Shown: in pieces, positions 1-64,000 of the stretch | How the letters are laid out: each line of letters opens with the position of its first letter | Position numbering within the stretch: the stretch's first letter is position 1 | Assembly: GCA_002722295.1 (NCBI GenBank) | Contig: PBLF01000032.1 | Coordinates: forward strand, 1 to 64,000 | Source of the DNA: Stappia sp. | Lineage (GTDB): Bacteria; Pseudomonadota; Alphaproteobacteria; Rhizobiales; Stappiaceae | Direction: 5' to 3' | Length of the DNA: 64,000 nucleotides | Translations under genes and position numbers: made by a program | Notes under the pieces: model-generated | Seen by the model: only the letters and a program-made list of their open reading frames with translations | Databases searched by the model: none | Told to the model about the DNA's origin: nothing

Positions 1-47
1 AGGAGGAGATCGACCCCATTCTCAGCATTACCACGAAAGCCGCCTGA
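1..47 (+). CDS. C-terminal tail of an unidentified gene (5' truncated by window edge)
   Basis: An open frame runs from the window edge to TGA at 45-47 and reads ...EEIDPILSITTKAA. An AGGAGG-like string at the very start lies inside this frame. The fragment is too short to assign a family. It is called a gene end only because the next 390 bp are non-coding and precede a divergent-looking regulatory region. The call is inference. Confidence 0.35.
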   Translation, partial: EEIDPILSITTKAA

Positions 48-440
48 TCATGACCTCAGGCCATCCGGGAATTTACACCACCTTGACGGACACGACCCCC
101 ATCACGCCTGGATGACGACCGCTCCTGCTTACACGACGGGACGCGCGAGATACCCATGCGTGGGCTGAGTGGTGTCGGTCTCAACCTTTCTCCAATCGGC
201 AGATGACCGGTCGCGCGTCGATGACCCCGAGACCCGGACGGTGGCTCAGTTCCGGTCCAATGAGGCCAAGCAACGGCGGCGGACCTCGACACGCCTCCAC
301 GACGGCGAACATCCCGCCGGCAGAACGGCTTCTTGCGGTTGCACACTGGCACTCATGAAGGATACTCATGAGTGAACCAACTGGCACCATGCTCGCCCCT
401 GTCTGTCGACAGGATGGCAGGCTTCGACCCGAGAGCGTCC
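48..440. other. Non-coding leader region upstream of the LysR gene
   Basis: About 390 bp with no credible gene; the open frames here are short and have no family resemblance. The only structure seen is the TCATGA-N7-TCATGA element at 353-371, about 70 bp before the LysR start. The region presumably holds the promoter of the regulator. Confidence 0.5.
353..371. promoter_or_regulatory. Candidate LysR-type operator, copy 1 (TCATGA-N7-TCATGA)
   Basis: Two palindromic hexamers TCATGA at 353-358 and 366-371 are 13 bp apart. Together they give a dyad ATGA-N7-TCAT containing the T-N11-A core (T356, A368) typical of LysR boxes. The right hexamer lies in a perfect 10-bp palindrome, ACTCATGAGT (364-373). 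The same arrangement and spacing recur at 1340-1358, before the operon that follows the regulator. Both sites are read directly; binding is inferred. Confidence 0.55.
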
Positions 441-1337
441 ATGCTTCGCGAAAACATCAGCGATCTCATCGCGCTTGCCGCGGTCGCCGAGGAGCGCAGC
501 TTCACGCGCGCCGCCGCGCGACTGAACATTTCCCAGTCCGCCCTCAGCCACACCATCAAGGCGCTTGAGACCCGGCTTGGCCTTCGTCTCCTCACCCGAA
601 CCACACGATCGGTCGCCCCCACGATCGAGGGCGAGGATCTCCTGGCAACACTCACCCCCTGCTTCGAGCAGATCGAGGCCCGGCTTCAGGCCCTCAACGA
701 TGCGCGCGATCACCCGACTGGTACCGTGCGCATCGTGGCAACCGAATATGCGATCGAAAGCCTTCTCTGGCCCAAGCTTTCCCCCGCCCTGAAAGAGCAT
801 CCGTCGGTCAACGTCGAGTTTCTGATGGACTACGGCTTCACCGACCTTGCCGACGCACAGTGCGACGCGGGCGTTCGATACGGCGAGCAGGTGAGCGACG
901 GGATGATCTCCATGCGCATCGGACCGGACGAGCGAATGGTCTGTATCGGCGCACCGGACTATTTCGCCGACGCCGGCGTGCCGCTCACCCCGCAGGAGCT
1001 CTCGGATCACCAGTGCATCAATCTGCGCCTGTCCACGCACGGTGCGCTCTATGCGTGGGAATTCGAAGACAGCGACGGCAACGAAATCAGGGTGAAGGTA
1101 CGTGGGCAGACCTGTTTCAACACGATCAACCCGGTGCTCCGGGCCGCGATCGACGGGCACGGGCTGGCGCTTGTTCCGGAACGCCTCGCGATTCCGGCAC
1201 TCGAGACTGGAACCCTCACAACCTGCCTCGAGGAATACTCGCCCTACTTTCCGGGTTTTCATCTGTTCTATCCGAGCCGCCAGCGCCCCTCCTCCGCATT
1301 CCAGGTGGTGCTGGACGCCCTTCGCGAGAAGGCCTGA
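441..1337 (+). CDS. LysR-family transcriptional regulator
   Basis: 298 aa. The N-terminal winged helix-turn-helix (about residues 5-60) has the family pattern: SFTRAAARLNISQSALSHTI is followed by a linker helix and a periplasmic-binding-protein-like effector domain (about 90-290). The ATG at 441 is preferred over an upstream in-frame GTG at 372 because MLRENISDL matches the usual family N-terminus. The gene precedes a same-strand operon (1445-3301), and both promoters carry the same TCATGA-N7-TCATGA element. That suggests autoregulation and control of the operon. The effector is unknown; the operon content hints at a quinone or electrophile stress signal. Confidence 0.9.
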   Translation: MLRENISDLIALAAVAEERSFTRAAARLNISQSALSHTIKALETRLGLRLLTRTTRSVAPTIEGEDLLATLTPCFEQIEARLQALNDARDHPTGTVRIVATEYAIESLLWPKLSPALKEHPSVNVEFLMDYGFTDLADAQCDAGVRYGEQVSDGMISMRIGPDERMVCIGAPDYFADAGVPLTPQELSDHQCINLRLSTHGALYAWEFEDSDGNEIRVKVRGQTCFNTINPVLRAAIDGHGLALVPERLAIPALETGTLTTCLEEYSPYFPGFHLFYPSRQRPSSAFQVVLDALREKA

Positions 1338-1339
1338 AC

Positions 1340-1358
1340 TCATGAAACGCGATCATGA
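1340..1358. promoter_or_regulatory. Candidate LysR-type operator, copy 2 (TCATGA-N7-TCATGA)
   Basis: TCATGA at 1340-1345 and 1353-1358, again 13 bp apart, gives ATGA-N7-TCAT with T1343 and A1355 as the T-N11-A core. It lies in the gap between the LysR stop and the carboxymuconolactone-decarboxylase-family gene, 87 bp before that start. It matches the site at 353-371 in both half-sites and spacing. Confidence 0.55.
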
Positions 1359-1444
1359 ATGGGGTGAGGAGAGAAGATATTAAGTGCAGGCGGAGACGCA
1401 CCACATTGAACGGGCAGCAATCACGTTCGAGGAGGCATCTCCCC

Positions 1445-2206
1445 ATGAAGACCCGCATCGCCGCAGCCGCCCTGTTTCTCGTAAGCACCGCCGCCGGGGC
1501 ACAGGATGTGACGCGCACACTCCCCGAAAGCGTCGGGAAGGTCGCGCCGGCACTTGAGGCCTATTCGAAGAACGCCCTGTTCGGATCGGTCTGGGACGAC
1601 GAAGCCCTTTCGGTTCGCGACCGTGCGCTCGTGACTTTCGCTGCGCTCATGACGCGCCGTGAAAGCGATGCCCTTGGTGAACATGCCGCCCTGGCGCTTG
1701 ATGCAGGAGTGACGCCTGCCGAGCTCTCGGAAACGGTCACACACCTTGCCTTCTACACAGGCTGGGGCAACGCGACGGCCGCGAGCGAAGCCGTGGCTCC
1801 GGTTTTCGAGGCTCGCGGCATCACCCTGCAGGACCTGCCGGGCGCCGAGCCCGAGCTGCTTCCACTGGACGAGGCAGCCGAGGCCGCTCGCGAGGAATTC
1901 GTAAGCGGCACCTATGGCGATGTCAGCAAGGGTGTCGTGGACAACACTCGTGAGTTGCTGTTCCGCGACCTCTGGCTGCGACCGGACCTCGCGCCCCGCG
2001 ATCGCAGTCTGGTTACAGTGGCCGCCCTCATCGCCGCCGGTCAGCCGGAACAGATGACCTTCCACCTCGGCAGGGCCATGGACAACGGCCTGACGCAGGA
2101 AGAAGCCGGGGCGATGCTTTCACACCTTGCCTTCTATGCGGGCTGGCCCAAGGTCTTCTCTGCGCTTCCGGTGGCAAAAGACGTGTTCGAAAGCCGCAAG
2201 AAGTAG
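1445..2206 (+). CDS. Secreted tandem carboxymuconolactone decarboxylase (CMD)-family protein
   Basis: 253 aa. Residues 1-20 form a signal peptide ending near AGA-QD. Two CMD/AhpD-fold repeats follow (about 35-125 and 150-250), each with the pattern RDRxLVTxAAL...HLAFYxGW. There is no cysteine in the protein, so the CxxC peroxidase chemistry of AhpD is excluded. The fold is recognised but the substrate is not. The start is fixed by a GAGGAGG Shine-Dalgarno sequence about 8 bp upstream. It is the first gene of an operon with an NAD(P)-binding protein and a cupin, a combination often found next to LysR regulators. Confidence 0.85.
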   Translation: MKTRIAAAALFLVSTAAGAQDVTRTLPESVGKVAPALEAYSKNALFGSVWDDEALSVRDRALVTFAALMTRRESDALGEHAALALDAGVTPAELSETVTHLAFYTGWGNATAASEAVAPVFEARGITLQDLPGAEPELLPLDEAAEAAREEFVSGTYGDVSKGVVDNTRELLFRDLWLRPDLAPRDRSLVTVAALIAAGQPEQMTFHLGRAMDNGLTQEEAGAMLSHLAFYAGWPKVFSALPVAKDVFESRKK

Positions 2207-2248
2207 GCACGGTCGCCACATGCCGGCACAGACAGGGAGAGCCGCAAA

Positions 2249-2884
2249 TTGAAGATCGGAATCCTGGGCTCGGGCCTGATGGGAAGTGCGATCGGGCGAC
2301 ACTGGGCCCGCTGCGGACATGATGTGACGTTTTCGTATTCACGTGATCCGAACAAGCTCGAGCGGCTGGCGCGCGAATGCGGCGGCGCGAGCGGCACCGT
2401 CGCCGACGCGGTCGTCCAAGCCGACGTCCTGCTTCTCGCCGTGCATTGGTCCCGCGTCGAGGACGTGTTGAGGCAGGCAGGTGACCTGGAGGGCAAAGTG
2501 GTGCTCAACTGCTGCGTCCCCCTCGACCCGACCGACACCAACCTCGTTCTGGGGCCGACGACGTCAGGCGCGGAGAATCTGGCGCGGATGCGCCCGGGCG
2601 CACGCTGGGTGTCCTGCTTCAACACCACCCCTTCCGAGTCCTTTGCTCCGGTCTTTGCCCGGCGCGAAACGACACCACGCCCGCAGGTTCTCGTCTGCTC
2701 GGATGACAAAGAAGCCCAAGACGTTGCCGAAAGCCTCATCACGGATCTCGGCTTCGAACCTCTCGCGGCCGGCCCGCTGCGCACGGCGCGCTTCATTGAG
2801 CCGTTTGCAATGGTCACGGCGGAACTTGCCTACGACCAGCCGGGCGGCCCCGCCCTTACCTACCGCTTCGAAAAACTGCGCTGA
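2249..2884 (+). CDS. NADPH-dependent F420-reductase-like Rossmann oxidoreductase
   Basis: 211 aa, TTG start preceded by AGGGAGAG. The N-terminus KIGILGSGLMGSAIGRHWA carries the GxGxxGxxxG dinucleotide-binding loop. The fold resembles the F420-dependent NADP reductase/pyrroline-carboxylate-reductase N-domain group, with a short C-terminal part and no second catalytic domain. Such proteins in non-methanogens are of unknown substrate and are unlikely to use F420. It lies 42 bp after the CMD gene and 21 bp before the cupin gene, in one transcription unit. Confidence 0.8.
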   Translation: MKIGILGSGLMGSAIGRHWARCGHDVTFSYSRDPNKLERLARECGGASGTVADAVVQADVLLLAVHWSRVEDVLRQAGDLEGKVVLNCCVPLDPTDTNLVLGPTTSGAENLARMRPGARWVSCFNTTPSESFAPVFARRETTPRPQVLVCSDDKEAQDVAESLITDLGFEPLAAGPLRTARFIEPFAMVTAELAYDQPGGPALTYRFEKLR

Positions 2885-2905
2885 CCGCGCAGGGAAAGGA
2901 CTGTC

Positions 2906-3301
2906 ATGAAGATCATTCGCTCCGGTTCAAACCCCTCCGCTCCCGGTCCGCAGGACTGGTTCACCGGCACCGTTCGCATCGACCCGCTGTTTGCGGCCGA
3001 GGAGCCCGGTCGCACGAGTGGCGCCCATGTGACCTTCGAGCCCGGTGCCCGTACCGCCTGGCACACGCATCCCGCTGGCCAGACCCTGATCGTGACCTTC
3101 GGGAGCGGTCGCGTTCAGCGCGAAGGCGGTCCTGTCGAGGAAATTTCCGCCGGTGACGTCGTGTGGTTCCCCGCCGGAGAGAAACACTGGCACGGAGCGG
3201 CGCCCGATACCGCCATGAGCCACATCGCGATTCAGGAAAGCATCGACGGTTCCGCGGTCACGTGGATGGAGAAGGTTTCCGACACCGACTACATGGGCTA
3301 G
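2906..3301 (+). CDS. Cupin-domain protein
   Basis: 131 aa, single cupin barrel. Metal ligands are visible in WHTHPAGQ (motif 1) and in [17 protein letters not shown] (motif 2, second His pair). It resembles the small (R)-mandelonitrile-lyase-like/quercetinase-like cupins common in LysR-CMD operons. It is the last gene of the operon, followed about 30 bp later by a strong hairpin. The reaction is not known; inference from context is oxidative or quinone detoxification. Confidence 0.85.
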
Positions 3302-3330
3302 CCGAAAAGCGGTTGTTTTCCATATGGTAG

Positions 3331-3367
3331 CACAGGCGGCCGCCGGATGATCCGGCGGCCGCCTGTG
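3331..3367 (+). terminator. Near-perfect GC palindrome after the cupin gene, likely terminator
   Basis: Arms CACAGGCGGCCGCCGGAT (3331-3348) and ATCCGGCGGCCGCCTGTG (3350-3367) are perfectly complementary around one central base. The practical loop is about 5 nt. No T-run follows, so it may act as a strong pause or Rho-assisted terminator or 3' end stabiliser. The rest of 3368-3512 shows no gene. Confidence 0.6.
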
Positions 3368-3512
3368 GCGTATGCCGGAGCAGACTCTCCGGCGCGCCGG
3401 GCTTCAAGCCGCCGGCCTGCACGATGGTACTCCCGTCGCGCGCCAGACGACCCGCCTTCGCCGCGCCCGCGGCTAAATTCGTTCAGACTGACATGACAGA
3501 GGGAACAGCCTG

Positions 3513-3971
3513 ATGATCCGCTACCTTCACACCATGATCCGCGTCACCGACCCGGATGCGACCGTCAAGTTCTTCGAACTTCTGGGCCTCAAAGAAACCC
3601 GTCGCATGAACAGCGAGGCGGGACGCTTCACGCTCATCTTCCTTGCGACCCCCGAGGACATTTCCGAGCCGGGACAGCGTGCCCGTGCGGAGATCGAACT
3701 CACCTATAACTGGCCGCCGGAAGACGGCAGCGCGCCCGAGACCTACACGGGCGGGCGCAACTTCGGCCATCTCGCCTATCACGTGGACAACATTTACGAG
3801 ACGTGCCAGCGCATGATGGACGCAGGAGTGACCATCAACCGTCCGCCGCGCGACGGTCACATGGCCTTCATCAAGACGCCGGACGGCATCTCCATCGAGC
3901 TCCTGCAGGCGGGCGAACGCCTTGAGCCGGCCGAGCCCTGGGCCTCCATGGCCAACACGGGTTCCTGGTAA
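3513..3971 (+). CDS. gloA: Lactoylglutathione lyase (glyoxalase I)
   Basis: 152 aa, single VOC-fold domain pair of the GloA type. It converts the methylglyoxal-glutathione hemithioacetal into S-lactoylglutathione in the cytoplasm. Metal ligands and context are visible: LHTMIRVTD at the N-terminus (His), the IELTYNW strand (Glu), FGHLAYHVDN (His) and DGISIELLQ at the end (Glu). The fragment LLGLKETRRMN matches the family. It has an AGAGGGAACAG leader and is a monocistronic gene closed by the hairpin at 4011-4046. Confidence 0.93.
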   Translation: MIRYLHTMIRVTDPDATVKFFELLGLKETRRMNSEAGRFTLIFLATPEDISEPGQRARAEIELTYNWPPEDGSAPETYTGGRNFGHLAYHVDNIYETCQRMMDAGVTINRPPRDGHMAFIKTPDGISIELLQAGERLEPAEPWASMANTGSW

Positions 3972-4010
3972 GACAGCCTGCCTGCCCGGAAAGAGCCGGG
4001 CATGAACTCG

Positions 4011-4046
4011 GGACGGTGTGCGGGTGTTGCCGCACACCGTCCTTTT
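4011..4046 (+). terminator. Rho-independent terminator of gloA
   Basis: Stem GGACGGTGTGCGG (4011-4023) pairs over 13 bp with CCGCACACCGTCC (4030-4042) across a 6-nt loop and is followed by TTTT. This is a canonical intrinsic terminator. Confidence 0.85.
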
Positions 4047-4182
4047 CATGTCCCTCAAGCCTTCTGTGGGAGATTTTCGGATCGGGCCGGACAAGCGCCG
4101 TCGCGCGTGGCATTGTCCTGACAAAAGAAATTCGGGCGGGATGCAGCCATGCCCGAAGATGCGCAGCAAGGGACACCGCTTC

Positions 4183-5409
4183 ATGAAGGTGATCGTGATC
4201 GGCGCCGGCGTCGTCGGCATGACGAGCGCCTGGTACCTGACGGCACTCGGCCACGAGGTGGTCGTTGTCGAGCGCAACTCCGGTCCGGCGCTTGAGACGA
4301 GTTTCGGAAATGCCGGCGGCGTATGTCCGGGCTTTGCAGGGCCGTGGGCCGCCCCCGGGATGCCGTTCAAGGCGCTGAAGTGGATGTTCGCCGAAGCCGC
4401 GCCACTCAAGATCAGGCCGAGCCTTGACGTCGCCCAGTGGCGCTGGCTCGCCCGCTTCCTCTCCAATTGCACCGCCAGCCGTTTTGCCGCGAACAAGGCG
4501 CGGATGCAGGCCATGGCCCACTACAGCAAGCAAAGCCTTGTCGACCTTCGCAAGCAGACCGGCATCGCCTATGACGACATGGCGCGCGGCGTGCTCCAGA
4601 TCTTCGCAACGGAAGAGGAACTGAGGGGTGGAGAGCGATCGGCCGCCGTTCTGGCGGATCTTGGCATAGAGCACCGTCTCGTGGACCGTGCCGGGATGGA
4701 AACGATCGAGCCCGCGCTGGCGCGAACCTCTGCCTCCCTTGCCGGCGGCCTGCATCTTCCCGGCGACGAGACGGGCGACAGCAAGCTTTTCTGCGAACGC
4801 CTGCTGGAGCTTCTGCAACCGCTCGGCTGCCGTTTTATGTTCGATACGACGGCAACAAGCCTCGACGTTTCCGGCGGGCGGATCGAAGGTGTTGCCACGA
4901 AGAACGGCCCCGTTACCGGTGACGCCTATGTGGTTGCCTGCGGCCCCTTCGCCGTGCAGTTGCTCAAGACTGCCGGCCTGTCCCTGCCGGTCTATCCGGT
5001 GAAGGGTTACTCGATCACCTGCGACATCGCTTCCGGCGACGGAGCACCGGTCTCCTCCGTGATGGATGAGCACTCCAAAGTGATGATCACGCGGCTTGGA
5101 TCAAGACTGAGGGCCGCAGGGGTCGCGGAGCTCGCAGGTTTCGACCCAACGCTCAGGCCAAGTGCGCTAAAAGGACTGATCGACAGGGTCCGCAGCCTCT
5201 TTCCCGAGGCGGCGGACTACACGACCGCCAGCGCGTGGTGCGGCTTCCGTCCCATGACGGCGAACGGTCCCGCCATTGTCGGGCGGTCAAGGATCGCCAA
5301 TCTGTACCTCAACGCTGGCCATGGCTCCAATGGCTGGACCCAGGCCTGCGGCACATCGCGCTACCTCGCGGACATCATCTCCGGCCGAACGCCCGATATC
5401 GAATACTGA
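4183..5409 (+). CDS. dadA: D-amino-acid dehydrogenase-like FAD oxidoreductase
   Basis: 408 aa. The N-terminus VIVIGAGVVGMTSAWYL is the FAD-binding GxGxxG fold, followed by the DadA hallmark ETSFGNAGG (about residues 40-50) and a C-terminal WCGFRPMTANGPAIVG segment that closes the FAD site. It is the size of E. coli DadA (about 430 aa). It oxidises D-amino acids to 2-oxo or imino acids. The ATG at 4183 is chosen because the fold begins there. The convergent neighbour is an ornithine-cyclodeaminase/mu-crystallin reductase, which suggests the substrate may be a D-proline or hydroxyproline type; that is inference. Confidence 0.82.
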   Translation: MKVIVIGAGVVGMTSAWYLTALGHEVVVVERNSGPALETSFGNAGGVCPGFAGPWAAPGMPFKALKWMFAEAAPLKIRPSLDVAQWRWLARFLSNCTASRFAANKARMQAMAHYSKQSLVDLRKQTGIAYDDMARGVLQIFATEEELRGGERSAAVLADLGIEHRLVDRAGMETIEPALARTSASLAGGLHLPGDETGDSKLFCERLLELLQPLGCRFMFDTTATSLDVSGGRIEGVATKNGPVTGDAYVVACGPFAVQLLKTAGLSLPVYPVKGYSITCDIASGDGAPVSSVMDEHSKVMITRLGSRLRAAGVAELAGFDPTLRPSALKGLIDRVRSLFPEAADYTTASAWCGFRPMTANGPAIVGRSRIANLYLNAGHGSNGWTQACGTSRYLADIISGRTPDIEY

Positions 5410-5439
5410 CAGCGCGTATCGGCCCCGCGCCGGCCGGGA

Positions 5440-6432
5440 TCAGAAAATCGGCGGAAGCCTGGAGGCGGTTTCGCCTTCGCCGCTGCCAGCGCCGGAAGCG
5501 CTTTCATAGGCGAGGATTGCTCCGGCCAGATCCTCAAGCGCGGCACCCACGGACTTGAACACGGTGATGTCCTTGTCGTCGCGCATGGCGGCGAACCTGC
5601 CACCGGCAAGCTCGAAAAGATCGGCCTCGATGCGGTCCTCGCTCAGGGCACCGGACGAAAGTGCCTGGACGATATCGCCGCCCTCCTTCGTGGCACCCGC
5701 GCGCGTGTCGACGAACACCCGGCCCCGCCGCATGACCTCGTCATCTGTCTCGCGCATGGAGGGCTTGAAAGCCCCGACCAGATCGACGTGACAGCCTTCG
5801 CGCAGCCATTCGCCCTGGATGATCGGTGTCTGGGACAGGGTCGCGCAACTGACGATGTCAGCCTCGCCGACGGCCTTTTCCAGGTCGTCGACCGGGCGGG
5901 CGAGAATGTCCAGGTGCTCAGAGACGTCCTCGGCGACCGCCGCCGCCTTTTCCGGGTCACGCCCCCACACGGAAATGCGCGAAAGCGGCCGGACGGCGGC
6001 ATGGGCGGCGGCGAGGTTCGCCGCCAGACGTCCGGTGCCGACGATCACGAGGTGACGCGCCGAGGGGCGGGCAAGATAGTCGGCGGCAAGTGCCGAGGCG
6101 GCCGCCGTGCGCCGCGCGGTCAGCTCTCCACCGTCGATCATCGCAACCATCTTGCCGGTAACGGCATCCGACAGCAGGTAGGACGCCATGATGGCCGGCA
6201 GGCCACGCCTGCCGTTGCCGGGAACGACCGTGGCAAGCTTGACCCCGATGTAGCGTCCCGGCACCCAGGCCGGCATCAGCAGGAGCGTGCCGTCGTCCTC
6301 CCCCGGAATGGCGAAATCGTGGTGATGGCGCACGGGCATCTCGCAACCGTCGCGAAACATCGCGCGCAGCGCCTCGATCAGCGCCGACCAGTCAAGTGCC
6401 TGGCGCGTCGCGGCTTCATCGAGTTGCAGCAT
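5440..6432 (-). CDS. Ornithine cyclodeaminase / mu-crystallin family protein
   Basis: 330 aa, full length for the family. The Rossmann loop appears in LVIVGTGRLAANLAAAH (about residues 125-141); the N-terminal region includes VGVKLATVVPGN-like KLATVVPGNGRRGLP, and the C-terminal half has KEGGDIVQAL. Family members include ornithine cyclodeaminase, alanine dehydrogenase and delta1-pyrroline/piperideine-2-carboxylate reductases. Its stop is 30 bp from the convergent dadA-like gene. An imine reductase role acting on the product of an amino-acid oxidase is plausible; sequence alone does not decide between family members. Confidence 0.82.
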   Translation of the reverse strand: MLQLDEAATRQALDWSALIEALRAMFRDGCEMPVRHHHDFAIPGEDDGTLLLMPAWVPGRYIGVKLATVVPGNGRRGLPAIMASYLLSDAVTGKMVAMIDGGELTARRTAAASALAADYLARPSARHLVIVGTGRLAANLAAAHAAVRPLSRISVWGRDPEKAAAVAEDVSEHLDILARPVDDLEKAVGEADIVSCATLSQTPIIQGEWLREGCHVDLVGAFKPSMRETDDEVMRRGRVFVDTRAGATKEGGDIVQALSSGALSEDRIEADLFELAGGRFAAMRDDKDITVFKSVGAALEDLAGAILAYESASGAGSGEGETASRLPPIF

Positions 6433-6532
6433 GGGAGTCCTTTCGCGGAAAAGCGGTGGGCATGTGAAGCCCGATCATGGCGGTCCGGAGCGACGATCTC
6501 AAGGCGTGATCGGAACCATCTCCCGCCACGCC

Positions 6533-7132
6533 TTACCCGGCAAGGCTGCGGGCCCCATCCAGAATCAGCCTGGTGGCGATTCTCGCATAGTCCTCACGCG
6601 AGACCGCTCCACCCTCGCGAAACCACAGATAATGCCAGTTGACCATGCCGAAGAGGCTCATGGTCACCGGCATCAGCAGCGGTGATCCGCCCGAAAGCGC
6701 CGGAACCGCCTGGCAAAGCGCGGCGGCGAAATGCTTCACGAGCACGCGCTCGCGCGCCTTCAGCTCTTCCTGCTGGGGCTCGGGCAGGCGCTTCATCTCG
6801 TTGATCTGGATCTTGTGTTCGGCATTGGCGTCGCGATAGGCGTCCAGCAGCGCGTTCACAAACGCCAGAAGCCGCTCCTCGCCATCCGCATGCGTCTCGC
6901 CCGCCTCCTCGACAGACGCGATAAGGTCGTCGAGGTGATCGCGGATGATGTCGAACAGCAGGGCATCCTTGTTGGCGTAATAGTGATAGACGAGCGCCTT
7001 CGAGACACCGCACGCGAGCGCGATCTGGTTCATCGACGCCCGATCGAAACCGTGCTCGGCGAAAAGCTCCGCCGACGCCTTCAGGATCACCTTGCGCTTC
7101 TCGTCGTAATCGTCCGCGCGCGGGCGCGCCAT
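6533..7132 (-). CDS. TetR-family regulator, candidate phenylacetate-pathway repressor (PaaR-like)
   Basis: 199 aa. The N-terminal TetR DNA-binding domain reads ASAELFAEHGFDRASMNQIA...GVSKALVYHYYANKDALL (about residues 16-57). The remainder is an all-helical ligand domain. An ATG at 7132 is used because the TetR domain starts there; a longer in-frame extension runs into paaK and is rejected. The gene is last in the minus-strand order paaG-paaI-paaK-tetR, so it likely autoregulates. A dyad at 9984-10001 between paaG and paaN is the candidate operator. PaaR-type TetR regulators that respond to phenylacetyl-CoA are known. Confidence 0.82.
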   Translation of the reverse strand: MARPRADDYDEKRKVILKASAELFAEHGFDRASMNQIALACGVSKALVYHYYANKDALLFDIIRDHLDDLIASVEEAGETHADGEERLLAFVNALLDAYRDANAEHKIQINEMKRLPEPQQEELKARERVLVKHFAAALCQAVPALSGGSPLLMPVTMSLFGMVNWHYLWFREGGAVSREDYARIATRLILDGARSLAG

Positions 7133-7202
7133 GCCGCTCTCCGTCGTCTCGCGCGGCGGCCCAAGACCGCCGCGCATGTTCCATGCATCCGAAAAGAGGG
7201 GC

Positions 7203-8516
7203 TCAGCCCTCCTTCGGACGATTGTCGATAACCCGTCGTGCCTTGCCCTGGGAGCGTTCCATCGTGTCCGGATCGGCCACGTGGATGCGCGCGCTGACGC
7301 CAATCACATTCTTCAGATGCGCCCTGAGTTCCGCTGCGGCGGACGCGCGATGCGCATCATCGGCGTGGGAGGCCAGCGCTTCGACATGGATGGTCATTTC
7401 GTCCATGCGACCGGTGCGTGTCAATTCCACCTGGTAGTGGGGAGCAAGACCTTCCACGCGGAAAAGCTGCTCCTCGATCTGGGTCGGGAAGACGTTGACG
7501 CCTCGCACGATCATCATGTCGTCGGAACGACCCGTGATCTTCTCCATGCGCCGCATGGACCGCGCCGTGCCCGGCATGAGACGGGTCAGGTCTCGGGTGC
7601 GGTAGCGGATGACCGGCATCGCCTCCTTGGTCAGCGAGGTGAAGACAAGCTCGCCCACCTCGCCGTCGGGCAGGACCTCGCCGGTCTCCGGGTTGATCAC
7701 CTCCGGATAGAAGTGGTCCTCCCAGATGTGCAGCCCGTCCTTGGTCTCCACGCACTCATTCGCCACGCCCGGCCCCATCACCTCCGACAGGCCGTAGATA
7801 TCGACCGCGTTCATGTCGAACGCCTCCTCGATCTCCTCGCGCATGGCATTCGTCCAGGGCTCGGCGCCAAAGACGCCGATCTTGAGCGAGGACTTGCGCG
7901 GATCGAGACCGCGGGAGCGATATTCGTCAAGAATGGCAAGCATGTAGGACGGTGTCACCATGATGACTTCGGGCTTGAAGTCCTCGATGAGGGTCACCTG
8001 GCGCTCTGTCATGCCGCCGGAGATCGGCACCACGGTCATGCCAAGTTCCTCGGCACCGTAGTGAATGCCGAGACCACCGGTGAAAAGGCCGTAGCCATAG
8101 GCCACGTGACAGATCATGCCGGGCCGCGCACCGGCCGCTCTCAGCGAGCGCGCCACCACCTGGGACCAGGTCCTGATGTCATTGCGCGTGTAGCCGACCA
8201 CCGTCGGCTTTCCGGTCGTGCCGGACGAGGCGTGAACGCGCGAAATCTGGTCGCGCGGGACGGCAAACAGCCCGAAGGGGTAGTTGTCGCGCAACGTCTG
8301 CTTGTGGGTGAAGGGAAACTTCGCCAGATCGGCAAGGCTCTTCAGGTCGTCCGGGTGGACACCCGCCTCGTCGAAGCTCTTGCGGTAGTGCGCGACATTC
8401 TCGTAGGCGTGGCGCAGGGACCACTTGAGGCGGTCGAGCTGGAGCGCGGAAATCTCGTCACGCGAGGCAGTCTCGATAGGCTCGAGATCGCCAGGCCTGG
8501 GCGACAGGTCAAGCAT
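7203..8516 (-). CDS. paaK: Phenylacetate-CoA ligase
   Basis: 437 aa, usual PaaK size (about 435). It is an acyl-adenylate-forming enzyme: phenylacetate + ATP + CoA gives phenylacetyl-CoA, the first step of aerobic phenylacetate catabolism. Visible motifs are the P-loop SSGTTGKPTVVGYT (about residues 98-111), VDIYGLSEVMGPGVA (core adenylate site), YRTRDLT, and the C-terminal hinge ITGRSDDMMIVRGVNVFP. It lies 69 bp after paaI and 70 bp before the tetR gene on the same strand. Confidence 0.95.
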   Translation of the reverse strand: MLDLSPRPGDLEPIETASRDEISALQLDRLKWSLRHAYENVAHYRKSFDEAGVHPDDLKSLADLAKFPFTHKQTLRDNYPFGLFAVPRDQISRVHASSGTTGKPTVVGYTRNDIRTWSQVVARSLRAAGARPGMICHVAYGYGLFTGGLGIHYGAEELGMTVVPISGGMTERQVTLIEDFKPEVIMVTPSYMLAILDEYRSRGLDPRKSSLKIGVFGAEPWTNAMREEIEEAFDMNAVDIYGLSEVMGPGVANECVETKDGLHIWEDHFYPEVINPETGEVLPDGEVGELVFTSLTKEAMPVIRYRTRDLTRLMPGTARSMRRMEKITGRSDDMMIVRGVNVFPTQIEEQLFRVEGLAPHYQVELTRTGRMDEMTIHVEALASHADDAHRASAAAELRAHLKNVIGVSARIHVADPDTMERSQGKARRVIDNRPKEG

Positions 8517-8585
8517 GGTTTTCCTCCCGGAATTGTCCTGAATTCTCGTCTGGTGGCGGCCGGTTTCTCCCCACCGGCGGCCTCG

Positions 8586-9059
8586 TCACGCCCCCGCCGG
8601 AGCCTCGGCTTCCGGCAGCAGGGTTCCGCGAATCGTGCGGGAATTTCCGCGAAACTCGGCGACCGTCTCGCCGTCCGCGTTGGTTACGGTCACATCGGTG
8701 ATGCCCGAGCGCCCCTCACGCCAGCGCTCCACAGCCGTCGCGACCAGCCGCTCACCCAGCTTGCCCGGGCGCAGGAAGCTCACCGAGCAATGACTGGCAA
8801 CCGTATTCTGGTTGTGGCTGTTGCAGGCGAAGGCGAAGGCGGAATCCGCCAGCGTGAAAACGAAACCGCCGTGACAGATCCCGTGACCGTTGACCATGGC
8901 TTCGCTGACGGACATGGCCACCACCGCCCTGCCCTGGCCAACCTCCACGATCTCCATGCCGAGCCCCTGGCTCGCCTTGTCGCTGGCCCACATGACGTCG
9001 GCACAGGCCCGCGCCAGCGCGTCGGCGTCCAGTCCTGCGGCCTTGGTGACCTCGCTCAT
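8586..9059 (-). CDS. paaI: Hydroxyphenylacetyl-CoA thioesterase (hotdog fold)
   Basis: 157 aa. The hotdog thioesterase core has the PaaI signature: MVNGHGICHGGFVFTLADSAFAFACNSHN (catalytic loop with HGG and the long helix with Asp). PaaI hydrolyses dead-end aryl-CoA thioesters and so recycles CoA in the pathway. Its start overlaps the paaG stop by 4 bp (ATGA, 9056-9059), indicating translational coupling. Confidence 0.93.
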   Translation of the reverse strand: MSEVTKAAGLDADALARACADVMWASDKASQGLGMEIVEVGQGRAVVAMSVSEAMVNGHGICHGGFVFTLADSAFAFACNSHNQNTVASHCSVSFLRPGKLGERLVATAVERWREGRSGITDVTVTNADGETVAEFRGNSRTIRGTLLPEAEAPAGA

Positions 9060-9883
9060 TCCCGTCCCTCCCCGTCCGGCGCACGGCCGGTAAACTGCGC
9101 CGGCCGCTTGGCCAGAAATGCTGCGACACCCTCGCGATAGTCAGGCGAGCGCCCGGCACGGCCCTGCAGGTCGCGTTCCAGATCAAGCTGCGTGTCGAGA
9201 TCGTTGATGGTCGCCGCTTCCATCGCCTGCTTGACGAGGCCGAGCCCGTAGGTCGGCGCGTCGGCAAGGCCGCGCGCAAGATCGAGCGCGTTGTCCATAA
9301 GCTCCGCATCCGGCACAGCCTGCCAGATCATGCCCCACTCGACGGCCTGTTTCGCCGGTACGGGCGTGGCGAGCATTGCAAGCGCCTTGGCGCGGGCAAG
9401 CCCCACGAGCTGCGGCAACGTCCAGGTTCCCCCGCTGTCGGGAACGAGACCGATCTTCGAGAAGGCCTGGATGAACTTGGCACTCTCGGCCGCCAGGACG
9501 ATATCGCAGGCGAGCGCGATATTGGCTCCCGCGCCGGCGGCAACGCCGTTGACGGCGCAAACGACCGGCTTCGGAAGAGCCTTCAGGCGGCGCACCAGCG
9601 GGTTGTAGTTGGATTCGATGGTGCGCGTGAGGTCGGGCGGAGGCGCATCGGGTGTGCTCATGCGGTCGGAGAGATCCTGCCCCGCGCAAAAGCCGCGCCC
9701 CGCGCCGGTCAGCAGCAGGCAGCGTACCGAAGCATCGTTCTCGGCCAAGTCGAGTGCCTCACGCACTCCGGCATGCATTGCCTCATTGAAGGAATTGAGC
9801 TTGTCCGGCCGGTTCAGCGTAACGACGAGCACGCCGCCGTCCCGCGCCGTGAGAACGGGCGCGGTGGTGTCTGACTGGTCCAT
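9056..9883 (-). CDS. paaG: 1,2-epoxyphenylacetyl-CoA isomerase (crotonase family)
   Basis: 275 aa. Crotonase fold with the oxyanion-hole segments GRGFCAGQDLSDR (about residues 64-76) and ALPKPVVCAVNGVAAGAGANIALACDIV. The GQDLSDR sequence and the length match PaaG, which isomerises ring-1,2-epoxyphenylacetyl-CoA to the oxepin and also shifts double bonds later in the pathway. A GGGAGGT ribosome site sits just before ATG 9883. It is first in the paaG-paaI-paaK-tetR unit, transcribed away from paaN. The paaABCDE epoxidase is not in the window. Confidence 0.88.
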   Translation of the reverse strand: MDQSDTTAPVLTARDGGVLVVTLNRPDKLNSFNEAMHAGVREALDLAENDASVRCLLLTGAGRGFCAGQDLSDRMSTPDAPPPDLTRTIESNYNPLVRRLKALPKPVVCAVNGVAAGAGANIALACDIVLAAESAKFIQAFSKIGLVPDSGGTWTLPQLVGLARAKALAMLATPVPAKQAVEWGMIWQAVPDAELMDNALDLARGLADAPTYGLGLVKQAMEAATINDLDTQLDLERDLQGRAGRSPDYREGVAAFLAKRPAQFTGRAPDGEGRE

Positions 9884-10154
9884 GAGACCTCCCTTGAACG
9901 TCCTTTTCCGCTCTCGGTCCGCTCCCTGACGGAGCCCTCACCCGCCCGTGGGCCAGGGAAGCGGATCGCGGATTTTTAACTTGACTGACCAACCGGTCGG
10001 TAAATTATTATGACCCTCAATCGGGCGCTGTCAATCAGCTCCGCGAACGAGACGAAACACAACACGACCCTGCAACGGGTGGCCTGGTGAAGAGCGCGGT
10101 TTCCGCTCCCCGGCGCCGGATCCGGACAAGACGCGGGGCACAAGGGAGACGGGG
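9884..10154. promoter_or_regulatory. Divergent paaG/paaN promoter region
   Basis: 271 bp between the divergent paaG and paaN start codons with no gene. It is locally AT-rich around 9975-10015, in contrast to its surroundings. It contains the dyad at 9984-10001 and, on the plus strand, a possible -35 TTGACT (9981-9986) with TATTAT (10006-10011) 19 bp on. The core promoter call is tentative. Confidence 0.55.
9984..10001. promoter_or_regulatory. Candidate PaaR/TetR operator
   Basis: ACTGACCAACCGGTCGGT is an imperfect dyad: the left half ACTGACCAA and the reverse complement of the right half, ACCGACCGG, agree at 6 of 9 positions. The ACCGACCGGTYGGT-like form is the kind of site bound by TetR regulators of acyl-CoA catabolism. 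It overlaps the possible -35 element of the paaN promoter. Binding by the TetR protein at 6533-7132 is inferred from position. Confidence 0.55.
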
Positions 10155-11816
10155 ATGGCTGCATTCTTCGACAAGCACAAGGCGACGCTCGACAAGGCTG
10201 TCGAGACCATCCACGGCCGCGGCTACTGGTCCGCCTACCCGGAAATGCCGTCGGGCAAGATCTACGGCGAAACGGCAAAAGCCGACCAGGAAGATGCCTT
10301 CAAGGCCCTTCTGGGCAAGCCCTTCGAGCTTGATCAGCCGACGACCGGCGACCGTGTCGGTCACGAGGTGAGCCCGTTCGGCCTCGATCTTGCCGTCACC
10401 TATCCCGCCACGACGCCCGATCTCGCGGTCGCTGCCGCGCGCGAGGCCATGAAGGGCTGGTCGTCCGCGAGCGCCGACGCGCGCGCCGGCGTGCTGCTGG
10501 AGCTTCTGTCACGCATCAACGCGCAGAGCTTCCTCTTCGCCAACGCGGTGATGCACACGTCCGGCCAGGCCTTCGTCATGGCCTTCCAGGCAGGAGGCCC
10601 GCACGCGCAGGACCGCGCCCTCGAGGCTGTCGCCTACGCCTATGACGAGATGAGCCGCATTCCGGGCCAGGTGCGCTGGGAGAAGCCGCAGGGTCCCAAG
10701 GATCCGCTCGTGCTCGACAAGGTGTTCCGCATCGTGCCGCGCGGTCCCGCCCTCGTGATCGGCTGCGCCACGTTCCCGACCTGGAACTCCTACCCCGGAC
10801 TGTTCGCGAGCCTGGCGACCGGCAACCCGGTCATCGTCAAGCCGCACCCGGGCGCCATCCTGCCGCTTGCCATCACGGTGAAGATGGGGCGTGAAGTGCT
10901 CTCCGAGGCCGGTTTCGATCCGAACGTCCTCCAGCTCGCCGCCGACACGGTCGAGGCACCGCTGACCAAGGATTTCGTCACCCATCCCGACATCGCGATC
11001 ATCGACTTCACCGGCTCGCCGGCCTTCGGCAAGTGGGTGCGCGAGAACGCCGGCGACAAGCTCGTCTACACGGAGGAAGCCGGCGTCAACTCGATCGTCG
11101 TGACCGGCACCGACTCCCTGCGCGGGATGGCCGGCAACATCGGTTTCTCGCTGTCGCTCTACTCCGGCCAGATGTGCACCGCGCCGCAGAACATCTACGT
11201 GCCGCGCGGCGGCATCGAGACCGACGAGGGACACAAGTCCTTCGACGAGGTCGCGGCCGCCATCGCGACCGCCGTCGACAAGCTGCTCGGCGACCCGGCC
11301 CGTGCCGCCGGCGTGCTCGGCGCGATCCAGAGCCAGGCAACGCTCGAGCGGATCGATGCGGCGCGCGGTCTTGGCAAGATCCTGCGCGACAGCACCGGCG
11401 TCGAGGGCATGGACGGGGCGCGGTCCGCCTCACCGCTCATCCTCGCGGTCGATGCCAAGGACGAGGACGCCTATCTCGAGGAACGCTTCGGCCCGATCAG
11501 CTTCATCATCGCCACGGACGACGCGGATGAGGCCATCGCACGTGCCGCGGCCTCGGCGAAGTCGCGCGGCGCCATCACCGCCGCGCTCTATGCGACGGAT
11601 GAAACCCTGGTCGACAAGGCAGCGGATGCCTTCGCCGACGCCGGTGTCGCGCTCTCGGTCAACCTGACCGGCGGCATCTTCGTGAACCAGTCCGCCGCCT
11701 ATTCCGATTACCACGTCACCGGAGCGAACCCGGCCGGCAACGCCTGTCTGTGCGACAGTGCCTTTGTCGCGAACCGGTTCCGAGTGGCGGCCATGCGCCG
11801 CCCGGTCGCAGCCTGA
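10155..11816 (+). CDS. paaN: Phenylacetic acid degradation protein PaaN (aldehyde dehydrogenase family)
   Basis: 553 aa, matching the PaaN subfamily length; no C-terminal MaoC domain as found in PaaZ. ALDH-type residues are visible: TEEAGVNSIVV (general base Glu) and SGQMCTAPQNIYVP (nucleophile Cys), with NAD-fold segments around ATFPTWNSYPGLFASLATGNP. PaaN replaces or supplements PaaZ in many alphaproteobacteria, although its exact reaction is not firmly settled. The gene is divergent from paaG and is followed 74 bp later by the Liv-type transporter operon. An intercistronic hairpin at 11834-11857 separates the two. Confidence 0.9.
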   Translation: MAAFFDKHKATLDKAVETIHGRGYWSAYPEMPSGKIYGETAKADQEDAFKALLGKPFELDQPTTGDRVGHEVSPFGLDLAVTYPATTPDLAVAAAREAMKGWSSASADARAGVLLELLSRINAQSFLFANAVMHTSGQAFVMAFQAGGPHAQDRALEAVAYAYDEMSRIPGQVRWEKPQGPKDPLVLDKVFRIVPRGPALVIGCATFPTWNSYPGLFASLATGNPVIVKPHPGAILPLAITVKMGREVLSEAGFDPNVLQLAADTVEAPLTKDFVTHPDIAIIDFTGSPAFGKWVRENAGDKLVYTEEAGVNSIVVTGTDSLRGMAGNIGFSLSLYSGQMCTAPQNIYVPRGGIETDEGHKSFDEVAAAIATAVDKLLGDPARAAGVLGAIQSQATLERIDAARGLGKILRDSTGVEGMDGARSASPLILAVDAKDEDAYLEERFGPISFIIATDDADEAIARAAASAKSRGAITAALYATDETLVDKAADAFADAGVALSVNLTGGIFVNQSAAYSDYHVTGANPAGNACLCDSAFVANRFRVAAMRRPVAA

Positions 11817-11833
11817 CGACCGGACGGCACCAG

Positions 11834-11857
11834 CCGGCCCCTTGGAGGAGGGGCCGG
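11834..11857 (+). terminator. Intercistronic hairpin between paaN and the transporter operon
   Basis: CCGGCCCC (11834-11841) pairs with GGGGCCGG (11850-11857) around an 8-nt loop that contains GGAGGA. There is no T-tract, so it is a weak terminator or processing site at best. Transcription may read through from paaN into livK. Confidence 0.45.
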
Positions 11858-11889
11858 TCGACTGCCTTGAAGTGCAATGGGAGGAACAC

Positions 11890-13044
11890 ATGCGCATTCA
11901 CACGACCCTGCTTGCCGGCACGATGATCGCCGCCGGCGCCACTGCCTTCGCGGCCGCTCCGGCGGTTGCCGAAACCATCAAGATCGGTGCCCCGCTCTCG
12001 GTCACCGGCCCCGCGTCCTTCCTGGGCGATCCGGAAGCCAAGACGCTCGAGATCTACGTCAAGCAGATCAACGAGGCCGGTGGCGTGAACGGCAAGGACC
12101 TGGAACTCGTCGTCTATGACGACAGCGGTGACGCCAACAAGGCCCGCACCTTCGCCACCCGCCTGGTGGAAGACGACGGCGTGGTGGCCGTGGTCGGCGG
12201 TTCGACCACCGGCACCACCATGGCCATGATCCCGGTGTTCGAGGACGCCGGCATTCCCTTCATCTCGCTGGCCGGCGCCGTGGTCGTCATCGACCCGGTG
12301 AAGGAGTACACCTTCAAGACGCCGCACACCGACAAGATGGCATGCGAGAAGATCTTCGAGGACATGCAGGCCAAGGGCATCGCCAAGATCGGCATGATCT
12401 CCGGCACGGGCGGCTTCGGAAAGTCCATGCGACAGCAGTGCATGTCGGTGGTGGGGGACTACGGCATCGAGGTCGTGGCGGACGAATCCTATGGCCCCAA
12501 GGATTCCGACATGACGCCGCAGCTCACGAACATCAAGAACGCCGAAGGCATCCAGGCCGTGGCGAACCCGGGCTTCGGCCAGGGCCCGGCGATCGTGACG
12601 CGCAACTACCGCCAGCTCGGCATCGAGGTGCCGCTCTACCAGAGCCACGGCGTTGCCTCGAAGTCCTTCATCGATCTTGCCGGTGACGCGGCCGAAGGCG
12701 TGCGCCTGCCGGCGTCGGCGCTGCTCGTCGCCGACAAGCTGCCGGACGACGATCCGCAGAAGAAGGTCGTGGTCGACTACAAGACCACCTACGAGGAAGC
12801 CACCGGCCAGCCGGTGTCGACCTTCGGCGGTCATGCCTATGACGGCCTCATGATCCTGGTCGACGCCATCAAGCGCGCCGGTTCCGAGGAGCCCCAGGCG
12901 ATCCGCGACGCGATCGAGGAGACCTCGGGCTTCATGGGCACCGCCGGTGTCGTCAACATGTCCGCCAACGATCACCTCGGCCTCGACCTGACGGCATTCC
13001 GCATGCTCGAGATCAAGGGCGGCGACTGGACCCTCGCCGACTGA
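11890..13044 (+). CDS. livK: Branched-chain/aromatic amino-acid-type ABC transporter, periplasmic binding protein
   Basis: 384 aa. A signal peptide (about residues 1-27) ends at AVAETIKIGA, followed by a Peripla_BP_6 fold: IGAPLSVTGPASFLGDPEAK at the start of domain 1 and VGGSTTGTTMAMIPVFEDAG lining the ligand cleft. GGAGGAACAC precedes the ATG. It is the first gene of a five-gene importer. Because it adjoins paaN, the ligand may be phenylacetate or another aromatic acid rather than leucine; that is inference. Confidence 0.9.
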   Translation: MRIHTTLLAGTMIAAGATAFAAAPAVAETIKIGAPLSVTGPASFLGDPEAKTLEIYVKQINEAGGVNGKDLELVVYDDSGDANKARTFATRLVEDDGVVAVVGGSTTGTTMAMIPVFEDAGIPFISLAGAVVVIDPVKEYTFKTPHTDKMACEKIFEDMQAKGIAKIGMISGTGGFGKSMRQQCMSVVGDYGIEVVADESYGPKDSDMTPQLTNIKNAEGIQAVANPGFGQGPAIVTRNYRQLGIEVPLYQSHGVASKSFIDLAGDAAEGVRLPASALLVADKLPDDDPQKKVVVDYKTTYEEATGQPVSTFGGHAYDGLMILVDAIKRAGSEEPQAIRDAIEETSGFMGTAGVVNMSANDHLGLDLTAFRMLEIKGGDWTLAD

Positions 13045-13061
13045 GCCTTTCCAACCGACGG

Positions 13062-13085
13062 CCCGCCGGCGTTCGCGCCGGCGGG
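13062..13085 (+). terminator. UUCG-capped hairpin between livK and livH
   Basis: CCCGCCGGCG (13062-13071), loop TTCG, CGCCGGCGGG (13076-13085): a perfect 10-bp stem with a stable tetraloop and no T-run. Such intercistronic structures after a binding-protein gene usually protect the upstream mRNA and keep binding protein in excess over the membrane parts. Confidence 0.6.
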
Positions 13086-13175
13086 ATCCCGCTCCCCGGC
13101 CGCGTGCCGGAGCGCGGACGCGCGATCACCCTCACGCGATCACGGCACGACAGGAACGTTCAAGGCCCGAGCCCC

Positions 13176-14048
13176 ATGCCCGAGTTGTTGCAATTCTGCA
13201 TTTCCGGCCTGACGGTCGGCGCGGTCTACGCGCTGGTCGCCCTTGGCTTCACCATCATCTACAACGCCTCCGACGTGGTGAACTTCGCCCAGGGCGAGTT
13301 CGTCATGCTTGGCGGCATGACCACGGTCTTCGCCTCGGCCGCCGGCGTTCCGCTGCCGCTGGCGGCACTGATCGCGGTGGTCATCACCATGGGCGTCGGA
13401 TTGCTGCTTCACCGGCTCGCCATCGAACCGGCGCGCGGCGCCTCGCCCGTGACGCTGATCATCATCACCATCGGTGCCTCGATCTTCCTGCGTGGTGCGG
13501 CTCAGGTGGTGTTCGACAAGCAGTTCCACTCGCTGCCGGCCTTCTCCGGCGACACGCCGATCCGCTTCGCGGGCGCGTCGATCCTGCCGCAGAGCTTCTG
13601 GGTTCTCGGTGGAGCCGCAGTGATCGTGGTGGCCCTGTGGGCCTTCTTCAACCGCACCCTGCTGGGCAAGGCGGTACTAGCAACCGCCGCGAACCGGCTT
13701 GCGGCACGGCTCGTGGGCATCAACACGTCCTTTGTCGTCGGCTTCTCCTTCGTGGTTTCGGCCGGAATCGGCGCCGTTGCGGGCATTCTCGTCACGCCGA
13801 TCACGCTGACGAGCTACGACGTCGGGACGCTGCTGGCACTGAAGGGCTTCGCGGCGGCGATGCTCGGTGGCATGGGCAACCCGCTCGGCGCGGTCGTCGG
13901 CGGCCTGACCGTCGGACTTCTCGAGGCGTTCGGCGCAGGCTACCTGTCGTCCACCTACAAGGATGCCATCGCCTTCATCGTCATCCTCGCGGTGCTGTTC
14001 TTCCTGCCCGGCGGCCTGTTCGGCCGGGCCAGCGTGGAGCGCGTGTGA
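13176..14048 (+). CDS. livH: Liv-type ABC transporter permease (LivH family)
   Basis: 290 aa integral membrane protein. The family signature is at the N-terminus (GLTVGAVYALVALGFTIIYNA, then VNFAQGEFVMLGG), with several further hydrophobic helices. The C-terminus ends in LPGGLFGR, typical of LivH. The start at ATG 13176 is where homology begins. Its TGA overlaps the next ATG by one base (TGATG, 14046-14050). Confidence 0.92.
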   Translation: MPELLQFCISGLTVGAVYALVALGFTIIYNASDVVNFAQGEFVMLGGMTTVFASAAGVPLPLAALIAVVITMGVGLLLHRLAIEPARGASPVTLIIITIGASIFLRGAAQVVFDKQFHSLPAFSGDTPIRFAGASILPQSFWVLGGAAVIVVALWAFFNRTLLGKAVLATAANRLAARLVGINTSFVVGFSFVVSAGIGAVAGILVTPITLTSYDVGTLLALKGFAAAMLGGMGNPLGAVVGGLTVGLLEAFGAGYLSSTYKDAIAFIVILAVLFFLPGGLFGRASVERV

Positions 14049-14995
14049 TGGGCGGCTCCCTCATGTCTCACCGCCTCGCGGTTCCGGCGCTGATCGCCCT
14101 CATCGTGGTGGCGCTCGCCTTCGTCCTTCCTTCCAACTTCTATCTCCGCGTCGCCGCGCTGGTGTGGATCTCCGCACTGACGGTCATCGGACTCAACCTG
14201 CTCATGGGTTATGCCGGGCAGGTCAGTCTCGGGCACGCGGGCTTCTTCGGCATCGGCGCCTATGCGGTCGCCGTGCTGCCCGCCCAGTTCGGCGTTCACC
14301 CGCTGCTTGCAGCCCTTGCCGGCGCGATCATCGCGGGCGCGGTCGCCTTCCTCGTCGGGCGGCCGATCCTCAGGCTGAAGGGCCACTACCTCGCCGTCGC
14401 GACACTCGGCTTCGGCATCCTCGTCGCCATGGCGATTTCCAACGAGGCATGGCTCACGGGCGGCCCTGACGGCATGCCCGTTTCGCGCATGACGCTCTTC
14501 GGCTGGCGCGTGCGCGGTGCGGATACCTGGTACTGGATCTCCGGCGCGCTGCTGGTCATCGGTGCCTGGATCGCGGTCAATCTCGTTGCGAGTCCAACGG
14601 GCCGAGCACTCCGGGCCCTGCACGATTCGGAAGTCGCGGCACGCGTTGCAGGCATCGACGTGGCGCGCGCCAAGCTGACCGTCTTCGTCATTTCCGCCGT
14701 CTACGCGGCGGTGGGGGGCGCGACGCTTGCGCTGGTCAACGGCTTCGTGACTCCCGACAGCGCCAACTTCATGCACTCCATCGAACTGGTGACCATGGTG
14801 GTGCTCGGCGGCATGGGCTCGATCCTCGGATCCCTCGCCGGAGCGGCCATTCTGGTCGTCCTGCCGCAGGTGCTCACCAGTTTTCACGACTACGAGCACA
14901 TGCTGCTTGGCCTGTTGATGATGGTCATCATGATCGTGCTGCGCGCCGGCATCGTGCCGAGCCTCGCCGCACTCGTTTCGCGGAGGCGCCCATGA
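14048..14995 (+). CDS. livM: Liv-type ABC transporter permease (LivM family)
   Basis: 315 aa, strongly hydrophobic. The motifs LNLLMGYAGQVSLGHAGFFGIGAY and RALRALHDSEVAARVAGID (coupling loop to the ATPases) identify LivM. Translation may start at 14048 or at a second ATG at 14063. The 3' end overlaps livG by 4 bp. Confidence 0.92.
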   Translation: MGGSLMSHRLAVPALIALIVVALAFVLPSNFYLRVAALVWISALTVIGLNLLMGYAGQVSLGHAGFFGIGAYAVAVLPAQFGVHPLLAALAGAIIAGAVAFLVGRPILRLKGHYLAVATLGFGILVAMAISNEAWLTGGPDGMPVSRMTLFGWRVRGADTWYWISGALLVIGAWIAVNLVASPTGRALRALHDSEVAARVAGIDVARAKLTVFVISAVYAAVGGATLALVNGFVTPDSANFMHSIELVTMVVLGGMGSILGSLAGAAILVVLPQVLTSFHDYEHMLLGLLMMVIMIVLRAGIVPSLAALVSRRRP

Positions 14996-15825
14996 CCGCT
15001 TCACCCGCCCCCCTCTCCCGGTCGGTGCAGGCAGCGCCCGCGCGCCTCACGGTCGAGGATATCGGCATCTCCTTCGGTGGTGTGAAAGCCGTCGACGGGG
15101 TGTCCTTCACCGCCCGGACCGGCGAGGTGCTTTCCATCATCGGGCCGAACGGCGCCGGAAAGACCACGCTCTTCAACCTCGTCTCGGGTGTCTATCAGCC
15201 CAAGGCCGGCAAGGTGACCCTTGGCGATGAAGCCGTGACCGGCCTGTCGCCCGACCGGCTCGCCACGCGCGGGCTATCGCGAACGTTCCAAAATTTGCAG
15301 GTCTTCTTCCGCATGACCGCGCGGGAAAACGTGATGGTCGGACGGCACCTGAAGGAGCGGCGCGGCCTTCTCTCCCACCTGCTCGCCCTGCCCTCCACGG
15401 GACGGCAGAACCGGGAGAGCGCGGAAGTCGCGGACCGCCTTCTCGCCCGTGTCGGGCTCTCGGACTATGCCGATACGCCGGCTGCGAGCATGCCCTACGG
15501 CGCGTTGAAGCGGCTCGAGATCGCCCGCGCGCTTGCCGCCGAGCCGGAGGTTCTCCTGCTCGACGAACCGGCGGCCGGCTGCAATGCCGTCGAAACCGAG
15601 GAGATCGAGAAGCTGGTGCGCGCCATTGCCGACGAGGGTGTCGCGATGGTGCTCGTCGAGCACGACATGAAACTCGTGATGCGCATCTCGGACAAGATCC
15701 TGGTGCTCGACCAGGGCCGCATGCTGGCCGAGGGAACAGGCGAGCAAATCCGCACCAACCCGAAGGTCATCGAAGCCTATCTTGGAACCCACGGCACCCG
15801 GGAGGCGAACCTTGCCCTCGACTGA
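14992..15825 (+). CDS. livG: Liv-type ABC transporter ATP-binding protein (LivG family)
   Basis: 277 aa ABC ATPase. Walker A GPNGAGKTTLFN (about residues 52-63), Q-loop region FQNLQVFFRMT, LivG-type signature MPYGALKRLEIARAL, Walker B VLLLDEPAAG, H-loop LVEHDMKLVM. An extra 18-20 residue N-terminal leader precedes the ABC core. The ATGA overlap with livM indicates coupling. Confidence 0.93.
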   Translation: MTASPAPLSRSVQAAPARLTVEDIGISFGGVKAVDGVSFTARTGEVLSIIGPNGAGKTTLFNLVSGVYQPKAGKVTLGDEAVTGLSPDRLATRGLSRTFQNLQVFFRMTARENVMVGRHLKERRGLLSHLLALPSTGRQNRESAEVADRLLARVGLSDYADTPAASMPYGALKRLEIARALAAEPEVLLLDEPAAGCNAVETEEIEKLVRAIADEGVAMVLVEHDMKLVMRISDKILVLDQGRMLAEGTGEQIRTNPKVIEAYLGTHGTREANLALD

Positions 15826-16534
15826 TCCGCTTCTCGACGTTTCCGGCCTGCGCTCCGCCTACGGGCGCATCGAGGCGCTGCACGGCGTCTCCGTCTCGGT
15901 CCACGCGGGCGAAATCGTCGCTCTGGTGGGCGGCAACGGCGCCGGGAAGACCACGCTCCTGCGCTCCCTGTCCGGCGTGCAGCCCGTGACCGGCGGCGAG
16001 ATCCGCTTTGAGGGACGCGACATCTCGCGCCTGTCGCCGCACGCACGCGTGGCGGCCGGCATCGCGCAGGTGCCGGAAGGCCGGCAGATCTTCGCCCCGC
16101 TCGCCATCGAGGACAATCTGCGTCTTGGCGCCTACCTGCGCAAGGACACGGAAATCGCCGACGATCTCGATCATGTCTACGATCTCTTCCCGGTTCTGAA
16201 GGAGCGCCGGCGCAACCCGGCCGGCGGCCTGTCCGGCGGGCAGCAGCAGATGCTCGCCATCGGCCGCGCGCTCATGAGCCGGCCGAAGCTGCTGCTTCTC
16301 GACGAACCGTCCATGGGCCTCGCGCCGGTGCTCGTGGACCAGGTTTTCGAGATCGTGACGCGGCTGCGCGACAAAAACGGTGTGACGATCTTCCTCGTGG
16401 AGCAGAACGCCTTCGCGGCCCTGTCCATCGCCAATCGCGGCTATGTCATCGAGACGGGCGAGATCGCCATGGAAGGCGACGGCAAGGGGCTCCTCACCGA
16501 CGAGCGCGTGCGCGAGGCCTACCTCGGCGTCTGA
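15812..16534 (+). CDS. livF: Liv-type ABC transporter ATP-binding protein (LivF family)
   Basis: 240 aa ABC ATPase: Walker A GGNGAGKTTLLR, signature LSGGQQQMLAIGRAL, Walker B LLLLDEPSMGLAP, H-loop LVEQNAFAAL. A TTG at 15812 is preferred because GGGAGG lies 6 bp upstream. This start lies inside the livG 3' end (14-bp overlap); another TTG at 15782 is possible. It closes the five-gene importer. Confidence 0.92.
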   Translation: MPSTDPLLDVSGLRSAYGRIEALHGVSVSVHAGEIVALVGGNGAGKTTLLRSLSGVQPVTGGEIRFEGRDISRLSPHARVAAGIAQVPEGRQIFAPLAIEDNLRLGAYLRKDTEIADDLDHVYDLFPVLKERRRNPAGGLSGGQQQMLAIGRALMSRPKLLLLDEPSMGLAPVLVDQVFEIVTRLRDKNGVTIFLVEQNAFAALSIANRGYVIETGEIAMEGDGKGLLTDERVREAYLGV

Positions 16535-16561
16535 GACGAAACGGCGGCAGGAAGCGCCGGT

Positions 16562-17824
16562 TCAACCCGCGCTTTCCCGCCCCGTGTCCCGGGCCACGCG
16601 TTCCTCGCGGGTCACGACCACCGCTCCCGCCTCCAGCGTGCGGTGAACAGGGCACTTGTCCGCGATCTCGAGAAGGCGCGCGCGCGTGGCCTCGTCCACA
16701 TCGCCCTCGATGGTGACCACCCTCTCGAAGCGGTCGATCCGCCCACCGTTCTCTTTCCGCGCCTTCGAGCATTCCTCGCAGTCCCGGGCGTGGACCTTGC
16801 CGTGGGTCACGGTCACGGAAAAGCGCGGCGCATCGATGTCCTTGCGATCGGCGTACATGCGCAGGGTCATGACGGTGCAGGCACCGAGTGCCGCCGACAG
16901 AAGATCATAGGGCGAGGGACCGCTGTCGAGACCGCCGACGCTTTCCGGCTCATCGGCCAGGAACCGGTGCGCCCCCGAGCGCACCATCGCCTGAAAGCTG
17001 CCGAGACCGGTTTCGGTCACGGTGACGCCGTCCTCCATCACGTCCGGCTCCCGCGGGCGCGCCTCGTCCAGATAGCGCCCGGCCCACGCCGCGATCACCT
17101 GCGCCGCGTAGGCCGCATCGCGCGGATCGGATAACAGGTGATCCGCGTCGTCCAGCGACACGAAGCTCTTGGGATGACGCGCGGCCACGAAGAGCCGCGT
17201 GGCGTTGTCGATGCCAACCACCTCGTCACGCGGAGCGTGAAGCACGAGCAGCGCCTTCTTCAGATGGCCGATGCGGTCGGAAAGCGTGTGGCCCTCCACA
17301 TCCTCCAGAAACTGCCGCTCGATGGTGAACTCGCGTCCGGCCAGCGTGACCCGCGCGCGCCCGTCCTCGCGGATGGTGTCCAGGTCAGCCTCGAAATTTC
17401 TCACCACATGCTCCGCGTCCGCCGGCGCGCCGATGGTCGCCACCGCCACGGCCTCGGGAACGTCGTGGGCTGCGGCCAGGACCGCGGCGCCACCCAGCGA
17501 ATGGCCGATGAGGATCCTCGGCGCCTCGTAGTGCGCGCGCATGAAATCGGCCGCCTTCACAAGATCGGCGATGTTCGAGGAAAAGTTCGTCGAGGCGAAA
17601 TCGCCGCCCGATCCGCCAAGGCCTGTAAAATCGAAGCGCAGCACCGCGATGCCCGCTCCCGTCAGCGCCTCGGCGAGCCGCCGCGCCGCCGTGACGTCCT
17701 TGGAGCAGGTGAAGCAGTGGGCAAAAAGCGCATAGGCCCGCACCTCGCCGGCGGGAACGTCCAGCCGCGCGGCAAGCTCCGCGCCATCGTGCCCCTTGAA
17801 GTTCAGCCTGACCGGTTGCGCCAT
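16562..17824 (-). CDS. Bifunctional alpha/beta-hydrolase / OsmC fusion protein
   Basis: 420 aa. The N-terminal half (about residues 1-255) is an alpha/beta hydrolase with nucleophile elbow IGHSLGGAA and a late HAPRDEVVG/DADHLL acid-His pair. The C-terminal part (about 270-415) is an OsmC domain with the redox-type cysteines in LGACTVMTLRMYADRKD and CEECSK. This two-domain architecture is a known family in proteobacteria and is thought to act in peroxide or lipid-hydroperoxide stress. Its stop lies 27 bp from the convergent livF stop. Confidence 0.9.
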   Translation of the reverse strand: MAQPVRLNFKGHDGAELAARLDVPAGEVRAYALFAHCFTCSKDVTAARRLAEALTGAGIAVLRFDFTGLGGSGGDFASTNFSSNIADLVKAADFMRAHYEAPRILIGHSLGGAAVLAAAHDVPEAVAVATIGAPADAEHVVRNFEADLDTIREDGRARVTLAGREFTIERQFLEDVEGHTLSDRIGHLKKALLVLHAPRDEVVGIDNATRLFVAARHPKSFVSLDDADHLLSDPRDAAYAAQVIAAWAGRYLDEARPREPDVMEDGVTVTETGLGSFQAMVRSGAHRFLADEPESVGGLDSGPSPYDLLSAALGACTVMTLRMYADRKDIDAPRFSVTVTHGKVHARDCEECSKARKENGGRIDRFERVVTIEGDVDEATRARLLEIADKCPVHRTLEAGAVVVTREERVARDTGRESAG

Positions 17825-17898
17825 CCCTCGCCCCTCTCGTCCACCCGTGCGGGCCTCACGTGGTTCGTCCTTTCGGCGCGAACGGACCCGACCCGGGG

Positions 17899-18459
17899 TC
17901 AGCCCCTTGGCGTGTCCGCGTCCGTTTCCGGTCCGCCGGCGGCCTCGCTTGCCAGAATGCGGTCGAGCTCCGCCTTTTCATCCGTGCTCAACCGGGCCTC
18001 GGGCGCGGCGGCCGCCACCTTCTCCCGGCCGGCCCTTCCGCGCGCGTTGAACAGGAGCACCGCGCCGCCGATCAGCAGGACCGCGGGCGCCAGCCCCCAG
18101 AGCACGATGGTATGCAGGGACAGGCGCGGCTTGAGCAGGACGAACTCGCCATAGCGATCGACAAGGAATGCAATCACCTCCTCGTCGCTGTCGCCCGCCT
18201 TGAGCCGCTCACGCACGAGAATGCGCAAATCCTTGGCAAGCGGCGCGTCGCTGTCGTCGATGGACTGGTTCTGGCAGACCATGCAGCGCAGGCCGGCGGA
18301 CAGATCCCGGGCACGTGCCTCCAGTTTCGGATCGTCGAGGACCTCGTCCGGCGCCACCGCCAGCGCGGGAAGAGCCGTTGCCACGACGAGCGCCAGAACG
18401 GCGGCAAGCCGCCCGACGCGCGAGGCCAGATTTGCAATCATGAGATCCAGCCGGGTCAT
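17899..18459 (-). CDS. ccmH: Cytochrome c maturation protein CcmH (CycL)
   Basis: 186 aa. Signal/anchor segment at about residues 8-35, then the thiol-disulfide motif [11 protein letters not shown] (Cys-x-x-Cys) that reduces apocytochrome haem-binding cysteines. A C-terminal transmembrane helix ([22 protein letters not shown]) follows, then a short cytoplasmic tail. The 4-bp overlap with ccmF (18456-18459) marks a coupled operon in the rhizobial cycHJKL order (ccmI-E-F-H). Confidence 0.95.
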
Positions 18460-20432
18460 TCGGCCGCCACCATGCGCCCGCGCGCGGGCTTGGGTGCGCC
18501 GACACGAAGCCGGCGATCGGCCAGTGACAGGGTAGCCCCCAGCGCCATGACCAGGCAGCCGATCCAGATCAGCGTCACCAGAGGCTTGTAGAAGGTGCGC
18601 ACGTCCGCCGAACCGTCGCCATGGACCTCGCCGATGGAGATATACACCTGCGACAGACCGAAGGTGACGATACCGGCCTCGGTCGTCGGCATCCGCCGGG
18701 CGAGGTAGAGACGCTTGGCCGGATCGGCCTCGGCCACCTTCACCCCGCCACGGGAAATGTCGAAATGACCGACGTCATCGACGTAGTTCGGACCGGTGCG
18801 GCGCGCGAGCCCGCCGAAGGTCAGTTCGTATCCGCCGATCTCGAACTGCTCGCCCGGGTGCACCGTCAGCACCCGTTCTTCCTGCAGGGCGGTCACGGCA
18901 ACGATGCCGAGCAGCGTCACGCCGATGCCCAGATGCCCGAGCGCGGTGCCCCAGGCCGAGCCCGGAAGGCCGACGAGGCGTGAAATGCCCCTGGACAGCC
19001 CCACGTCCGTGAAACGGGCCCGGGACACGATCTCGGAAATCGCACCGGCGATGACCCACACGGCGAGGCCGAAGCCGAGGGCGGCGAGAATGCTCTGCGT
19101 GCCCTGCATCCAGGCCACCACCAGGGTCGCCGCGACCGACAGGCCGAGCGCCGCATAGAGGCGCTGGGAGACGCCGGCCAGATCACCGCGCTTCCACGCC
19201 AGGAGCGGACCGAAGGGCATCGCCACCAGAAGCGGGATCATCAGCGGACCGAACGTCAGGTTGAAGAACGGCGGACCGACGGAGATCTTGTCGCCGCCAA
19301 GGGCCTCGAGGGCCAGCGGATAGAGCGTGCCGACGAAGACCGCCGCGGCCGCGACCGTCAGCAGCAGGTTGTTGAGGACGAGCGCGCCCTCCCGGCTGAC
19401 CGGGGCGAACAGGCCGCCCTGCTTGAGCATCGGCGCCCGCCACGCGTAGAGCGCCAGGGACCCGCCGATGAAGACGACCAGGATGCCGAGGATGAACGTG
19501 CCGCGCAGGGGGTCCGTCGCAAAGGCGTGCACGCTGGTGAGCACGCCGGAACGCACCAGGAAGGTACCAAGCAGCGAGAGGGAGAACGTCAGGATGGCGA
19601 GCAGCACCGTCCAGACCTTCAGCGCGCCGCGCTTTTCCATCACGATGGCCGAATGCAGGAGCGCCGTGCCCGTCAGCCAGGGCATGAAGGAGGCGTTCTC
19701 GACCGGATCCCAGAACCAGTACCCGCCCCACCCGAGCTCGTAGTAGGCCCAGTAGGATCCCATGGCGATGCCAAGGGTCAGGAACATCCAGGCAAGCAGC
19801 GTCCAGGGCCGAACCCAGCGCGCCCAGGCGGCGTCGACGCGCCCGAGCAGCAGGGCCGCGATGGCGAAGGAAAAGACGATCGAGAACCCGACGTAGCCCA
19901 CGTAGAGAAGCGGGGGATGGATCGCCAGACCGACGTCCTGCAGGATCGGATTGAGGTCCTGCCCCTCCATCGGTGCGGGCGAAACGCGCAGAAAGGGATT
20001 GGACGTCGCCAGGATGAAGATGAGGAAGGCGGCTGTCACCCAGCCCTGCACACCCAGCGTGGCCGCACGCAACTCGGCGGGAATGTTGCGTCCGAACGCC
20101 GCGACCAATGCACCGAAAAGCACCAGGATCAGCACCCACAGGAGCACCGAGCCCTCGTGATTGCCCCATACGCCGGTGAGCTTGTAGAGCAGCGGCTTGG
20201 CGGAATGGGAGTTCTCGATGACGTTGAGAACCGAGAAGTCCGAGGTCATGTAGGCATGGGTCAGCGCGGCAAAGGCGATGCCCACGAACAGGAACATGAC
20301 ACCGGCGACGGGCGGCGCCACCGCCATCAGGCGCGTATCGCGGGTCATGGCGCCCCACACGGGCACGACCGACTGCACCAGCGACAGGACGAGCGCCAGA
20401 ATCAGTGCGAAATGGCCGATCTCGACGATCAT
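18456..20432 (-). CDS. ccmF: Haem lyase subunit CcmF (CycK)
   Basis: 658 aa, usual CcmF length, with about 14 membrane helices. The haem-handling tryptophan-rich WWD motif appears as [19 protein letters not shown], with nearby conserved His residues. It attaches haem from CcmE to apocytochrome c in the periplasm, together with CcmH and CcmI. It lies 64 bp after ccmE. Confidence 0.96.
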
Positions 20433-20496
20433 TTGGGGCTTCCCTCCTTCGCCCGGACGACAGACTTCCGGGTCGTGCCGGACCCGGTCCGGCGGC

Positions 20497-20940
20497 TCAG
20501 TTCGTTTCCTGGCCCTGCCAGACGCCCTTGTCCTTCAGCGCGTCCGCGACTTCCTTGGGCATGTAGTTCTCGTCATGCTTGGCGAGCACCTTGTCGGCAT
20601 GAAACCATCCGTCCGGGCGCATCACGCCTTCCGCGACCACACCCTGCCCTTCCCGGAACAGGTCGGGCAACAGGCCGACGTAAACGACCTTGACGCTCTC
20701 CACCGTGTCCGTGACCTGAAAGCGCACTTCCGCATCGCGGCCGCGCTCCACCGTTCCCTCCTCGACCAGTCCGCCGAGGCGGATGCGCTGGCCATCGGGC
20801 AACTGCTTTCCGGCGATATCGCTCGGGCTCTGGAAGAAGGCGATCTGGTCGTTGAGCGCGAACAGGATCAGGCCCAGCGCCACGGCAAGCACGCCGCCGG
20901 CGGCTGCGATCATGGTCATGCGCCTCTGTTTCCGGGTCAT
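20497..20940 (-). CDS. ccmE: Haem chaperone CcmE (CycJ)
   Basis: 147 aa. One N-terminal membrane anchor (about residues 8-28) is followed by an OB-fold. The covalent haem-binding histidine is seen in [11 protein letters not shown] near the C-terminus. It carries haem from CcmABCD to CcmF. Confidence 0.95.
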
Positions 20941-21019
20941 TTCGTCCTCACGTCACCATTCCGGTCGGGGGCGTTCCCCCGCTGCGGCAGCCCCCTGCCC
21001 CGATTTCCCCAACCCGCGT

Positions 21020-22156
21020 TCAAGAGCCCGCGCCCAGATCACGCGCCGCCGCATCGATGCGCGCGAGCCCTTCCGGGTCGTCCTTCAAGGCAAGGCGCGC
21101 CCGCTTTACGGCCGCGTCCAGACGCTGCGTGTCGCCAAGCACCGAAAGCGCCTGCATCAGCCGCAGCCACTCTTCCGGCGAGCCCCCCTCCTCCGAGAGA
21201 CGGGTATCGAGCTGGTCGACCATGCCACGGATCATCTGCGCACGCCCGGCATCCGAAAGCCCGGCCGCCGCCTCGACATCCTCACGGGTCGGTCCGGGCG
21301 GCGCGCTCGCGACCCGGGTTTCGACCCCAAGGCCGGCAAGCTGGCCACGCACGGCCTCGGCCCAGGGCTCGTCTCCCTTCGCTTCGGCAAGCAGTGCCTG
21401 CCATGCGTCGATGGCCTCGTCCTTGCGGTTTTCCTGCGTGAGCGCAAGCGCCAGGAAGAAGCGTGGCTTGACCGCTTCGGGGTCGAGCTTCACGGCCCGC
21501 TCGAAGGCGGCGCGCGCCTCGGCGCTCACGATGCCCTTGTTGGCGATGACCAGAGCCTCGCCCATGTCCGTCTCGCGCTCGGGCGAGGACCCGAGCAGGC
21601 GGATCGCGGAGGCATAGGCCGCAGCCGCATCCTCGGCGCGGCCCATGCGCATGTAGACCGGAGCAAGCACCGCCCAGCCGCGCCCGTCGGACGGGTTGCG
21701 CGAAAGCTGATGCTCGACGCGCGCCACCAGTTCCTCAAGCGAGCGCCCGGTCGCGGGTGCCTCGAGGCGCGCCTGCAGCGGCTGGTCGGGAAGATCGGGC
21801 GAGCCGGTGGCCAGATAGGCTCCCAGCGCAAGGGCGGGCACGCCGACAATCGCCACCAGTTGCACCGCCCGCAAGGGACCGGAGCCACTGACCGAAACGG
21901 TTCCGGACGCGCCGCGCTCCGCCTCGCGGTTCGCGGCAAGCAGGCGGCGGGCGATTTCCGTGCGCGCGGCCTCGGCGGCCTCGGGCGTCACCAGGCCACG
22001 CTCGAGATCGCGCTCCACCTCGCCAAGCTGTGCCTTGTAGACCTCCACGTCGTGAAGCGCGGCGGAGGCGGCGCGCCGTCGCGCGCGCATCAGGGGCACC
22101 AGCACGGCGAGCGCGGCAAGCGCGGTCAGCACGGCAAAGACGATCCATATGCTCAT
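21020..22156 (-). CDS. ccmI: Cytochrome c maturation protein CcmI (CycH)
   Basis: 378 aa. Two membrane helices (about residues 4-22 and 95-112) flank a coiled cytoplasmic loop; the periplasmic remainder carries TPR-like helices (VEHQLSRNPSDGRGWAVLAPVYMRMGRAEDA). It binds apocytochrome c C-termini and presents them to CcmF/H. It is first in the ccmIEFH operon. No gene other than non-coding leader lies between it and the 490-aa protein ending at 22300. Confidence 0.92.
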   Translation of the reverse strand: MSIWIVFAVLTALAALAVLVPLMRARRRAASAALHDVEVYKAQLGEVERDLERGLVTPEAAEAARTEIARRLLAANREAERGASGTVSVSGSGPLRAVQLVAIVGVPALALGAYLATGSPDLPDQPLQARLEAPATGRSLEELVARVEHQLSRNPSDGRGWAVLAPVYMRMGRAEDAAAAYASAIRLLGSSPERETDMGEALVIANKGIVSAEARAAFERAVKLDPEAVKPRFFLALALTQENRKDEAIDAWQALLAEAKGDEPWAEAVRGQLAGLGVETRVASAPPGPTREDVEAAAGLSDAGRAQMIRGMVDQLDTRLSEEGGSPEEWLRLMQALSVLGDTQRLDAAVKRARLALKDDPEGLARIDAAARDLGAGS

Positions 22157-22299
22157 GGGGCATATAGACCGTGACTTTAGGGCTTTCGCAAGGAAAACCG
22201 GCGTGATTTCGACCGGTGTGACAGGGGGTCGCGCGTCGCGAAATCCCGTAAGGTGGAAGCCCTATGCGGGTGCCGGGATGCAGTCCTCACAAACAAGGC

Positions 22300-23772
22300 C
22301 TACAGCGCGATCTTCTCCGCGAGAGGCGCATTGGCGGTCAACGCCGCCTTGCGGCTGCGACGGAGCTGGTCGGCGTAATCCTTCCCGAAGTAGGCCTCGC
22401 ACAACTCGATGGCGGCATCCACCGCCACCAGGTGCGCCTTGCGCGATTCTCCCCCCTTTGCCTCCGCGAGACGGGACAGGAGCGCGCGCGTCTTGATCTC
22501 CAGCGACTGCTCCAGCGCCTGGCGGGTGCGCGCCGTGATCTCGTTGACGGCAAGGCTTTCGGCGAAGTCGCGCATCTTGATGACGAGCATGACACCGCGC
22601 AATCCCTCGGCCATCAGACCGGGTTCGAGCATGGGCTCCATGCCGTCGCGGGACTGCGGCACGCTCAGCAGTCGGCGGATATGGCCAAGCGTGGCTTCGA
22701 GCTCACGCGTGACGAGACCGGACAGCATCCGCCGGGTCTGGGCGATGCGGCGCAACCAGTCGGGCTTGTCCGGAAGCTCGAACTGCCGGTCGAGCACCCG
22801 CACCAGACTGCAATAGGCGTTGAGCGCATCGGACAGGACGGAGGTCGGGCAGTCGCCGCAGGCGATCACGGCATAGCGTTCGGCCTCGGACAGCGCCATT
22901 TCGGCGAAGGCGGCATAGGGAGACGCCGCGATCTTCTTGATGGTCGCCGCACCGGCGAGCCCGCAGGCGAGCGACATCATGGACTCGGCCGCATCCACCC
23001 GGCGCACGACCACCGCCGCGACCAGATGGGCCATGTCCGCGTGCCGGTCGGTCACCGACTTGATGCGTTTCAGCGACGGGCTTCCGGCCTTGAAATCCCA
23101 TTCGGTCAGCCGTTCGGGCAGGCTCTCACGCAGACCGTCGAGCCAGCTTCGGGCGCGGAACGCGTCGAACACCGTCTCCAGATCGCGCATGGCCCGCTCG
23201 CCGCCCACCAGCATGACGAGCTTCTGGCGGGCCCGGTCGTTCTCATGCGCATCGCCGATGAAGTTGCGCACGATGGGTTCGACCTCGTCGCGCAGATCGT
23301 TGGCGAGGCGGGCGATGTCGTCGGGATCGGTCTCGAGCCGCTGCGCGATCTCCATCGCCTCGCGAACCCGGTCGGGCGCGACATCGCGATGCAGCCAGCT
23401 CCAGATGAGGTCCAGGCTCGTGCGCTTGATGCGGCCCCGGTCCGGCCCGGGCAGGATCTCGTCGACGAGCAGGTCCTCCACGGGCGTGAAGAACAGCCGC
23501 TGCAACCAGTTGTCGCGCGGCTCGATCTCGGCCACGAGGCTGTCGGAGCGACGCACGACGCGCAGGCAGGCGTCGAGAATCAGATCCAGGTTGGGATCGT
23601 CCGAGCCACGGTCGCGCGCGGTCTCGAGGCTGCGCAGAAGGGTCTGCACGGCGCGCGGAGACAACTCGTCGAGGTAGCTTCTGATCTTGGCGGTCAGGAA
23701 TCGCCTGTCCGTCATCTTTGTGAGCTCGGCTTCATCGGGCGTTTCGAACCCAATGACCTTGCCAGAAAACAC
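22300..23772 (-). CDS. Unknown 490-aa helical protein
   Basis: No domain recognised. The protein is soluble-looking and almost entirely helix-forming, rich in Arg, Leu, Ala and Glu, without signal peptide or membrane segment. HEAT- or bromodomain-like helical repeats cannot be excluded. It begins with a weak GTG at 23772; an ATG at 23715 (MTDRRFLTAK) is an alternative. Related proteins without a name seem common in alphaproteobacteria. It lies 55 bp downstream of the lipoprotein gene on the same strand. Confidence 0.75.
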   Translation of the reverse strand: MFSGKVIGFETPDEAELTKMTDRRFLTAKIRSYLDELSPRAVQTLLRSLETARDRGSDDPNLDLILDACLRVVRRSDSLVAEIEPRDNWLQRLFFTPVEDLLVDEILPGPDRGRIKRTSLDLIWSWLHRDVAPDRVREAMEIAQRLETDPDDIARLANDLRDEVEPIVRNFIGDAHENDRARQKLVMLVGGERAMRDLETVFDAFRARSWLDGLRESLPERLTEWDFKAGSPSLKRIKSVTDRHADMAHLVAAVVVRRVDAAESMMSLACGLAGAATIKKIAASPYAAFAEMALSEAERYAVIACGDCPTSVLSDALNAYCSLVRVLDRQFELPDKPDWLRRIAQTRRMLSGLVTRELEATLGHIRRLLSVPQSRDGMEPMLEPGLMAEGLRGVMLVIKMRDFAESLAVNEITARTRQALEQSLEIKTRALLSRLAEAKGGESRKAHLVAVDAAIELCEAYFGKDYADQLRRSRKAALTANAPLAEKIAL

Positions 23773-23827
23773 TTAATCGAAGGTTGGCGGACGGCGCAGC
23801 CGCAGCCGCGCGAGGCCGCCAGCCGGG

Positions 23828-24289
23828 TCAGACGATCGGCTGCCAGGCGCCTTCGGCCGAACGGCAGGCGGAACCGCGCATGGACCGCTCCCCGTTCCCC
23901 GCCTCGATGACGTGGGTGTAATCGCGGCAGACGATGTTGTTGACCTGATAGGCGGGGCCGGTGACGACCCGCCCCTGGCTGCCGCTGGAGCGGTTCTCCC
24001 AGCGCACGGTCGTGCCGGTGCGGTCCGCCGCCAACGCATCGCGAAGGGCCGTCGCCGCCGCACGGCGGTCGCCGGTGGACAGGTCCTTGCCCGCATCGGT
24101 GCGCAGGAGATCCGCCAGCACCACGTCGGCTTCCGACTGGGGCACCGCGCTTGAGCTGAACGCGCCGCCGAACAGGCTTCCCCCGACCACGACAGGTCCG
24201 GTGTCCACCGTTCCGCCGGTGCTGCACGCTCCCGCAAGCAGTGCCAGCCCGCAGGCAAGATTGCGACCGAGGCTCGTCATTCGCTTCAT
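23828..24289 (-). CDS. Small lipoprotein, 17-kDa surface-antigen-like
   Basis: 153 aa. Signal peptide with lipobox LALLAGAC (Cys about 21). The C-terminal domain has the pattern VNNIVCRDYTHVIEAGNG and SACRSAEGAWQPI seen in the RT0821/Lpp0805 surface-antigen family, with a likely disulfide pair. The glycine-zipper segment typical of larger members is short. Presumed outer-membrane lipoprotein; function unknown. ATG 24289 is chosen because it starts the signal peptide. Confidence 0.8.
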   Translation of the reverse strand: MKRMTSLGRNLACGLALLAGACSTGGTVDTGPVVVGGSLFGGAFSSSAVPQSEADVVLADLLRTDAGKDLSTGDRRAAATALRDALAADRTGTTVRWENRSSGSQGRVVTGPAYQVNNIVCRDYTHVIEAGNGERSMRGSACRSAEGAWQPIV

Positions 24290-24524
24290 ACCGCCAATAC
24301 GTCCCGAAAGTTCAGGCGTTTCGCGTCCCCGCCCCCGGGCCGCCCGCCGATTTTTCCGCGAGGAGCAGCGCCATGCGCCACGCCACCCGCGAAGTCCGCA
24401 AGGGGATCCGGGTCCTTCGACCCTGCCATCGGTTCCCCCGTCCCTTGTAGCCGATCTCGCCACGGATTTGTGGCCGGATTGCGTCGGTTGTGCATCCCGG
24501 CCACACCTGTTGCAAGCCGGCACG

Positions 24525-25967
24525 TCAGCGCGCGCTTTCCTCGCCGACCTTGCCCGTCCAGGCCGTGCGGTCGAGGTCGAGATCGGGATAGTCGTCGGGG
24601 TTGAGCACCGGACGCTCGACGCCGGCGGCAAGCTGGCCACGGAAGTCGCGCAGCAGCCGCAGACACACCGGCAGCAGCATCATGATGGCGATCAGGTTGA
24701 CCAGCGCCAGCAGGCCCATCAGCGGGTCGGAGAAGAAGAACACCGCCGTCGCCCCCGGCGCCGCGGCGCCGGCGAAGACAATCGCCATGACGACAATCCG
24801 GAACACGTTGATGGCGATGGGGTTTTCCGTCATCACCGCCAATGCGTTCTCGCCGAGATAGTAGTTGTAGATGATCGACGAGAAGGCGAAGAGCAGCAGG
24901 ATGAAGGTGAGGAAATACTGCGTCCAATCACCCAGGTGCGAGGCCAGCGAAAGCTGGGTCAGCACCACGCCGTCGATGTTCTCAGCTCCCGGCTGGTAGA
25001 CGTTGCCGAGCAGGATGATGAACGCCGTGCAGGTGCAGATCACCATCGTGTCGATGAAAACGGAGAACGACTGGGTGATACCCTGGCTGATCGGATGACG
25101 CACGTCCGCCGTCGCCGCCACGTTGGGGGCCGAGCCGAGCCCGGCCTCATTGGAAAACAGCCCGCGCCGCAGCCCTTGCGCCAGGGCGGCGCCCATGCCG
25201 CCACCGACCGCCTGCTCGAAGCCGAAGGCGTTGCGCACGATGGAGGCCAGAACGCCCGGGAGCTCCGCAGCGTGCAGCACGATCACGACAATCGCCATGA
25301 GCAGATAGGCGGTGGCCATGACCGGCACCACCACATCGGCCGCCTTGGCGATACGGTGAATGCCGCCAAAGACGATGAAGCCGGCGACGATCGTCAGGCC
25401 AAGGCCCGACCAAAGGCGCGAAATGCCGAGGCTTTCCTCCGCCGCGCCGGCGACCGTGTTGCCCTGGAAGGCGTTGAACCCCAGGCCGAAGGCCGCGATC
25501 AGGCACAGCGCATAGAGCACGGCGAGCCAGCGGAAATCGGTGCCGAGCCCGTGGATGATCGAATAGGCGGGACCGCCGCGGAAGGTGCCGTCCTCCTCGC
25601 GCCGCTTGTAGAGCTGTGCGAGCGAACATTCCACGAGGCTGGTCGCCATGCCGAGCAGCGCCACCATCCACATCCAGAAGACCGCACCGGGCCCGCCGAG
25701 CGTGATCGCCACGGCGACACCGGCGATGTTGCCACCGCCGACCCGTCCGCCGACGGACACCAGAAGCGCCGCGCGCGCGGAAATCGCATTCGGGTCGCCG
25801 GACTGGTTGCTCGACGACAGGACACGGAACATGCGCTTGAAGTAGCGAAGCTGCACGAACCCGGTGAGCAGCGTGATGAACACGCCCAGCACGACGAGGA
25901 TCGGGATAAGCGCCCATCCCCAGGTGAGATCGCCGATGACGGCGAAGAAGCTCTCGATGAATTGCAT
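24525..25967 (-). CDS. Sodium:alanine/glycine symporter (AGCS family)
   Basis: 480 aa, about 11 membrane helices. Family motifs are clear: VGGRVGGGNIAGVAVAITLGGPGAVFWMWM (substrate/Na+ site region) and RRGLFSNEAGLGSAPNVAATA. It imports alanine or glycine with Na+. It sits between the cytochrome c and FeuPQ-like genes, which adjoin in Rhizobium, so it may be an insertion into that neighbourhood. The start at ATG 25967 gives the usual short N-terminus. Confidence 0.93.
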   Translation of the reverse strand: MQFIESFFAVIGDLTWGWALIPILVVLGVFITLLTGFVQLRYFKRMFRVLSSSNQSGDPNAISARAALLVSVGGRVGGGNIAGVAVAITLGGPGAVFWMWMVALLGMATSLVECSLAQLYKRREEDGTFRGGPAYSIIHGLGTDFRWLAVLYALCLIAAFGLGFNAFQGNTVAGAAEESLGISRLWSGLGLTIVAGFIVFGGIHRIAKAADVVVPVMATAYLLMAIVVIVLHAAELPGVLASIVRNAFGFEQAVGGGMGAALAQGLRRGLFSNEAGLGSAPNVAATADVRHPISQGITQSFSVFIDTMVICTCTAFIILLGNVYQPGAENIDGVVLTQLSLASHLGDWTQYFLTFILLLFAFSSIIYNYYLGENALAVMTENPIAINVFRIVVMAIVFAGAAAPGATAVFFFSDPLMGLLALVNLIAIMMLLPVCLRLLRDFRGQLAAGVERPVLNPDDYPDLDLDRTAWTGKVGEESAR

Positions 25968-26197
25968 GAAACGCCCCCCTTGCGTGTCAGAAGCCTGTCG
26001 CGTTGCCACCCGGGGGCGGCAGGACCGCGCCAAGGCCACGGCACGGCACATTGTTCAGAACGCGAGGATGGGCTTCCGGTTCCACACACACAAGACAAAG
26101 CCCGACAAAATGCCGCCTCCTCGCGACGTCCCCTAGCCGGAATCGTGGGACGATCGCGAGCGGCCTAGGCACTTTCGACAGTTCGGGAGGATGCCCG

Positions 26198-27595
26198 TCA
26201 AAGGCAGGGCAAGGTCAGGCGGGCCGACAGACCGCCGCCCGAATCGCGGGCGAGCTTGAGGTCTCCGCCATAGAGTTTCGCGAGATCGACGACGATCGAA
26301 AGCCCCAGCCCGGTGCCGGGCACGGTCTCGTCGAGACGGCGACCGCGCTTGACCGCCTCGTCCATCTCGTCGGGGGAGAGGCCAGGGCCATCGTCCGTGA
26401 CGGTCACCGTGAAGCGTGGCCCGCCCCGGTCACTTTCCATGCGGGCTACGCGTACATCGACGCTGGAGCGCGCCCACTTGCAGGCATTGTCGAGCAGGTT
26501 TCCGGCCATTTCCTCCAGATCCTGCGCCTCGCCTCGAAAGCGGATGCCCTCGCCGCCCTCGAAGGCCACGTCGATGCCCCGGCCGCGATGGATCTTGGCC
26601 ATGGCCCGCACGAGACGGTCGAGCACCGGCTCCACATCGCTCGAGACACCGATCACCCGCCGCTGTGCCGCCATGCGGGCGCGTTCCAGATGGTGCTGGA
26701 CCTGCGAGCGCATCAGTTCCGCCTGTTCGCTGACCTTGGCGGCGACCGGATCGTCGCGACCGCGCAATTCGTTCAGGATCACGCTGAGCGGGGTCTTGAG
26801 TGCATGTGCGAGATTGCCGACATCGGTGCGCGCTCGCTCGACCACCTCGCGATTGGAGCGCACCAGCGCGTTGAGCTCCTGGGCAAGCGGGGCCAGTTCG
26901 GGGGGAAGGTCCTCGTCGACGGCCTCGGCGTCCCCACGACGCACGTCGGAAAGGGAAGCGCGCAACGCGACCAGCGGCTTCATGCCGATCCTCACCTGCA
27001 GCACGATCGCGCCGACCAGCCCCAGCCCCAGCACGATGAGCGTGAGCGCGACCTGCCCCGCGAAGTCGGCCTCGCGGGAGCGCAATTCGTCCGTCGCTCC
27101 GGCAACCGCGATGCGGTAGGCGGCCGCCTCGCCGAAGATGATGGTCCTTTGCACCACGCGCAATTCCAGACCGCGCGGTCCGGTGATCGAGGATCGCATC
27201 ACCGCCCCGGGAGCGGGTGCGGGCAGGGCGAGCTGGTCGCCGAAAAGGGAGGCGGAGGCAAAGACCACCTTGCCGGTCGTCTCGCGGGTGACCATCCAGT
27301 ACCACCCCGAAGCGGGCAGGTCGAAGCGCGGTTCGCCGAGATTTCCCGGAGCGGCCGGCTCCTCGGGCGTCCCACCGGCCATCTCGCCGATGATCGCCCG
27401 CAGGTAGACATCCAGCCGGGCGTCGAACTCGCGTTCGGCCGCCTCCCGGTACAACGCCACGAGAACGAGGGCCGCGGCCACCAGTGCCACGGTGGACCAC
27501 ACGGCGGCGACGATGACGAGTCGTCTGGACAAAGACCGTTTCGCCCGATGGCGAGCCGGCGCGGCCTCCTTCTCGTCCGTGCTGTCGCTGCTCAC
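26198..27595 (-). CDS. feuQ: Sensor histidine kinase, FeuQ-like
   Basis: 465 aa. Two membrane helices (about 25-48 and 183-203) enclose a periplasmic domain of about 130 aa. HAMP follows, then an H-box NLAHALKTPLSVI (phosphoacceptor His), N-box NLLDNACKWA and G-boxes DDGPGLS and GTGLGLSI. Its ATG overlaps the response-regulator stop by 4 bp. In rhizobia FeuPQ adjoins cycHJKL and a small periplasmic regulator, FeuN; the same neighbours occur here. The name is by synteny and domain similarity. Confidence 0.82.
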   Translation of the reverse strand: MSSDSTDEKEAAPARHRAKRSLSRRLVIVAAVWSTVALVAAALVLVALYREAAEREFDARLDVYLRAIIGEMAGGTPEEPAAPGNLGEPRFDLPASGWYWMVTRETTGKVVFASASLFGDQLALPAPAPGAVMRSSITGPRGLELRVVQRTIIFGEAAAYRIAVAGATDELRSREADFAGQVALTLIVLGLGLVGAIVLQVRIGMKPLVALRASLSDVRRGDAEAVDEDLPPELAPLAQELNALVRSNREVVERARTDVGNLAHALKTPLSVILNELRGRDDPVAAKVSEQAELMRSQVQHHLERARMAAQRRVIGVSSDVEPVLDRLVRAMAKIHRGRGIDVAFEGGEGIRFRGEAQDLEEMAGNLLDNACKWARSSVDVRVARMESDRGGPRFTVTVTDDGPGLSPDEMDEAVKRGRRLDETVPGTGLGLSIVVDLAKLYGGDLKLARDSGGGLSARLTLPCL

Positions 27596-28257
27596 GCCTC
27601 GCTCTCGCCGAGCCGGTAGCCGAGACCGCGCACGGTCTCGATCAGGTCGCCGTCGAGCTTCTTGCGCAGGCGTCCCACGAAAACCTCGATGGTGTTGGAA
27701 TCACGGTCGAAGTCCTGATCGTACAGATGCTCGATCAGTTCCGTGCGCGAGACGATGCGTCCCTTGTGGTGCATGAGATAGGACAGCAGGCGGAACTCGT
27801 GCGAGGTGAGCTTCACCGCGGTCCCGTCCTGGGTCACCTTGCCGGCGCGAATGTCGAGGCGCAGGTCCCCAACCGAAATCTCGTTGCTGGCGTGTCCGGC
27901 CGCGCGACGCAGCAGCGCGCGAATGCGGGCCACCACTTCCTCCATGTGGAAGGGTTTGGCCACATAGTCGTCGGCGCCGGCGTCGATGCCGGCCACCTTG
28001 TCCGACCAGCGGTCACGGGCGGTGAGGATGAGCACCGGCATGGCCCGCCCGTCGCGGCGCCAGCGCTCCAGCACGCTGAGCCCGTCCATCAGCGGCAGGC
28101 CGATGTCGAGCACCACCGCGTCATAGGGCTCTGTATCGCCGAGAAAATGTCCTTCCTCGCCATCAAAGGCGGTATCGACCACATAGCCCGCCTCGCCGAG
28201 TGCCTCCTTGAGCTGGCGGTTCAGGTCTGCATCGTCTTCGACAACAAGAAGTCGCAT
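27592..28257 (-). CDS. feuP: OmpR-family response regulator, FeuP-like
   Basis: 221 aa. Receiver domain with acidic pocket EDD (residues 7-9), phosphoacceptor D51 in VVLDIGLPLMDG, and Lys in VAKPFHMEE. The C-terminal winged helix reads LTSHEFRLLSYLMHH...VSRTELIEHLYDQD...VGRLRKKLD. A longer in-frame extension upstream is rejected because the receiver starts at MRLLVVEDD. Coupled to the kinase by ATGA (27592-27595). Confidence 0.88.
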   Translation of the reverse strand: MRLLVVEDDADLNRQLKEALGEAGYVVDTAFDGEEGHFLGDTEPYDAVVLDIGLPLMDGLSVLERWRRDGRAMPVLILTARDRWSDKVAGIDAGADDYVAKPFHMEEVVARIRALLRRAAGHASNEISVGDLRLDIRAGKVTQDGTAVKLTSHEFRLLSYLMHHKGRIVSRTELIEHLYDQDFDRDSNTIEVFVGRLRKKLDGDLIETVRGLGYRLGESEA

Positions 28258-28293
28258 GGAATCATTCGGTCCTGAAATGAGGGGGCAAGCCCC

Positions 28294-28330
28294 AGGGTGT
28301 GGCCCCATAAACGAGGTGGATCCACACCCT
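28294..28330 (-). terminator. Intercistronic hairpin between the PepSY gene and feuP
   Basis: AGGGTGTGG (28294-28302) and CCACACCCT (28322-28330) form a perfect 9-bp stem with a 19-nt loop. The right arm overlaps the PepSY stop codon. On the minus strand it lies just after that gene and 37 bp before feuP. It may set the ratio of the small protein to FeuPQ. Confidence 0.5.
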
Positions 28331-28670
28331 AGCGCAGCACGCGCCCGCTGCGGGCATCGACCACCATGTTGGCGACACGCCCGCCGGTCAACACGGAGAG
28401 CACGTAGACGAGCCGCCCGCCCTCCCGACACAGGTCGGCGCGAACGATCTCGCCGGACACGGCTCCGGCAATGCTGCCGAGCGGTCTGGCCTCGCCGGAA
28501 CTCACAGCCGCGCGGGCCTCGCTCTGGCTGAGGCAGGCCGCCTCGGCTCCGGTGGTCGCGGAGAAGGCAAGCGCCACGGCCAGACATCCGGCCGCAAGCC
28601 ACCGCCCTCGCCGCTGCCGGCGACGTGCCCCGCTGGTGAATCGAATATGGTCCCTGCTCATGTGGGCCAC
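28329..28670 (-). CDS. Small exported PepSY-like protein, candidate FeuN-type modulator
   Basis: 113 aa. A basic N-terminus and hydrophobic core (about residues 25-42) end at EAAC, giving a signal peptide or anchor. The remaining 70 residues have a PepSY-like pattern ending VANMVVDARSGRVLR, with two cysteines (ACLSQ and DLCREG). In Sinorhizobium, FeuN is a small periplasmic protein that restrains FeuQ. The position immediately upstream of feuP supports an equivalent role here. The true start may be ATG 28661. Confidence 0.7.
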   Translation of the reverse strand: MAHMSRDHIRFTSGARRRQRRGRWLAAGCLAVALAFSATTGAEAACLSQSEARAAVSSGEARPLGSIAGAVSGEIVRADLCREGGRLVYVLSVLTGGRVANMVVDARSGRVLR

Positions 28671-28709
28671 ACTAGCGCGCCCCGGCTGAATGGCACATGA
28701 ATATGACGC

Positions 28710-29126
28710 TTATCCGCCGTTCTCCCGCGCGCCCGGCACGCGCCATGCCCGCGCCACCCCCTTCATGCCGTCGACGAGGAACAGCGAGGCCAGAATGGCT
28801 CCGGCCCAGTCGTCGAGCGGAGCGGGAAGCGCCGCCACGTTCCAGGAGAAGGCGAAGACGGAATCCGCCATCACGGCGCCCCACCACAGCCCCAGCGGCA
28901 AGACGAACAGGAGCCGTCCCAGCCGGGCGGCGGAGAAAAAATGCTCCCCCTCGGCAACGAGCAGCGCACGGGCCTCCGCCCGGGCGGCGACCTCGGCGCG
29001 GATCGCCTCGCGGGCAAGTCCGGCCGCCTCGCTCTCGCGCGCACCCGTGTTCTTCAGCCGCGCCTCGGCCAGCCGCAGGAGCGCGGCCAGAAGCGGCCCC
29101 GCGAGGAAGGACAGGAGTGCGCTCAT
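28710..29126 (-). CDS. Holin-like membrane protein of the GTA lysis cassette
   Basis: 138 aa. A short hydrophobic N-terminus and helix pair around RLLFVLPLGLWWGAVMADSV and DWAGAILASLFLVDGMKG give about three membrane segments, with an intervening Ala/Glu-rich amphipathic helix. This matches GTA-type 3TM holins. It overlaps the preceding small membrane gene by ATGA (29123-29126). It is the last gene in the minus-strand GTA series, two genes after the lysozyme. Confidence 0.72.
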   Translation of the reverse strand: MSALLSFLAGPLLAALLRLAEARLKNTGARESEAAGLAREAIRAEVAARAEARALLVAEGEHFFSAARLGRLLFVLPLGLWWGAVMADSVFAFSWNVAALPAPLDDWAGAILASLFLVDGMKGVARAWRVPGARENGG

Positions 29127-29350
29127 GACGGCTCCTTTCCAGGCGCCGCAGCGTTGCGCCAGCCGGCGGGTCCGCTCGTGACATGCCTCAGCACGATGTT
29201 GGCGATGTTGACCGCCACCACGATCCAGATGGCCACCTCGCGCGGCAGATGCGCCTGCCAGTCGACACCGGCCAGCATCGTCACGATTTCCAGCACGATG
29301 ATGCTCGCCGCCGCGAGCGCGTTGAGCAAGAAGGTCCGCCAGCCCTGCAT
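29123..29350 (-). CDS. Small membrane protein in the GTA lysis cassette
   Basis: 75 aa with two hydrophobic stretches (FLLNALAAASIIVLEIVTML and EVAIWIVVAVNIANIVL). Family not recognised. Its place between lysozyme and holin, with 4-bp overlap to the holin gene, suggests a second holin or spanin-like accessory. AGGAGTGGCTC precedes its ATG. Confidence 0.65.
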   Translation of the reverse strand: MQGWRTFLLNALAAASIIVLEIVTMLAGVDWQAHLPREVAIWIVVAVNIANIVLRHVTSGPAGWRNAAAPGKEPS

Positions 29351-29388
29351 GAGCCACTCCTGTGTCGTTGGTTGGAAAATCCGGGTCC

Positions 29389-29976
29389 TCAGCGGTCGAG
29401 GAGCCGCTTCAGGAAGGCGACGAGCATCTTCAGAAGCCCCTCCGGCTCCGCTGCCTCGTCCGGGCCACGCGCATCGAGCGCGGGCGGACGGCCGTCGCCG
29501 TAGTCGCCCGAACGCAGCAGGCGCGCCTCCTCCTCGCGTCGCCGCACCAGCCCCTTGAGCCTGCGGCCGCCGGCCGTGTTGTAGTTGGCGGCGAGAATGT
29601 CGGCGGCACGCGCCACGTCCCCGTCCTTCAGCGCGCGTGCCCAGCGCCAGACGAGCGCACGCGGTCCCAGGTTGAAAACCGCCGAGCAGCAGGCATCATG
29701 CCGGTGCTGCGGCATGGGGCCGAGTTCGCGCGTGACGGCTGCGCCGTATTCCCGGTCGACCAGTTCGCGAAGAAGCGTTTCCGCCTCGGCACGGGAAATC
29801 CGGTCGCCGGGGGAGAGATCGCGACCGTGCCGGGCCCGCCATCTCCCGGCGAAGACCGCCGAGCGCATGGTGAAGCCGAAGCCGATGGTCAGCACGCCGA
29901 CCGGATCGCGATAGGCATGATCGACAAAGCCTTCGTGGCGGGCGATGAACGCCGCCCCCCTTTCGCTGAGCCGCAT
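29389..29976 (-). CDS. T4-type lysozyme (GH24 endolysin) of the GTA
   Basis: 195 aa. The catalytic triad of phage T4 lysozyme is visible with identical spacing: Glu15 (ARHEGF), Asp24 (AYRDP) and Thr30 (GVLTIGFG). No signal peptide is seen, so release probably depends on the neighbouring holin. The C-terminal 50 residues are a low-complexity tail ending in a basic helix. In Rhodobacter capsulatus the GTA lysis genes are unlinked; here they follow gp15 directly. Confidence 0.9.
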   Translation of the reverse strand: MRLSERGAAFIARHEGFVDHAYRDPVGVLTIGFGFTMRSAVFAGRWRARHGRDLSPGDRISRAEAETLLRELVDREYGAAVTRELGPMPQHRHDACCSAVFNLGPRALVWRWARALKDGDVARAADILAANYNTAGGRRLKGLVRRREEEARLLRSGDYGDGRPPALDARGPDEAAEPEGLLKMLVAFLKRLLDR

Positions 29977-30014
29977 GGGTCTCTCCTCAAGGTGCCGTGA
30001 AATGACAGGAAGGT

Positions 30015-33000
30015 TCACAGGGCGAAGGTCGCCTCGCCGGCAAGGCCCGCGCCCGCGATGGCCGAGATCTGGCGCACCCGCAGGCGCATGTGCGTTGACG
30101 GCGACCCGAAGGCGGCGAGCACCTCGCCCGCACTCACGACGAGCGCGGGCGTCTCCGTCTCGCGGGACAGCCGCACCTCGCCCTCCTCGTCCAGCAGTTC
30201 GGCGAGATAGGCCTCCCGCTCCTCGGAAAGCGGCACCTCGGTTTCCCGCCAGACATCGCCGCCGATGCGGGTGCGGCGGATCCAGGTGAAGGCGAAGTCG
30301 CCCGATGGCGGGCGCGAAAGCCGCAGGTGCACCGGCGCGAAAGGCATCAGCCCGCGCGCGCTCGCCACATGGTCGAGGTCAACTCGGGCGGGACTGTCGA
30401 GCGGCGCGCCGGCCGGCACCAGCGCATGGGTGAAGGCCGTGCCGATCTCGTCCAGCGCCAGCGGCAGGGGAACCAGGCTCCGGTCGAGCACCACCATGCG
30501 GGATCCCGCCGGTGTTTCCCGAACGGCGGCGGCTTCCGTTCCGCCCAGGCCGCGCAACAGCATGGTGAGATCGTAGCGGCGCGGTCCGGTCAGCTCCGCC
30601 CGCGCGAACTGGACGATCTCCAGCGTGCCTCCGGGCGCAAGAAGGCAGAGCGCGTTGGCGCCGGCCAGAACGTCCGCCTCTGCGGCTGACGACAGCGTGC
30701 CGCCGGAAATCTCCACCGAAAGCCGTCCACCCCGGTCCCACACCGCCGCCGGACCGGCGGCAAGCGGCGCGGTCAGCGTGCCAAGGAGCGCCGGGCTTTC
30801 CACCAGCGCGAGGGCCGCGAGGCCTCCCCCCTCGCGCGCCCGGTAGATCTGGAACGCGCCCGGCCAGGGACGTGCGAAGGCGGCAAGGCGCGGCCGCTCG
30901 GGCTCATCGAGGCCGGGCAAGGGCGGCAGGTCGAGAAGGATCGCGTCCGGGGCACCCGTCGCCCCGGTCACCGCGCGCGGGCGTGCCCCGCCACCGGACA
31001 TGCGCGCCGCGACCGGCACCGGCCGGCGCAGAAGACGGCCAGTGATACGGCGGGTCTCGCCGTCCTCGATCGCTTCGATACGGCAAAAGCGCTCCTCCTC
31101 ACCGCCGATGCGCACGTCGGCGCGAAGCCGCAACACATCGCCCGCCTCCAGTTCCAGCCGCCCGGCGGGAAGCTCGAAGCCTGCCTCCTCGCGCTCGTTC
31201 CAGCGCCTGAGCAGAAGCCGGTCCGCAAGCACCGCCGCGAGGGAGGGATCGAGGCTCGCTCCCAGGTCCAGCTCTTCCACCCGGTTGCCGGCGGAGGGAG
31301 ACGAAAGGCGCGCGGCGGCGAGCGTGCGCCGGTGATCGCGCATGGTGTCCCGCACGGCGATGCGCACCTCGGCTGGAAGGTCGGCCTCCTGCGTCCGGCG
31401 GATCGAAACGGCGGCCTGTTCGGGCGCGGAAACGGCGATGGCGTCCGCATCGAGATCGGCGACCGGTTCCGACCAAGCGGGGCAAAGCGCGACCGCCGTT
31501 CCCCGGTCCACGGCGACAATGCCGTGCGCGGCAAGCAGGGGCTCCAGCACCGCACGCAGCGTGATTGGCCCGCCAAGAGCGATCCCGTCCAACATGCCGC
31601 CGAACTCCGCGCGCTCGAGCACGCCCTCGGGAAGGCCGAAGTCGCGGGCAAGCGCGTCAACGAGGCCGGCAAGCGAAACGCTGCCCAGCCGGCCGTTCAG
31701 CCAGTGCCCCCTGTGCCAGTTGGCCCCATCCGACCAAAGGTCCTCATGAGCGGGAAAGGCCGGAAACGGCCGCGCGTCCCACGCCCACAGATGAACGCGG
31801 CCGGGGTCGAGCATCGGCCCGCCATAGACCGGCGAGACCGGGTTTTCCCCCTGCTCCAGATGCGGATGTTCGCCCGACCAGTAGCCAAGCACCGCCTCCA
31901 GCGCGCGCCGCTGGACCAGATCGTCGCGCGCGCCGTCCGAAAAACGCGGAATGCGACTTTCAGCCGACTTCGCGTCCACGAAGACATTGGGCTCGTTGGC
32001 CCCGAACGTGACCGCCGGAACCCCGAGCTCGGTCAGCCAGACAGGCTTTGACGCCGGCATCCAGGGGCTTTGCACCTCAAGCTCCACCCCACCGACGCGT
32101 TCCACATGGACATTGCCCCACCATCCGGCAAGATCCTTGGCGCGGTAGACGAAAGGCTTGGCATATGCGCCATCAGTGATCGGCGTGCGAAGACCCGCGC
32201 GCCGGTCCTCCTCGCTCGCGTAGTACCAGTCGAAATCCTCCCCGCCGGCGACGGCCTTTGCCAGGGGAGCAAGCGCGTAGGGATTGGCGTTGCCGTCCGG
32301 ATCGCCGTCCTCGCGCTGGTCGGCGAGCGGAAAATACGCGTCGATCCCCACCGCATCGATGGCCGGATCGGCCCACAGCGGATCGAGGGGAAAGCGCAAC
32401 TCGCCCTCCCCGCGCTGATGCGCGCCATATTCGGACCAGTCGGCGGCATAGGTGAGTGCCGCGTCCGGCAGCATCGCGCGCACCTCGCCCGCCAGTTGCC
32501 TCAGCCCCGCGACGAAGGGCGCGGCCGCCGTCTCGTCATAAAGGCGCGTCAGCCCGCGCATCTCCGAGCCGAGGAGAAACGCGTCCACCCCGCCGGCAGC
32601 CTCGGCAAGCCTTGCATGATGAAGGATGAAGCGGCGATAGCTCCACTCGGACGGGCCGGTGTAGAGAATTCTGGTCCCGAAGGTGACGAACTGCGCCGGC
32701 ACCGCCGCGCCGAGGAATGAAGCGATCTCGGCCGTCGCCGCCACCGTTCCGTCGGGCGACCCGGGAACACCCGGTGCACGCGATGCCGTGATGCGCCCGC
32801 GCCAGGGATAGGGCGGCTGGCCGGTCGCGCCAGAATGCGGATCGACGAGGGTATTGTCCGCCGGAACGTCCATCATGAGAAAGGGATAGAGCGCAACCTT
32901 GAGACCTCGCGCCTTGAGGTCGGCGATGGCGGCGAGCACGCTCTCGTCGGACGGTGTGCCGCCGTAGGCTGGACGCCCCTCGTGGCGAGAGACCTCCCCG

Positions 33001-33932
33001 GCGCTGGAGACGTTCAGACCCGACACGGCCCATTGCGCGCCGGCGGTCTGCCGGCCACGCGTTTCCACCTTCGGCCGGATCGTGCACGCCGAACAGTCGA
33101 GACTGTCACCGAACCAGCCGACGACGAGCGCCACCTGTTCCAGGTTCGGGCACAGCGCCTGCAATTCGTCCATCGCGGCGGTGAAATTGCTGGCCGCATG
33201 GGAGACCTGCCGGTTCGCCGTCTCGGAGACCCCCGGGCGCACAGTCCAGGTGACCGGGCGGGTGTGGTAGACGAACTCCCCCGCGCCCGGAATGACGGTC
33301 ACCGCGCGCACCATTTCCTCCAGCGGCTCGACCGGGCGGATCACCTCGAAGGTGAGCTGCGGCAGGCGATCGCCGAACGCGGCCAGCGGCAGGCGCTCGA
33401 AAACGACATAGGCCGTGCCACGATAGGCGGGCGCATCGTCCTGGCGCGCGAGGATCAGCGGGTCGGGAAGCTGGTCGGCGGTGCCGTGGTGAATGCGCCA
33501 GGTGACACCGTCGAGATCCATCGGCTTGCCGTCCGCCCAGACCGCGCCGATGCGCGCGACCGGCCCCTCGGCCAGCGCCACGGCGAAGCTGGCGAAATAG
33601 GCATAGCTGCGCACGGTGGTGCCGCCGCCCCCGCCGCCCTTGCCGCCGGCGCTTTCCTCGCGCACCTCCTCCTCGAAGCGGGTCGCCCAGATGACCTGGC
33701 CGGCAAGGCGCACGCGTCCGTAGACCCGTGGCAACGCGGCGCCTTCCGTCGAGGACTGGACGGAGAGGTCGCCGAGCCGGCGCCCCTCCACGGTCCGGCT
33801 GCCGCCGAAGAGCCGCTGGTCGACGAGCGAGCCCGCGATGGCGCCGGCGGCCTGACCGAAAATCGCGCCGAACCCGCCGAAGGCGGCCGCGCCGAGCGCC
33901 TTTCCGGCGGCGGCGAGGATCAGGGTTGCCAT
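30015..33932 (-). CDS. GTA gp15 baseplate 'megatron' / tail-fibre protein
   Basis: 1305 aa. An N-terminal hydrophobic glycine-rich segment (about 1-40) is followed by a TIM-barrel-like GTA domain (about 400-700, with YAADWSEYGAHQRGEGELRFPLDPLW and WWGNVHVERVGG), a phage-tail_3 region and a C-terminal receptor-side domain. It matches rcc01698 of RcGTA, which closes the baseplate and may contact the recipient. It overlaps the gp14 gene by 13 bp. Confidence 0.93.
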   Translation of the reverse strand: MATLILAAAGKALGAAAFGGFGAIFGQAAGAIAGSLVDQRLFGGSRTVEGRRLGDLSVQSSTEGAALPRVYGRVRLAGQVIWATRFEEEVREESAGGKGGGGGGTTVRSYAYFASFAVALAEGPVARIGAVWADGKPMDLDGVTWRIHHGTADQLPDPLILARQDDAPAYRGTAYVVFERLPLAAFGDRLPQLTFEVIRPVEPLEEMVRAVTVIPGAGEFVYHTRPVTWTVRPGVSETANRQVSHAASNFTAAMDELQALCPNLEQVALVVGWFGDSLDCSACTIRPKVETRGRQTAGAQWAVSGLNVSSAGEVSRHEGRPAYGGTPSDESVLAAIADLKARGLKVALYPFLMMDVPADNTLVDPHSGATGQPPYPWRGRITASRAPGVPGSPDGTVAATAEIASFLGAAVPAQFVTFGTRILYTGPSEWSYRRFILHHARLAEAAGGVDAFLLGSEMRGLTRLYDETAAAPFVAGLRQLAGEVRAMLPDAALTYAADWSEYGAHQRGEGELRFPLDPLWADPAIDAVGIDAYFPLADQREDGDPDGNANPYALAPLAKAVAGGEDFDWYYASEEDRRAGLRTPITDGAYAKPFVYRAKDLAGWWGNVHVERVGGVELEVQSPWMPASKPVWLTELGVPAVTFGANEPNVFVDAKSAESRIPRFSDGARDDLVQRRALEAVLGYWSGEHPHLEQGENPVSPVYGGPMLDPGRVHLWAWDARPFPAFPAHEDLWSDGANWHRGHWLNGRLGSVSLAGLVDALARDFGLPEGVLERAEFGGMLDGIALGGPITLRAVLEPLLAAHGIVAVDRGTAVALCPAWSEPVADLDADAIAVSAPEQAAVSIRRTQEADLPAEVRIAVRDTMRDHRRTLAAARLSSPSAGNRVEELDLGASLDPSLAAVLADRLLLRRWNEREEAGFELPAGRLELEAGDVLRLRADVRIGGEEERFCRIEAIEDGETRRITGRLLRRPVPVAARMSGGGARPRAVTGATGAPDAILLDLPPLPGLDEPERPRLAAFARPWPGAFQIYRAREGGGLAALALVESPALLGTLTAPLAAGPAAVWDRGGRLSVEISGGTLSSAAEADVLAGANALCLLAPGGTLEIVQFARAELTGPRRYDLTMLLRGLGGTEAAAVRETPAGSRMVVLDRSLVPLPLALDEIGTAFTHALVPAGAPLDSPARVDLDHVASARGLMPFAPVHLRLSRPPSGDFAFTWIRRTRIGGDVWRETEVPLSEEREAYLAELLDEEGEVRLSRETETPALVVSAGEVLAAFGSPSTHMRLRVRQISAIAGAGLAGEATFAL

Positions 33933-34378
33933 GGATCGATCCCGGGAAAGAGGAAGGCCGCCGCGATCCGGCGGCGCCAGGGCGCGATGAGCGGGCTTTC
34001 GGTGACCGACACCCCCTCATAGGCATGAATGAAACTCGGGCAGCGCTCGGCAAAGACCGTTCCGAGAAGCCCCGCGTGCTTGACCGGCGCGCCGTCCCGC
34101 CAGCGAAAGAGCAGCAGATCGCCCGGCCCGGCCCGCTCGGGGGCGACCTCGCGCATGTGCCGTCGCGCGGCGGAGAGCAGCGTCTCGCCGGCCCCGGCTT
34201 CCGCCCAGTCGCGGGTGTAGGGCGGCAGGGGTTCGGGCTCGGCGCCGTAAAGCGCGCGCCAGACGCCGCGCACCAGGCCCAAGCAATCGGCGCCCGCGCC
34301 CCTGCAGCTTGCCTGATGGCGATAGGGCGTGCCGATCCAGCCCCGCGCCTCGGCGAGAATGTCGTTTCGCGTGACCAT
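33920..34378 (-). CDS. GTA gp14 NlpC/P60-type peptidase
   Basis: 152 aa. NlpC/P60 catalytic Cys32 in GADCLGLV and His101 in VKHAGLL, with a third polar residue in IHAYEG. In RcGTA, gp14 is a baseplate peptidase that locally opens the peptidoglycan during DNA injection. The start is ATG 34378; a longer reading that extends through gp13 is an overlap artefact. Confidence 0.93.
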   Translation of the reverse strand: MVTRNDILAEARGWIGTPYRHQASCRGAGADCLGLVRGVWRALYGAEPEPLPPYTRDWAEAGAGETLLSAARRHMREVAPERAGPGDLLLFRWRDGAPVKHAGLLGTVFAERCPSFIHAYEGVSVTESPLIAPWRRRIAAAFLFPGIDPWQP

Positions 34379-34401
34379 GGAGTTCCTCTTCGAAGCCCGC
34401 C

Positions 34402-35295
34402 TCAGCCGACCAGCGCGCCGCCGTCGTTCTCGGCGGCCCCGCGGCTCGGGTAGGCAAGCGCGTGATCCGCGCCCGGCATGTGCGGGAAGCCCTGGAAGTT
34501 CAGCGCGTTGGCAAATTTCGCCCGGCAGGTCGCAAACCGCTTGTCGCATCCCGCCGACAGGCGCAGCACCGTTTCCGCCACCAGAACGCCGCCCAGCGGG
34601 TCGCGCAGGGCAAGGCGGCGCATGTCCCGATCCTTGCGGTCCGAGACGATGTCGCCAACCGCCCCCGACAAGGGCCCCGAAAGCACCTCGAGCCGGCCGC
34701 CGGAGAACCATTCCGCCGGGTGGTCCGGCACGCCGTCCACGACAAGACGGTCGGCGGCGCCCGCCTCGACCACGCTCGCACTTGCCTGAAAGCCGCCAGC
34801 GACGAGATCGACCCGGCAGCGCGCGTCGCCGAGCACGGCGTCACACAGGTGGGAGAAGACGCGCCCCTGCGGCACGTCGAGCAGATGGGCGAGCCCGCGC
34901 AGTTCCGCGCGAAAGGCCGCGCCCGCCCGCGTGACCTCGCCGATGACCGCACGCCGCATCAGCACCCGGTGGGCCGGGTCCTCCCAGTCCACCACATGGA
35001 TCTCGACCTCGGCGCCGTCCCAAAGCCCCGCCGCGAGGTCCGCCTCCGCGACCGCCTTCGAGGACAGGATACCGGCGGTCTCGGCGCTTCCCGAGGCGAA
35101 CTCCGGCTCCAGCGTGGTGACACTGGTCTCCAGTCCCAGGTCGGGGGCGAAGGTGACGCCATCGAAGGCAAGCGCGCAATCGTGATCCGTGAAGCCGAAG
35201 ACGGCCCCATCGCGGCGGGTCACCTTCCAGCAGGTCGCACGGGTCGCCGCCGGCGCGCCAAGACGCGCCAGCGTATCCGGATCGATTGTCTTCAT
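34402..35295 (-). CDS. GTA gp13 hub protein (DUF2163 / phage BR0599 family)
   Basis: 297 aa. The C-terminal signature GCDKRFATCRAKFANALNFQGFP places conserved cysteines within 25 residues of each other, a feature of this family that could bind a metal cluster. It is the RcGTA hub homologue linking distal tail and baseplate. It lies 30 bp after gp12 and 23 bp before gp14 on the same strand. Confidence 0.93.
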   Translation of the reverse strand: MKTIDPDTLARLGAPAATRATCWKVTRRDGAVFGFTDHDCALAFDGVTFAPDLGLETSVTTLEPEFASGSAETAGILSSKAVAEADLAAGLWDGAEVEIHVVDWEDPAHRVLMRRAVIGEVTRAGAAFRAELRGLAHLLDVPQGRVFSHLCDAVLGDARCRVDLVAGGFQASASVVEAGAADRLVVDGVPDHPAEWFSGGRLEVLSGPLSGAVGDIVSDRKDRDMRRLALRDPLGGVLVAETVLRLSAGCDKRFATCRAKFANALNFQGFPHMPGADHALAYPSRGAAENDGGALVG

Positions 35296-35325
35296 GAAAA
35301 CCTCCGCAAGCGGCCGGCCTGCCCG

Positions 35326-35961
35326 TCATGTGGCCGGATCGATCTCAATGAGCGGGATCGTCGGCACACGCCCGGCCTCGAAGTGGGTCAGGCTCATGTC
35401 GAGCCGGTCGGTGTCGAAGCGCACGGGCACGTCGAAGCGAAAGCCCGCCGTGACCGGAACGCCCGGGCCGGGCGGCGCGGCCAGGGTCACGAGCCCGGTC
35501 GTCGCATCGAGCGAAAAGCCCGCCCCTTCATCCTGTTCCTCGCCGCCGACGGCAATTCGCACCGTTCCGGCCACAGGCTTGGTGATCTCACGCGGGTGCC
35601 CTGCGCCGGCGGCACGAACGAGACGGAAGGCCGTGCGTGTCCCGTCGCCCTCGCCGATTTCCCGGTCGAGCGGGGACACCTCCGCGCCGGGCGGGGCCGA
35701 CGTGTTGTCGAAGGGGTCGCGGAAGCGGAACCCCGTGAGCCGTCCGCCCATGCGTTCGAAGAAGGCGGCGACGGCGGCGAGATCGGCCAGCGAGCGCACA
35801 CCCGTTCCCGCGTCATAGCGGCGGCGCGCCCGCGCCCAGCGCGCGTTTCGCGCCTCGGCGCCGGAGGCGAGCGTGACGACTTCCGTCCGCCACTCGGGGC
35901 CTCCGCTGGCGCCGAAGGAAACGGAGAGCGGAAACCGCTCCTCGATGAAGCTTGCCGCCAT
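35326..35961 (-). CDS. GTA gp12 distal tail protein (DUF2460)
   Basis: 211 aa. Family pattern: FIEERFPLSVSFGASGGPEW at the start, RRRYDAGTGVRSLADLAAV in the middle and MSLTHFEAGRVPTIPLIEI at the end. ATG 35961 begins at the conserved N-terminus. It is separated from gp11 by a 449-bp gap that carries an opposite-strand gene. Confidence 0.92.
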   Translation of the reverse strand: MAASFIEERFPLSVSFGASGGPEWRTEVVTLASGAEARNARWARARRRYDAGTGVRSLADLAAVAAFFERMGGRLTGFRFRDPFDNTSAPPGAEVSPLDREIGEGDGTRTAFRLVRAAGAGHPREITKPVAGTVRIAVGGEEQDEGAGFSLDATTGLVTLAAPPGPGVPVTAGFRFDVPVRFDTDRLDMSLTHFEAGRVPTIPLIEIDPAT

Positions 35962-36104
35962 GCGGGCCTCCAGAACAGGACATCGACAGGGAGAGGTGAA
36001 AAAGCGACGCGGGAGACGCGAAGACGCCGTCGGTTTGATTTCCCTCAAGGCGCGACGCTCCGGCCTCGCGCATGGTCGGGACAACAAACGGAGGACGCCA
36101 AGAC

Positions 36105-36344
36105 ATGAGCCATGTTCCGCACGAGCTTCACGAGGAATTCCCCGGGAAGGCGGACGCGCTGCACGCGCTGAAGACCGGCAATGCCCACTTCGCAAAGCTT
36201 GCAGACGAGTATCACGAGGTGAACCGCGAGATTCACCGCATCGAGACCGAGGTCGCCCCCGCTTCCGACGAGGCGCTGGAAGAGCTCAAGAAGACCCGGC
36301 TCCAGCTCAAGGACCAGATCGCGGCCCTTCTCGTAGCCGCCTGA
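36105..36344 (+). CDS. YdcH/DUF465 family small protein inserted in the GTA cluster
   Basis: 79 aa with GGAGG 10 bp upstream of ATG 36105. A two-helix coiled-coil hairpin is characteristic of YdcH (ELHEEFPGKADALHAL...ADEYHEVNREIHRIETE...LEELKKTRLQLKDQIA). Function unknown; it is widespread as a housekeeping small protein. It is the only plus-strand gene inside the GTA operon, between gp12 and gp11, so it may be a late insertion transcribed against the GTA. Confidence 0.9.
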   Translation: MSHVPHELHEEFPGKADALHALKTGNAHFAKLADEYHEVNREIHRIETEVAPASDEALEELKKTRLQLKDQIAALLVAA

Positions 36345-36350
36345 CCTGCT

Positions 36351-36368
36351 TCTCCGGCCCGCCGGAGA
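36351..36368 (+). terminator. Hairpin after the YdcH-like gene
   Basis: TCTCCGGC (36351-36358) and GCCGGAGA (36361-36368) form a compact stem 7 bp after the stop. No clear T-run, so termination is uncertain. Confidence 0.4.
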
Positions 36369-36410
36369 CAGAAGCGCCGGTGCCTGAGCCCCTCCTCTTC
36401 AGGCCCGACG

Positions 36411-37043
36411 TCAGAGCCCGCGCCGTCCCCGTCCGACGGCGCGGGCTACCATCGTCGCGATCTGGGTTTCGGATCGGGCGAAACTTTCCGCATCCCTCGC
36501 CTGCACATTGAAGACGACCGCCGGGACACCCGCCTCGCCCATGCTGCCTGCGGCAACGCCGAGCCGCCCGCGTGCATCGCGTGCAAGCGGCAGGATCGCT
36601 TCCGCCCCCGCCTCCCCCATCAGTCCCGTGCCGCCGCCAAGCGGAAAATAGCTCGGCGATGCCACGACGCCCCCCTTGGCGAAGGCCCTCACCGGCCCGC
36701 CGCCAAGACCTCCCGACAGACCGGATGCCAAACCGGTCGTCAGGCCGCCGAAAAGCTGCGTGATCCCGCCGGCAATGCCCGCTTCCAGCGGGGCAAGCGC
36801 TGCCGAAAGCGCCCGGCTCGACAGCGACAGGGCGATCTGGCGAAACACCTGCTCCAGGGAACGCCCGTCGACCAGCGCGCGTTTCAGGCCTCCCGAAAGG
36901 GAGGAGGAGACCGCCCGCGCACTCACGCCGACGCCGCGCATCAGCCGGTCCAGTTCGGCCGCCTCCGCGCGTGCGTCTCCCAGTCCCCCGTCCAGCCTGC
37001 CGTCCAGCCCGCCGGCCGTCTCGCCACCGCGTTCATCCGCCAT
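36411..37043 (-). CDS. GTA gp11 tail tape-measure protein
   Basis: 210 aa, far shorter than siphophage tape measures (commonly above 700 aa) but normal for the short GTA tail. It is rich in Gly/Ala/Leu, with a hydrophobic glycine-rich centre (ITQLFGGLTTGLASGLSGGL) and the family C-terminal motif FAKGGVVASPSYFPL...GLMGEAGAEAILPL. ATG 37043 is chosen because AGGAG lies 9 bp upstream; an ATG at 37052 abuts that AGGAG. Confidence 0.9.
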   Translation of the reverse strand: MADERGGETAGGLDGRLDGGLGDARAEAAELDRLMRGVGVSARAVSSSLSGGLKRALVDGRSLEQVFRQIALSLSSRALSAALAPLEAGIAGGITQLFGGLTTGLASGLSGGLGGGPVRAFAKGGVVASPSYFPLGGGTGLMGEAGAEAILPLARDARGRLGVAAGSMGEAGVPAVVFNVQARDAESFARSETQIATMVARAVGRGRRGL

Positions 37044-37066
37044 GCCTTGCATCTCCTGTCATGGGT

Positions 37067-37231
37067 TCAATCGGGAAACCGGCGCATCAGCTCGCCCAGC
37101 CGTTCACGGCCAAGCGGTCCGGCCGGGCCGGTGCCCGGTGGCGGACCAAGGGCAAGCGCGACCTCCCGGGGGGTCGCCCGCCACAGGGCTTCCGGCGACC
37201 ACCCGAGCCGGGCAAGGCAGAGGTGAATCAC
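37067..37231 (-). CDS. GTA gp10.1 tail assembly chaperone (DUF2376), GT-like
   Basis: 54 aa from a GTG at 37231 overlapping the gp10 stop. The sequence CLARLGWSPEALWRATPREVALAL matches the phage tail assembly chaperone family that follows g10 in GTAs. The family's usual upstream FPW (here ...RPFPWRLV) is readable in this frame but has no start codon. It lies inside the gp10 overlap, open back to a TGA at 37280-37282. That makes a gp10-gp10.1 fusion by -1 frameshift at 37243-37249 likely (about 177 aa), with or without independent initiation at GTG. Confidence 0.85.
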   Translation of the reverse strand: MIHLCLARLGWSPEALWRATPREVALALGPPPGTGPAGPLGRERLGELMRRFPD

Positions 37232-37599
37232 GAGCCGCCAGGGAAAGGGCCGGCCGGTTCGCCCGCGCCCTCCCCGTGCTCATCGCCTGTCTCCGGTGCG
37301 AAGGTCACGGCCAGCAGGTCGGCGACGAGCCGGGCCATGGCCGGCACCCCGCCTTCCATCGCGAAACGCGCGACCTCCGCGTCCGAGACCGTTTCGCCCG
37401 CCCCGCGCAGCCCGGCGCCCAGAATGCGCGACAGGTCATGGGCCGACAGCCGTCCGCGCTCGAAGCGCGCGGCGAGCCCCGCGAGATCCCCCACGCCGAA
37501 GGCCGCCTCCAGCTCGGCGAGCGCTCCCAGCGTCAACACCAGAACGCGCGGCCTGCCATCCAGGACCGCACCCACTTCGCCACGATGCCGGTTGACCAT
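37228..37599 (-). CDS. GTA gp10 tail protein, G-like
   Basis: 123 aa. GTA-gp10 family pattern: NRHRGEVGAVLDGRPRVLVL...LGALAELEAAFGV...ARFERGRLSAHDLSRILGAGLRGAG. In tailed phages, the gene between major tail protein and tape measure encodes tail assembly chaperone G, with GT made by -1 frameshift. The tail end GAGEPAGPFPGGS contains the slippery codons CCT TTC. It starts 12 bp after gp9's stop. Confidence 0.9.
   Translation of the reverse strand: MVNRHRGEVGAVLDGRPRVLVLTLGALAELEAAFGVGDLAGLAARFERGRLSAHDLSRILGAGLRGAGETVSDAEVARFAMEGGVPAMARLVADLLAVTFAPETGDEHGEGAGEPAGPFPGGS
37243..37249 (-). promoter_or_regulatory. Candidate programmed -1 frameshift heptamer C CCT TTC in gp10
   Basis: On the minus strand this is CCCTTTC, an X XXY YYZ heptamer in the gp10 frame (Pro-CCT, Phe-TTC), 21 nt before the gp10 stop. 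A -1 slip re-pairs CCT with CCC and TTC with TTT, each read by the same tRNA species. It continues into the gp10.1 frame as P-F-P-W-R-L-V. The conserved-looking FPW of gp10.1 can be made only this way. A short downstream stem (CCGGC...GCCGG around 37200) might stimulate slippage. Read directly; function inferred from lambda G/GT. Confidence 0.6.
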
Positions 37600-37610
37600 G
37601 CCGTTTCTCC

Positions 37611-38024
37611 TCAGCTTGCGGCGAAGACGAGCGCGCCGGCCGATTCCAGCGCCAGCTCGTAGGTCACCTCGCCATCGTGATTGCCCGCATAGTCGAGGCC
37701 GGTGATCTGGAACGGCCCGGTGATCGTGCCGAAATCGGGAATCACCACCTGCCAGGGCCGGATCAGCCCGTCGAAGAACAGCCCGCGCACGCTTTCGTCC
37801 GCCACCGCGTCCTTGAAAAGGCCGCTGCCGGACAGGCTGGCCGAACGGGTACCCGCGCCCTCCAGCAGCTCGCGCCAGCGCCCGACGCTCTCCGCGTCGG
37901 TCACATCGACACTTGCCTGATTGAGGGCGATGCGCCGGGCGCGCAGGCCCGCCACGGTGACGAAGCTGCCCGCTCCGGCGGTGTCGCACTTGAGAAGAAG
38001 GTCCTTGCCAGCCTGGGCCGCCAT
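37611..38024 (-). CDS. GTA gp9 major tail tube protein
   Basis: 137 aa, TP901-1-type major tail protein. N-terminus AAQAGKDLLLKCD and middle NQASVDVTDAESVGRWRELLEGAG, then SGSGLFKD and a C-terminal LDYAGNHDGEVTYELALESAG fit the family. It forms the tail tube. It is preceded by gp8 and followed by gp10, in phage order. Confidence 0.93.
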   Translation of the reverse strand: MAAQAGKDLLLKCDTAGAGSFVTVAGLRARRIALNQASVDVTDAESVGRWRELLEGAGTRSASLSGSGLFKDAVADESVRGLFFDGLIRPWQVVIPDFGTITGPFQITGLDYAGNHDGEVTYELALESAGALVFAAS

Positions 38025-38058
38025 TTCGGGTCTCCTTGGGTTTCAGAAGGTTCGACCG

Positions 38059-38490
38059 TCAGCCGAGCGGTTCGGTGACGAGCCGCAGCCTTGCGCGTGC
38101 CCGCCACAGGCGCGCCTGCGGCAGCCGTTCGATTCGCCGCTCGACGAGACGCGTTGCGACGAGAGCGTGGCCGGACGCCTGTGTGGCCAACGCGGCCGCG
38201 ACGCCCGCCCTGTCGGCAAGCAGGGAGACGGCGCGCGACAGGATCCGGCTCGCCTCGTCACGGGAATCCGCGCGCGAGAAAACCGCCAGGTCCAGCCGGT
38301 GCTCCTCGCCGTCCTCCGCCAGAGCGAGGAGCGGGCGGCTTTCGATCGCCCCGATGACGAGGTGGGGGAACGCCGCGCCGCGCGGGGCGCCGTCGTGGAT
38401 CCGTTGCGCTCCGGTCAGCGCGACAAGGTCCGCATCGCCGGACAGAAGGGCGAATGCCGCTCCGCGCAGGGCAAGACTCGCGTCCGTCAT
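38059..38490 (-). CDS. GTA gp8 tail terminator-like protein (DUF3168)
   Basis: 143 aa. DUF3168 pattern: LRGAAFALLSGDADLVALTG...IHDGAPRGAAFPHLVIG, then LDLAVFSRADSRDEASRI. Such proteins cap the tail at the head-tail junction. The stop of gp7 overlaps its ATG by 4 bp (38487-38490). Confidence 0.92.
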   Translation of the reverse strand: MTDASLALRGAAFALLSGDADLVALTGAQRIHDGAPRGAAFPHLVIGAIESRPLLALAEDGEEHRLDLAVFSRADSRDEASRILSRAVSLLADRAGVAAALATQASGHALVATRLVERRIERLPQARLWRARARLRLVTEPLG

Positions 38491-38816
38491 GCCTCCTCCT
38501 CCAGCAGGCAGGTGAGAAAGCCGCTCCGCCTGGCGCTGTCATCGACACCGAGCACGCGGAAGACGCGCTCGTCCTCGTCCACGAGGCGGAAGCCCGCGCG
38601 AACCGGGTTCGGCGCACGCAGCCGCGCCTTGTGGGTGGCCGTGCCGCCCAGGCGTTCGCCCGCCACCCGTTCGGCCAGGGAAGCGGGCGCGAGCGCCACG
38701 AAATGGGCTCCCTCGTCGGCGAACTGCGTGACCGTCTCGCCGTTGACGGCAACGATCCGGTCGGGCCGTTCGAGCCGCATCACGTGGTCGAGCCCACCCG
38801 CTCCGCCGCCCGTCAC
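38487..38816 (-). CDS. GTA gp7 head-tail adaptor
   Basis: 109 aa from a GTG start at 38816 that overlaps the gp6 stop by 4 bp (GTGA). Family fragments: GGLDHVMRLERPDRI, ETVTQFADEGAHFVALAP, RLVDEDERVFRVLGVDDS. It is a phage head-tail joining protein (SPP1 gp16/HK97 gp10-like). A start at the internal ATG (VMRLE) would truncate the conserved N-terminus only slightly. Confidence 0.88.
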   Translation of the reverse strand: MTGGGAGGLDHVMRLERPDRIVAVNGETVTQFADEGAHFVALAPASLAERVAGERLGGTATHKARLRAPNPVRAGFRLVDEDERVFRVLGVDDSARRSGFLTCLLEEEA

Positions 38817-39385
38817 AGCCGCACCCTGCGGTATCCGGAAATCAGCGCGGCAAGCGCGCCCGGCAGGCCGAGCCCTTGCGGCGATCCCGCCTCCGCCAGC
38901 CCCTCGCGACGCTCGAACCAGAAGCCGGCAAGCAGCAGCACCGCCTGGCGCAAGGGCTCCGGCACGTCGTCCGCCGCCGCGCCATAGCCGGCAGTGAAAT
39001 CGATCTCGATGCCGTTGGGCGCGAGACCGCCGGCACCCACCGCGACCGAAAGGCCGGGCGGCTCGCTGTTCAGGCGCGGCGTGTAGGCGCCCACGGGTAG
39101 CAAGACGGGCATCCCGTCGTCGTCGTAGACGGTGAGACTTTCCACCGAGACCACGGGCGCGACGGGAAAGCGCACCGCCCGGCCCGGCGGCCATCCGTCG
39201 AGATACAGCCGCCAGCCCTGGCGGATCAGCGCACGGCGGGTCAGGCGTTCCACCTCGGCGCGCGCTGCGGCGACAAGGCGTTCGATCAGGGCATCCTCGG
39301 CGGTCGCGGTCACGCGCAGGTGGGCGCGCGCCTCCGCCAGCGTCACCGGCTCCAGCGCCGGCGGCGAGGTCACGAGTGCGGTCAT
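38813..39385 (-). CDS. GTA gp6 head-tail connector
   Basis: 190 aa. Pattern of the HK97 gp6-like/phage_TIGR02215 connector: PVTLAEARAHLRV...DALIERLVAAARAEVERLTRRALI...GIEIDFTAGYGA...LRQAVLLLAGFWFERRE. It joins portal and tail. The reading upstream of ATG 39385 is non-coding leader behind the capsid gene. Confidence 0.92.
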   Translation of the reverse strand: MTALVTSPPALEPVTLAEARAHLRVTATAEDALIERLVAAARAEVERLTRRALIRQGWRLYLDGWPPGRAVRFPVAPVVSVESLTVYDDDGMPVLLPVGAYTPRLNSEPPGLSVAVGAGGLAPNGIEIDFTAGYGAAADDVPEPLRQAVLLLAGFWFERREGLAEAGSPQGLGLPGALAALISGYRRVRL

Positions 39386-39415
39386 GCGGTTTTCCTTGTC
39401 GGGAAGAGGCGTTCC

Positions 39416-39441
39416 GGCGGCGCGGTCCTGCCCGCGCCGCC
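39416..39441 (-). terminator. Hairpin after the GTA capsid gene
   Basis: GGCGGCGCGG (39416-39425), 6-nt loop, CCGCGCCGCC (39432-39441): a perfect 10-bp stem in the 73-bp gap between capsid and connector. No T-tract. It probably lowers expression downstream of the highly needed capsid gene or stabilises its mRNA. Confidence 0.55.
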
Positions 39442-39458
39442 GACCGGCTGTCCAGCCG

Positions 39459-40835
39459 TCAGGCCTCGAAGGAGAGCAGCTTGATCGCGTCGAAATCCTG
39501 CACCCCACCGCCGACGCGCTTGGTGGTGTAGAAGAGCACGTAGGGCTTGGCGGAATAGGGATCGCGCAGGATGCGCACGCCGGCCCGGTCGACCACGAGG
39601 TAGCCCCGGCGGAAGTCGCCGAAGGCGATCGCCGCCGCCTCGATGCCGATGTCGGGCATGTCCTCGGCCTCGGTGAGCGGGAAGCTCATCAGGGTCGCCG
39701 GCGCGCCGACGGAGGCCGGCGGCTGCCAGAGGTAGTTGCCGTCCGCGTCCTTCATCTTGCGCACCACCGCCTGCGTGCGCCGGTTCATGACGAAGCGGGC
39801 GTTCTGGCGATAGCCGGCCTTCAGCGCATGGACGAGATCGATCAGCACGTCGGCGGGCGCGCTCGCCGGAAAGGCCCCGTCGACGCCACTCGCCAGCTTG
39901 CCGAGGCTGCCCCAGCTCCACGAGGCTTCGGCCACCCGCGGATAGTCGAGGAACCCGCGCGGCCGGTTGGTCCCGTCGCCGTTGACGAAGGCCGCGCCCT
40001 CCTGCTCGGCGAAGGCCATCTCCACCTCGCCGGCGATCCATGCCTCCACGTCGACGGCGGCATCCTCCAGAAGCGAGGGCGTCGCCGCCGGCATGGCGTA
40101 GAGCTCCATGGTCGGGAAGGCGAGTTCGGCCAGCGTCGGCGCGCCGGTCTGCGGGCGCGCCGAAGTCTCCGCCACCCAGCCCGACTGCGGACCGGTCACG
40201 GAGAACGGCTTCTTGAAGACGCTCGCCGTGACCTGGCGCGATCCGGCGATGGCACGGATCGGCGAGACGGACGCCATGCGGGTCAGGATTTCGCTCTCGG
40301 TCTGCTCGGGCACCAGATAGCCGCCGTCGGGGTCGGACCCGACCGAAAGCGCCTTCTGCTCGATGGTGCGCAGGCCCTCCTCATGGCCCTTGCGCATGTA
40401 GCCGGAAAACGCCTCGCGGTGCTCGAGCACCGCCGGATCGGCCGCCCCCGTCCCGTGACGGCCCGACGCGGCGGGCTCGCGTGCCGGACGGGCCGCCTTG
40501 AGCGCCATCTGGTCGAGACGCGCCTGCTGGCGATCGAGGGCGGCATCGATGCGCGCCAGCTTCTCCGACACCAGCGGATCGGCGTTGCCGCGCGTTTCCA
40601 GTTCGCCAAGCCGCTCCTCGTTCACCTCCCGGTAGGCGGCGAAGGTGGCGCGCATGTCGTCGAGCTCGCGCCGGGTGTCGGCATGGCCCTCGCCGGCGGA
40701 CCCGGACTTGGTTTCGGGCGCGGGCCTCGGCGTGGCGGGGGGAGCCGGCGCCTTGGTTTCGGGCACCCCGCTGGCCGGGGCGGCACGCTCGCGCGGATCG
40801 GCGGCGGAACGCAGTTCGCGGGCGGATCGGGTCAT
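39459..40835 (-). CDS. GTA gp5 major capsid protein (HK97 fold)
   Basis: 458 aa. N-terminal 120 residues contain an acidic/low-complexity leader and a coiled coil (VNEERLGELETRGN...LARIDAALDRQQARLDQM), the delta-domain scaffold removed by the prohead protease. The remaining part is HK97-fold capsid: GGYLVPEQTESEIL, DVEAWIAGEVEMAFAEQEGAAFVNGDG and FGDFRRGYLVVDRAGVRILRDPYSAKPYV. It is the best marker that a particle is encoded. Confidence 0.95.
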   Translation of the reverse strand: MTRSARELRSAADPRERAAPASGVPETKAPAPPATPRPAPETKSGSAGEGHADTRRELDDMRATFAAYREVNEERLGELETRGNADPLVSEKLARIDAALDRQQARLDQMALKAARPAREPAASGRHGTGAADPAVLEHREAFSGYMRKGHEEGLRTIEQKALSVGSDPDGGYLVPEQTESEILTRMASVSPIRAIAGSRQVTASVFKKPFSVTGPQSGWVAETSARPQTGAPTLAELAFPTMELYAMPAATPSLLEDAAVDVEAWIAGEVEMAFAEQEGAAFVNGDGTNRPRGFLDYPRVAEASWSWGSLGKLASGVDGAFPASAPADVLIDLVHALKAGYRQNARFVMNRRTQAVVRKMKDADGNYLWQPPASVGAPATLMSFPLTEAEDMPDIGIEAAAIAFGDFRRGYLVVDRAGVRILRDPYSAKPYVLFYTTKRVGGGVQDFDAIKLLSFEA

Positions 40836-40889
40836 GGGCAGTCTCCAGGGTTTCGGCCCTCGGGCCGTCGTGGGAAGGGAGGGAACGCC

Positions 40890-41369
40890 TCAGCGAGACG
40901 TCGCGCGCGGCGCGGCCCCGGCGAGGGCGTCGAGGCGGGCGGCGGGATGCAGGGGGAAGGTCACCAGGGAGACCTCCCAGAGGTCGATGTCGAAGATCCG
41001 CCTCATGCCGCTTGCCGGATCGCGACGGGCGGAACGGGCGCGAAAGCCGATGGAGAGGCCGTCGAGCGCCCCGGCGGCGACCAGAAGTGCGGCCTCGCGC
41101 CCCGCCGCCGTGGCGGTCAGCAACCGTCCGGCGAGCCGCAGGCCCAGCCGGTCCTCATGCGCTTCGTCCCAGATACCGATGGGCTTTCCCGGGTCGTGCT
41201 GCCAGAGCATCCGGATACCTGCCGCGCCGCGCTCCTTCAGCGAGCGGCGGAAGGCGCCGCGCACCACCACGTCATGCGCCTCGTCGGGAATGCCGAACAC
41301 ACTGGCGTAGCCAGAGATGCGCGCGCCCTCGCCCGGATTGCGCCCGGGGGCCAGGGTCACCGCGCTCAT
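40890..41369 (-). CDS. GTA gp4 HK97-family prohead protease
   Basis: 159 aa. Protease U35 pattern: ISGYASVFGIPDEAHDVVVRGAFRRSL, IRMLWQHDPGKPIGIWDEA (His), LVAAGALDGLSIGFRA (Ser), and DIDLWEVSLVTFP (acidic). It cleaves the capsid delta domain. ATG 41369 is chosen because it overlaps by 4 bp a small upstream gene, and homology begins at about residue 10. Confidence 0.93.
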   Translation of the reverse strand: MSAVTLAPGRNPGEGARISGYASVFGIPDEAHDVVVRGAFRRSLKERGAAGIRMLWQHDPGKPIGIWDEAHEDRLGLRLAGRLLTATAAGREAALLVAAGALDGLSIGFRARSARRDPASGMRRIFDIDLWEVSLVTFPLHPAARLDALAGAAPRATSR

Positions 41370-41536
41370 GCGGGCGCGTCCGCCGCGCGCCGGCGCGTGA
41401 GCAGATGCCCGAGGCGGTTCGCGAAATGGCGGAACACCACGCGGTGGCAGCCCTGCGCGGCACGCCCGCCGCCGGACGAACGGGGTGGCCACGCGCGCGC
41501 GGTCGCGCACGGGCCCGGATGTCGGGATCGCGTCAT
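41366..41536 (-). CDS. Small Arg-rich GTA-cluster ORF (56 aa), unknown
   Basis: 56 aa, too small for most gene finders. It has GGAG 6 bp upstream of ATG 41536 and its TGA overlaps the protease ATG by 4 bp (ATGA). The sequence is basic and His/Arg-rich, with an amphipathic end HRVVFRHFANRLGHLLTRRR. No family recognised. Support is gene-start signals and context, not homology. Confidence 0.45.
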   Translation of the reverse strand: MTRSRHPGPCATARAWPPRSSGGGRAAQGCHRVVFRHFANRLGHLLTRRRAADAPA

Positions 41537-41576
41537 GAAGGTCTCCGTTGCCTTGTGGAAGCGGACCGGAAAGCGG

Positions 41577-41807
41577 TCAGTCGTCGTCGAAATCCGCGAA
41601 GATGCGGTTCAGCCGGGCGATGGCCGCGACGAAGTCGTCGAAGCGCCTGTTGGCGCGCGCCATCTCGCGCAGGGACCAGACAAGCAGGCTGGTCGCGGAA
41701 CTCGCCCAGAGAAAGAGCACGAGATGGGCAAGATCGCCCGCGCCGCCGAGGATGCGGGCCATGGGTTCGAGCATTCGAGGCTCCAGCATGTGTGGCTCGA
41801 CCATCAC
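41577..41807 (-). CDS. GTA gp3.5-like small membrane protein
   Basis: 76 aa. Its ATG overlaps the portal stop by 4 bp (41804-41807), showing coupling. It has one membrane helix (LAHLVLFLWASSATSLLVW) and an acidic C-terminus ending FADFDDD. RcGTA carries a small unnamed gene, orfg3.5 (rcc01685), at this place; homology is positional. Confidence 0.7.
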   Translation of the reverse strand: MMVEPHMLEPRMLEPMARILGGAGDLAHLVLFLWASSATSLLVWSLREMARANRRFDDFVAAIARLNRIFADFDDD

Positions 41808-43015
41808 GAGGCCGCCCCCTCCCCGGCGTCGTCGCCCGCGCCATAGCCGACGGCGGCACGCTTTTCGTCCCGCGTCAGGAAGCTCGCCCCCTCGACCCGC
41901 TGCCAGAGGGCGGCACGCTCGCTCGACAGCGCCTCGACCGCATCGCCGTCGGGCTCGAGCCGCAGGGATGCCTCCCGCCCCTCCGTCGCGAAACCGGGCG
42001 CGAGGAAGCGCGCCAGAGCCTCTCCCGTGCGCGCGGCCAGCGGCAGCACGGTCTGGCGCCAGAAGGCCCGGTTCGCTTCCTGATAGTTGGCAAAAGTGTT
42101 GTCGCCGGGGATCGCCAGCAGCATGGGCGGCACGCCGAAGGCGAGCGCGATCTCGCGCGCCGCCTGGTTCTTCGCACCGACGAAATCCATGTCCTTCGGG
42201 GTTAGCCCCATGGGCTTCCAGTCGAGCCCGCCTTCCAGAAGCAGCGGTCGCCCGGCGTTGCGCGCGCCCTGGTATCCCTCCTCGAGTTCGGCCTTCAGCC
42301 GGTCGAACTGCTCTTCCGACAGGTTCGCCCCGTCGGCGCCATAAACCAGCGCGCCGGAGGGCCTTGCGGAGTTGTCGAGCAGGGCCTTGTTCCAGGCGCC
42401 CGCCGCATTGTGCAGGTCGAGGCTCACCTGCGCCGCCTCGATCGGGGCGAAGCCGTAGTGGTCGTCGAGCGGGTGGAAGATCTTCAGATGCAGCACGGGC
42501 GGGCGACCGCCGGGTTCGCGCGCGGCAAGGCGCACCGTGCGCCCGGCGACGGTGTAGTCATGCGCCTCGGGCCAGCCGTCACGGCCCGGCACCACCCGGA
42601 CCCGATCGGGCCGCAGGGCGAACAGCTCGCGCGGCTCGCCCTCGATCGACACCATCTCCACATAGGCGTTTCCCGCCACCAGAAGGTGACCGTAGACCTC
42701 TTCCAGGAAGCCCTTGCCCGAAGCCCCGGGATTGGGCCGCGCCAGAAGCGCGAGCAGCGGATGGCGGTCGAGCTCGCGTTCGCCGTCGAACAGGGTGAAG
42801 GGAACGCTTGCCGCCGCTTCCGCGATCATGCGCACCGCCCGGTGCACCACCGGATTGCGTGCATAGCCCTCGCGGGCCAGGGCCGCATAGTCGCGCGGGG
42901 TCCAGACCGGGCGCCCGCTGCCCGACAGCGCGATCAGCGGACCGGTGCGCGACGCCTTCGCCTCGGCCGGGCGAAAGCCCTTGCGAACCGATTCGAGAAA
43001 CCCTCTCAATGCCAT
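41804..43015 (-). CDS. GTA gp3 portal protein (HK97 family)
   Basis: 403 aa from ATG 43015. Portal-family motifs: NPVVHRAVRMIAEAAASVPFTL, GNAYVEMV, ALRPDRVRVVPG, HLKIFHPLDDHYGFAPIEAA, NKALLDNSARPSGALVYG and AREIALAFGVPPMLLAIPGDNTFANYQEA. It is a ring portal for DNA entry, typical length. The in-frame upstream extension to 43078 is leader-like and less conserved. Confidence 0.95.
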   Translation of the reverse strand: MALRGFLESVRKGFRPAEAKASRTGPLIALSGSGRPVWTPRDYAALAREGYARNPVVHRAVRMIAEAAASVPFTLFDGERELDRHPLLALLARPNPGASGKGFLEEVYGHLLVAGNAYVEMVSIEGEPRELFALRPDRVRVVPGRDGWPEAHDYTVAGRTVRLAAREPGGRPPVLHLKIFHPLDDHYGFAPIEAAQVSLDLHNAAGAWNKALLDNSARPSGALVYGADGANLSEEQFDRLKAELEEGYQGARNAGRPLLLEGGLDWKPMGLTPKDMDFVGAKNQAAREIALAFGVPPMLLAIPGDNTFANYQEANRAFWRQTVLPLAARTGEALARFLAPGFATEGREASLRLEPDGDAVEALSSERAALWQRVEGASFLTRDEKRAAVGYGAGDDAGEGAAS

Positions 43016-43117
43016 GATCGGAAACACCTTTTCGTCCGTCTTGAGACAGTGATTCAAGCTCTTCACACGCTGAATCATCCCGCGCCGCCGGAAGCGCTCC
43101 GCGCGGGGGTCACCGCC

Positions 43118-44437
43118 TCACAGGTTGCGCAGTCGCGGCTCGCCGCGCCGGGCCAGAAGCAGTTCGCCCAACGCCCAGACCAGCGCGTCGAGCCGGTCAG
43201 GCGACCGGCCGCTCGAAAGTCCGCCGGGGCCGAAGTCGGCCATCTCGTCCTCGAGTTCCGGAAACGCGCCCGCGTGCCGTACCCGGCCTTGCTCGTAGAA
43301 AAGCGCCACCGGCTCGGCGCGGGCGAGCTTGCCGCGCGATGCGTGCACCGCCTTCACCGGAATGCCGGGATCGACGCCGCCGATCACCGCGCTGACCATC
43401 TCGCCGCCCTGGTTCACCTCCGCCACCAGGCAGTCGGCCTCGTGGGTGTGCCAGAGACGCGCCGCCCGCGCCGCCCAGTCCGCCGGACGGGCCCGTTCCA
43501 TGCTCGCGTCGGCGAGCACATAGGCGATGCCCTCGCCCGAGAGCCCCGCCACGACGATGCCGCAGGCGTCGGACCGCCTGCCGGAGGAGGCCGGCGGATC
43601 GATCGCGATGACGATGCGCTCAAGGTCCGGCACCCGCTCCGCCCTGGCGCTCTCGATCATCTCGCGGGTCCACAGCGCGCCCGGCCGGTCGTCGACGAGT
43701 TCGCCGTCGAGTTCCTGCCGTCCGAGCCGCGTTCCCGCGTAGCGGGCGCGGATCGCGCTGACGAAACCCCTGGCCAGGTGAGCGGCGTTGGCCTCCGTCG
43801 CCGCGCGAACGACGCGCGTTTCCGGGTCCGCGAGCAGGCGTTTCACCAGCGGGATCGGGCGCGGTGTCGTTGTCACGAGCTGGCGCGGACTGTCGCCCAG
43901 GCGCAGCGCGAACTGCAGCATGTCCCAGGTCTCCTGCGGGTGCCGCCATTTGGCGAGTTCGTCGCACCAGGCGAGATCGAACTGGGGGCCGCGCAGCGCA
44001 TCCGGGTCCTCGGAGGAGAACACCTGCGCCACCGCGCCGTTCTGCCATTCCAGCCGCCGCCGCGAGGGCAGCCACTGGGGCCTGTCGCGTGGCGGATGCA
44101 CCGCCAGCAGGCCCGAAACGCCCTCCACCATCACCTCGCGCGCGTCCTGCAGCGTCTCGCCCACCAGCGCGATGCGCCCGGCCCGTGGTCCTTGTCCGCC
44201 GGCGCGGGCCCGCAGCCATTCGGAGCCCGCCCGCGTCTTTCCCGCGCCGCGTCCGCCGAGCAGCATCCATACGCGCCAGTCGCCGGGCGGCGGGCGCTGG
44301 TGATCGTGGGCCCACAGGTCCCAGTCGTGACGCAGGAATTCAAGTTCGCCCGGGCCGAGTGCCGCCAGGAACTGCGGCAGCAGGTGCTTCCCGGCACAGG
44401 CGCTCAAGGCGCTTTTCAAGCTCTCGCCTGAGGCCAT
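43118..44437 (-). CDS. terL: GTA gp2 terminase large subunit
   Basis: 439 aa from ATG 44437 (AAAGGG 6 bp upstream). ATPase: Walker A GGRGAGKT (residues 61-68), Walker B-like FDLAWCDELAKW, motif III TTTPRP. Nuclease: IVIAIDPPAS and DRLDALVWAL acidic residues. All key residues are present, so the enzyme is probably functional. It packages random host DNA by headful in GTAs. Its start lies about 98 bp inside the small-terminase gene. Confidence 0.95.
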   Translation of the reverse strand: MASGESLKSALSACAGKHLLPQFLAALGPGELEFLRHDWDLWAHDHQRPPPGDWRVWMLLGGRGAGKTRAGSEWLRARAGGQGPRAGRIALVGETLQDAREVMVEGVSGLLAVHPPRDRPQWLPSRRRLEWQNGAVAQVFSSEDPDALRGPQFDLAWCDELAKWRHPQETWDMLQFALRLGDSPRQLVTTTPRPIPLVKRLLADPETRVVRAATEANAAHLARGFVSAIRARYAGTRLGRQELDGELVDDRPGALWTREMIESARAERVPDLERIVIAIDPPASSGRRSDACGIVVAGLSGEGIAYVLADASMERARPADWAARAARLWHTHEADCLVAEVNQGGEMVSAVIGGVDPGIPVKAVHASRGKLARAEPVALFYEQGRVRHAGAFPELEDEMADFGPGGLSSGRSPDRLDALVWALGELLLARRGEPRLRNL

Positions 44438-44918
44438 CGGCATCCCTTTCCGCCTGTGTCTCGCTGCCCGAAAGTCCGCCCCGCAGCTCGATGAGAATGT
44501 CGAGCGTCTTTGCCAGGCTGCCGAGGGTTCGCGCGTTGCGCTCCACCGACGTGGGATCGGTGGCGATTTCCACCGCGTCGCCGCCGAGAAACTGGGCCTC
44601 GACCGCACGGATCTGCGCCTCGAAGGCGGCGATCAGCCGGGCGACCATGCGGGCGAGGCCGCGCGTGTCGCCCTTTTCCATCAGCTCGCGCAGATGCCCC
44701 TGACGGACCCAGCCCTCGACGCGGATGCGCCGTTCGACGGTCTGGCGCGTGACGCCGAACCGCTGACCGAGTTCCTCCGCCCCGCAGCCCCCTTCCTCAT
44801 ACAGGTGACGCGCCTCGCGCCAGGCATCGGTCCCCAGATGGACCGGCTGCTTGCGCGCCGGCACGGCCCGCGCCCCGGACAGGGCTTGCCCGTCCGGTTG
44901 CCCGCTTGCCCCGGTCAT
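44340..44918 (-). CDS. terS: GTA gp1 small terminase
   Basis: 192 aa. An AAGGAG is 6 bp before ATG 44918. A helix-turn-helix sits at EELGQRFGVTRQTVERRIRVEGW (about residues 45-70), followed by a helical oligomerisation domain and a C-terminal Arg-rich tail. RcGTA gp1 has been identified as TerS with reduced sequence specificity, which allows random packaging. It is the first gene of the operon; the repeat array begins 62 bp upstream. Confidence 0.88.
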   Translation of the reverse strand: MTGASGQPDGQALSGARAVPARKQPVHLGTDAWREARHLYEEGGCGAEELGQRFGVTRQTVERRIRVEGWVRQGHLRELMEKGDTRGLARMVARLIAAFEAQIRAVEAQFLGGDAVEIATDPTSVERNARTLGSLAKTLDILIELRGGLSGSETQAERDADGLRRELEKRLERLCREAPAAAVPGGTRPGRT

Positions 44919-44980
44919 ACGGATCTCCTTTTGCGTGACTGTCCGCTCGCCCACTCTCCGCCGTCACCCCACTCTCCGCC

Positions 44981-45225
44981 GTCACCCCGGGCAAGGGCGC
45001 AAGCCCGCGACCCGGGGCCCATTGGCAACCTCGGCCGAGGCGGAAAGGTCCCGGAGGGTGCGGCAGAGGCACCACCTTCCCAAGCACCGGCGTCGCGCCT
45101 GGATACGTGGATTGGGCCCCGGATCGTCGCCCCTGCGGGGCTCGTCCGGGGTGACGCCGAAGGAGGATCGCACCACCTCAGCACATCACCAGCCCGCCCA
45201 CTCCGCCATCACCTCACCCTCCACC
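44981..45225. repeat. Repeat unit 1 (complete)
   Basis: 245 bp; element A at 44981-45090 and element B at about 45100-45225. It is closest to the terS start and shares over nine-tenths of its bases with unit 2 by eye. Confidence 0.8.
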
Positions 45226-45469
45226 GCCACCCCGGGCAAGGGCAGCGGCCCGCGACCCGGGGCCCATTGGCAACCCCGGCCGAGGCGGCGAGGCCCCGGA
45301 GGGTGCGGCAGAGGCACCGCCGTCCCAAGGGCCGGTGTCGCGCCTGGATACGTGGATTGGGCCCCGGATCATCACCCCTGCGGGGCTCGTCCGGGGTGAC
45401 GCCGAAGGAGGATCGCGCCACCTCAGCATATCGCCAGCCCACGCACTCCAACATCACCCCCCCTCCACC
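45226..45469. repeat. Repeat unit 2 (complete)
   Basis: 244 bp; differs from unit 1 by scattered substitutions such as GCAGCGGCCC for GCGCAAGCCC and CATCACCCC for CGTCGCCCC. Confidence 0.8.
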
Positions 45470-45581
45470 GTCACCCCGGGCAAGGGCGCCAGCCCGCGAC
45501 CCGGGGCCCATTGGCAACCTCGGCCGAGGCGGAAAAGTCCCGGGGGGTGCGGCAGAGGCACCACCGTCCCAAGGGCCGGTG
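45470..45581. repeat. Repeat unit 3 (element A only, interrupted)
   Basis: Element A matches unit 4 closely up to CCGGTGT at 45575-45581. Then identity stops exactly at the GIY-YIG stop codon, and the repeat tail resumes near 45929. Most of element B is replaced by the gene. Confidence 0.75.
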
Positions 45582-45869
45582 TTACTGATTGAGATCTTCG
45601 TAGAGATCCCTCCAGTCGGGATTGAACGCCTCGATTGCCTGTATTTTCCAGATGCGATGCCAGCGCTTCAGTTGCTTCTCGCGCGCGATGGCGTCGACAA
45701 TGGACGCCAACGTCTCGTAGTAGACCAGTCTCGTCGCGCCATGCCTCTGCGTGAACCCCGCCGCCTTTCCGCAACGGTGTTCGAAAACCCGCCGCGCGAG
45801 GTCGTTGGTCACACCCACATAGAGTGTTCCGCGCGTTCGGTTCGCGAGAATGTAGACAAAGAACTCCAC
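45582..45869 (-). CDS. GIY-YIG nuclease family protein inside the repeat array
   Basis: 95 aa. Catalytic-domain signature FVYILANR...GTLYVGVTNDL (GIY-YIG-type Tyr and Gly), with catalytic Arg in ARRVFEHRCG and Glu in AIAREKQLKRWHR, so likely active. GTG start; ATG-starting longer versions extend into repeat sequence. Standalone small GIY-YIG proteins of this type are common in alphaproteobacteria and are often multi-copy. Its stop is flush with the repeat boundary. Function unknown; repair or homing-like action on the repeats is speculative. Confidence 0.85.
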   Translation of the reverse strand: MEFFVYILANRTRGTLYVGVTNDLARRVFEHRCGKAAGFTQRHGATRLVYYETLASIVDAIAREKQLKRWHRIWKIQAIEAFNPDWRDLYEDLNQ

Positions 45870-45955
45870 ACTCGAGAGTTGCCGACTGGTGCGACAAAAA
45901 CAAGAGTGCGCGCGCCGTGCCTGCTGCCCCCTCCGCCATCCCCCCACTCTCCGTC

Positions 45956-46200
45956 GTCACCCCGGGCAAGGGCGCCAGCCCGCGACCCGGGGCCCATTGG
46001 CAACCTCGGCCGAGGCGGAAAGGTCCCGGGGGGTGCGGCAGAGGCACCGCCGTCCCAAGGGCCGATGTCTTGAGAGGATGCGTGGATTGGGCCCCGGATC
46101 GTCGCCCCTGAGGGGCGCGTCCGGGGTGACGCCGAAGGAGGATCGCACCACCTCAGCACATCGCCAGCCCACGCACTCCAACATCACCCCACCCTCCACC
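45956..46200. repeat. Repeat unit 4 (complete)
   Basis: 245 bp, both elements present. Element B here starts ATGCGTGGATTGGG after a small divergent stretch (TCTTGAGAGG), and CCTGAGGGGCGCG replaces CCTGCGGGGCTCG, a compensatory-looking change in the stem. Confidence 0.8.
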
Positions 46201-46294
46201 GTCACCCCGGGCAAGGGCGCCAGCCCGCGACCCGGGGCCCATTGGCAACCTCGGCCGGGATGGTGAGGCCCCGGAGGATGCGGCAATGACACGG
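46201..46294. repeat. Repeat unit 5 (partial, element A)
   Basis: Element A only, diverging after CCTCGGCCGGGATGG and fading by about 46294. It marks the array end near the terminator of the 5'-nucleotidase gene. Confidence 0.7.
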
Positions 46295-46307
46295 CACCTG
46301 AAACGCA

Positions 46308-46340
46308 AACGGCGGCAGGGCCTTTCGACCCGCCGCCGTT
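46308..46340 (-). terminator. Terminator of the 5'-nucleotidase gene
   Basis: AACGGCGGC and GCCGCCGTT arms enclose GGG/CCC pairs and a loop. On the minus strand it is followed by TTTGCGTTT, so it is a plausible intrinsic terminator about 90 bp after the stop. Confidence 0.65.
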
Positions 46341-46433
46341 CAGCCGCAACTCTGCGACCATGACCGAACACTAGCGAACCAGCGTCACGCTGTCAAGGAT
46401 TTTTTTCCTAGGACTATTTTCCGGCCCCTTTCC

Positions 46434-48437
46434 TCACCCCGTGACGACGAGGCGGCCGTCGAGGTCCGCGCCCCCGGCCCGGGTCACGGTGCCCATCTCG
46501 CGGATCGCGCTGATGAGTTCGTTGCGGTAGACGAGGCCGGTGTTCTCGAACGGCAGCTTGCGCAGGTCCGGCGTCGCGATGTCGCCGGCGACGCCGCCGC
46601 CGATCGCCTTGCCGTTCCAGGCTTCCGAGAAGGCGCCCAGCATCACATAGGTGTTGAAGGCGAAGCGGAAGGGCGCGTCGAGCACCTCCTCCACCGGCTT
46701 GCCGGCGAGCGTGATGTCGACCGCGCGCGCATCGGCCGCCGTCTCGCCCAGTTCGATCCGGTAGCGGATGCCGGAGGAGAAATGCAGCAGTCCGCGCGAC
46801 ACGAACGCCGACAGGTCCGTGGAGGCCACCTCGTCCGGGCGCAGCAGGCGCTTGGCGTTGGAGGTCAGCATGTCGCGGATCTGCGCGCCGGTCATGGTCG
46901 CGATCTCGACCTGGTCCGCATAGGGCATGACGTCGAACCAGGCACGGAAGCTCAGCGGCTCACCCGGCGCGATGCCGTTCGCAAGGCCCGTCGCGTTGAA
47001 GAGGGCGAAATCGACCGCCCCGCCAGGAAAGGTCGCCGACTGGCGCACCAGCGTGTCGTTCATGAAGTTGGCAAGCGCGGTTTCGCCGATGTAGCGGGTC
47101 GCCCGGGTCTCTTCCGTCGACACCGGCGCGTCGGCCGCGACATCGCCGATCACCTCGGCCAGCTTGTCGTCGAGGGCCGCGATCATCGGCGCCATGACCT
47201 CGGTCTCGAAAGCCGCGTCGTAATCGCCCTCGTGCTCGAGCGCGTCATGGCCTTCCGCCCCTGCGGCGACCGTGTCGTCCCGCTTCTTCACCGGATGCAG
47301 CGACACGCTGGAGAACCACTTGTCGCGGCCCTCGCCGGCGGCGATCGACATGGCGATCTCGCCGAGGAAGGCGCCATTGGCCTTGGCCTGGGTGAGAAGC
47401 ACGCCCGAGACCATGTTGTCCGGATCGATGCCGTCCGTGTTGAGCTCCGTGTGCGAATGGCCGCCGATCAGGACGACTGGCTTCTCGGCCAGCGGACCGA
47501 CCGCCTCGGCGATGGTGAAGTCGCCCTCGCCGATCTCGCGCAGGGAGCCGGCCTTGCCGGACTTGTGCATTCCCTTGCCGTAGCCGCAGTGGGAGAGCAC
47601 CACGACCACGTCGGACACGGCCTCCACCGCCTTGTAGACGTTGGTCACCGCCTCGACCGGGCTGGCGACGCGCATGGACGGATCCGCCTTCATGCCGGTG
47701 CGGATGTCGACGTTGGTGGTCAGGCCGATCACGCCGACGCGCAGCCGGTTGGCCTCGATGACCGCCGCCGCCACATAGTCGCGGTCGCGGGCGAGATGGG
47801 CGGACTCCGCCACATTCGCCGAGAGCACGGGGAAGGCCGCGTCCCGCTCGATGCCGAGCCTGAGCTGGGCCGCGCCGCGGTCGAACTCGTGGTTGCCGAG
47901 CACGGCGATGTCGACGCCGGCGGCCGAAGCCGCCCTGTAGCCGGCGTCGACCACGTATTCGGCCTCGTTCCAGCCGAGCAGTTCGTCGAAGATCGAACCG
48001 GTGTGGTCGTCGCCGCCCGACAGCAGCAGCACCGTCTCGTCGTCGCCGGCGGCCGCGCGCGTCTCCTTCACCCGCTTGACCATCTGGGCCATGCGGTGGG
48101 TGTCGCCGCGCCTGGGGTGCATGTCCGTCATGTGGTTGTGCATGTCGTTGAAATGCATCAGCCGCAGCACATGGCGCTCGCCGTCGGCAAGACGGCGCTC
48201 GGGCACCGGCGCGCCGTCCTCGGCGACGATGGTCGTCACGGGACCGGCGAGCGGATCCCCCTTGAGCAGGAAGACGCGCTCGGCGGAGCCGGCGGGATTG
48301 GGCGTGACGGAGACCATCTGCAACTCGCCCGCGCCGGGCCGGGCGTTGGCGCGGCGCACCAGCACCGGCGACAGGGCGGCCAGCGCGCCAAGGCTCGCGG
48401 CGGAAGACAGGAAACGGCGTCTCGTGAAGGATGTCAT
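46434..48437 (-). CDS. Tat-exported 5'-nucleotidase / 2',3'-cyclic phosphodiesterase family protein
   Basis: 667 aa. Tat signal TRRRFLSSAASLGALAAL at the N-terminus. Metallophosphatase domain (about 90-400) with MHFNDMHNH, GNHEFD and GGHSHTELN metal-binding motifs; C-terminal 5_nucleotid_C domain (about 430-640) with NATGLANGI and FNTYVMLG substrate-binding features. It releases phosphate or nucleosides in the periplasm. ATG 48437 is used because the Tat motif starts there. Divergent from the MltF-like gene, with a 236-bp shared promoter gap. Confidence 0.9.
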   Translation of the reverse strand: MTSFTRRRFLSSAASLGALAALSPVLVRRANARPGAGELQMVSVTPNPAGSAERVFLLKGDPLAGPVTTIVAEDGAPVPERRLADGERHVLRLMHFNDMHNHMTDMHPRRGDTHRMAQMVKRVKETRAAAGDDETVLLLSGGDDHTGSIFDELLGWNEAEYVVDAGYRAASAAGVDIAVLGNHEFDRGAAQLRLGIERDAAFPVLSANVAESAHLARDRDYVAAAVIEANRLRVGVIGLTTNVDIRTGMKADPSMRVASPVEAVTNVYKAVEAVSDVVVVLSHCGYGKGMHKSGKAGSLREIGEGDFTIAEAVGPLAEKPVVLIGGHSHTELNTDGIDPDNMVSGVLLTQAKANGAFLGEIAMSIAAGEGRDKWFSSVSLHPVKKRDDTVAAGAEGHDALEHEGDYDAAFETEVMAPMIAALDDKLAEVIGDVAADAPVSTEETRATRYIGETALANFMNDTLVRQSATFPGGAVDFALFNATGLANGIAPGEPLSFRAWFDVMPYADQVEIATMTGAQIRDMLTSNAKRLLRPDEVASTDLSAFVSRGLLHFSSGIRYRIELGETAADARAVDITLAGKPVEEVLDAPFRFAFNTYVMLGAFSEAWNGKAIGGGVAGDIATPDLRKLPFENTGLVYRNELISAIREMGTVTRAGGADLDGRLVVTG

Positions 48438-48673
48438 GGGAACCTCTCGCGGAATGCGTGAGCCCGTCTCTTTCCAGAGACATGTCTCATCCGTGTGACG
48501 GTCCGCGACACGGCTCGACCTTCCAACACCTTGTGAACGCTTTCTCTTTTTCGAAACGGCTGGTTCGGCCGACCTCCCGCGACACTGTCGCGCATATCCG
48601 GGGCTTCCGCCTTGCGACGCACGGCGAAGATGCGCAAACTGCGCACCGAACGCCTCCCGTCCCGGACCCGAAC

Positions 48674-50137
48674 ATGAACGCTTCCCGACGCTTCCCCCGC
48701 CTCGTTGCAGTCGTCCTGCCGGCGCTGCTTCTGCTCGCCGTCTCCCCGATGGCACGCGCCATGACGCCGGACCTCTCGGACCGGCTCAGCGAGACGATGC
48801 GCGCGCCGTTCAAGGGCGATTTCGACGCGATCCTGGAGCGTGGCTTCCTGCGCGTGCTCGTGCCCTTCTCGCGCACCTTCTACTTCATCGACGGCGGCAC
48901 CCAGCGCGGCACCACGGTCGACATGATGGGCGAGTTCGGCAAGTTCCTGGTCAAGCGGCACGGCAAGGCGGCCCGGGACGGGCACATCGTCTTCCTGCCG
49001 ACCCCGCGCGAGCGGCTGTTTTCGGATCTCGCGGCCGGACGGGGCGACATCGCCATGGGCAATCTCACCGTCACCGACGACCGAAAGGCGCTTACGGCCT
49101 TCAGTGATCCGCTCTACACCGGCATCTCCGAGGTGCCGGTCAGCGGCACGGACATGCCGGCGCTCGAGACCGCCGAGGCGCTTTCGGGCCGCACCGTCCA
49201 TGTGCGCCGCTCGTCCAGCTACTTCTCCAGCCTGAGCGCGCTGAATGAACGCCTTGCGAAGGCGGGACGCCCGCTGGTGGAGATCGTCGAGGTGGACGAC
49301 GCGCTCGAGGACGAGGACCTTGCGGAAATCGTCGCCGCCGGCGGCATCGACCTCATCGTCATGGACAGCCACAAGGCGGCCTTCTGGGCGGGCGTGCTCG
49401 ACGGCCTCCGGGTTCACGACAAGGCTCCCTTGCGCGAGGGCGGCGAGATCGCCATCGCGCTGCGCAAGGACGCGCCGAAGCTTGCCGCCGAGCTCAATGC
49501 CTTCGTGAAGACGGCGCGGCAGGGCACGCTCATCGGCAACATGATCCTCAAGCGCTATCTCAAGGACACGACGTACCTGGAAAAGCTGGACGACCCCGAG
49601 CACGTCCGACGCTACGAGGCCGTGCGCGAGCTCTTCGCCCGCCACGGCGGGTCCTATGACATCGACTGGCTTCTGGTCTCCGCGCAATCGTTCCAGGAAA
49701 GCCGCTGGGACCAGTCCGTGCGCAGCCGGGCCGGCGCGGTCGGCCTCATGCAGATCAAGCCGTCCACGGCGGCCGATCCGAACGTGGGCATCAAGGGGGT
49801 TGCCGAAAACCCGGACCGCAACGTGGAAGCCGGCGTGAAATACCTGCGCTTTCTCGCGGACAGCTATTTCCAGGACCTGGCGGACGATCCGGTGAACCAG
49901 GCGTTCTTCGCGCTCGCCGCCTACAACGCGGGGCCGAGCCGCTTCGCGCGGCTGCGCAAGGAGGCGGAGACGAAGGGCTACGATCCCGACGAGTGGTTCG
50001 GCAACGTGGAGTGGATCGTTCGCGCGCGGGTCAGCCGCGAGCCGGTGCGCTACGTCGGCAACATCTACAAGTATTATGTCGCCTTCGCCGAGGACGCGCG
50101 CCACGAGAAGGCCGAGGTCGTCAGTCCGGCCGAGTGA
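48674..50137 (+). CDS. MltF-like lytic transglycosylase with amino-acid-binding domain
   Basis: 487 aa. Signal peptide (about residues 1-30, ends ARA-MT). SBP_bac_3-type domain (about 50-280; RGDIAMGNLTVTDDRK) followed by an SLT goose-lysozyme domain (about 320-470). Catalytic Glu in SFQESRWDQ, then AGAVGLMQIKPST and AAYNAGPSR. It cleaves peptidoglycan glycan strands. Known as membrane-bound lytic transglycosylase F in enterobacteria, though here it has a cleavable-looking signal. Confidence 0.9.
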   Translation: MNASRRFPRLVAVVLPALLLLAVSPMARAMTPDLSDRLSETMRAPFKGDFDAILERGFLRVLVPFSRTFYFIDGGTQRGTTVDMMGEFGKFLVKRHGKAARDGHIVFLPTPRERLFSDLAAGRGDIAMGNLTVTDDRKALTAFSDPLYTGISEVPVSGTDMPALETAEALSGRTVHVRRSSSYFSSLSALNERLAKAGRPLVEIVEVDDALEDEDLAEIVAAGGIDLIVMDSHKAAFWAGVLDGLRVHDKAPLREGGEIAIALRKDAPKLAAELNAFVKTARQGTLIGNMILKRYLKDTTYLEKLDDPEHVRRYEAVRELFARHGGSYDIDWLLVSAQSFQESRWDQSVRSRAGAVGLMQIKPSTAADPNVGIKGVAENPDRNVEAGVKYLRFLADSYFQDLADDPVNQAFFALAAYNAGPSRFARLRKEAETKGYDPDEWFGNVEWIVRARVSREPVRYVGNIYKYYVAFAEDARHEKAEVVSPAE

Positions 50138-50159
50138 CCCGGCCCCGGGCACGAGACCG

Positions 50160-50717
50160 TCAGGCGTCATCCTTGCGCGGGAAGCTGATGAAGCCCACCG
50201 GAGGCTTTTCCTCCATCGGGTTCTCGCCCGGCCAGTCGACGAGGAAATGCTCGTATTCCTCAAGCTCCACGCCATCCTCGGACAGACAGCGCCCGCGCAC
50301 GGAAATGCCGGCCTGGTGCACCGTATCGGGATCGCCGGAAACGAGCGGATGCCACCAGTAGAGGTCGCGCCCCTCGGCGATCAGGCGATAGCCGCAGGTC
50401 GGCGGCAGCCAGGTCAGGCCCGGCACGGTCTCCGGTGTCAGCGGCAGGCAGTCGGGCACGGTGGCGAAGCGGTTGGGATAGTCGCGGCAGCGGCAGCTTT
50501 CGCCGTCGAACAGCGTGCAGGCAAGCGACGTCCAGACGATCTCGCCGGTGTCCCAGTCCTCCAGCTTGTTGAGGCAACAGCGCCCGCAGCCGTCGCAAAG
50601 CGACTCCCACTCGCGGGTACTCAGCTCGCCGAGGCCCTTCACGCGCCAGAACGGCGCATCCGCCCCGGTTTCCGTCGCTGCCGCGCCGGGAGCTGCATCC
50701 TTGTCGGAGATGGTCAT
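50160..50717 (-). CDS. YcgN-like cysteine-cluster protein (YkgJ family)
   Basis: 185 aa. Cysteine cluster typical of UPF0260/Ykg[13 protein letters not shown] (three Cys), TSLACTLFD and [10 protein letters not shown], then PTCGYRL. Such clusters suggest a zinc or iron-sulfur site. Function unknown. Convergent with the MltF-like gene (22 bp apart) and divergent from the PBP1A gene. Start ATG 50717 is the first near the conserved core. Confidence 0.92.
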
Positions 50718-50816
50718 CTGGCCTTGCCGGTTCTCGGACGCGCGGGCCGTTCGCGTTTCTTGAAACGGCGGCGCGATCAGGGGTAAAAGGAAACGCGGCG
50801 GCATGACCCGCCGGCG

Positions 50817-53048
50817 GTGCACCCGCACCACGGACCGGGCATACCAAAACGGACGGCCAAGGTGAACCAGCGATCCGGCGACGGCGACAGGGACGACACC
50901 GTTTCCACGCGGCGCGACAGCGCGCCCCGGCACGGCAGGATCCGGGCACGGATGCTGTCCGTCGATGCCTGGGTCGATACCATGCTGTGGCGGGTCCTCA
51001 CCGGCCTGCGCACGGGCCTTGAGGGATATTCCGCCTGGCTGAGGCGCTTCCGGGCACGCGGTTTCGGGCGCGTGGCGGCCGAACTCGGCTCGGACGGCCT
51101 GACCTTCGGGCTTCTCGGCCTCGTGCTGATGCTGGTGCTCGCCCAGGACGCCTTCGAGCAGACGGAGCGCGCCGACTGGCGCACGACCGAGGACTTTTCC
51201 GTCACCTTCCTCGACCGGTTCGGCAACGAGGTCGGCCATCGCGGCATCCTGCTCAACGACACCGTGCCGCTTGAGGAGATCCCCGACTATCTGGTCAAGG
51301 CGACACTTGCGACCGAGGACCGGCGCTTCTTCTCCCATTTCGGCATCGACGTGATGGGCACCTTCCGCGCCATGGTGGAGAACCTGCGCGCGCGCACCGT
51401 CGTGCAGGGCGGCTCCTCCCTCACACAGCAGCTCGCCAAGAACCTGTTCCTGTCCAACGAGCGGACGCTGAAACGCAAGATCAACGAGGCGTTTCTCGCG
51501 CTGTGGCTGGAGATGAACCTGTCCAAGCGCGAGATCCTGAAACTCTATCTCGACCGCGCCTACATGGGCGGCGGCACCTTCGGTGTCGCGGCGGCGTCCG
51601 AATTCTACTTCGGAAAGAACGTGCGCGAGCTGTCTCTTGCCGAGGCGGCGATGCTTGCCGGCCTCTTCAAGGCTCCGACGAAATACGCCCCGCACGTCAA
51701 CCTTCCGGCGGCCCGGGCGCGCGCCAACGAGGTGCTCACCAACATGGTGCAGGCCGGCTTCATGACCGAGGGCCAGGTGATCGGCGCCAGGCGCAACCCG
51801 GCGGTCGCCATCGATCGGTCCAAGGAGCGGTCGCCCGACTATTTCCTCGACTACGCCTTCAACCAGCTCAAGGAGCTGGCGCGCACGCATCCGCGCCTTG
51901 CCAACGACCGGATCGTGACCGTGCGCACCACGCTCGACCCCGGCTTGCAGCGCCAGGCCGAGCGCGCGACGCTGGACACGCTGCGCCAATACGGCGCGCG
52001 CTATCGGGTGGAGGAGGCCGCCGTTGCCGTTGTGGTGCCGGAAACGGGTGCCGTGCGGGCCATGGTCGGCGGCAAGGACTACGGCGCCAGCCAGTTCAAC
52101 CGTGCCGTCGACGCCCTGCGCCAGCCCGGCTCGTCCTTCAAGCCCTTCGTCTACATCACTGCCTTCATGAACGGCTACAAGCCCTCCTCCGTGGTGCCGG
52201 ACGCCCCGATCACCATCGGCGGATGGAGCCCGCGCAACTACGGACGCAGCTACGCCGGCGCGGTCACGCTGAAGACGGCGCTCACCAAGTCGATCAACAC
52301 GGTGCCGGTGCGCCTCGCCCAGGCACTGGGACGCGACAAGATCGTCGACAATGCCCATCACATGGGCCTCACCTCCGAGCTGCCGATCACCCGCGCGCTG
52401 CCACTCGGCGTCGCCGAGGTGCGCGTGCTGGACATGGCGTCCGCCTATTCGGTCTTCGCCAATGACGGCCTGCGGGTGCCGCCCACGCCGATCCTCGAGG
52501 TGCGCGATTCCAACGGCGAGACGATCTACGACCTCTCCCGCGACCGCCCGGTGCCCGAGCGCGTCATCACCAGGGAGGCGTCCGAGGAGATGAACGACGT
52601 CCTCGTCAACGTGATCGAGCACGGCACCGGCCGCCGGGCCCGCGTGCCCGGTGTCACGGCGGCCGGCAAGACGGGCACGACCCAGGCCTATCGCGATGCA
52701 TGGTTCGTGGGCTACACGGGCAACTACGCGGCCGCCGTCTGGTTCGGCAACGACGATTTCACCTCCACCGGCCGCATGACCGGCGGCAGTCTTCCGGCCA
52801 TGACCTGGCAGTCGATCATGGAATATGCCCACAACGGCATCGAGCTGAAGCCGATGCCCGGTGTCGACGCGGCGCCCGGCGGCACCGACCCCGCCCTCGT
52901 GGCCGGCGCGCCCCGCAGCGGGGACAGGCCACGCCTGTTGCGCGAACCGTCGATGGAGGTTCTCACCGGGATCGGCGCGCGGCTCGAGGCGATCGGCAAG
53001 CGTGCGGCCCTGGCGCCCGCCGATGGCGCGGCCGGATCGATCGAGTGA
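50817..53048 (+). CDS. Penicillin-binding protein 1A family (bifunctional)
   Basis: 743 aa from a GTG at 50817 (start uncertain; an ATG at 50952 is possible). N-terminal basic region, one membrane helix (about 89-110). Glycosyltransferase motifs: [12 protein letters not shown] (catalytic Glu), [19 protein letters not shown]. Transpeptidase: SSFK in QPGSSFKPF (Ser nucleophile), SIN in TKSINTV, KTG in [11 protein letters not shown]. It polymerises and crosslinks peptidoglycan. It ends in a run of 16-bp degenerate repeats (see 53042). Confidence 0.93.
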
Positions 53049-53122
53049 CCGGACAGCCGAGTGACAGGATAGCCGAGTGACGGGGCAACCGAATGACAAG
53101 GGCAGTCGAGTGATCGGGGTAT
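53042..53122 (+). repeat. 16-bp degenerate minisatellite spanning the PBP1A stop
   Basis: Five copies of CGAGTGACnGGnnAnC-like sequence start at 53042, 53058, 53074, 53090 and 53107 (the fourth is 17 bp). Each carries its own TGA. The first copy includes the stop codon of the PBP1A gene, so the stop is in effect duplicated downstream. The next ATG (53121) lies at the end of the array. Confidence 0.75.
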
Positions 53123-53786
53123 GCGCGTGACCGCCAGTCATGTCGTCAATCCGGAAACGGACGGCCAGTTTCCCGACAAGGTGCCGGCGATCCTGTCGGA
53201 CCGGCGCGGCAGTCTCTGGCTGACCGTGTTCCTTGTCGTGCTCATCGGCGCCGTATCCGGTTTCACCACCGCCTATCTCGCGGTGGAACGGGGGCCGGGG
53301 TTCGACCATCTCCGGCTCGGCGTCTGGGAGGCGCGGCCAAGCGAGGGCACGCGCGAGGCCGATCCCTATTCCGCCGCCACCCATGCGCGCACGGGCCGGG
53401 TTCCGCTGGCCGGCGGCGAGGGGCTTCTTTTCCTCGCCGACACGGATTCGCTCGGACGTTCACTCTCGCCGGCCTGCGATTACACGATCTCGGGCCAGGC
53501 CGCACCGGCGCGCATGTGGACACTGGTTCCCCTCGACGCCGGGCTGCGTCTGGTCGAGACGGGCGATGCTCGCCAGGGGCTTTCCAGTCGCCAGATCCTG
53601 CGCCGTCCGGACGGATCCTTCGTCGCGACCGCGGCGGCCCGGGCGCGCCCGGGCAACTGGCTGCCGACCTCGCGCGATGCCAATGGTCTGGTGCTGGCAC
53701 TCAGGCTCTACGACACGCCGCTGACCACCGGCACGGGTGTCGCCAACGTGCCCATGCCCGAGATCACGCGGGAGCAATGCCGATGA
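53121..53786 (+). CDS. DUF1214 membrane-anchored protein
   Basis: 221 aa. N-terminal cytoplasmic 30 residues, one transmembrane helix ([21 protein letters not shown], about 34-54), then a periplasmic DUF1214 domain: [56 protein letters not shown]. Substrate unknown. Its stop overlaps the next ATG by 4 bp (ATGA), so it is coupled to the DUF1254 protein. Confidence 0.85.
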
Positions 53787-54376
53787 TCCGCGCGAGGCTC
53801 AAGAGCCTGCATCTGTCCCGGTTCGCGCTCGTGATGCTGGCCGGCCTGTTCCTCGGCGGCATCATCCATATCGCGACGGTGATGGGAATCCCCGGGCAGG
53901 TACCGCAGTCGGCGCACGCGCGGATCGCCGCCTTCGGGCCGGACGGGCGGTTCAACATGCTGCCCGCCTCGCGGGCCGGTGCCGAGCCCCTGCCCATGCT
54001 CGACCCGACCATGCTTCATGCCACCTGCCGCTTCGCCCTCGCCGACGGTCCCTTGATGATCGAGGCCGCCCTGCCGCCTCCGTTCTGGTCGTTCGCACTT
54101 TTCAATGCCAAGGGCGAGGCGATCTATTCGCTCAATGACCGCACGTCGGGCAACGGCGGACGGCTCGAGGCGCTGGTGCTCTCCAGCGAGCAGCTTGCCA
54201 TCCTGCGCGAGAACCCGCCGATCGGGCTCGAGGACATGATCGTGATCGAGACGGACGAGACGAGCGGCTACGCCCTGCTGCGTGCCTTCGACGGTGACCC
54301 GCTGGCCCATCAGGCGCTCGTGGAGGCCATGGACGCGGCCACCTGCCGGCCGCTCGATTCGGACAGCCAGGGCTGA
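53783..54376 (+). CDS. DUF1254-like membrane-anchored protein
   Basis: 197 aa. ATG 53783 preferred (GGGAG 8 bp upstream and ATGA overlap with the DUF1214 gene). N-terminal helix (SRFALVMLAGLFLGGIIHIA) followed by a periplasmic domain with the DUF1254-like pattern of short members: MLDPTMLHATCRFALADGP...FWSFALFNAKGEAIYSLND. Function unknown; the pair with DUF1214 is a recurring arrangement near peptidoglycan genes in Rhizobiales (stated from memory, not checked). Confidence 0.8.
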   Translation: MIRARLKSLHLSRFALVMLAGLFLGGIIHIATVMGIPGQVPQSAHARIAAFGPDGRFNMLPASRAGAEPLPMLDPTMLHATCRFALADGPLMIEAALPPPFWSFALFNAKGEAIYSLNDRTSGNGGRLEALVLSSEQLAILRENPPIGLEDMIVIETDETSGYALLRAFDGDPLAHQALVEAMDAATCRPLDSDSQG

Positions 54377-54395
54377 ATCACATCTCGTCTACGGG

Positions 54396-55670
54396 CTAGC
54401 CTGCGTCGCGGTCGCGTCTCGGCAGCGGACGGGCCGCTGGCTGGCGCTGCGCATCCGTGCCGCGCGGGTCCGACGCCCGGGCCTCGCCGCGCGCCTGGCC
54501 GGAGAACAGCGGCATGTGGTGCTGCCCCTCGCCACCGGCTGCCAGCGGCAGTGCTTCTCCCGCGACCGCCCGCACGCTTGCGGCCTCACGCGCCTCGCGA
54601 AGGGCGGCCTCGAGCCCGGCGGAGAGCCCGCGTATCAGGTGATGGGTGGCATGGGGCGTGATGCGGTCATGCAGCGCGAGCAGCGCGCGCAGCCGGTCCA
54701 GCGGCAGGCGCTGGCCGAGCAGGCGCACGGCGATGCGTCCGCTTTCGGTGTCGCTGGTGCCGAGCGCGCGCAGGGCCACCATGAGCGCCTCCCCGCCCCG
54801 GTCTTCCACGATGCGCGCCGCCGTCTCGCCGTCCAGATCCAGCGTGTAGGCGAGGTGGGCGGCAAAGGCGGCCGCGCCACCGGACAGCGCCGCATCGACA
54901 AGGTGCTTCAGCACGTCCGGCTTGAAGGAGGCATGAAGCACGCGCGGATCGCCGCGCCGCGCGAAATCGGCAAGCGCCCTGGTTTCGGCCGCCGCAAGCG
55001 CCTCCATGCGTCCCGCCTCGTCGAGATCGAGGAACAGCGCGAAGAGCAGCGAGGCCGGCAGCACGTGGCGCCGTGCCAACGGAACGGCAAGTTCGCCAAT
55101 CACCTCGGGGCGGGTGAACAGCACATCCAGAACATCGTCGTCGGGACCGGACGGCGCCATCGCGAGCAGGCGCTTGAGGGTCGAGGGCGCGGCGTGACGG
55201 GCAAGCGCGAGACGCACGGGCGCGGCAAGGTCCGGTCGCGCCGCAACGGCCGCGCGCACGCGTTCCGGTCCCCGGCCGACGGCCGCGATGAGCGCGGCCT
55301 CGCAAAGCGGCGCGGGGCCGGCGAGGGCTGCGGCGGCGACCGCCTCGTCGCTGTCCGCGGCAAGCGTCTCCAGGCACCCCTCGGGCGGATGCTCGTAGGC
55401 CGCGAGAAGGCGCGCGATGGCGAGCCGCTGTGAGGCGGGTGTCTCGGGAAGAAGCTGGCGGAACAATTCCTCGAAGATGCGTGCCTCGCCCGCATCATGG
55501 TACCCGCGCGCGACATAGAGCTCGCTGGCGGCGAGCAGCACATGCGCCTTGCGCTCGCGATCGGGCTCCAGGGGAAGATCCACGACGCCATCCATCTGAG
55601 GTCTCGGGGTGCCGGCCTGAGGCACGGCGGGATGGTTCTTCGGTTGGTTCGACACGGCCGGACTTGTCAC
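54396..55670 (-). CDS. DUF2336 family helical-repeat protein
   Basis: 424 aa, or about 399 if ATG 55595 is used. Alpha-helical HEAT-like repeats rich in Ala, Arg, Leu; matches the DUF2336 pattern common in alphaproteobacteria (for example LVDAALSGGAAAFAAHLAYTLDLDGETAARI). No signal or membrane segment. Role unknown. The C-terminal 40 residues are low-complexity. Its start region lies beside a CtrA-like motif at 55738-55752. Confidence 0.75.
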   Translation of the reverse strand: MTSPAVSNQPKNHPAVPQAGTPRPQMDGVVDLPLEPDRERKAHVLLAASELYVARGYHDAGEARIFEELFRQLLPETPASQRLAIARLLAAYEHPPEGCLETLAADSDEAVAAAALAGPAPLCEAALIAAVGRGPERVRAAVAARPDLAAPVRLALARHAAPSTLKRLLAMAPSGPDDDVLDVLFTRPEVIGELAVPLARRHVLPASLLFALFLDLDEAGRMEALAAAETRALADFARRGDPRVLHASFKPDVLKHLVDAALSGGAAAFAAHLAYTLDLDGETAARIVEDRGGEALMVALRALGTSDTESGRIAVRLLGQRLPLDRLRALLALHDRITPHATHHLIRGLSAGLEAALREAREAASVRAVAGEALPLAAGGEGQHHMPLFSGQARGEARASDPRGTDAQRQPAARPLPRRDRDAG

Positions 55671-55737
55671 GCGTTACGCAGGATACACGCGCGCCGGAGC
55701 GCGGGCCGGCACGTTTGCTCAAATTGGCAGAAAAGCG

Positions 55738-55752
55738 TTAGCGACTTGTTAA
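55738..55752. promoter_or_regulatory. CtrA-like box TTAG-N7-TTAA
   Basis: TTAG (55738-55741), seven bases, TTAA(C) at 55749-55753. The CtrA consensus is TTAA-N7-TTAA(C), so 7 of 8 defined bases match. It lies between the divergent DUF2336 and small-protein genes. A candidate site only; such motifs occur by chance, though AT-rich stretches are rare here. Confidence 0.35.
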
Positions 55753-55875
55753 CTGTGACTCGTTCCTACTCAGGGTTCAGCTAACCCTACGGCAGCACTT
55801 GTATGGCGTCGCCTGTCCGGGTTGGGGGAACGGGATCGGAAGCGATCCCCCTCCCCGCGATCCAAGGAGGATGCA

Positions 55876-56103
55876 ATGGGTACGGTTCTGGACTTCCATC
55901 GCGGCAATCGCCCTGTCCGCCCGCACATGCGCGCCGGCGCGGCACGCTCGGGCACCTGGGGCGAGATCGTCATCTTTCCCGGCGTGCGCATCGAACGCCA
56001 CGGCGAGAGCGCCTGCGGCCTTGATCTGGCCGCACGAATCGGGCGCAAACAGGATGGGTCGCCCTATTGCGGCGTGGATCCGAAGCCGGGCCGGCGTCAC
56101 TGA
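55876..56103 (+). CDS. Small basic conserved-looking protein, unknown
   Basis: 75 aa. AAGGAGG ends 5 bp before ATG 55876. The sequence GTVLDFHRGNRPVRPHM...SGTWGEIVIFPGVRIERHG is Arg/Gly-rich, with a His/Cys tail (PYCGVDPKPGRRH). No domain recognised, no membrane segment. A hairpin AGGGTT-CAGCT-AACCCT lies about 90 bp upstream. Confidence 0.7.
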   Translation: MGTVLDFHRGNRPVRPHMRAGAARSGTWGEIVIFPGVRIERHGESACGLDLAARIGRKQDGSPYCGVDPKPGRRH

Positions 56104-56214
56104 CACCGTTCGGCCCCCAGGATCCGCATCGCGCAAGGCGGCTCTTCCCGCCCGCGCGGCGTCCGGCCATGCCGGCCGGCGTTCGACACGGGCCCTGACC
56201 GGAAAGACCGACGG

Positions 56215-57069
56215 GTGATCATCGCCTCTCGCCCCTGTCACGCGCGTCCGCGCATCGGGCGCAGGACCGGCACGCGCCTCGCGTCGCTCGCCGGACTGGT
56301 GCTCGTGACCGCGCTCGCCGCCGCGTGCCAGCGCCCGACGGGCGATTTCGGACGGGCCGCGCCCTCCGTGATCCACGACAAGGTGATGCCGGCTGCCGGC
56401 GCGGAACTCGCCGCGAACCGTGGCGAACCTGTCTCGCGCTTCAACCTGACGGACGACGAGCGCGAGCTGCGCGACCGGGGCTGGACGCTGATCCGCCCGC
56501 CGTCGTCGCAGGACTGGATCGAGGGCACGCGCACCGAACTGATGCGCACGCGGATCCTGCCGGAGGCCGGGTCCGCCGATCCGGGACGCTACTACGCCTA
56601 TCTGAGTTCCGACCGCTACCGCTCCAGCGAGGCACGCTACGACCGCGTCGCCGCCGATGCGCTGGCGGACGCGGCCCTTGTCGAGCCCTTCTGCGAGGTG
56701 GCGGAGCGGGTAAGTGCGGCGGATACCGAGCGGCTGCGCGCGCTCGGGCGGCGCGACATCTCCTCCGAGGAGGATCTCGCCGGCGCCCAGGCGCGGGTCT
56801 GGGAAAACAGGCGCTACATCGACTGGGCCGGGCAGGCCTTGCGCTACCGGCTCGTGTCCTACCGCGAAGCGATCGACAAGCTGGAGATCGAGACCCCGTC
56901 GCACAACCGGGTGTGGGACGCCAACGTCGCCTGGAAGCGGCTGGCCGCCGAGGTGGTCGCCCTGGAGAAGGGCTGCCAGGACGGCAACCGCTACGACCAG
57001 GACGCTCCGGCCAGACGGTCCCGCATCTATTCCAACTGGGGCACCGAGCGTCCACCTCCGCAGAAGTGA
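56215..57069 (+). CDS. Unknown lipoprotein (284 aa)
   Basis: GTG start. N-terminal hydrophobic stretch with lipobox ALAAAC (Cys about 38) gives an exported lipoprotein. The mature part is helical and acidic (DDERELRDRGWTLIRPP, ARYDRVAADALADAALV), with no recognised domain. It may be co-transcribed with the small gene before it and the protein after it. Confidence 0.75.
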   Translation: MIIASRPCHARPRIGRRTGTRLASLAGLVLVTALAAACQRPTGDFGRAAPSVIHDKVMPAAGAELAANRGEPVSRFNLTDDERELRDRGWTLIRPPSSQDWIEGTRTELMRTRILPEAGSADPGRYYAYLSSDRYRSSEARYDRVAADALADAALVEPFCEVAERVSAADTERLRALGRRDISSEEDLAGAQARVWENRRYIDWAGQALRYRLVSYREAIDKLEIETPSHNRVWDANVAWKRLAAEVVALEKGCQDGNRYDQDAPARRSRIYSNWGTERPPPQK

Positions 57070-57149
57070 CAGGTACGATCCGTGATCCGCGACACAGGCC
57101 CGGGACGATCCGGGGTGCATGATGCCGCTTTCGGCGACAGGGAGCGATC

Positions 57150-57746
57150 ATGACGCAGGACAGGTGGTGGGAGGCCTATGACGACAACGGGGATCCGCTT
57201 CCCCGGGCGGACGGCATAGACGCCGCAGGGGCGGAAGCGCTGATCCGCGATGCCTTCGCCGACGTCGCCTTTCCCGGACACTGGACCCTTTCGGCTGGCG
57301 GGCCCGTCACCGACGAACCGCGCCGGGTGGCCGAGGTCTTCGCCGACAAGACCGACTGGCGCACGCTCGACAGCGCCTTTCTCGACCGTGCACCGGACGG
57401 CCAGGGTTCCGCCCTCTCCTTTCTTTCGGATGCCGCCTGGCGCTTCTACCTTCCCGCCTTCCTGATCGCCGACCTGCGCGGGGAGCTTTCCCACGCACGG
57501 CCGCTCCACACCATCGTCGGCGGGCTCACCGACGAGGATCGGGAGCGGCGGATCAATCCCCGCCTCTACGGCGAGCGCACCTGGGGCGACAATGCCCGCC
57601 ACCGCCTGTCCATGCTGGATGACGCCCAGGTCCGCGCGGTCAGCGCCTATCTGGAGGTGAAGGCCCGCGCCAGCGCTTTCGACGCGCGGCTCGTTACCGA
57701 GGCGCGGGCGGCGTGGTTCGACGCCCGCCTTGCCCGGGCCACATGA
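57150..57746 (+). CDS. Unknown 198-aa cytoplasmic protein
   Basis: No signal or membrane helix; acidic, Asp/Arg-rich. Segments such as DRWWEAYDDNGDPLP, LSFLSDAAWRFYLPAFLIADL and GLTDEDRERRIN resemble a DUF6714-like family in my memory, not certain. It lies 80 bp after the lipoprotein gene. Good GGAGCG-type leader. The role cannot be given. Confidence 0.65.
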   Translation: MTQDRWWEAYDDNGDPLPRADGIDAAGAEALIRDAFADVAFPGHWTLSAGGPVTDEPRRVAEVFADKTDWRTLDSAFLDRAPDGQGSALSFLSDAAWRFYLPAFLIADLRGELSHARPLHTIVGGLTDEDRERRINPRLYGERTWGDNARHRLSMLDDAQVRAVSAYLEVKARASAFDARLVTEARAAWFDARLARAT

Positions 57747-57844
57747 ACGCCTCCTGAACGCCGCGTTCAAGACCCGATCAGCGGAGGTTCGCTAAGCCTT
57801 TCCCATCGAAACGCTTTTCACGGCAACCCTTAAGAGGTCCGACC

Positions 57845-58771
57845 ATGCTTCGCCTGATCCCTTCCGTTTCCGTCTTTCCCCGCCTGCGACGCGTTGCCAT
57901 TGGCGCGGCCTGCGCGCTCGTCGCGCTGACCTCGCTGTCATCCGTCGCCTTCGCCCGCGAGGTTTACCTCCAGTCGGCGCAAAACGGTCTTTACGTCACC
58001 GAAGTCGGCGGCGTTCTGGCCGCCGCCACCCCCGACGTGAGGCGTGCGGTGCGGCTCGATACGGTGAAGCTGCAGCGCGGCCGGGTCGCCTTCCGCGATC
58101 CCCGCAGCGGTCGCTTCCTGCGCGCCGGTGTCGGCGAGAAGACGCTTCTGTCGGTTGCAAGCCCGCATATCCGGGGCTGGGAAACCTTCGAGCAGATCCG
58201 GTTGCGCGGCGACAAGATCGCGCTGCGATCGGTCCAGAACGGCAAGTACGTGCGGGTCAACCAGGGCCGCAAGGCCCGTCTCGCGGCCCGTGCCGAACGT
58301 CCGGGCGCGGCCACCGAGTTTCGCATCCTGCCGGCGCGGGTGAACACGCCTCCCTCCGGCGGGCGTCCCGGGACCCACCAGGGCGGACAGCAGCGGCCCG
58401 GCGGCATCGACGCCGCCGACATCGCCGGACAGTACCGCATCACCCATGTGGCCGCCGACAACGGCTATCTGGTGCGCCTTGGCCGCGATCTCGCCCGTCA
58501 GGCCAGCTTCTCGCTCGACCGCTCGGGCCGCGTCAGCGCCACGGTCGGCTGCAACAGGCTTTCCGGCCAGCTGGCGATCCGCGACAGCCGGGTGAACCAG
58601 CGCGGCCCCGGCATGAGCACCAAGATGTTCTGCCGGGTGCGGGCCCAGCAGGTGGCGGAGGCGAATGTCCTGACCGCGCTCTCAAACGCCAACCGGGTCG
58701 AGCGGCAGGGCAACACGGTGACCTTCACCGGGCGTGGCGGGCGCCCCCTTCTCACCCTGACACGCCGCTGA
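57845..58771 (+). CDS. Exported beta-trefoil (fascin-like) plus META domain protein
   Basis: 308 aa. Signal peptide (about residues 15-37). The N-terminal half (about 38-165) carries two internal repeats of the type LQSAQNGLYV.../RSVQNGKYVRVNQGRKARLAAR, matching fascin/actin-crosslinking-like trefoils. A Pro/Gly linker (NTPPSGGRPGTHQGG) leads to a META domain (about 190-308; FSLDRSGRVSATVGCNRLSGQ). META proteins (HslJ) are envelope stress proteins. The pairing with a trefoil is unusual. Confidence 0.78.
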   Translation: MLRLIPSVSVFPRLRRVAIGAACALVALTSLSSVAFAREVYLQSAQNGLYVTEVGGVLAAATPDVRRAVRLDTVKLQRGRVAFRDPRSGRFLRAGVGEKTLLSVASPHIRGWETFEQIRLRGDKIALRSVQNGKYVRVNQGRKARLAARAERPGAATEFRILPARVNTPPSGGRPGTHQGGQQRPGGIDAADIAGQYRITHVAADNGYLVRLGRDLARQASFSLDRSGRVSATVGCNRLSGQLAIRDSRVNQRGPGMSTKMFCRVRAQQVAEANVLTALSNANRVERQGNTVTFTGRGGRPLLTLTRR

Positions 58772-58786
58772 AACAGCTGGACGGCA

Positions 58787-58815
58787 AAAGGGGCGGTGCA
58801 TGGCACCGCCCCTTT
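58787..58815. terminator. Bidirectional terminator between META gene and MCP gene
   Basis: AAAGGGGCGGTGC (58787-58799), loop ATG, GCACCGCCCCTTT (58803-58815): a 13-bp stem with A/T-rich ends serving both convergent genes. Confidence 0.85.
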
Positions 58816-58860
58816 CCTGTTGCGTCTGTTCCTGTTGCCTGTCGGTCCGGCTGCCCCGGC

Positions 58861-60153
58861 TCAGGCCGCGCTGACGCGCTGCACGAACTGCGAGACCTGG
58901 TCCCGCATCCGCGCGGCCTGCGCCGCGACGTCGCCGGAAGCGGTGAGCACCTTGCCGGCCGCCTCACCGGTATCGGCGGCAACCCGTGTCATGTCGGAAA
59001 TGTTCGTCGCCACCTCGCCCGTGCTGGACGAGGCCCGCGCGACGGCTGTTGCGATCTCGCGGGTCGAGGCGGTCTGCTGCTCGACGGCGGAGGAGATCGA
59101 GGAGGAGGACTCGTCGATGTGCCGGATGGTCTCGGAAATTCCGCCGATCACCTCCACGGCGCGCTCGGTGGAGTTCTGGATGGCCGCGACCTTGTCGGAG
59201 ATGTCGGCGGTCGCGCGCGCGGTCTGGTCCGCAAGCTGCTTCACCTCGGCGGCAACGACGGCGAACCCCTTGCCGGCCTCGCCTGCGCGCGCCGCCTCGA
59301 TGGTGGCGTTGAGCGCGAGAAGATTGGTCTGGGCCGCAAGACCGGAGATCAGTTCCACGACCCCGCCGATGGACGCGGCAAAGCTGCTCAGGTCCGACAC
59401 GATGCCTACGGTGGTCTCGGCCTCGCGCACGGCGCCCTTGGAAAGATCGGCGGACTGATGCACCTGCCGGCCGATCTCCGCGATCGACTGGCTGAGTTCC
59501 TCGGAGGCGCTGGACACGGAGGTCACGTTGTCGCTCGCCTCTTCGGCGGCATTCGCGGCCGCTTCCGAACGGCTGGAGGTGAGCGTCGCGGAATCGGTGA
59601 GCTGGCGCGCGGTGTTCTCCAGTTCGCCGGCGGCCCCCGACAGCGCCCCGGTCAGGTCTTCCATCTGGCTGTTGAACTCGGCGCTGATGCGCGCCAGTTC
59701 GCTCGCGCGCTCCCTGGTGGCCTCGGCGGCGATGGTCGCCTCGTGCACATCGACCAGGGAACCGCAGGCGCGAACCGCCTTGCCGGCGGCATCGTGAACG
59801 ACGCCACCCGTGGCCCGGAACCAGCGGTAGGCGCCGTCGGCACACTTCAGGCGGTAAGTGACGTCATAGAACGATTTCTGGCCGGGCTTCTTCTTCAGCG
59901 CCTCACCGAAGGCGGCGAAGGTCGATGCCACATCGTCCGGATGAAGCTTGTCCGACCAGCTCTGGCACTTGTTGGGAAAGTCCGCTTCGGAGGTATAGCC
60001 CACCAGGCGGCGAAACTCGTTCGTCCATGTCCACTGGCTTCGCGGGTGGAGCGCGTCTTCATCGACGAGAACGGCGTCCCACAGACCGACACCGCAGAAA
60101 TTTCCCAAAACCTCGATGAGCTCGTCGCTCCTGGACTTCATGCGCTTGAACAT
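58861..60153 (-). CDS. Soluble methyl-accepting chemotaxis protein with PAS domain
   Basis: 430 aa from ATG 60153 (AGGGAAG upstream). N-terminal PAS-type domain (about residues 15-135; [21 protein letters not shown] and [17 protein letters not shown]) with no membrane helix. A linker is followed by the MCP signalling coiled coil with hairpin tip [19 protein letters not shown]. The PAS probably senses a cytoplasmic signal such as redox state or energy. It lies beside a second, membrane-bound MCP on the same strand. Confidence 0.9.
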
Positions 60154-60484
60154 AACGTCTTCCCTGATTCCGCTGACACGGTCGCCACAAGTCGGCCCGA
60201 TATTCTCCCGGAACACACCAACCCCGGAGCCCCGCGTTCAATCGCGCAAGAAACTTCACGAGCAGGTCGACGCCCAAAGGGGGCCAGATACTAGGTGAAT
60301 TTTACAGGGATTTATGAACATAGACTTACGAGTTCCGAAGCGTTCAGGTCACGAAAACTGCGTATCCTCCCGCGTCAGGCGCGTACCTGCAGTTGCGGAA
60401 CGCAAGAAAGAGACCACCTTGCGGAAAAGCCAAGGGCGGCGCATGGCGCCGCCCTCACGGTTCGCGAACGATCCTGCAGCCGGA
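60154..60484. other. Gap between the two MCP genes
   Basis: 331 bp without a gene. It has the minus-strand promoter/leader of the PAS-MCP on its left side, an AT-rich stretch around 60295-60340 that is the likely promoter zone, and the terminator of the other MCP at 60433-60455. Confidence 0.6.
60433..60455 (-). terminator. Terminator of the membrane MCP gene
   Basis: AGGGCGGCGC (60433-60442), loop ATG, GCGCCGCCCT (60446-60455). On the minus strand it is followed by TTGGCTTTTCC, a short T-rich tail. Confidence 0.7.
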
Positions 60485-62479
60485 TCAGGCCGCACGCACC
60501 TCGCCAAGGAAGCCTTCGACCAGCCGCCGCATGGTTTCCGCCTGGGAGGTAAGCTGCTCGGCCGCACCGACGACCGAGGTCGCCGCCTGGTCCGTCTCGC
60601 CGGCGGCCGCCGACACGCGGATGATCGACCGGCTGACGTCCGCCGTTCCCTGGGACGCCTGATCCACGTTGGTCGAGATCTCGGACGTGGCTGCCGTCTG
60701 CTCCTCCACCGAGGCGGCGATTGCCGACGAAACCGCGTTCATCTCCTCCACGATCCTGGAGATCGACTGGATCCCGCCGACCGCTTCCCGGGTCTCGTTC
60801 TGGATCGCGGAAATCTTGGTCGAGATTTCCTCGGTCGCCTTGGAGGTCTGGCTGGCGAGTTCCTTCACCTCGGCCGCCACGACCGCGAAGCCCTTGCCGG
60901 CCTCGCCGGCACGCGCCGCCTCGATGGTGGCGTTGAGCGCCAGCAGGTTCGTCTGCTCCGCAATGCTGGAGATCAGAGCGATGACCTCGCCGATATCCTC
61001 GGCCACGCTCGCCAGACCCGAGATCTGGGTGTTGGTGCGCGAGGCCTCGGTGGCGGCACTGCCCGCGATGGTCGCCGAATGGGTAACCTGCGAGCTGACC
61101 TCCTGAAGCGAGGCCGCAAGCTCCTCCGTGGCCGCCGCGACGGTCTGCACGTTCGCGGATGCCTGCTCGGAGGCGGTTGCGACCGTGGTCGACTGGTGAT
61201 TGGTGTCGCGGGCGTTCTCGGTCAGCATCGTCGCCGTGGACTGCAGGTTCTGCGCGGCGGACGACACCTCGGACAGGGAACGCTGCACATCCGTCTCGAA
61301 CTCCTTGAGGGCGGCCGCGACACGCGCGTTGCGCGCCTCTCGCCTGGAGGTTTCCGCCTTCTGTTCGGCCTCCAGCCGCTGACGCTCCACGACACCGTCA
61401 CGGAAGCCCGCCACCGAGCGGGCAACGTCGCCGATCTCGTCCTTGCGCTCCGCCTCGGCAAAGGCAACCGAGGTGTTGCCCTCCGCCAGTTCCTCGGCGT
61501 CGGCCACGAGACGCGCGAGCGGCCCGGTAATCCCCCGCGCGATCAGGAAGCCGCAAAGGGCTGCAAGGACAAGCGCAACCACCGACGCCCCGATGGCCCC
61601 CAGGATGGTTTTGGACATGGCCGCGACCGTCGCCTTGCTCAACTCCCTGGCATCGTCGCCGGCGCTGTTCTTCATTTCCCCCGCTTCATCGACGATCGTC
61701 AGCCCGTTCCCGATGAGCTTCTCGTCGCGCAGGACGTTGCGCTCACCGATGATATCGCGCACGCGCCGGGCATTCCCGATGTAGGTCGTGGCAAGGGGCC
61801 CGATCCCGCTGATGAGCTTTTTAAGGCTCGGGTCTTCGATTTCCTCGCGCAGCTCACCGACCTTTGCCTCGAAGCGGCTCAGGTTCGCCTCGACCTCCGC
61901 GAAGTCCGCGGCCTGGTTGTCACTGAGGAACTTCATCATGCGAAGGCGCCCCAGCAGCAGGAACTCCTGCGCCTGAGCCGCATTGTTGGCGACCTGGTAG
62001 GCACCGTCGGCGGTGGCCTTGCGGTTGACCTCGGTCAGGATCTTGCGCACATCCGACCCGATGACATAGAGCGAGTCCTTCACCAGTGCGTCCCGTTCCT
62101 TGTAGAGGTCAACCACATCGGCGAGCGCGCCGGAGAAGACCCCCGCGCCGGCCTCGATGACCTCGCGATTGGCAACCCGGGCGGGATTTTCGATCTCGCG
62201 CCTTGCAATGCCGAGATCCTCATCCACCTGGCCAAGCCAGCGCTGTGCCTCGGCAACCTGGGACGGGTCCCGCGAGGCAAGATAGAGATTGGTCGCCGCC
62301 ATCGCCTTGGCCATGTCGGCGTTGATTTCAGCGGCGAGTTGCGCGTCGCCGTTCATTTCGGCGAGTTCGTTCAGCGCCTTCGACGACGACATGAACCCGG
62401 CAACCGAGAAGGCTCCAAGCAGCGCGGTCAGCGCGGCGACAGCGGCGAAACCCGCCCAAATTCGCATCCGTACGTTCAT
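60485..62479 (-). CDS. Membrane methyl-accepting chemotaxis protein
   Basis: 664 aa from ATG 62479 (GGAG 8 bp upstream). TM1 about 8-30, a long helical periplasmic domain (about 31-285), TM2 around 290-315 ([20 protein letters not shown]), a HAMP domain ([19 protein letters not shown]) and the MCP signalling domain with tip [19 protein letters not shown]. No C-terminal NWETF-type tether pentapeptide. The ligand is unknown. Confidence 0.92.
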
Positions 62480-62488
62480 TGAGATCAC

Positions 62489-62658
62489 TCCACACCCAAA
62501 AGGACCTCTACGGAAGCTGACCTTCGCCGGTTAATGCGGACTGAATCTATACATGATCTATTCTTTATTTCATCGATGATACGCAGTCAGACCTACTGTA
62601 AATAACAACCATAATAGTAATTCCTGACAATATATCCCTTCACATAATGCAGAAAATA
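62489..62658. promoter_or_regulatory. AT-rich promoter region of the membrane MCP
   Basis: 170 bp between the DUF1491 stop and the MCP start, markedly AT-rich. A CtrA-like half-matched motif TTCA-N7-TTAAC lies on the minus strand (62531-62545, read as TTAA-N7-TGAA on the plus strand), about 50 bp upstream of the MCP ATG. Confidence 0.55.
62531..62545. promoter_or_regulatory. CtrA-like box upstream of the MCP gene
   Basis: TTAA (62531-62534), seven bases, TGAA (62542-62545): 7 of 8 bases match the TTAA-N7-TTAA consensus. CtrA regulates chemotaxis and motility genes in many alphaproteobacteria, so the placement is reasonable but unproven. Confidence 0.35.
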
Positions 62659-63000
62659 TCAGTCCTCGGCGAGGTCCCAGAAGACCCGTGCCTCGCGGTC
62701 CTCGATCTCCACCACCCAGATGTCGGGATCCATGCGCGCTTCGGAGGCGAGGCGCGCCTGTATGGCCTCGCGCTCGACGCGCTCAAGCAGTCGCTCGAAA
62801 AGACGCGTGCCGGCGTTGTCGTCGTCGAAGGCGCTCTGCGGGGCGGGGCCGAAAAGGTCGAGGGTGCCGTCGAGCCGGTCGAGAACGATATAGATCGCGC
62901 CCGCCTGTTCCGAGCCCTTCGACACGACGGCCGCGAAGGCGTTTTCGCCGAAACAGCGGCGCACGAGCGCGGCCACCCAGAATTCCGATGTGAGACGCAT
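62659..63000 (-). CDS. DUF1491 family protein
   Basis: 113 aa. Family pattern: MRLTSEFWVAALVRRCFGEN, GAIYIVLDRLDGTLDLFGPAP and LASEARMDPDIWVVEIED. It is a single-domain cytoplasmic protein of unknown function, widely conserved in alphaproteobacteria. It lies 57 bp after the peptidoglycan-binding gene on the same strand. Confidence 0.9.
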   Translation of the reverse strand: MRLTSEFWVAALVRRCFGENAFAAVVSKGSEQAGAIYIVLDRLDGTLDLFGPAPQSAFDDDNAGTRLFERLLERVEREAIQARLASEARMDPDIWVVEIEDREARVFWDLAED

Positions 63001-63057
63001 GGATCGCTCCCTCTGCCGCCCGGCCAGACACTGGCGCGCGGCACCTTGAGGGGCACG

Positions 63058-63960
63058 TCAGCGGCGCAGGGCGCGGTCGATTTCCTGCAACACGGTGTCG
63101 GAAATTTCGCCGGTAATGGCAAGGCCGCGATCGAGCTCGAAGCGACGGACCGCATTGGCGGTCTGTTCGCCCATCAGTCCGTCCACGTCGATCGGGCCGT
63201 AGCCGAGGTCCCTGAGGCCCGCCTGGATGGCGCGAACGCGCGCGCGGTCCACGGATGATCCGCCGACGTCGGCAGGCGGCACCGGGATGCCCGTTTCGCG
63301 CGCGATCAGATCGCCGATGCCGGCGCTTGACGTGTTTCGCGCGGGCGTCGGCGCGCTCGTGGGCGGACGCGGTGCCGTGGCCGGAGCCGGAACGCCGGCG
63401 GTCGCGCGAGGCGTGACAGAACCCGTATCGGGCGACACGGGAGAGGGAGGCGGCACCGGCACGCCGTAAAGCGCTCCGCCCCGGTCCATGGCGAGACGGC
63501 CAAGCAGCTTCTCGTCGACGACGCCGGTCTCGGCGAGGCCCCGCGCGCGCTCCCACGCCCTGACGGCGCGTTCCGTCGCCGGACCGGTCAGCCCGTCGAG
63601 GGAGCCTTCGTACATGCCGAGGCGGCGCAGTTCGACCTGCGCGTCGAGCACCAGCTTCTGCCGACGAAGGGCGGCCGGATCCGGCCGTTCCGCCGTGGTT
63701 CCGGCCGGACCGCCAGCGTCCTGACGCGTCTCCATCAGCGGCGCCGGATGCGGCGTTGTCTGGAAAAAGGTTGCGTTCGCCACGATCAGCGAGGCCGTCA
63801 GCGCCATGACCAGAGAGCCGCCGGCGGCAACGGGGTTGTCCAGCGCGGCCGCGCCGAGACCGCCCGACCCGTGCTCCGGCTCGGGCGGCGCGGCCTTGCG
63901 GCTCTTGCCGGTGGCGCGCTGGCCGCGCGCCGGTGGGGCCGAGGATCGATTGCGGCTCAT
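63058..63960 (-). CDS. Membrane-anchored double peptidoglycan-binding protein
   Basis: 300 aa. Cytoplasmic basic/low-complexity N-terminus, one membrane helix (GGSLVMALTASLIVANATF, about 47-65), then two PG_binding_1 domains (about 100-150 ELRRLGMYEGSLDGLTGPATERAVRAWE; 235-285 LRDLGYGPIDVDGLMGEQTANAVRRFE) joined by a Pro/Ala/Thr-rich linker. It likely tethers to peptidoglycan. No catalytic domain is visible. Confidence 0.88.
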   Translation of the reverse strand: MSRNRSSAPPARGQRATGKSRKAAPPEPEHGSGGLGAAALDNPVAAGGSLVMALTASLIVANATFFQTTPHPAPLMETRQDAGGPAGTTAERPDPAALRRQKLVLDAQVELRRLGMYEGSLDGLTGPATERAVRAWERARGLAETGVVDEKLLGRLAMDRGGALYGVPVPPPSPVSPDTGSVTPRATAGVPAPATAPRPPTSAPTPARNTSSAGIGDLIARETGIPVPPADVGGSSVDRARVRAIQAGLRDLGYGPIDVDGLMGEQTANAVRRFELDRGLAITGEISDTVLQEIDRALRR

Positions 63961-64000
63961 GACACTCGCCTCCTCACGCGCTCAGCCGGGCCGGCGCGCG

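Follow-up and report, generated by a model that had tools for sequence, protein, structure and literature searches.

The stretch of 64,000 bp from Stappia sp. analyzed here (contig PBLF01000032.1, in the following the window) contains a reading frame, gp10.1, which overlaps the preceding gene gp10 in the -1 frame and has no start codon of its own ahead of its domain. A sequence-only reading had proposed a programmed -1 frameshift similar to that of lambda G/GT, which gene transfer agents (GTAs) would have kept. Long-tailed phages are characterized by frameshifting in their tail chaperones, and a finding of this kind would be ordinary, being a lambda-like frameshift in a tail chaperone that is well conserved as a mechanism. 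According to our analysis gp10 and gp10.1 very probably form together a tail assembly chaperone of the lambda G/GT type, the two halves of which are joined by a -1 frameshift in an RcGTA-like GTA. The predicted fusion was computed to be 177 aa in length, the size also given previously.

Composition of the GTA cluster and the gp10/gp10.1 overlap

Known here from its genes, the cluster is a putative RcGTA-like gene transfer agent. A head-tail cluster including gp15 (GTA_TIM), a DUF2460 protein and GTA gp10 was present (Table 1). The proteins encoded, all on the minus strand, were terminase, portal, capsid, tail completion, the tail tube protein gp9, DUF2460, hub, NlpC/P60 and GTA_TIM. A Pfam match was obtained for nine of the ten cluster proteins scanned. 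The exception was gp11, whose label as tape measure therefore rests on its position. With this reservation for the last gene, the proposed order of major tail protein, gp10, gp10.1 and tape measure was recovered as gp9 - gp10 - gp10.1 - gp11, with two ORFs located between the major tail protein and the tape measure.

Upstream of the terminase gene, at positions 44797-46361, overlapping ORFs in several frames and long repeated segments were seen by eye. An ORF embedded in this region on the minus strand (45582-45947) resembles, likewise by eye, a GIY-YIG-type nuclease.

Table 1. Features of the GTA cluster and of the gp10/gp10.1 overlap in the window
Feature	Position	Strand	Basis or remark
GTA head-tail cluster (terminase, portal, capsid, tail, hub, GTA_TIM)	30015..44608	-	Pfam
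gp9, major tail (tube) protein	37611..38024	-	PF06199, E 1.3e-46
Shine-Dalgarno-like GAGGAG before gp10 ATG	37607..37612	-	by eye
gp10, tail chaperone 1, predicted 0-frame product, 123 aa	37228..37599	-	ORF, start ATG at 37599; PF11836 Phage_TAC_11, E 3.7e-28
gp10.1 reading frame, -1 relative to gp10	37067..37279	-	open from TGA 37280-37282; no ATG, GTG or TTG before FPW
Slippery heptamer C CCT TTC, gp10 frame	37243..37249	-	letter-by-letter reading
Second heptamer T TTC CCT, gp10 frame, overlapping the first	37240..37246	-	letter-by-letter reading
gp10.1 domain Phage_TAC_6, starting at F-P-W inside the heptamer	37070..37246	-	PF09550, E 4.7e-16
GTG overlapping the gp10 stop (GTGA), possible re-initiation codon; product would lack FPW	37229..37231	-	sequence
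gp10 stop TGA	37228..37230	-	12 nt past the end of the first heptamer
gp11, tape measure by position, 213 aa	36411..37052	-	ORF, position; no Pfam match

The heptamer C CCT TTC in the gp10 frame was verified letter by letter. Its distance to the gp10 stop had been given as 21 nt, which holds only when counted to the last base of the stop codon; from first base to first base it is 19 nt, with 12 nt in between. The overlapping second heptamer, T TTC CCT (37246-37240), is also in frame and was absent from the sequence-only reading. As proposed, the TGA at 37280-37282 marks the upstream limit of the open -1 frame, which reads R-P-F-P-W at the slip site and ends at TGA 37069-37067. Its first start codon is indeed a GTG (37231-37229) that overlaps the gp10 stop, and the gp10.1 domain match begins upstream of this GTG.

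A profile search of the whole genome placed the gp10.1 domain at identical coordinates. TIGR02216 ('rcc01693 family') scored 55.9 bits on gp10.1, slightly below the cut-off of 56.1, and the PHROGs matches of gp10 and gp10.1 were weak. A sequence search with gp10 among solved structures gave nothing meaningful. The predicted model of gp10 (pLDDT 87.8) matched none of the PDB structures and weakly resembled predicted phage proteins, several of which are named tail assembly chaperone (best E 0.0057).

Slippery heptamers at the end of gp10

Among 385 genomes sampled from the class, 45 carried the Phage_TAC_6 family; for the order it was 128 of 199 sampled genomes, where six of the weakest secondary matches (E 5.5e-4 to 9.8e-4) were left out. 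The first sample of 180 loci was reduced by six duplicates (L001 and L076-L080) to 174, and 170 of these carried both genes. Here gp10.1 was in the -1 frame relative to gp10 in 149 pairs including the window, in the +1 frame in 12 and in the same frame in 9. Two further samples, partly overlapping with the first, comprised the best 80 of 588 named genome loci and the best 80 of 586 loci of a viral collection; among these best 160 loci 158 pairs were usable, of which 150 were in the -1 frame. Thinning at a tail identity of more than 75% led from 288 loci to a nonredundant set of 221. Some of the sampled loci may represent paralogues in prophages instead of GTAs.

With gp10, two records each were matched among the phages and among the plasmids searched, and no match to DNA resembling locus L003 was found in the plasmids searched. 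Both phage records (L343 and L344; MW091529 and MW462191, 'Bacteriophage sp.') resemble GTA clusters, with AAACCCTTGA located at the end of gp10.

Within the last 60 nt of gp10 the 221 nonredundant -1 pairs contained 149 X XXY YYZ heptamers in phase 0, compared with 12 and 8 in the other phases. At least one was present in 112 of the 221 loci, while 300 codon shuffles gave a mean of 38.5 (SD 5.8, maximum 57). As a control we analyzed the ends of gp9, which carried a heptamer in 2 of 218 loci, in contrast to 111 of 218 for the gp10 ends of the same loci. The first sample, for which 138 -1-frame pairs with scores of at least 60 and at least 40 were kept, gave a similar picture with 108 heptamers in the gp10 phase and 6 and 7 in the others. 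Both further samples did as well, with phase ratios of 45:2:1 (76 usable of the best 80 of 588 genome loci) and 33:3:1 (74 usable of the best 80 of 586 viral-collection loci). The bodies of the same gp10 genes contained 22, 23 and 31 heptamers per 40.6 kb in the three phases. Based on the value of 22, approximately 0.03 phase-0 heptamers are expected by chance in the 49 nt overlap of the window. As a positive control lambda G was scanned, and its GGGAAAG was recovered 22 nt ahead of the stop.

CCCTTTN was found at exactly the position seen in the window in 28 of 48 nonredundant overlap loci (window included), which belong to several families. Among P-F dicodons CCCTTT was used in 28 of 36 cases where gp10 overlaps and in 17 of 78 without overlap (p 2e-8). 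The conservation across alphaproteobacterial relatives, which the sequence-only reading had suggested to examine by alignment, was thus found in the -1 frame and in an enrichment of in-frame heptamers at the gp10 end only. A heptamer near the stop of the first frame is conserved in relatives, in part of them at the exact position and in others as a different heptamer.

Putative slip site versus start codon

Only ATG, GTG and TTG were counted as start codons, within 75 nt upstream of FPW in the first and further samples and within 150 nt for the classes of the 221 loci. A CTG at the stop (CTGA), found in some loci lacking a heptamer, was left out of these counts. No start codon preceded FPW in 95 of the 221 loci; 75 of them carried a heptamer, 13 C CCT only and 7 neither. 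Conversely, among the 63 loci with their own ATG there were 10 with a heptamer, 3 with C CCT only and 50 with neither. The 63 loci with GTG or TTG only were mixed (27, 19 and 17, respectively), because CCT TGA itself contains TTG. Before thinning, a heptamer was present in 67 of 83 loci without a start and in 7 of 33 ATG loci (Fisher p 3e-9, ignoring kinship). On the tree, nine independent pairs on supported branches gave on average 5.5 vs 0.9 in the predicted direction, which was not significant (median p 0.125), and 5.3 vs 0.2 with a median p of 0.06 when C CCT was also counted as a slip site.

Two groups of loci speak against the proposed frameshift. A heptamer or C CCT was present in 13 of the 63 ATG loci, which do not need one, and 7 of the 95 loci without a start had neither; for loci without slip motif or usual start, the CTG at the stop is a possibility. 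Loci with a start codon before FPW and no slippery sequence, named in the sequence-only reading as evidence against a frameshift, do exist. They make up 50 of the 63 ATG loci (e.g. of Afipia and Rhodopseudomonas) and not the whole set. The general statement that GTAs keep the frameshift is therefore true of many lineages but not of all.

Nine loci had no ATG, GTG or TTG from 150 nt upstream of FPW to the 20th residue past it. Seven of these carried a heptamer (L055, L088, L104, L132, L154, L233 and L322) and two C CCT. Ordinary re-initiation can thus not make the whole gp10.1 there. Furthermore, the -1 frame of L019, L029 and L217 opens just 9-12 nt before FPW without a start codon in the gap.

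These data bear on translational coupling, by which ribosomes would terminate on the TGA of gp10 and start anew on the GTG (GTGA, 37231), producing a separate gp10.1 without FPW and leaving the heptamers incidental. The required GTGA overlap is present in the window, in 40 of 48 overlap loci the first start after FPW coincided with the gp10 stop (+15 or +18), and ATGA or GTGA overlaps occur upstream of FPW in many relatives. However, FPW lies upstream of that start, and yet F-x-W was kept in 44 of 48 overlap loci and 138 of 173 non-overlap loci. Moreover, ATG, GTG and TTG are all absent from the stop of L055, L088 and L090, which share the same geometry; the next start is found at +84, not within 120 nt and at +36, respectively. 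Since the excess of phase-0 heptamers is also left unexplained, we regard coupling in place of a frameshift as improbable. A combination, in which the frameshift would give the fusion and re-initiation at GTGA or TGATG some free, shorter gp10.1, would fit the coexistence of both signals in most overlap loci. The methionine of FPWxxxM is, however, also kept where an upstream start exists and may simply be a residue of the protein; such a double use seems rather unlikely to us, if less so than coupling by itself.

The Phe of FPW (window 37238-37246) was encoded by TTT in 105 of 138 non-overlap F-x-W loci, which clearly exceeds the background in these genes. TTT as a proof of slippage was rejected, as it was found in only 28 of 44 overlap loci.

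Turnover of the putative slip sequence

The slip sequence varied among relatives (AAACCCT, CCCTTTC, GGGAAAG) with C CCT as the common core. One conserved slip sequence was therefore rejected. The arrangement of the window, i.e. CCCTTT at PFPW with the stop mostly 16-19 nt further downstream, is shared by several families of the order and also occurs outside it; loci of Methylopila, Hansschlegelia and Hyphomicrobium are among the examples. Of the named loci, AAACCCT was present in all three of Methylocystis, all three of Neorhizobium, some of Rhizobium and the single one of Aureimonas, CCCTTTG in three of four Ancylobacter loci and GGGAAAG in all five sampled members of one family. Loci of Afipia, Tardiphaga and Rhodopseudomonas lacked a heptamer and carried an ATG of their own.

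Three relatives of the same genus were found (L043, L044 and L048), and their gp10 tails contained no X XXY YYZ heptamer. Here gp10 ends with GAC CCT TGA, 50 nt before FPW. Compared to them, the window shows a deletion of about 47 nt and two additional nt near the slip site (37240-37320), in a linker that aligns poorly. The net change seems to keep the -1 relation while the putative slip site moved. It could be argued that the two additional nt reflect an assembly error, by which a missing or added base would split a true in-frame fusion: without them gp10 and gp10.1 would be in one frame, as far as the poorly aligning linker allows, and the assembly has a completeness of 89% and a contamination of 6.6%. 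The same geometry with the heptamer at FPW and the stop 16 nt on was, however, found in unrelated genomes including those of Methylopila, Hansschlegelia and Hyphomicrobium, and we consider an error of this kind highly improbable.

Over the final 20 codons of gp10, C CCT in the gp10 frame was counted 173 times, compared with 7 times in the 60 codons upstream and once in the gp9 ends. This raises the possibility that slippage of a single tRNA on C CCU (Pro) is sufficient and the tandem X XXY YYZ is not required, a sub-mechanism compatible with the frameshift proposed here. Ends with C CCT TGA lacking a full heptamer exist, and 13 loci without a start carried C CCT only. On the other hand, GGGAAAG, GGGAAAC and similar sites contain no CCT, and full heptamers by far exceeded expectation (AAACCCT 42 vs 0.7, CCCTTTC 28 vs 2.2). 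In addition, part of the C CCT stems from P-W codons of the -1 frame. We therefore hold single-tRNA slippage as a tentative variant only.

A broader reading of these patterns would be an old and actively maintained -1 frameshift in the tail chaperone of alphaproteobacterial GTAs. Its usual core would be C CCU, including C CCU UGA at the stop; the slip sequence would have been repeatedly replaced, and some lineages would have swapped to a start codon at the gp10 stop. We judge the arguments for and against this scenario as evenly balanced.

Proposed mechanism and possible stimulators

The heptamer enrichment is found mainly in loci without a start and supports the lambda G/GT-like interpretation. 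We infer slippage, its rate, the tRNA step and the roles of the products as follows. The majority of ribosomes would terminate on the gp10 TGA at 37230, and a minority would slip back by one base at C CCU UUC or at the overlapping U UUC CCU and continue in the -1 frame, resulting in the 177 aa fusion with the gp10.1 domain as its C-terminal part. Genes for tRNA-Pro (GGG) and tRNA-Phe (GAA) were present in the genome. The likely driver would be tRNA-Pro (GGG), gaining a Watson-Crick pair in the shift from CCU to CCC, and tRNA-Phe (GAA) would shift from UUC to UUU in the same slip. CCT is a rare proline codon in the GTA genes of the window examined (10 of 249). By analogy to lambda, the abundant short form may coat the tape measure and the rare fusion may recruit the tube protein.

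A stimulatory RNA downstream is not always present in lambda-type chaperone frameshifts. Downstream RNA structure had a mean z of -0.34 at the 28 CCCTTTN loci and of -0.33 at the first 60 of 173 non-overlap loci. In the window z was at best -1.57, with no signal above shuffles, and a downstream hairpin or pseudoknot as stimulator was rejected for this reason. A match resembling a Shine-Dalgarno sequence was located 6-21 nt upstream in 74% of the 112 heptamer loci compared with 50% in codon shuffles, which is only suggestive of an upstream stimulator. Transcriptional slippage was also rejected, as no long homopolymer run is found at the site.

For specialists the unexpected parts are the presence in a domesticated element, the preference for C CCU and the repeated exchange of slip site and start codon. 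A frameshift kept in a domesticated particle argues for continuing selection on the chaperone ratio, and hence for tails that are still built. If true, the replacements of slip sites and the swaps to start codons represent natural replicates of a recoding ratio lost or rebuilt. The coexistence of lineages with a slip site and lineages with a start codon would make it possible to examine the purpose of the ratio directly. In practice gp10.1 can be annotated in a truncated form, as in MW091529 and MW462191, where it starts from a methionine after FPW. A gp10-gp10.1 fusion is worth seeking in GTA producers.

Comparison with known systems

No account of frameshifting in GTA gp10/gp10.1 was found in the passages searched by term in the open-access literature. 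The accessible main texts of PMC7296036, PMC9662315, PMC9632790, PMC6209664 and PMC11841831 contain neither 'frameshift' nor 'chaperone'. A +1 frameshift was proposed in a Wolbachia hydrolase, with the phage WO tail chaperones gpG and gpGT named in passing (PMC10299305). A chaperone frameshift signal was described in most of the Rhodobacter phages studied in PMC8601537, and frameshifting of 6 and 7% was measured in two phage tail-chaperone genes (PMC3711429). The X XXY YYZ motif is missing from most annotated phage frameshift overlaps (PMC10885494), so that loci without a motif may still shift. In Rhizobium phage 16-3, p015 (L342:8478-8831) is homologous to gp10, and a domain resembling gp10.1 follows it in the -1 frame; the scan found no X XXY YYZ heptamer in p015. 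For the capsid gene of the same phage (L342:4109-5375) the annotation includes a ribosomal slip product, p005b.

The chaperones gp93/gp94 of the Caulobacter phage phiCbK slip at AAAAAAC and those of Colossus at GGGAAAC (PMC3556154). They share with the window a -1 frameshift in chaperones preceding the tape measure and alphaproteobacterial hosts, but are phages with other slip sequences. The G/T chaperones of Escherichia phage 9g carry the motif CCCUUUUUUU (PMC4276943) and hence a CCCUUU-type motif as in the window, although a -2 shift was proposed there instead of -1.

In RcGTA, g10 is named 'tail chaperone 1' with pfam11836 and g10.5 'tail chaperone 2' (PMC11409702), and g10.1 is listed as a short gene in PMC9765227. 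The position of g10/g10.5 is the same as that of gp10/gp10.1 in the window, and g10 likewise belongs to pfam11836 (PMC11409702). The word 'frameshift' does not occur in the accessible text of PMC11409702 on g10/g10.5. The loci L002 and L003, which are probably Rhodobacterales-like, have their own ATG and no heptamer.

A close parallel in organisation is the lambda G/GT tail assembly chaperone frameshift (PMC5009743, citing Levin 1993 and Xu 2004). In both, two ORFs lie between the major tail protein and the tape measure with the second in the -1 frame, and the stop is preceded by an X XXY YYZ heptamer at a distance of approximately 20 nt (GGGAAAG at 22 nt in lambda, 19 nt in the window). The slip sites differ, being Pro/Phe in the window and Gly/Lys in lambda, and the window represents a domesticated GTA that is likened to lambda by organisation. 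Unlike lambda, some relatives of the window have a start codon in place of the slip site.
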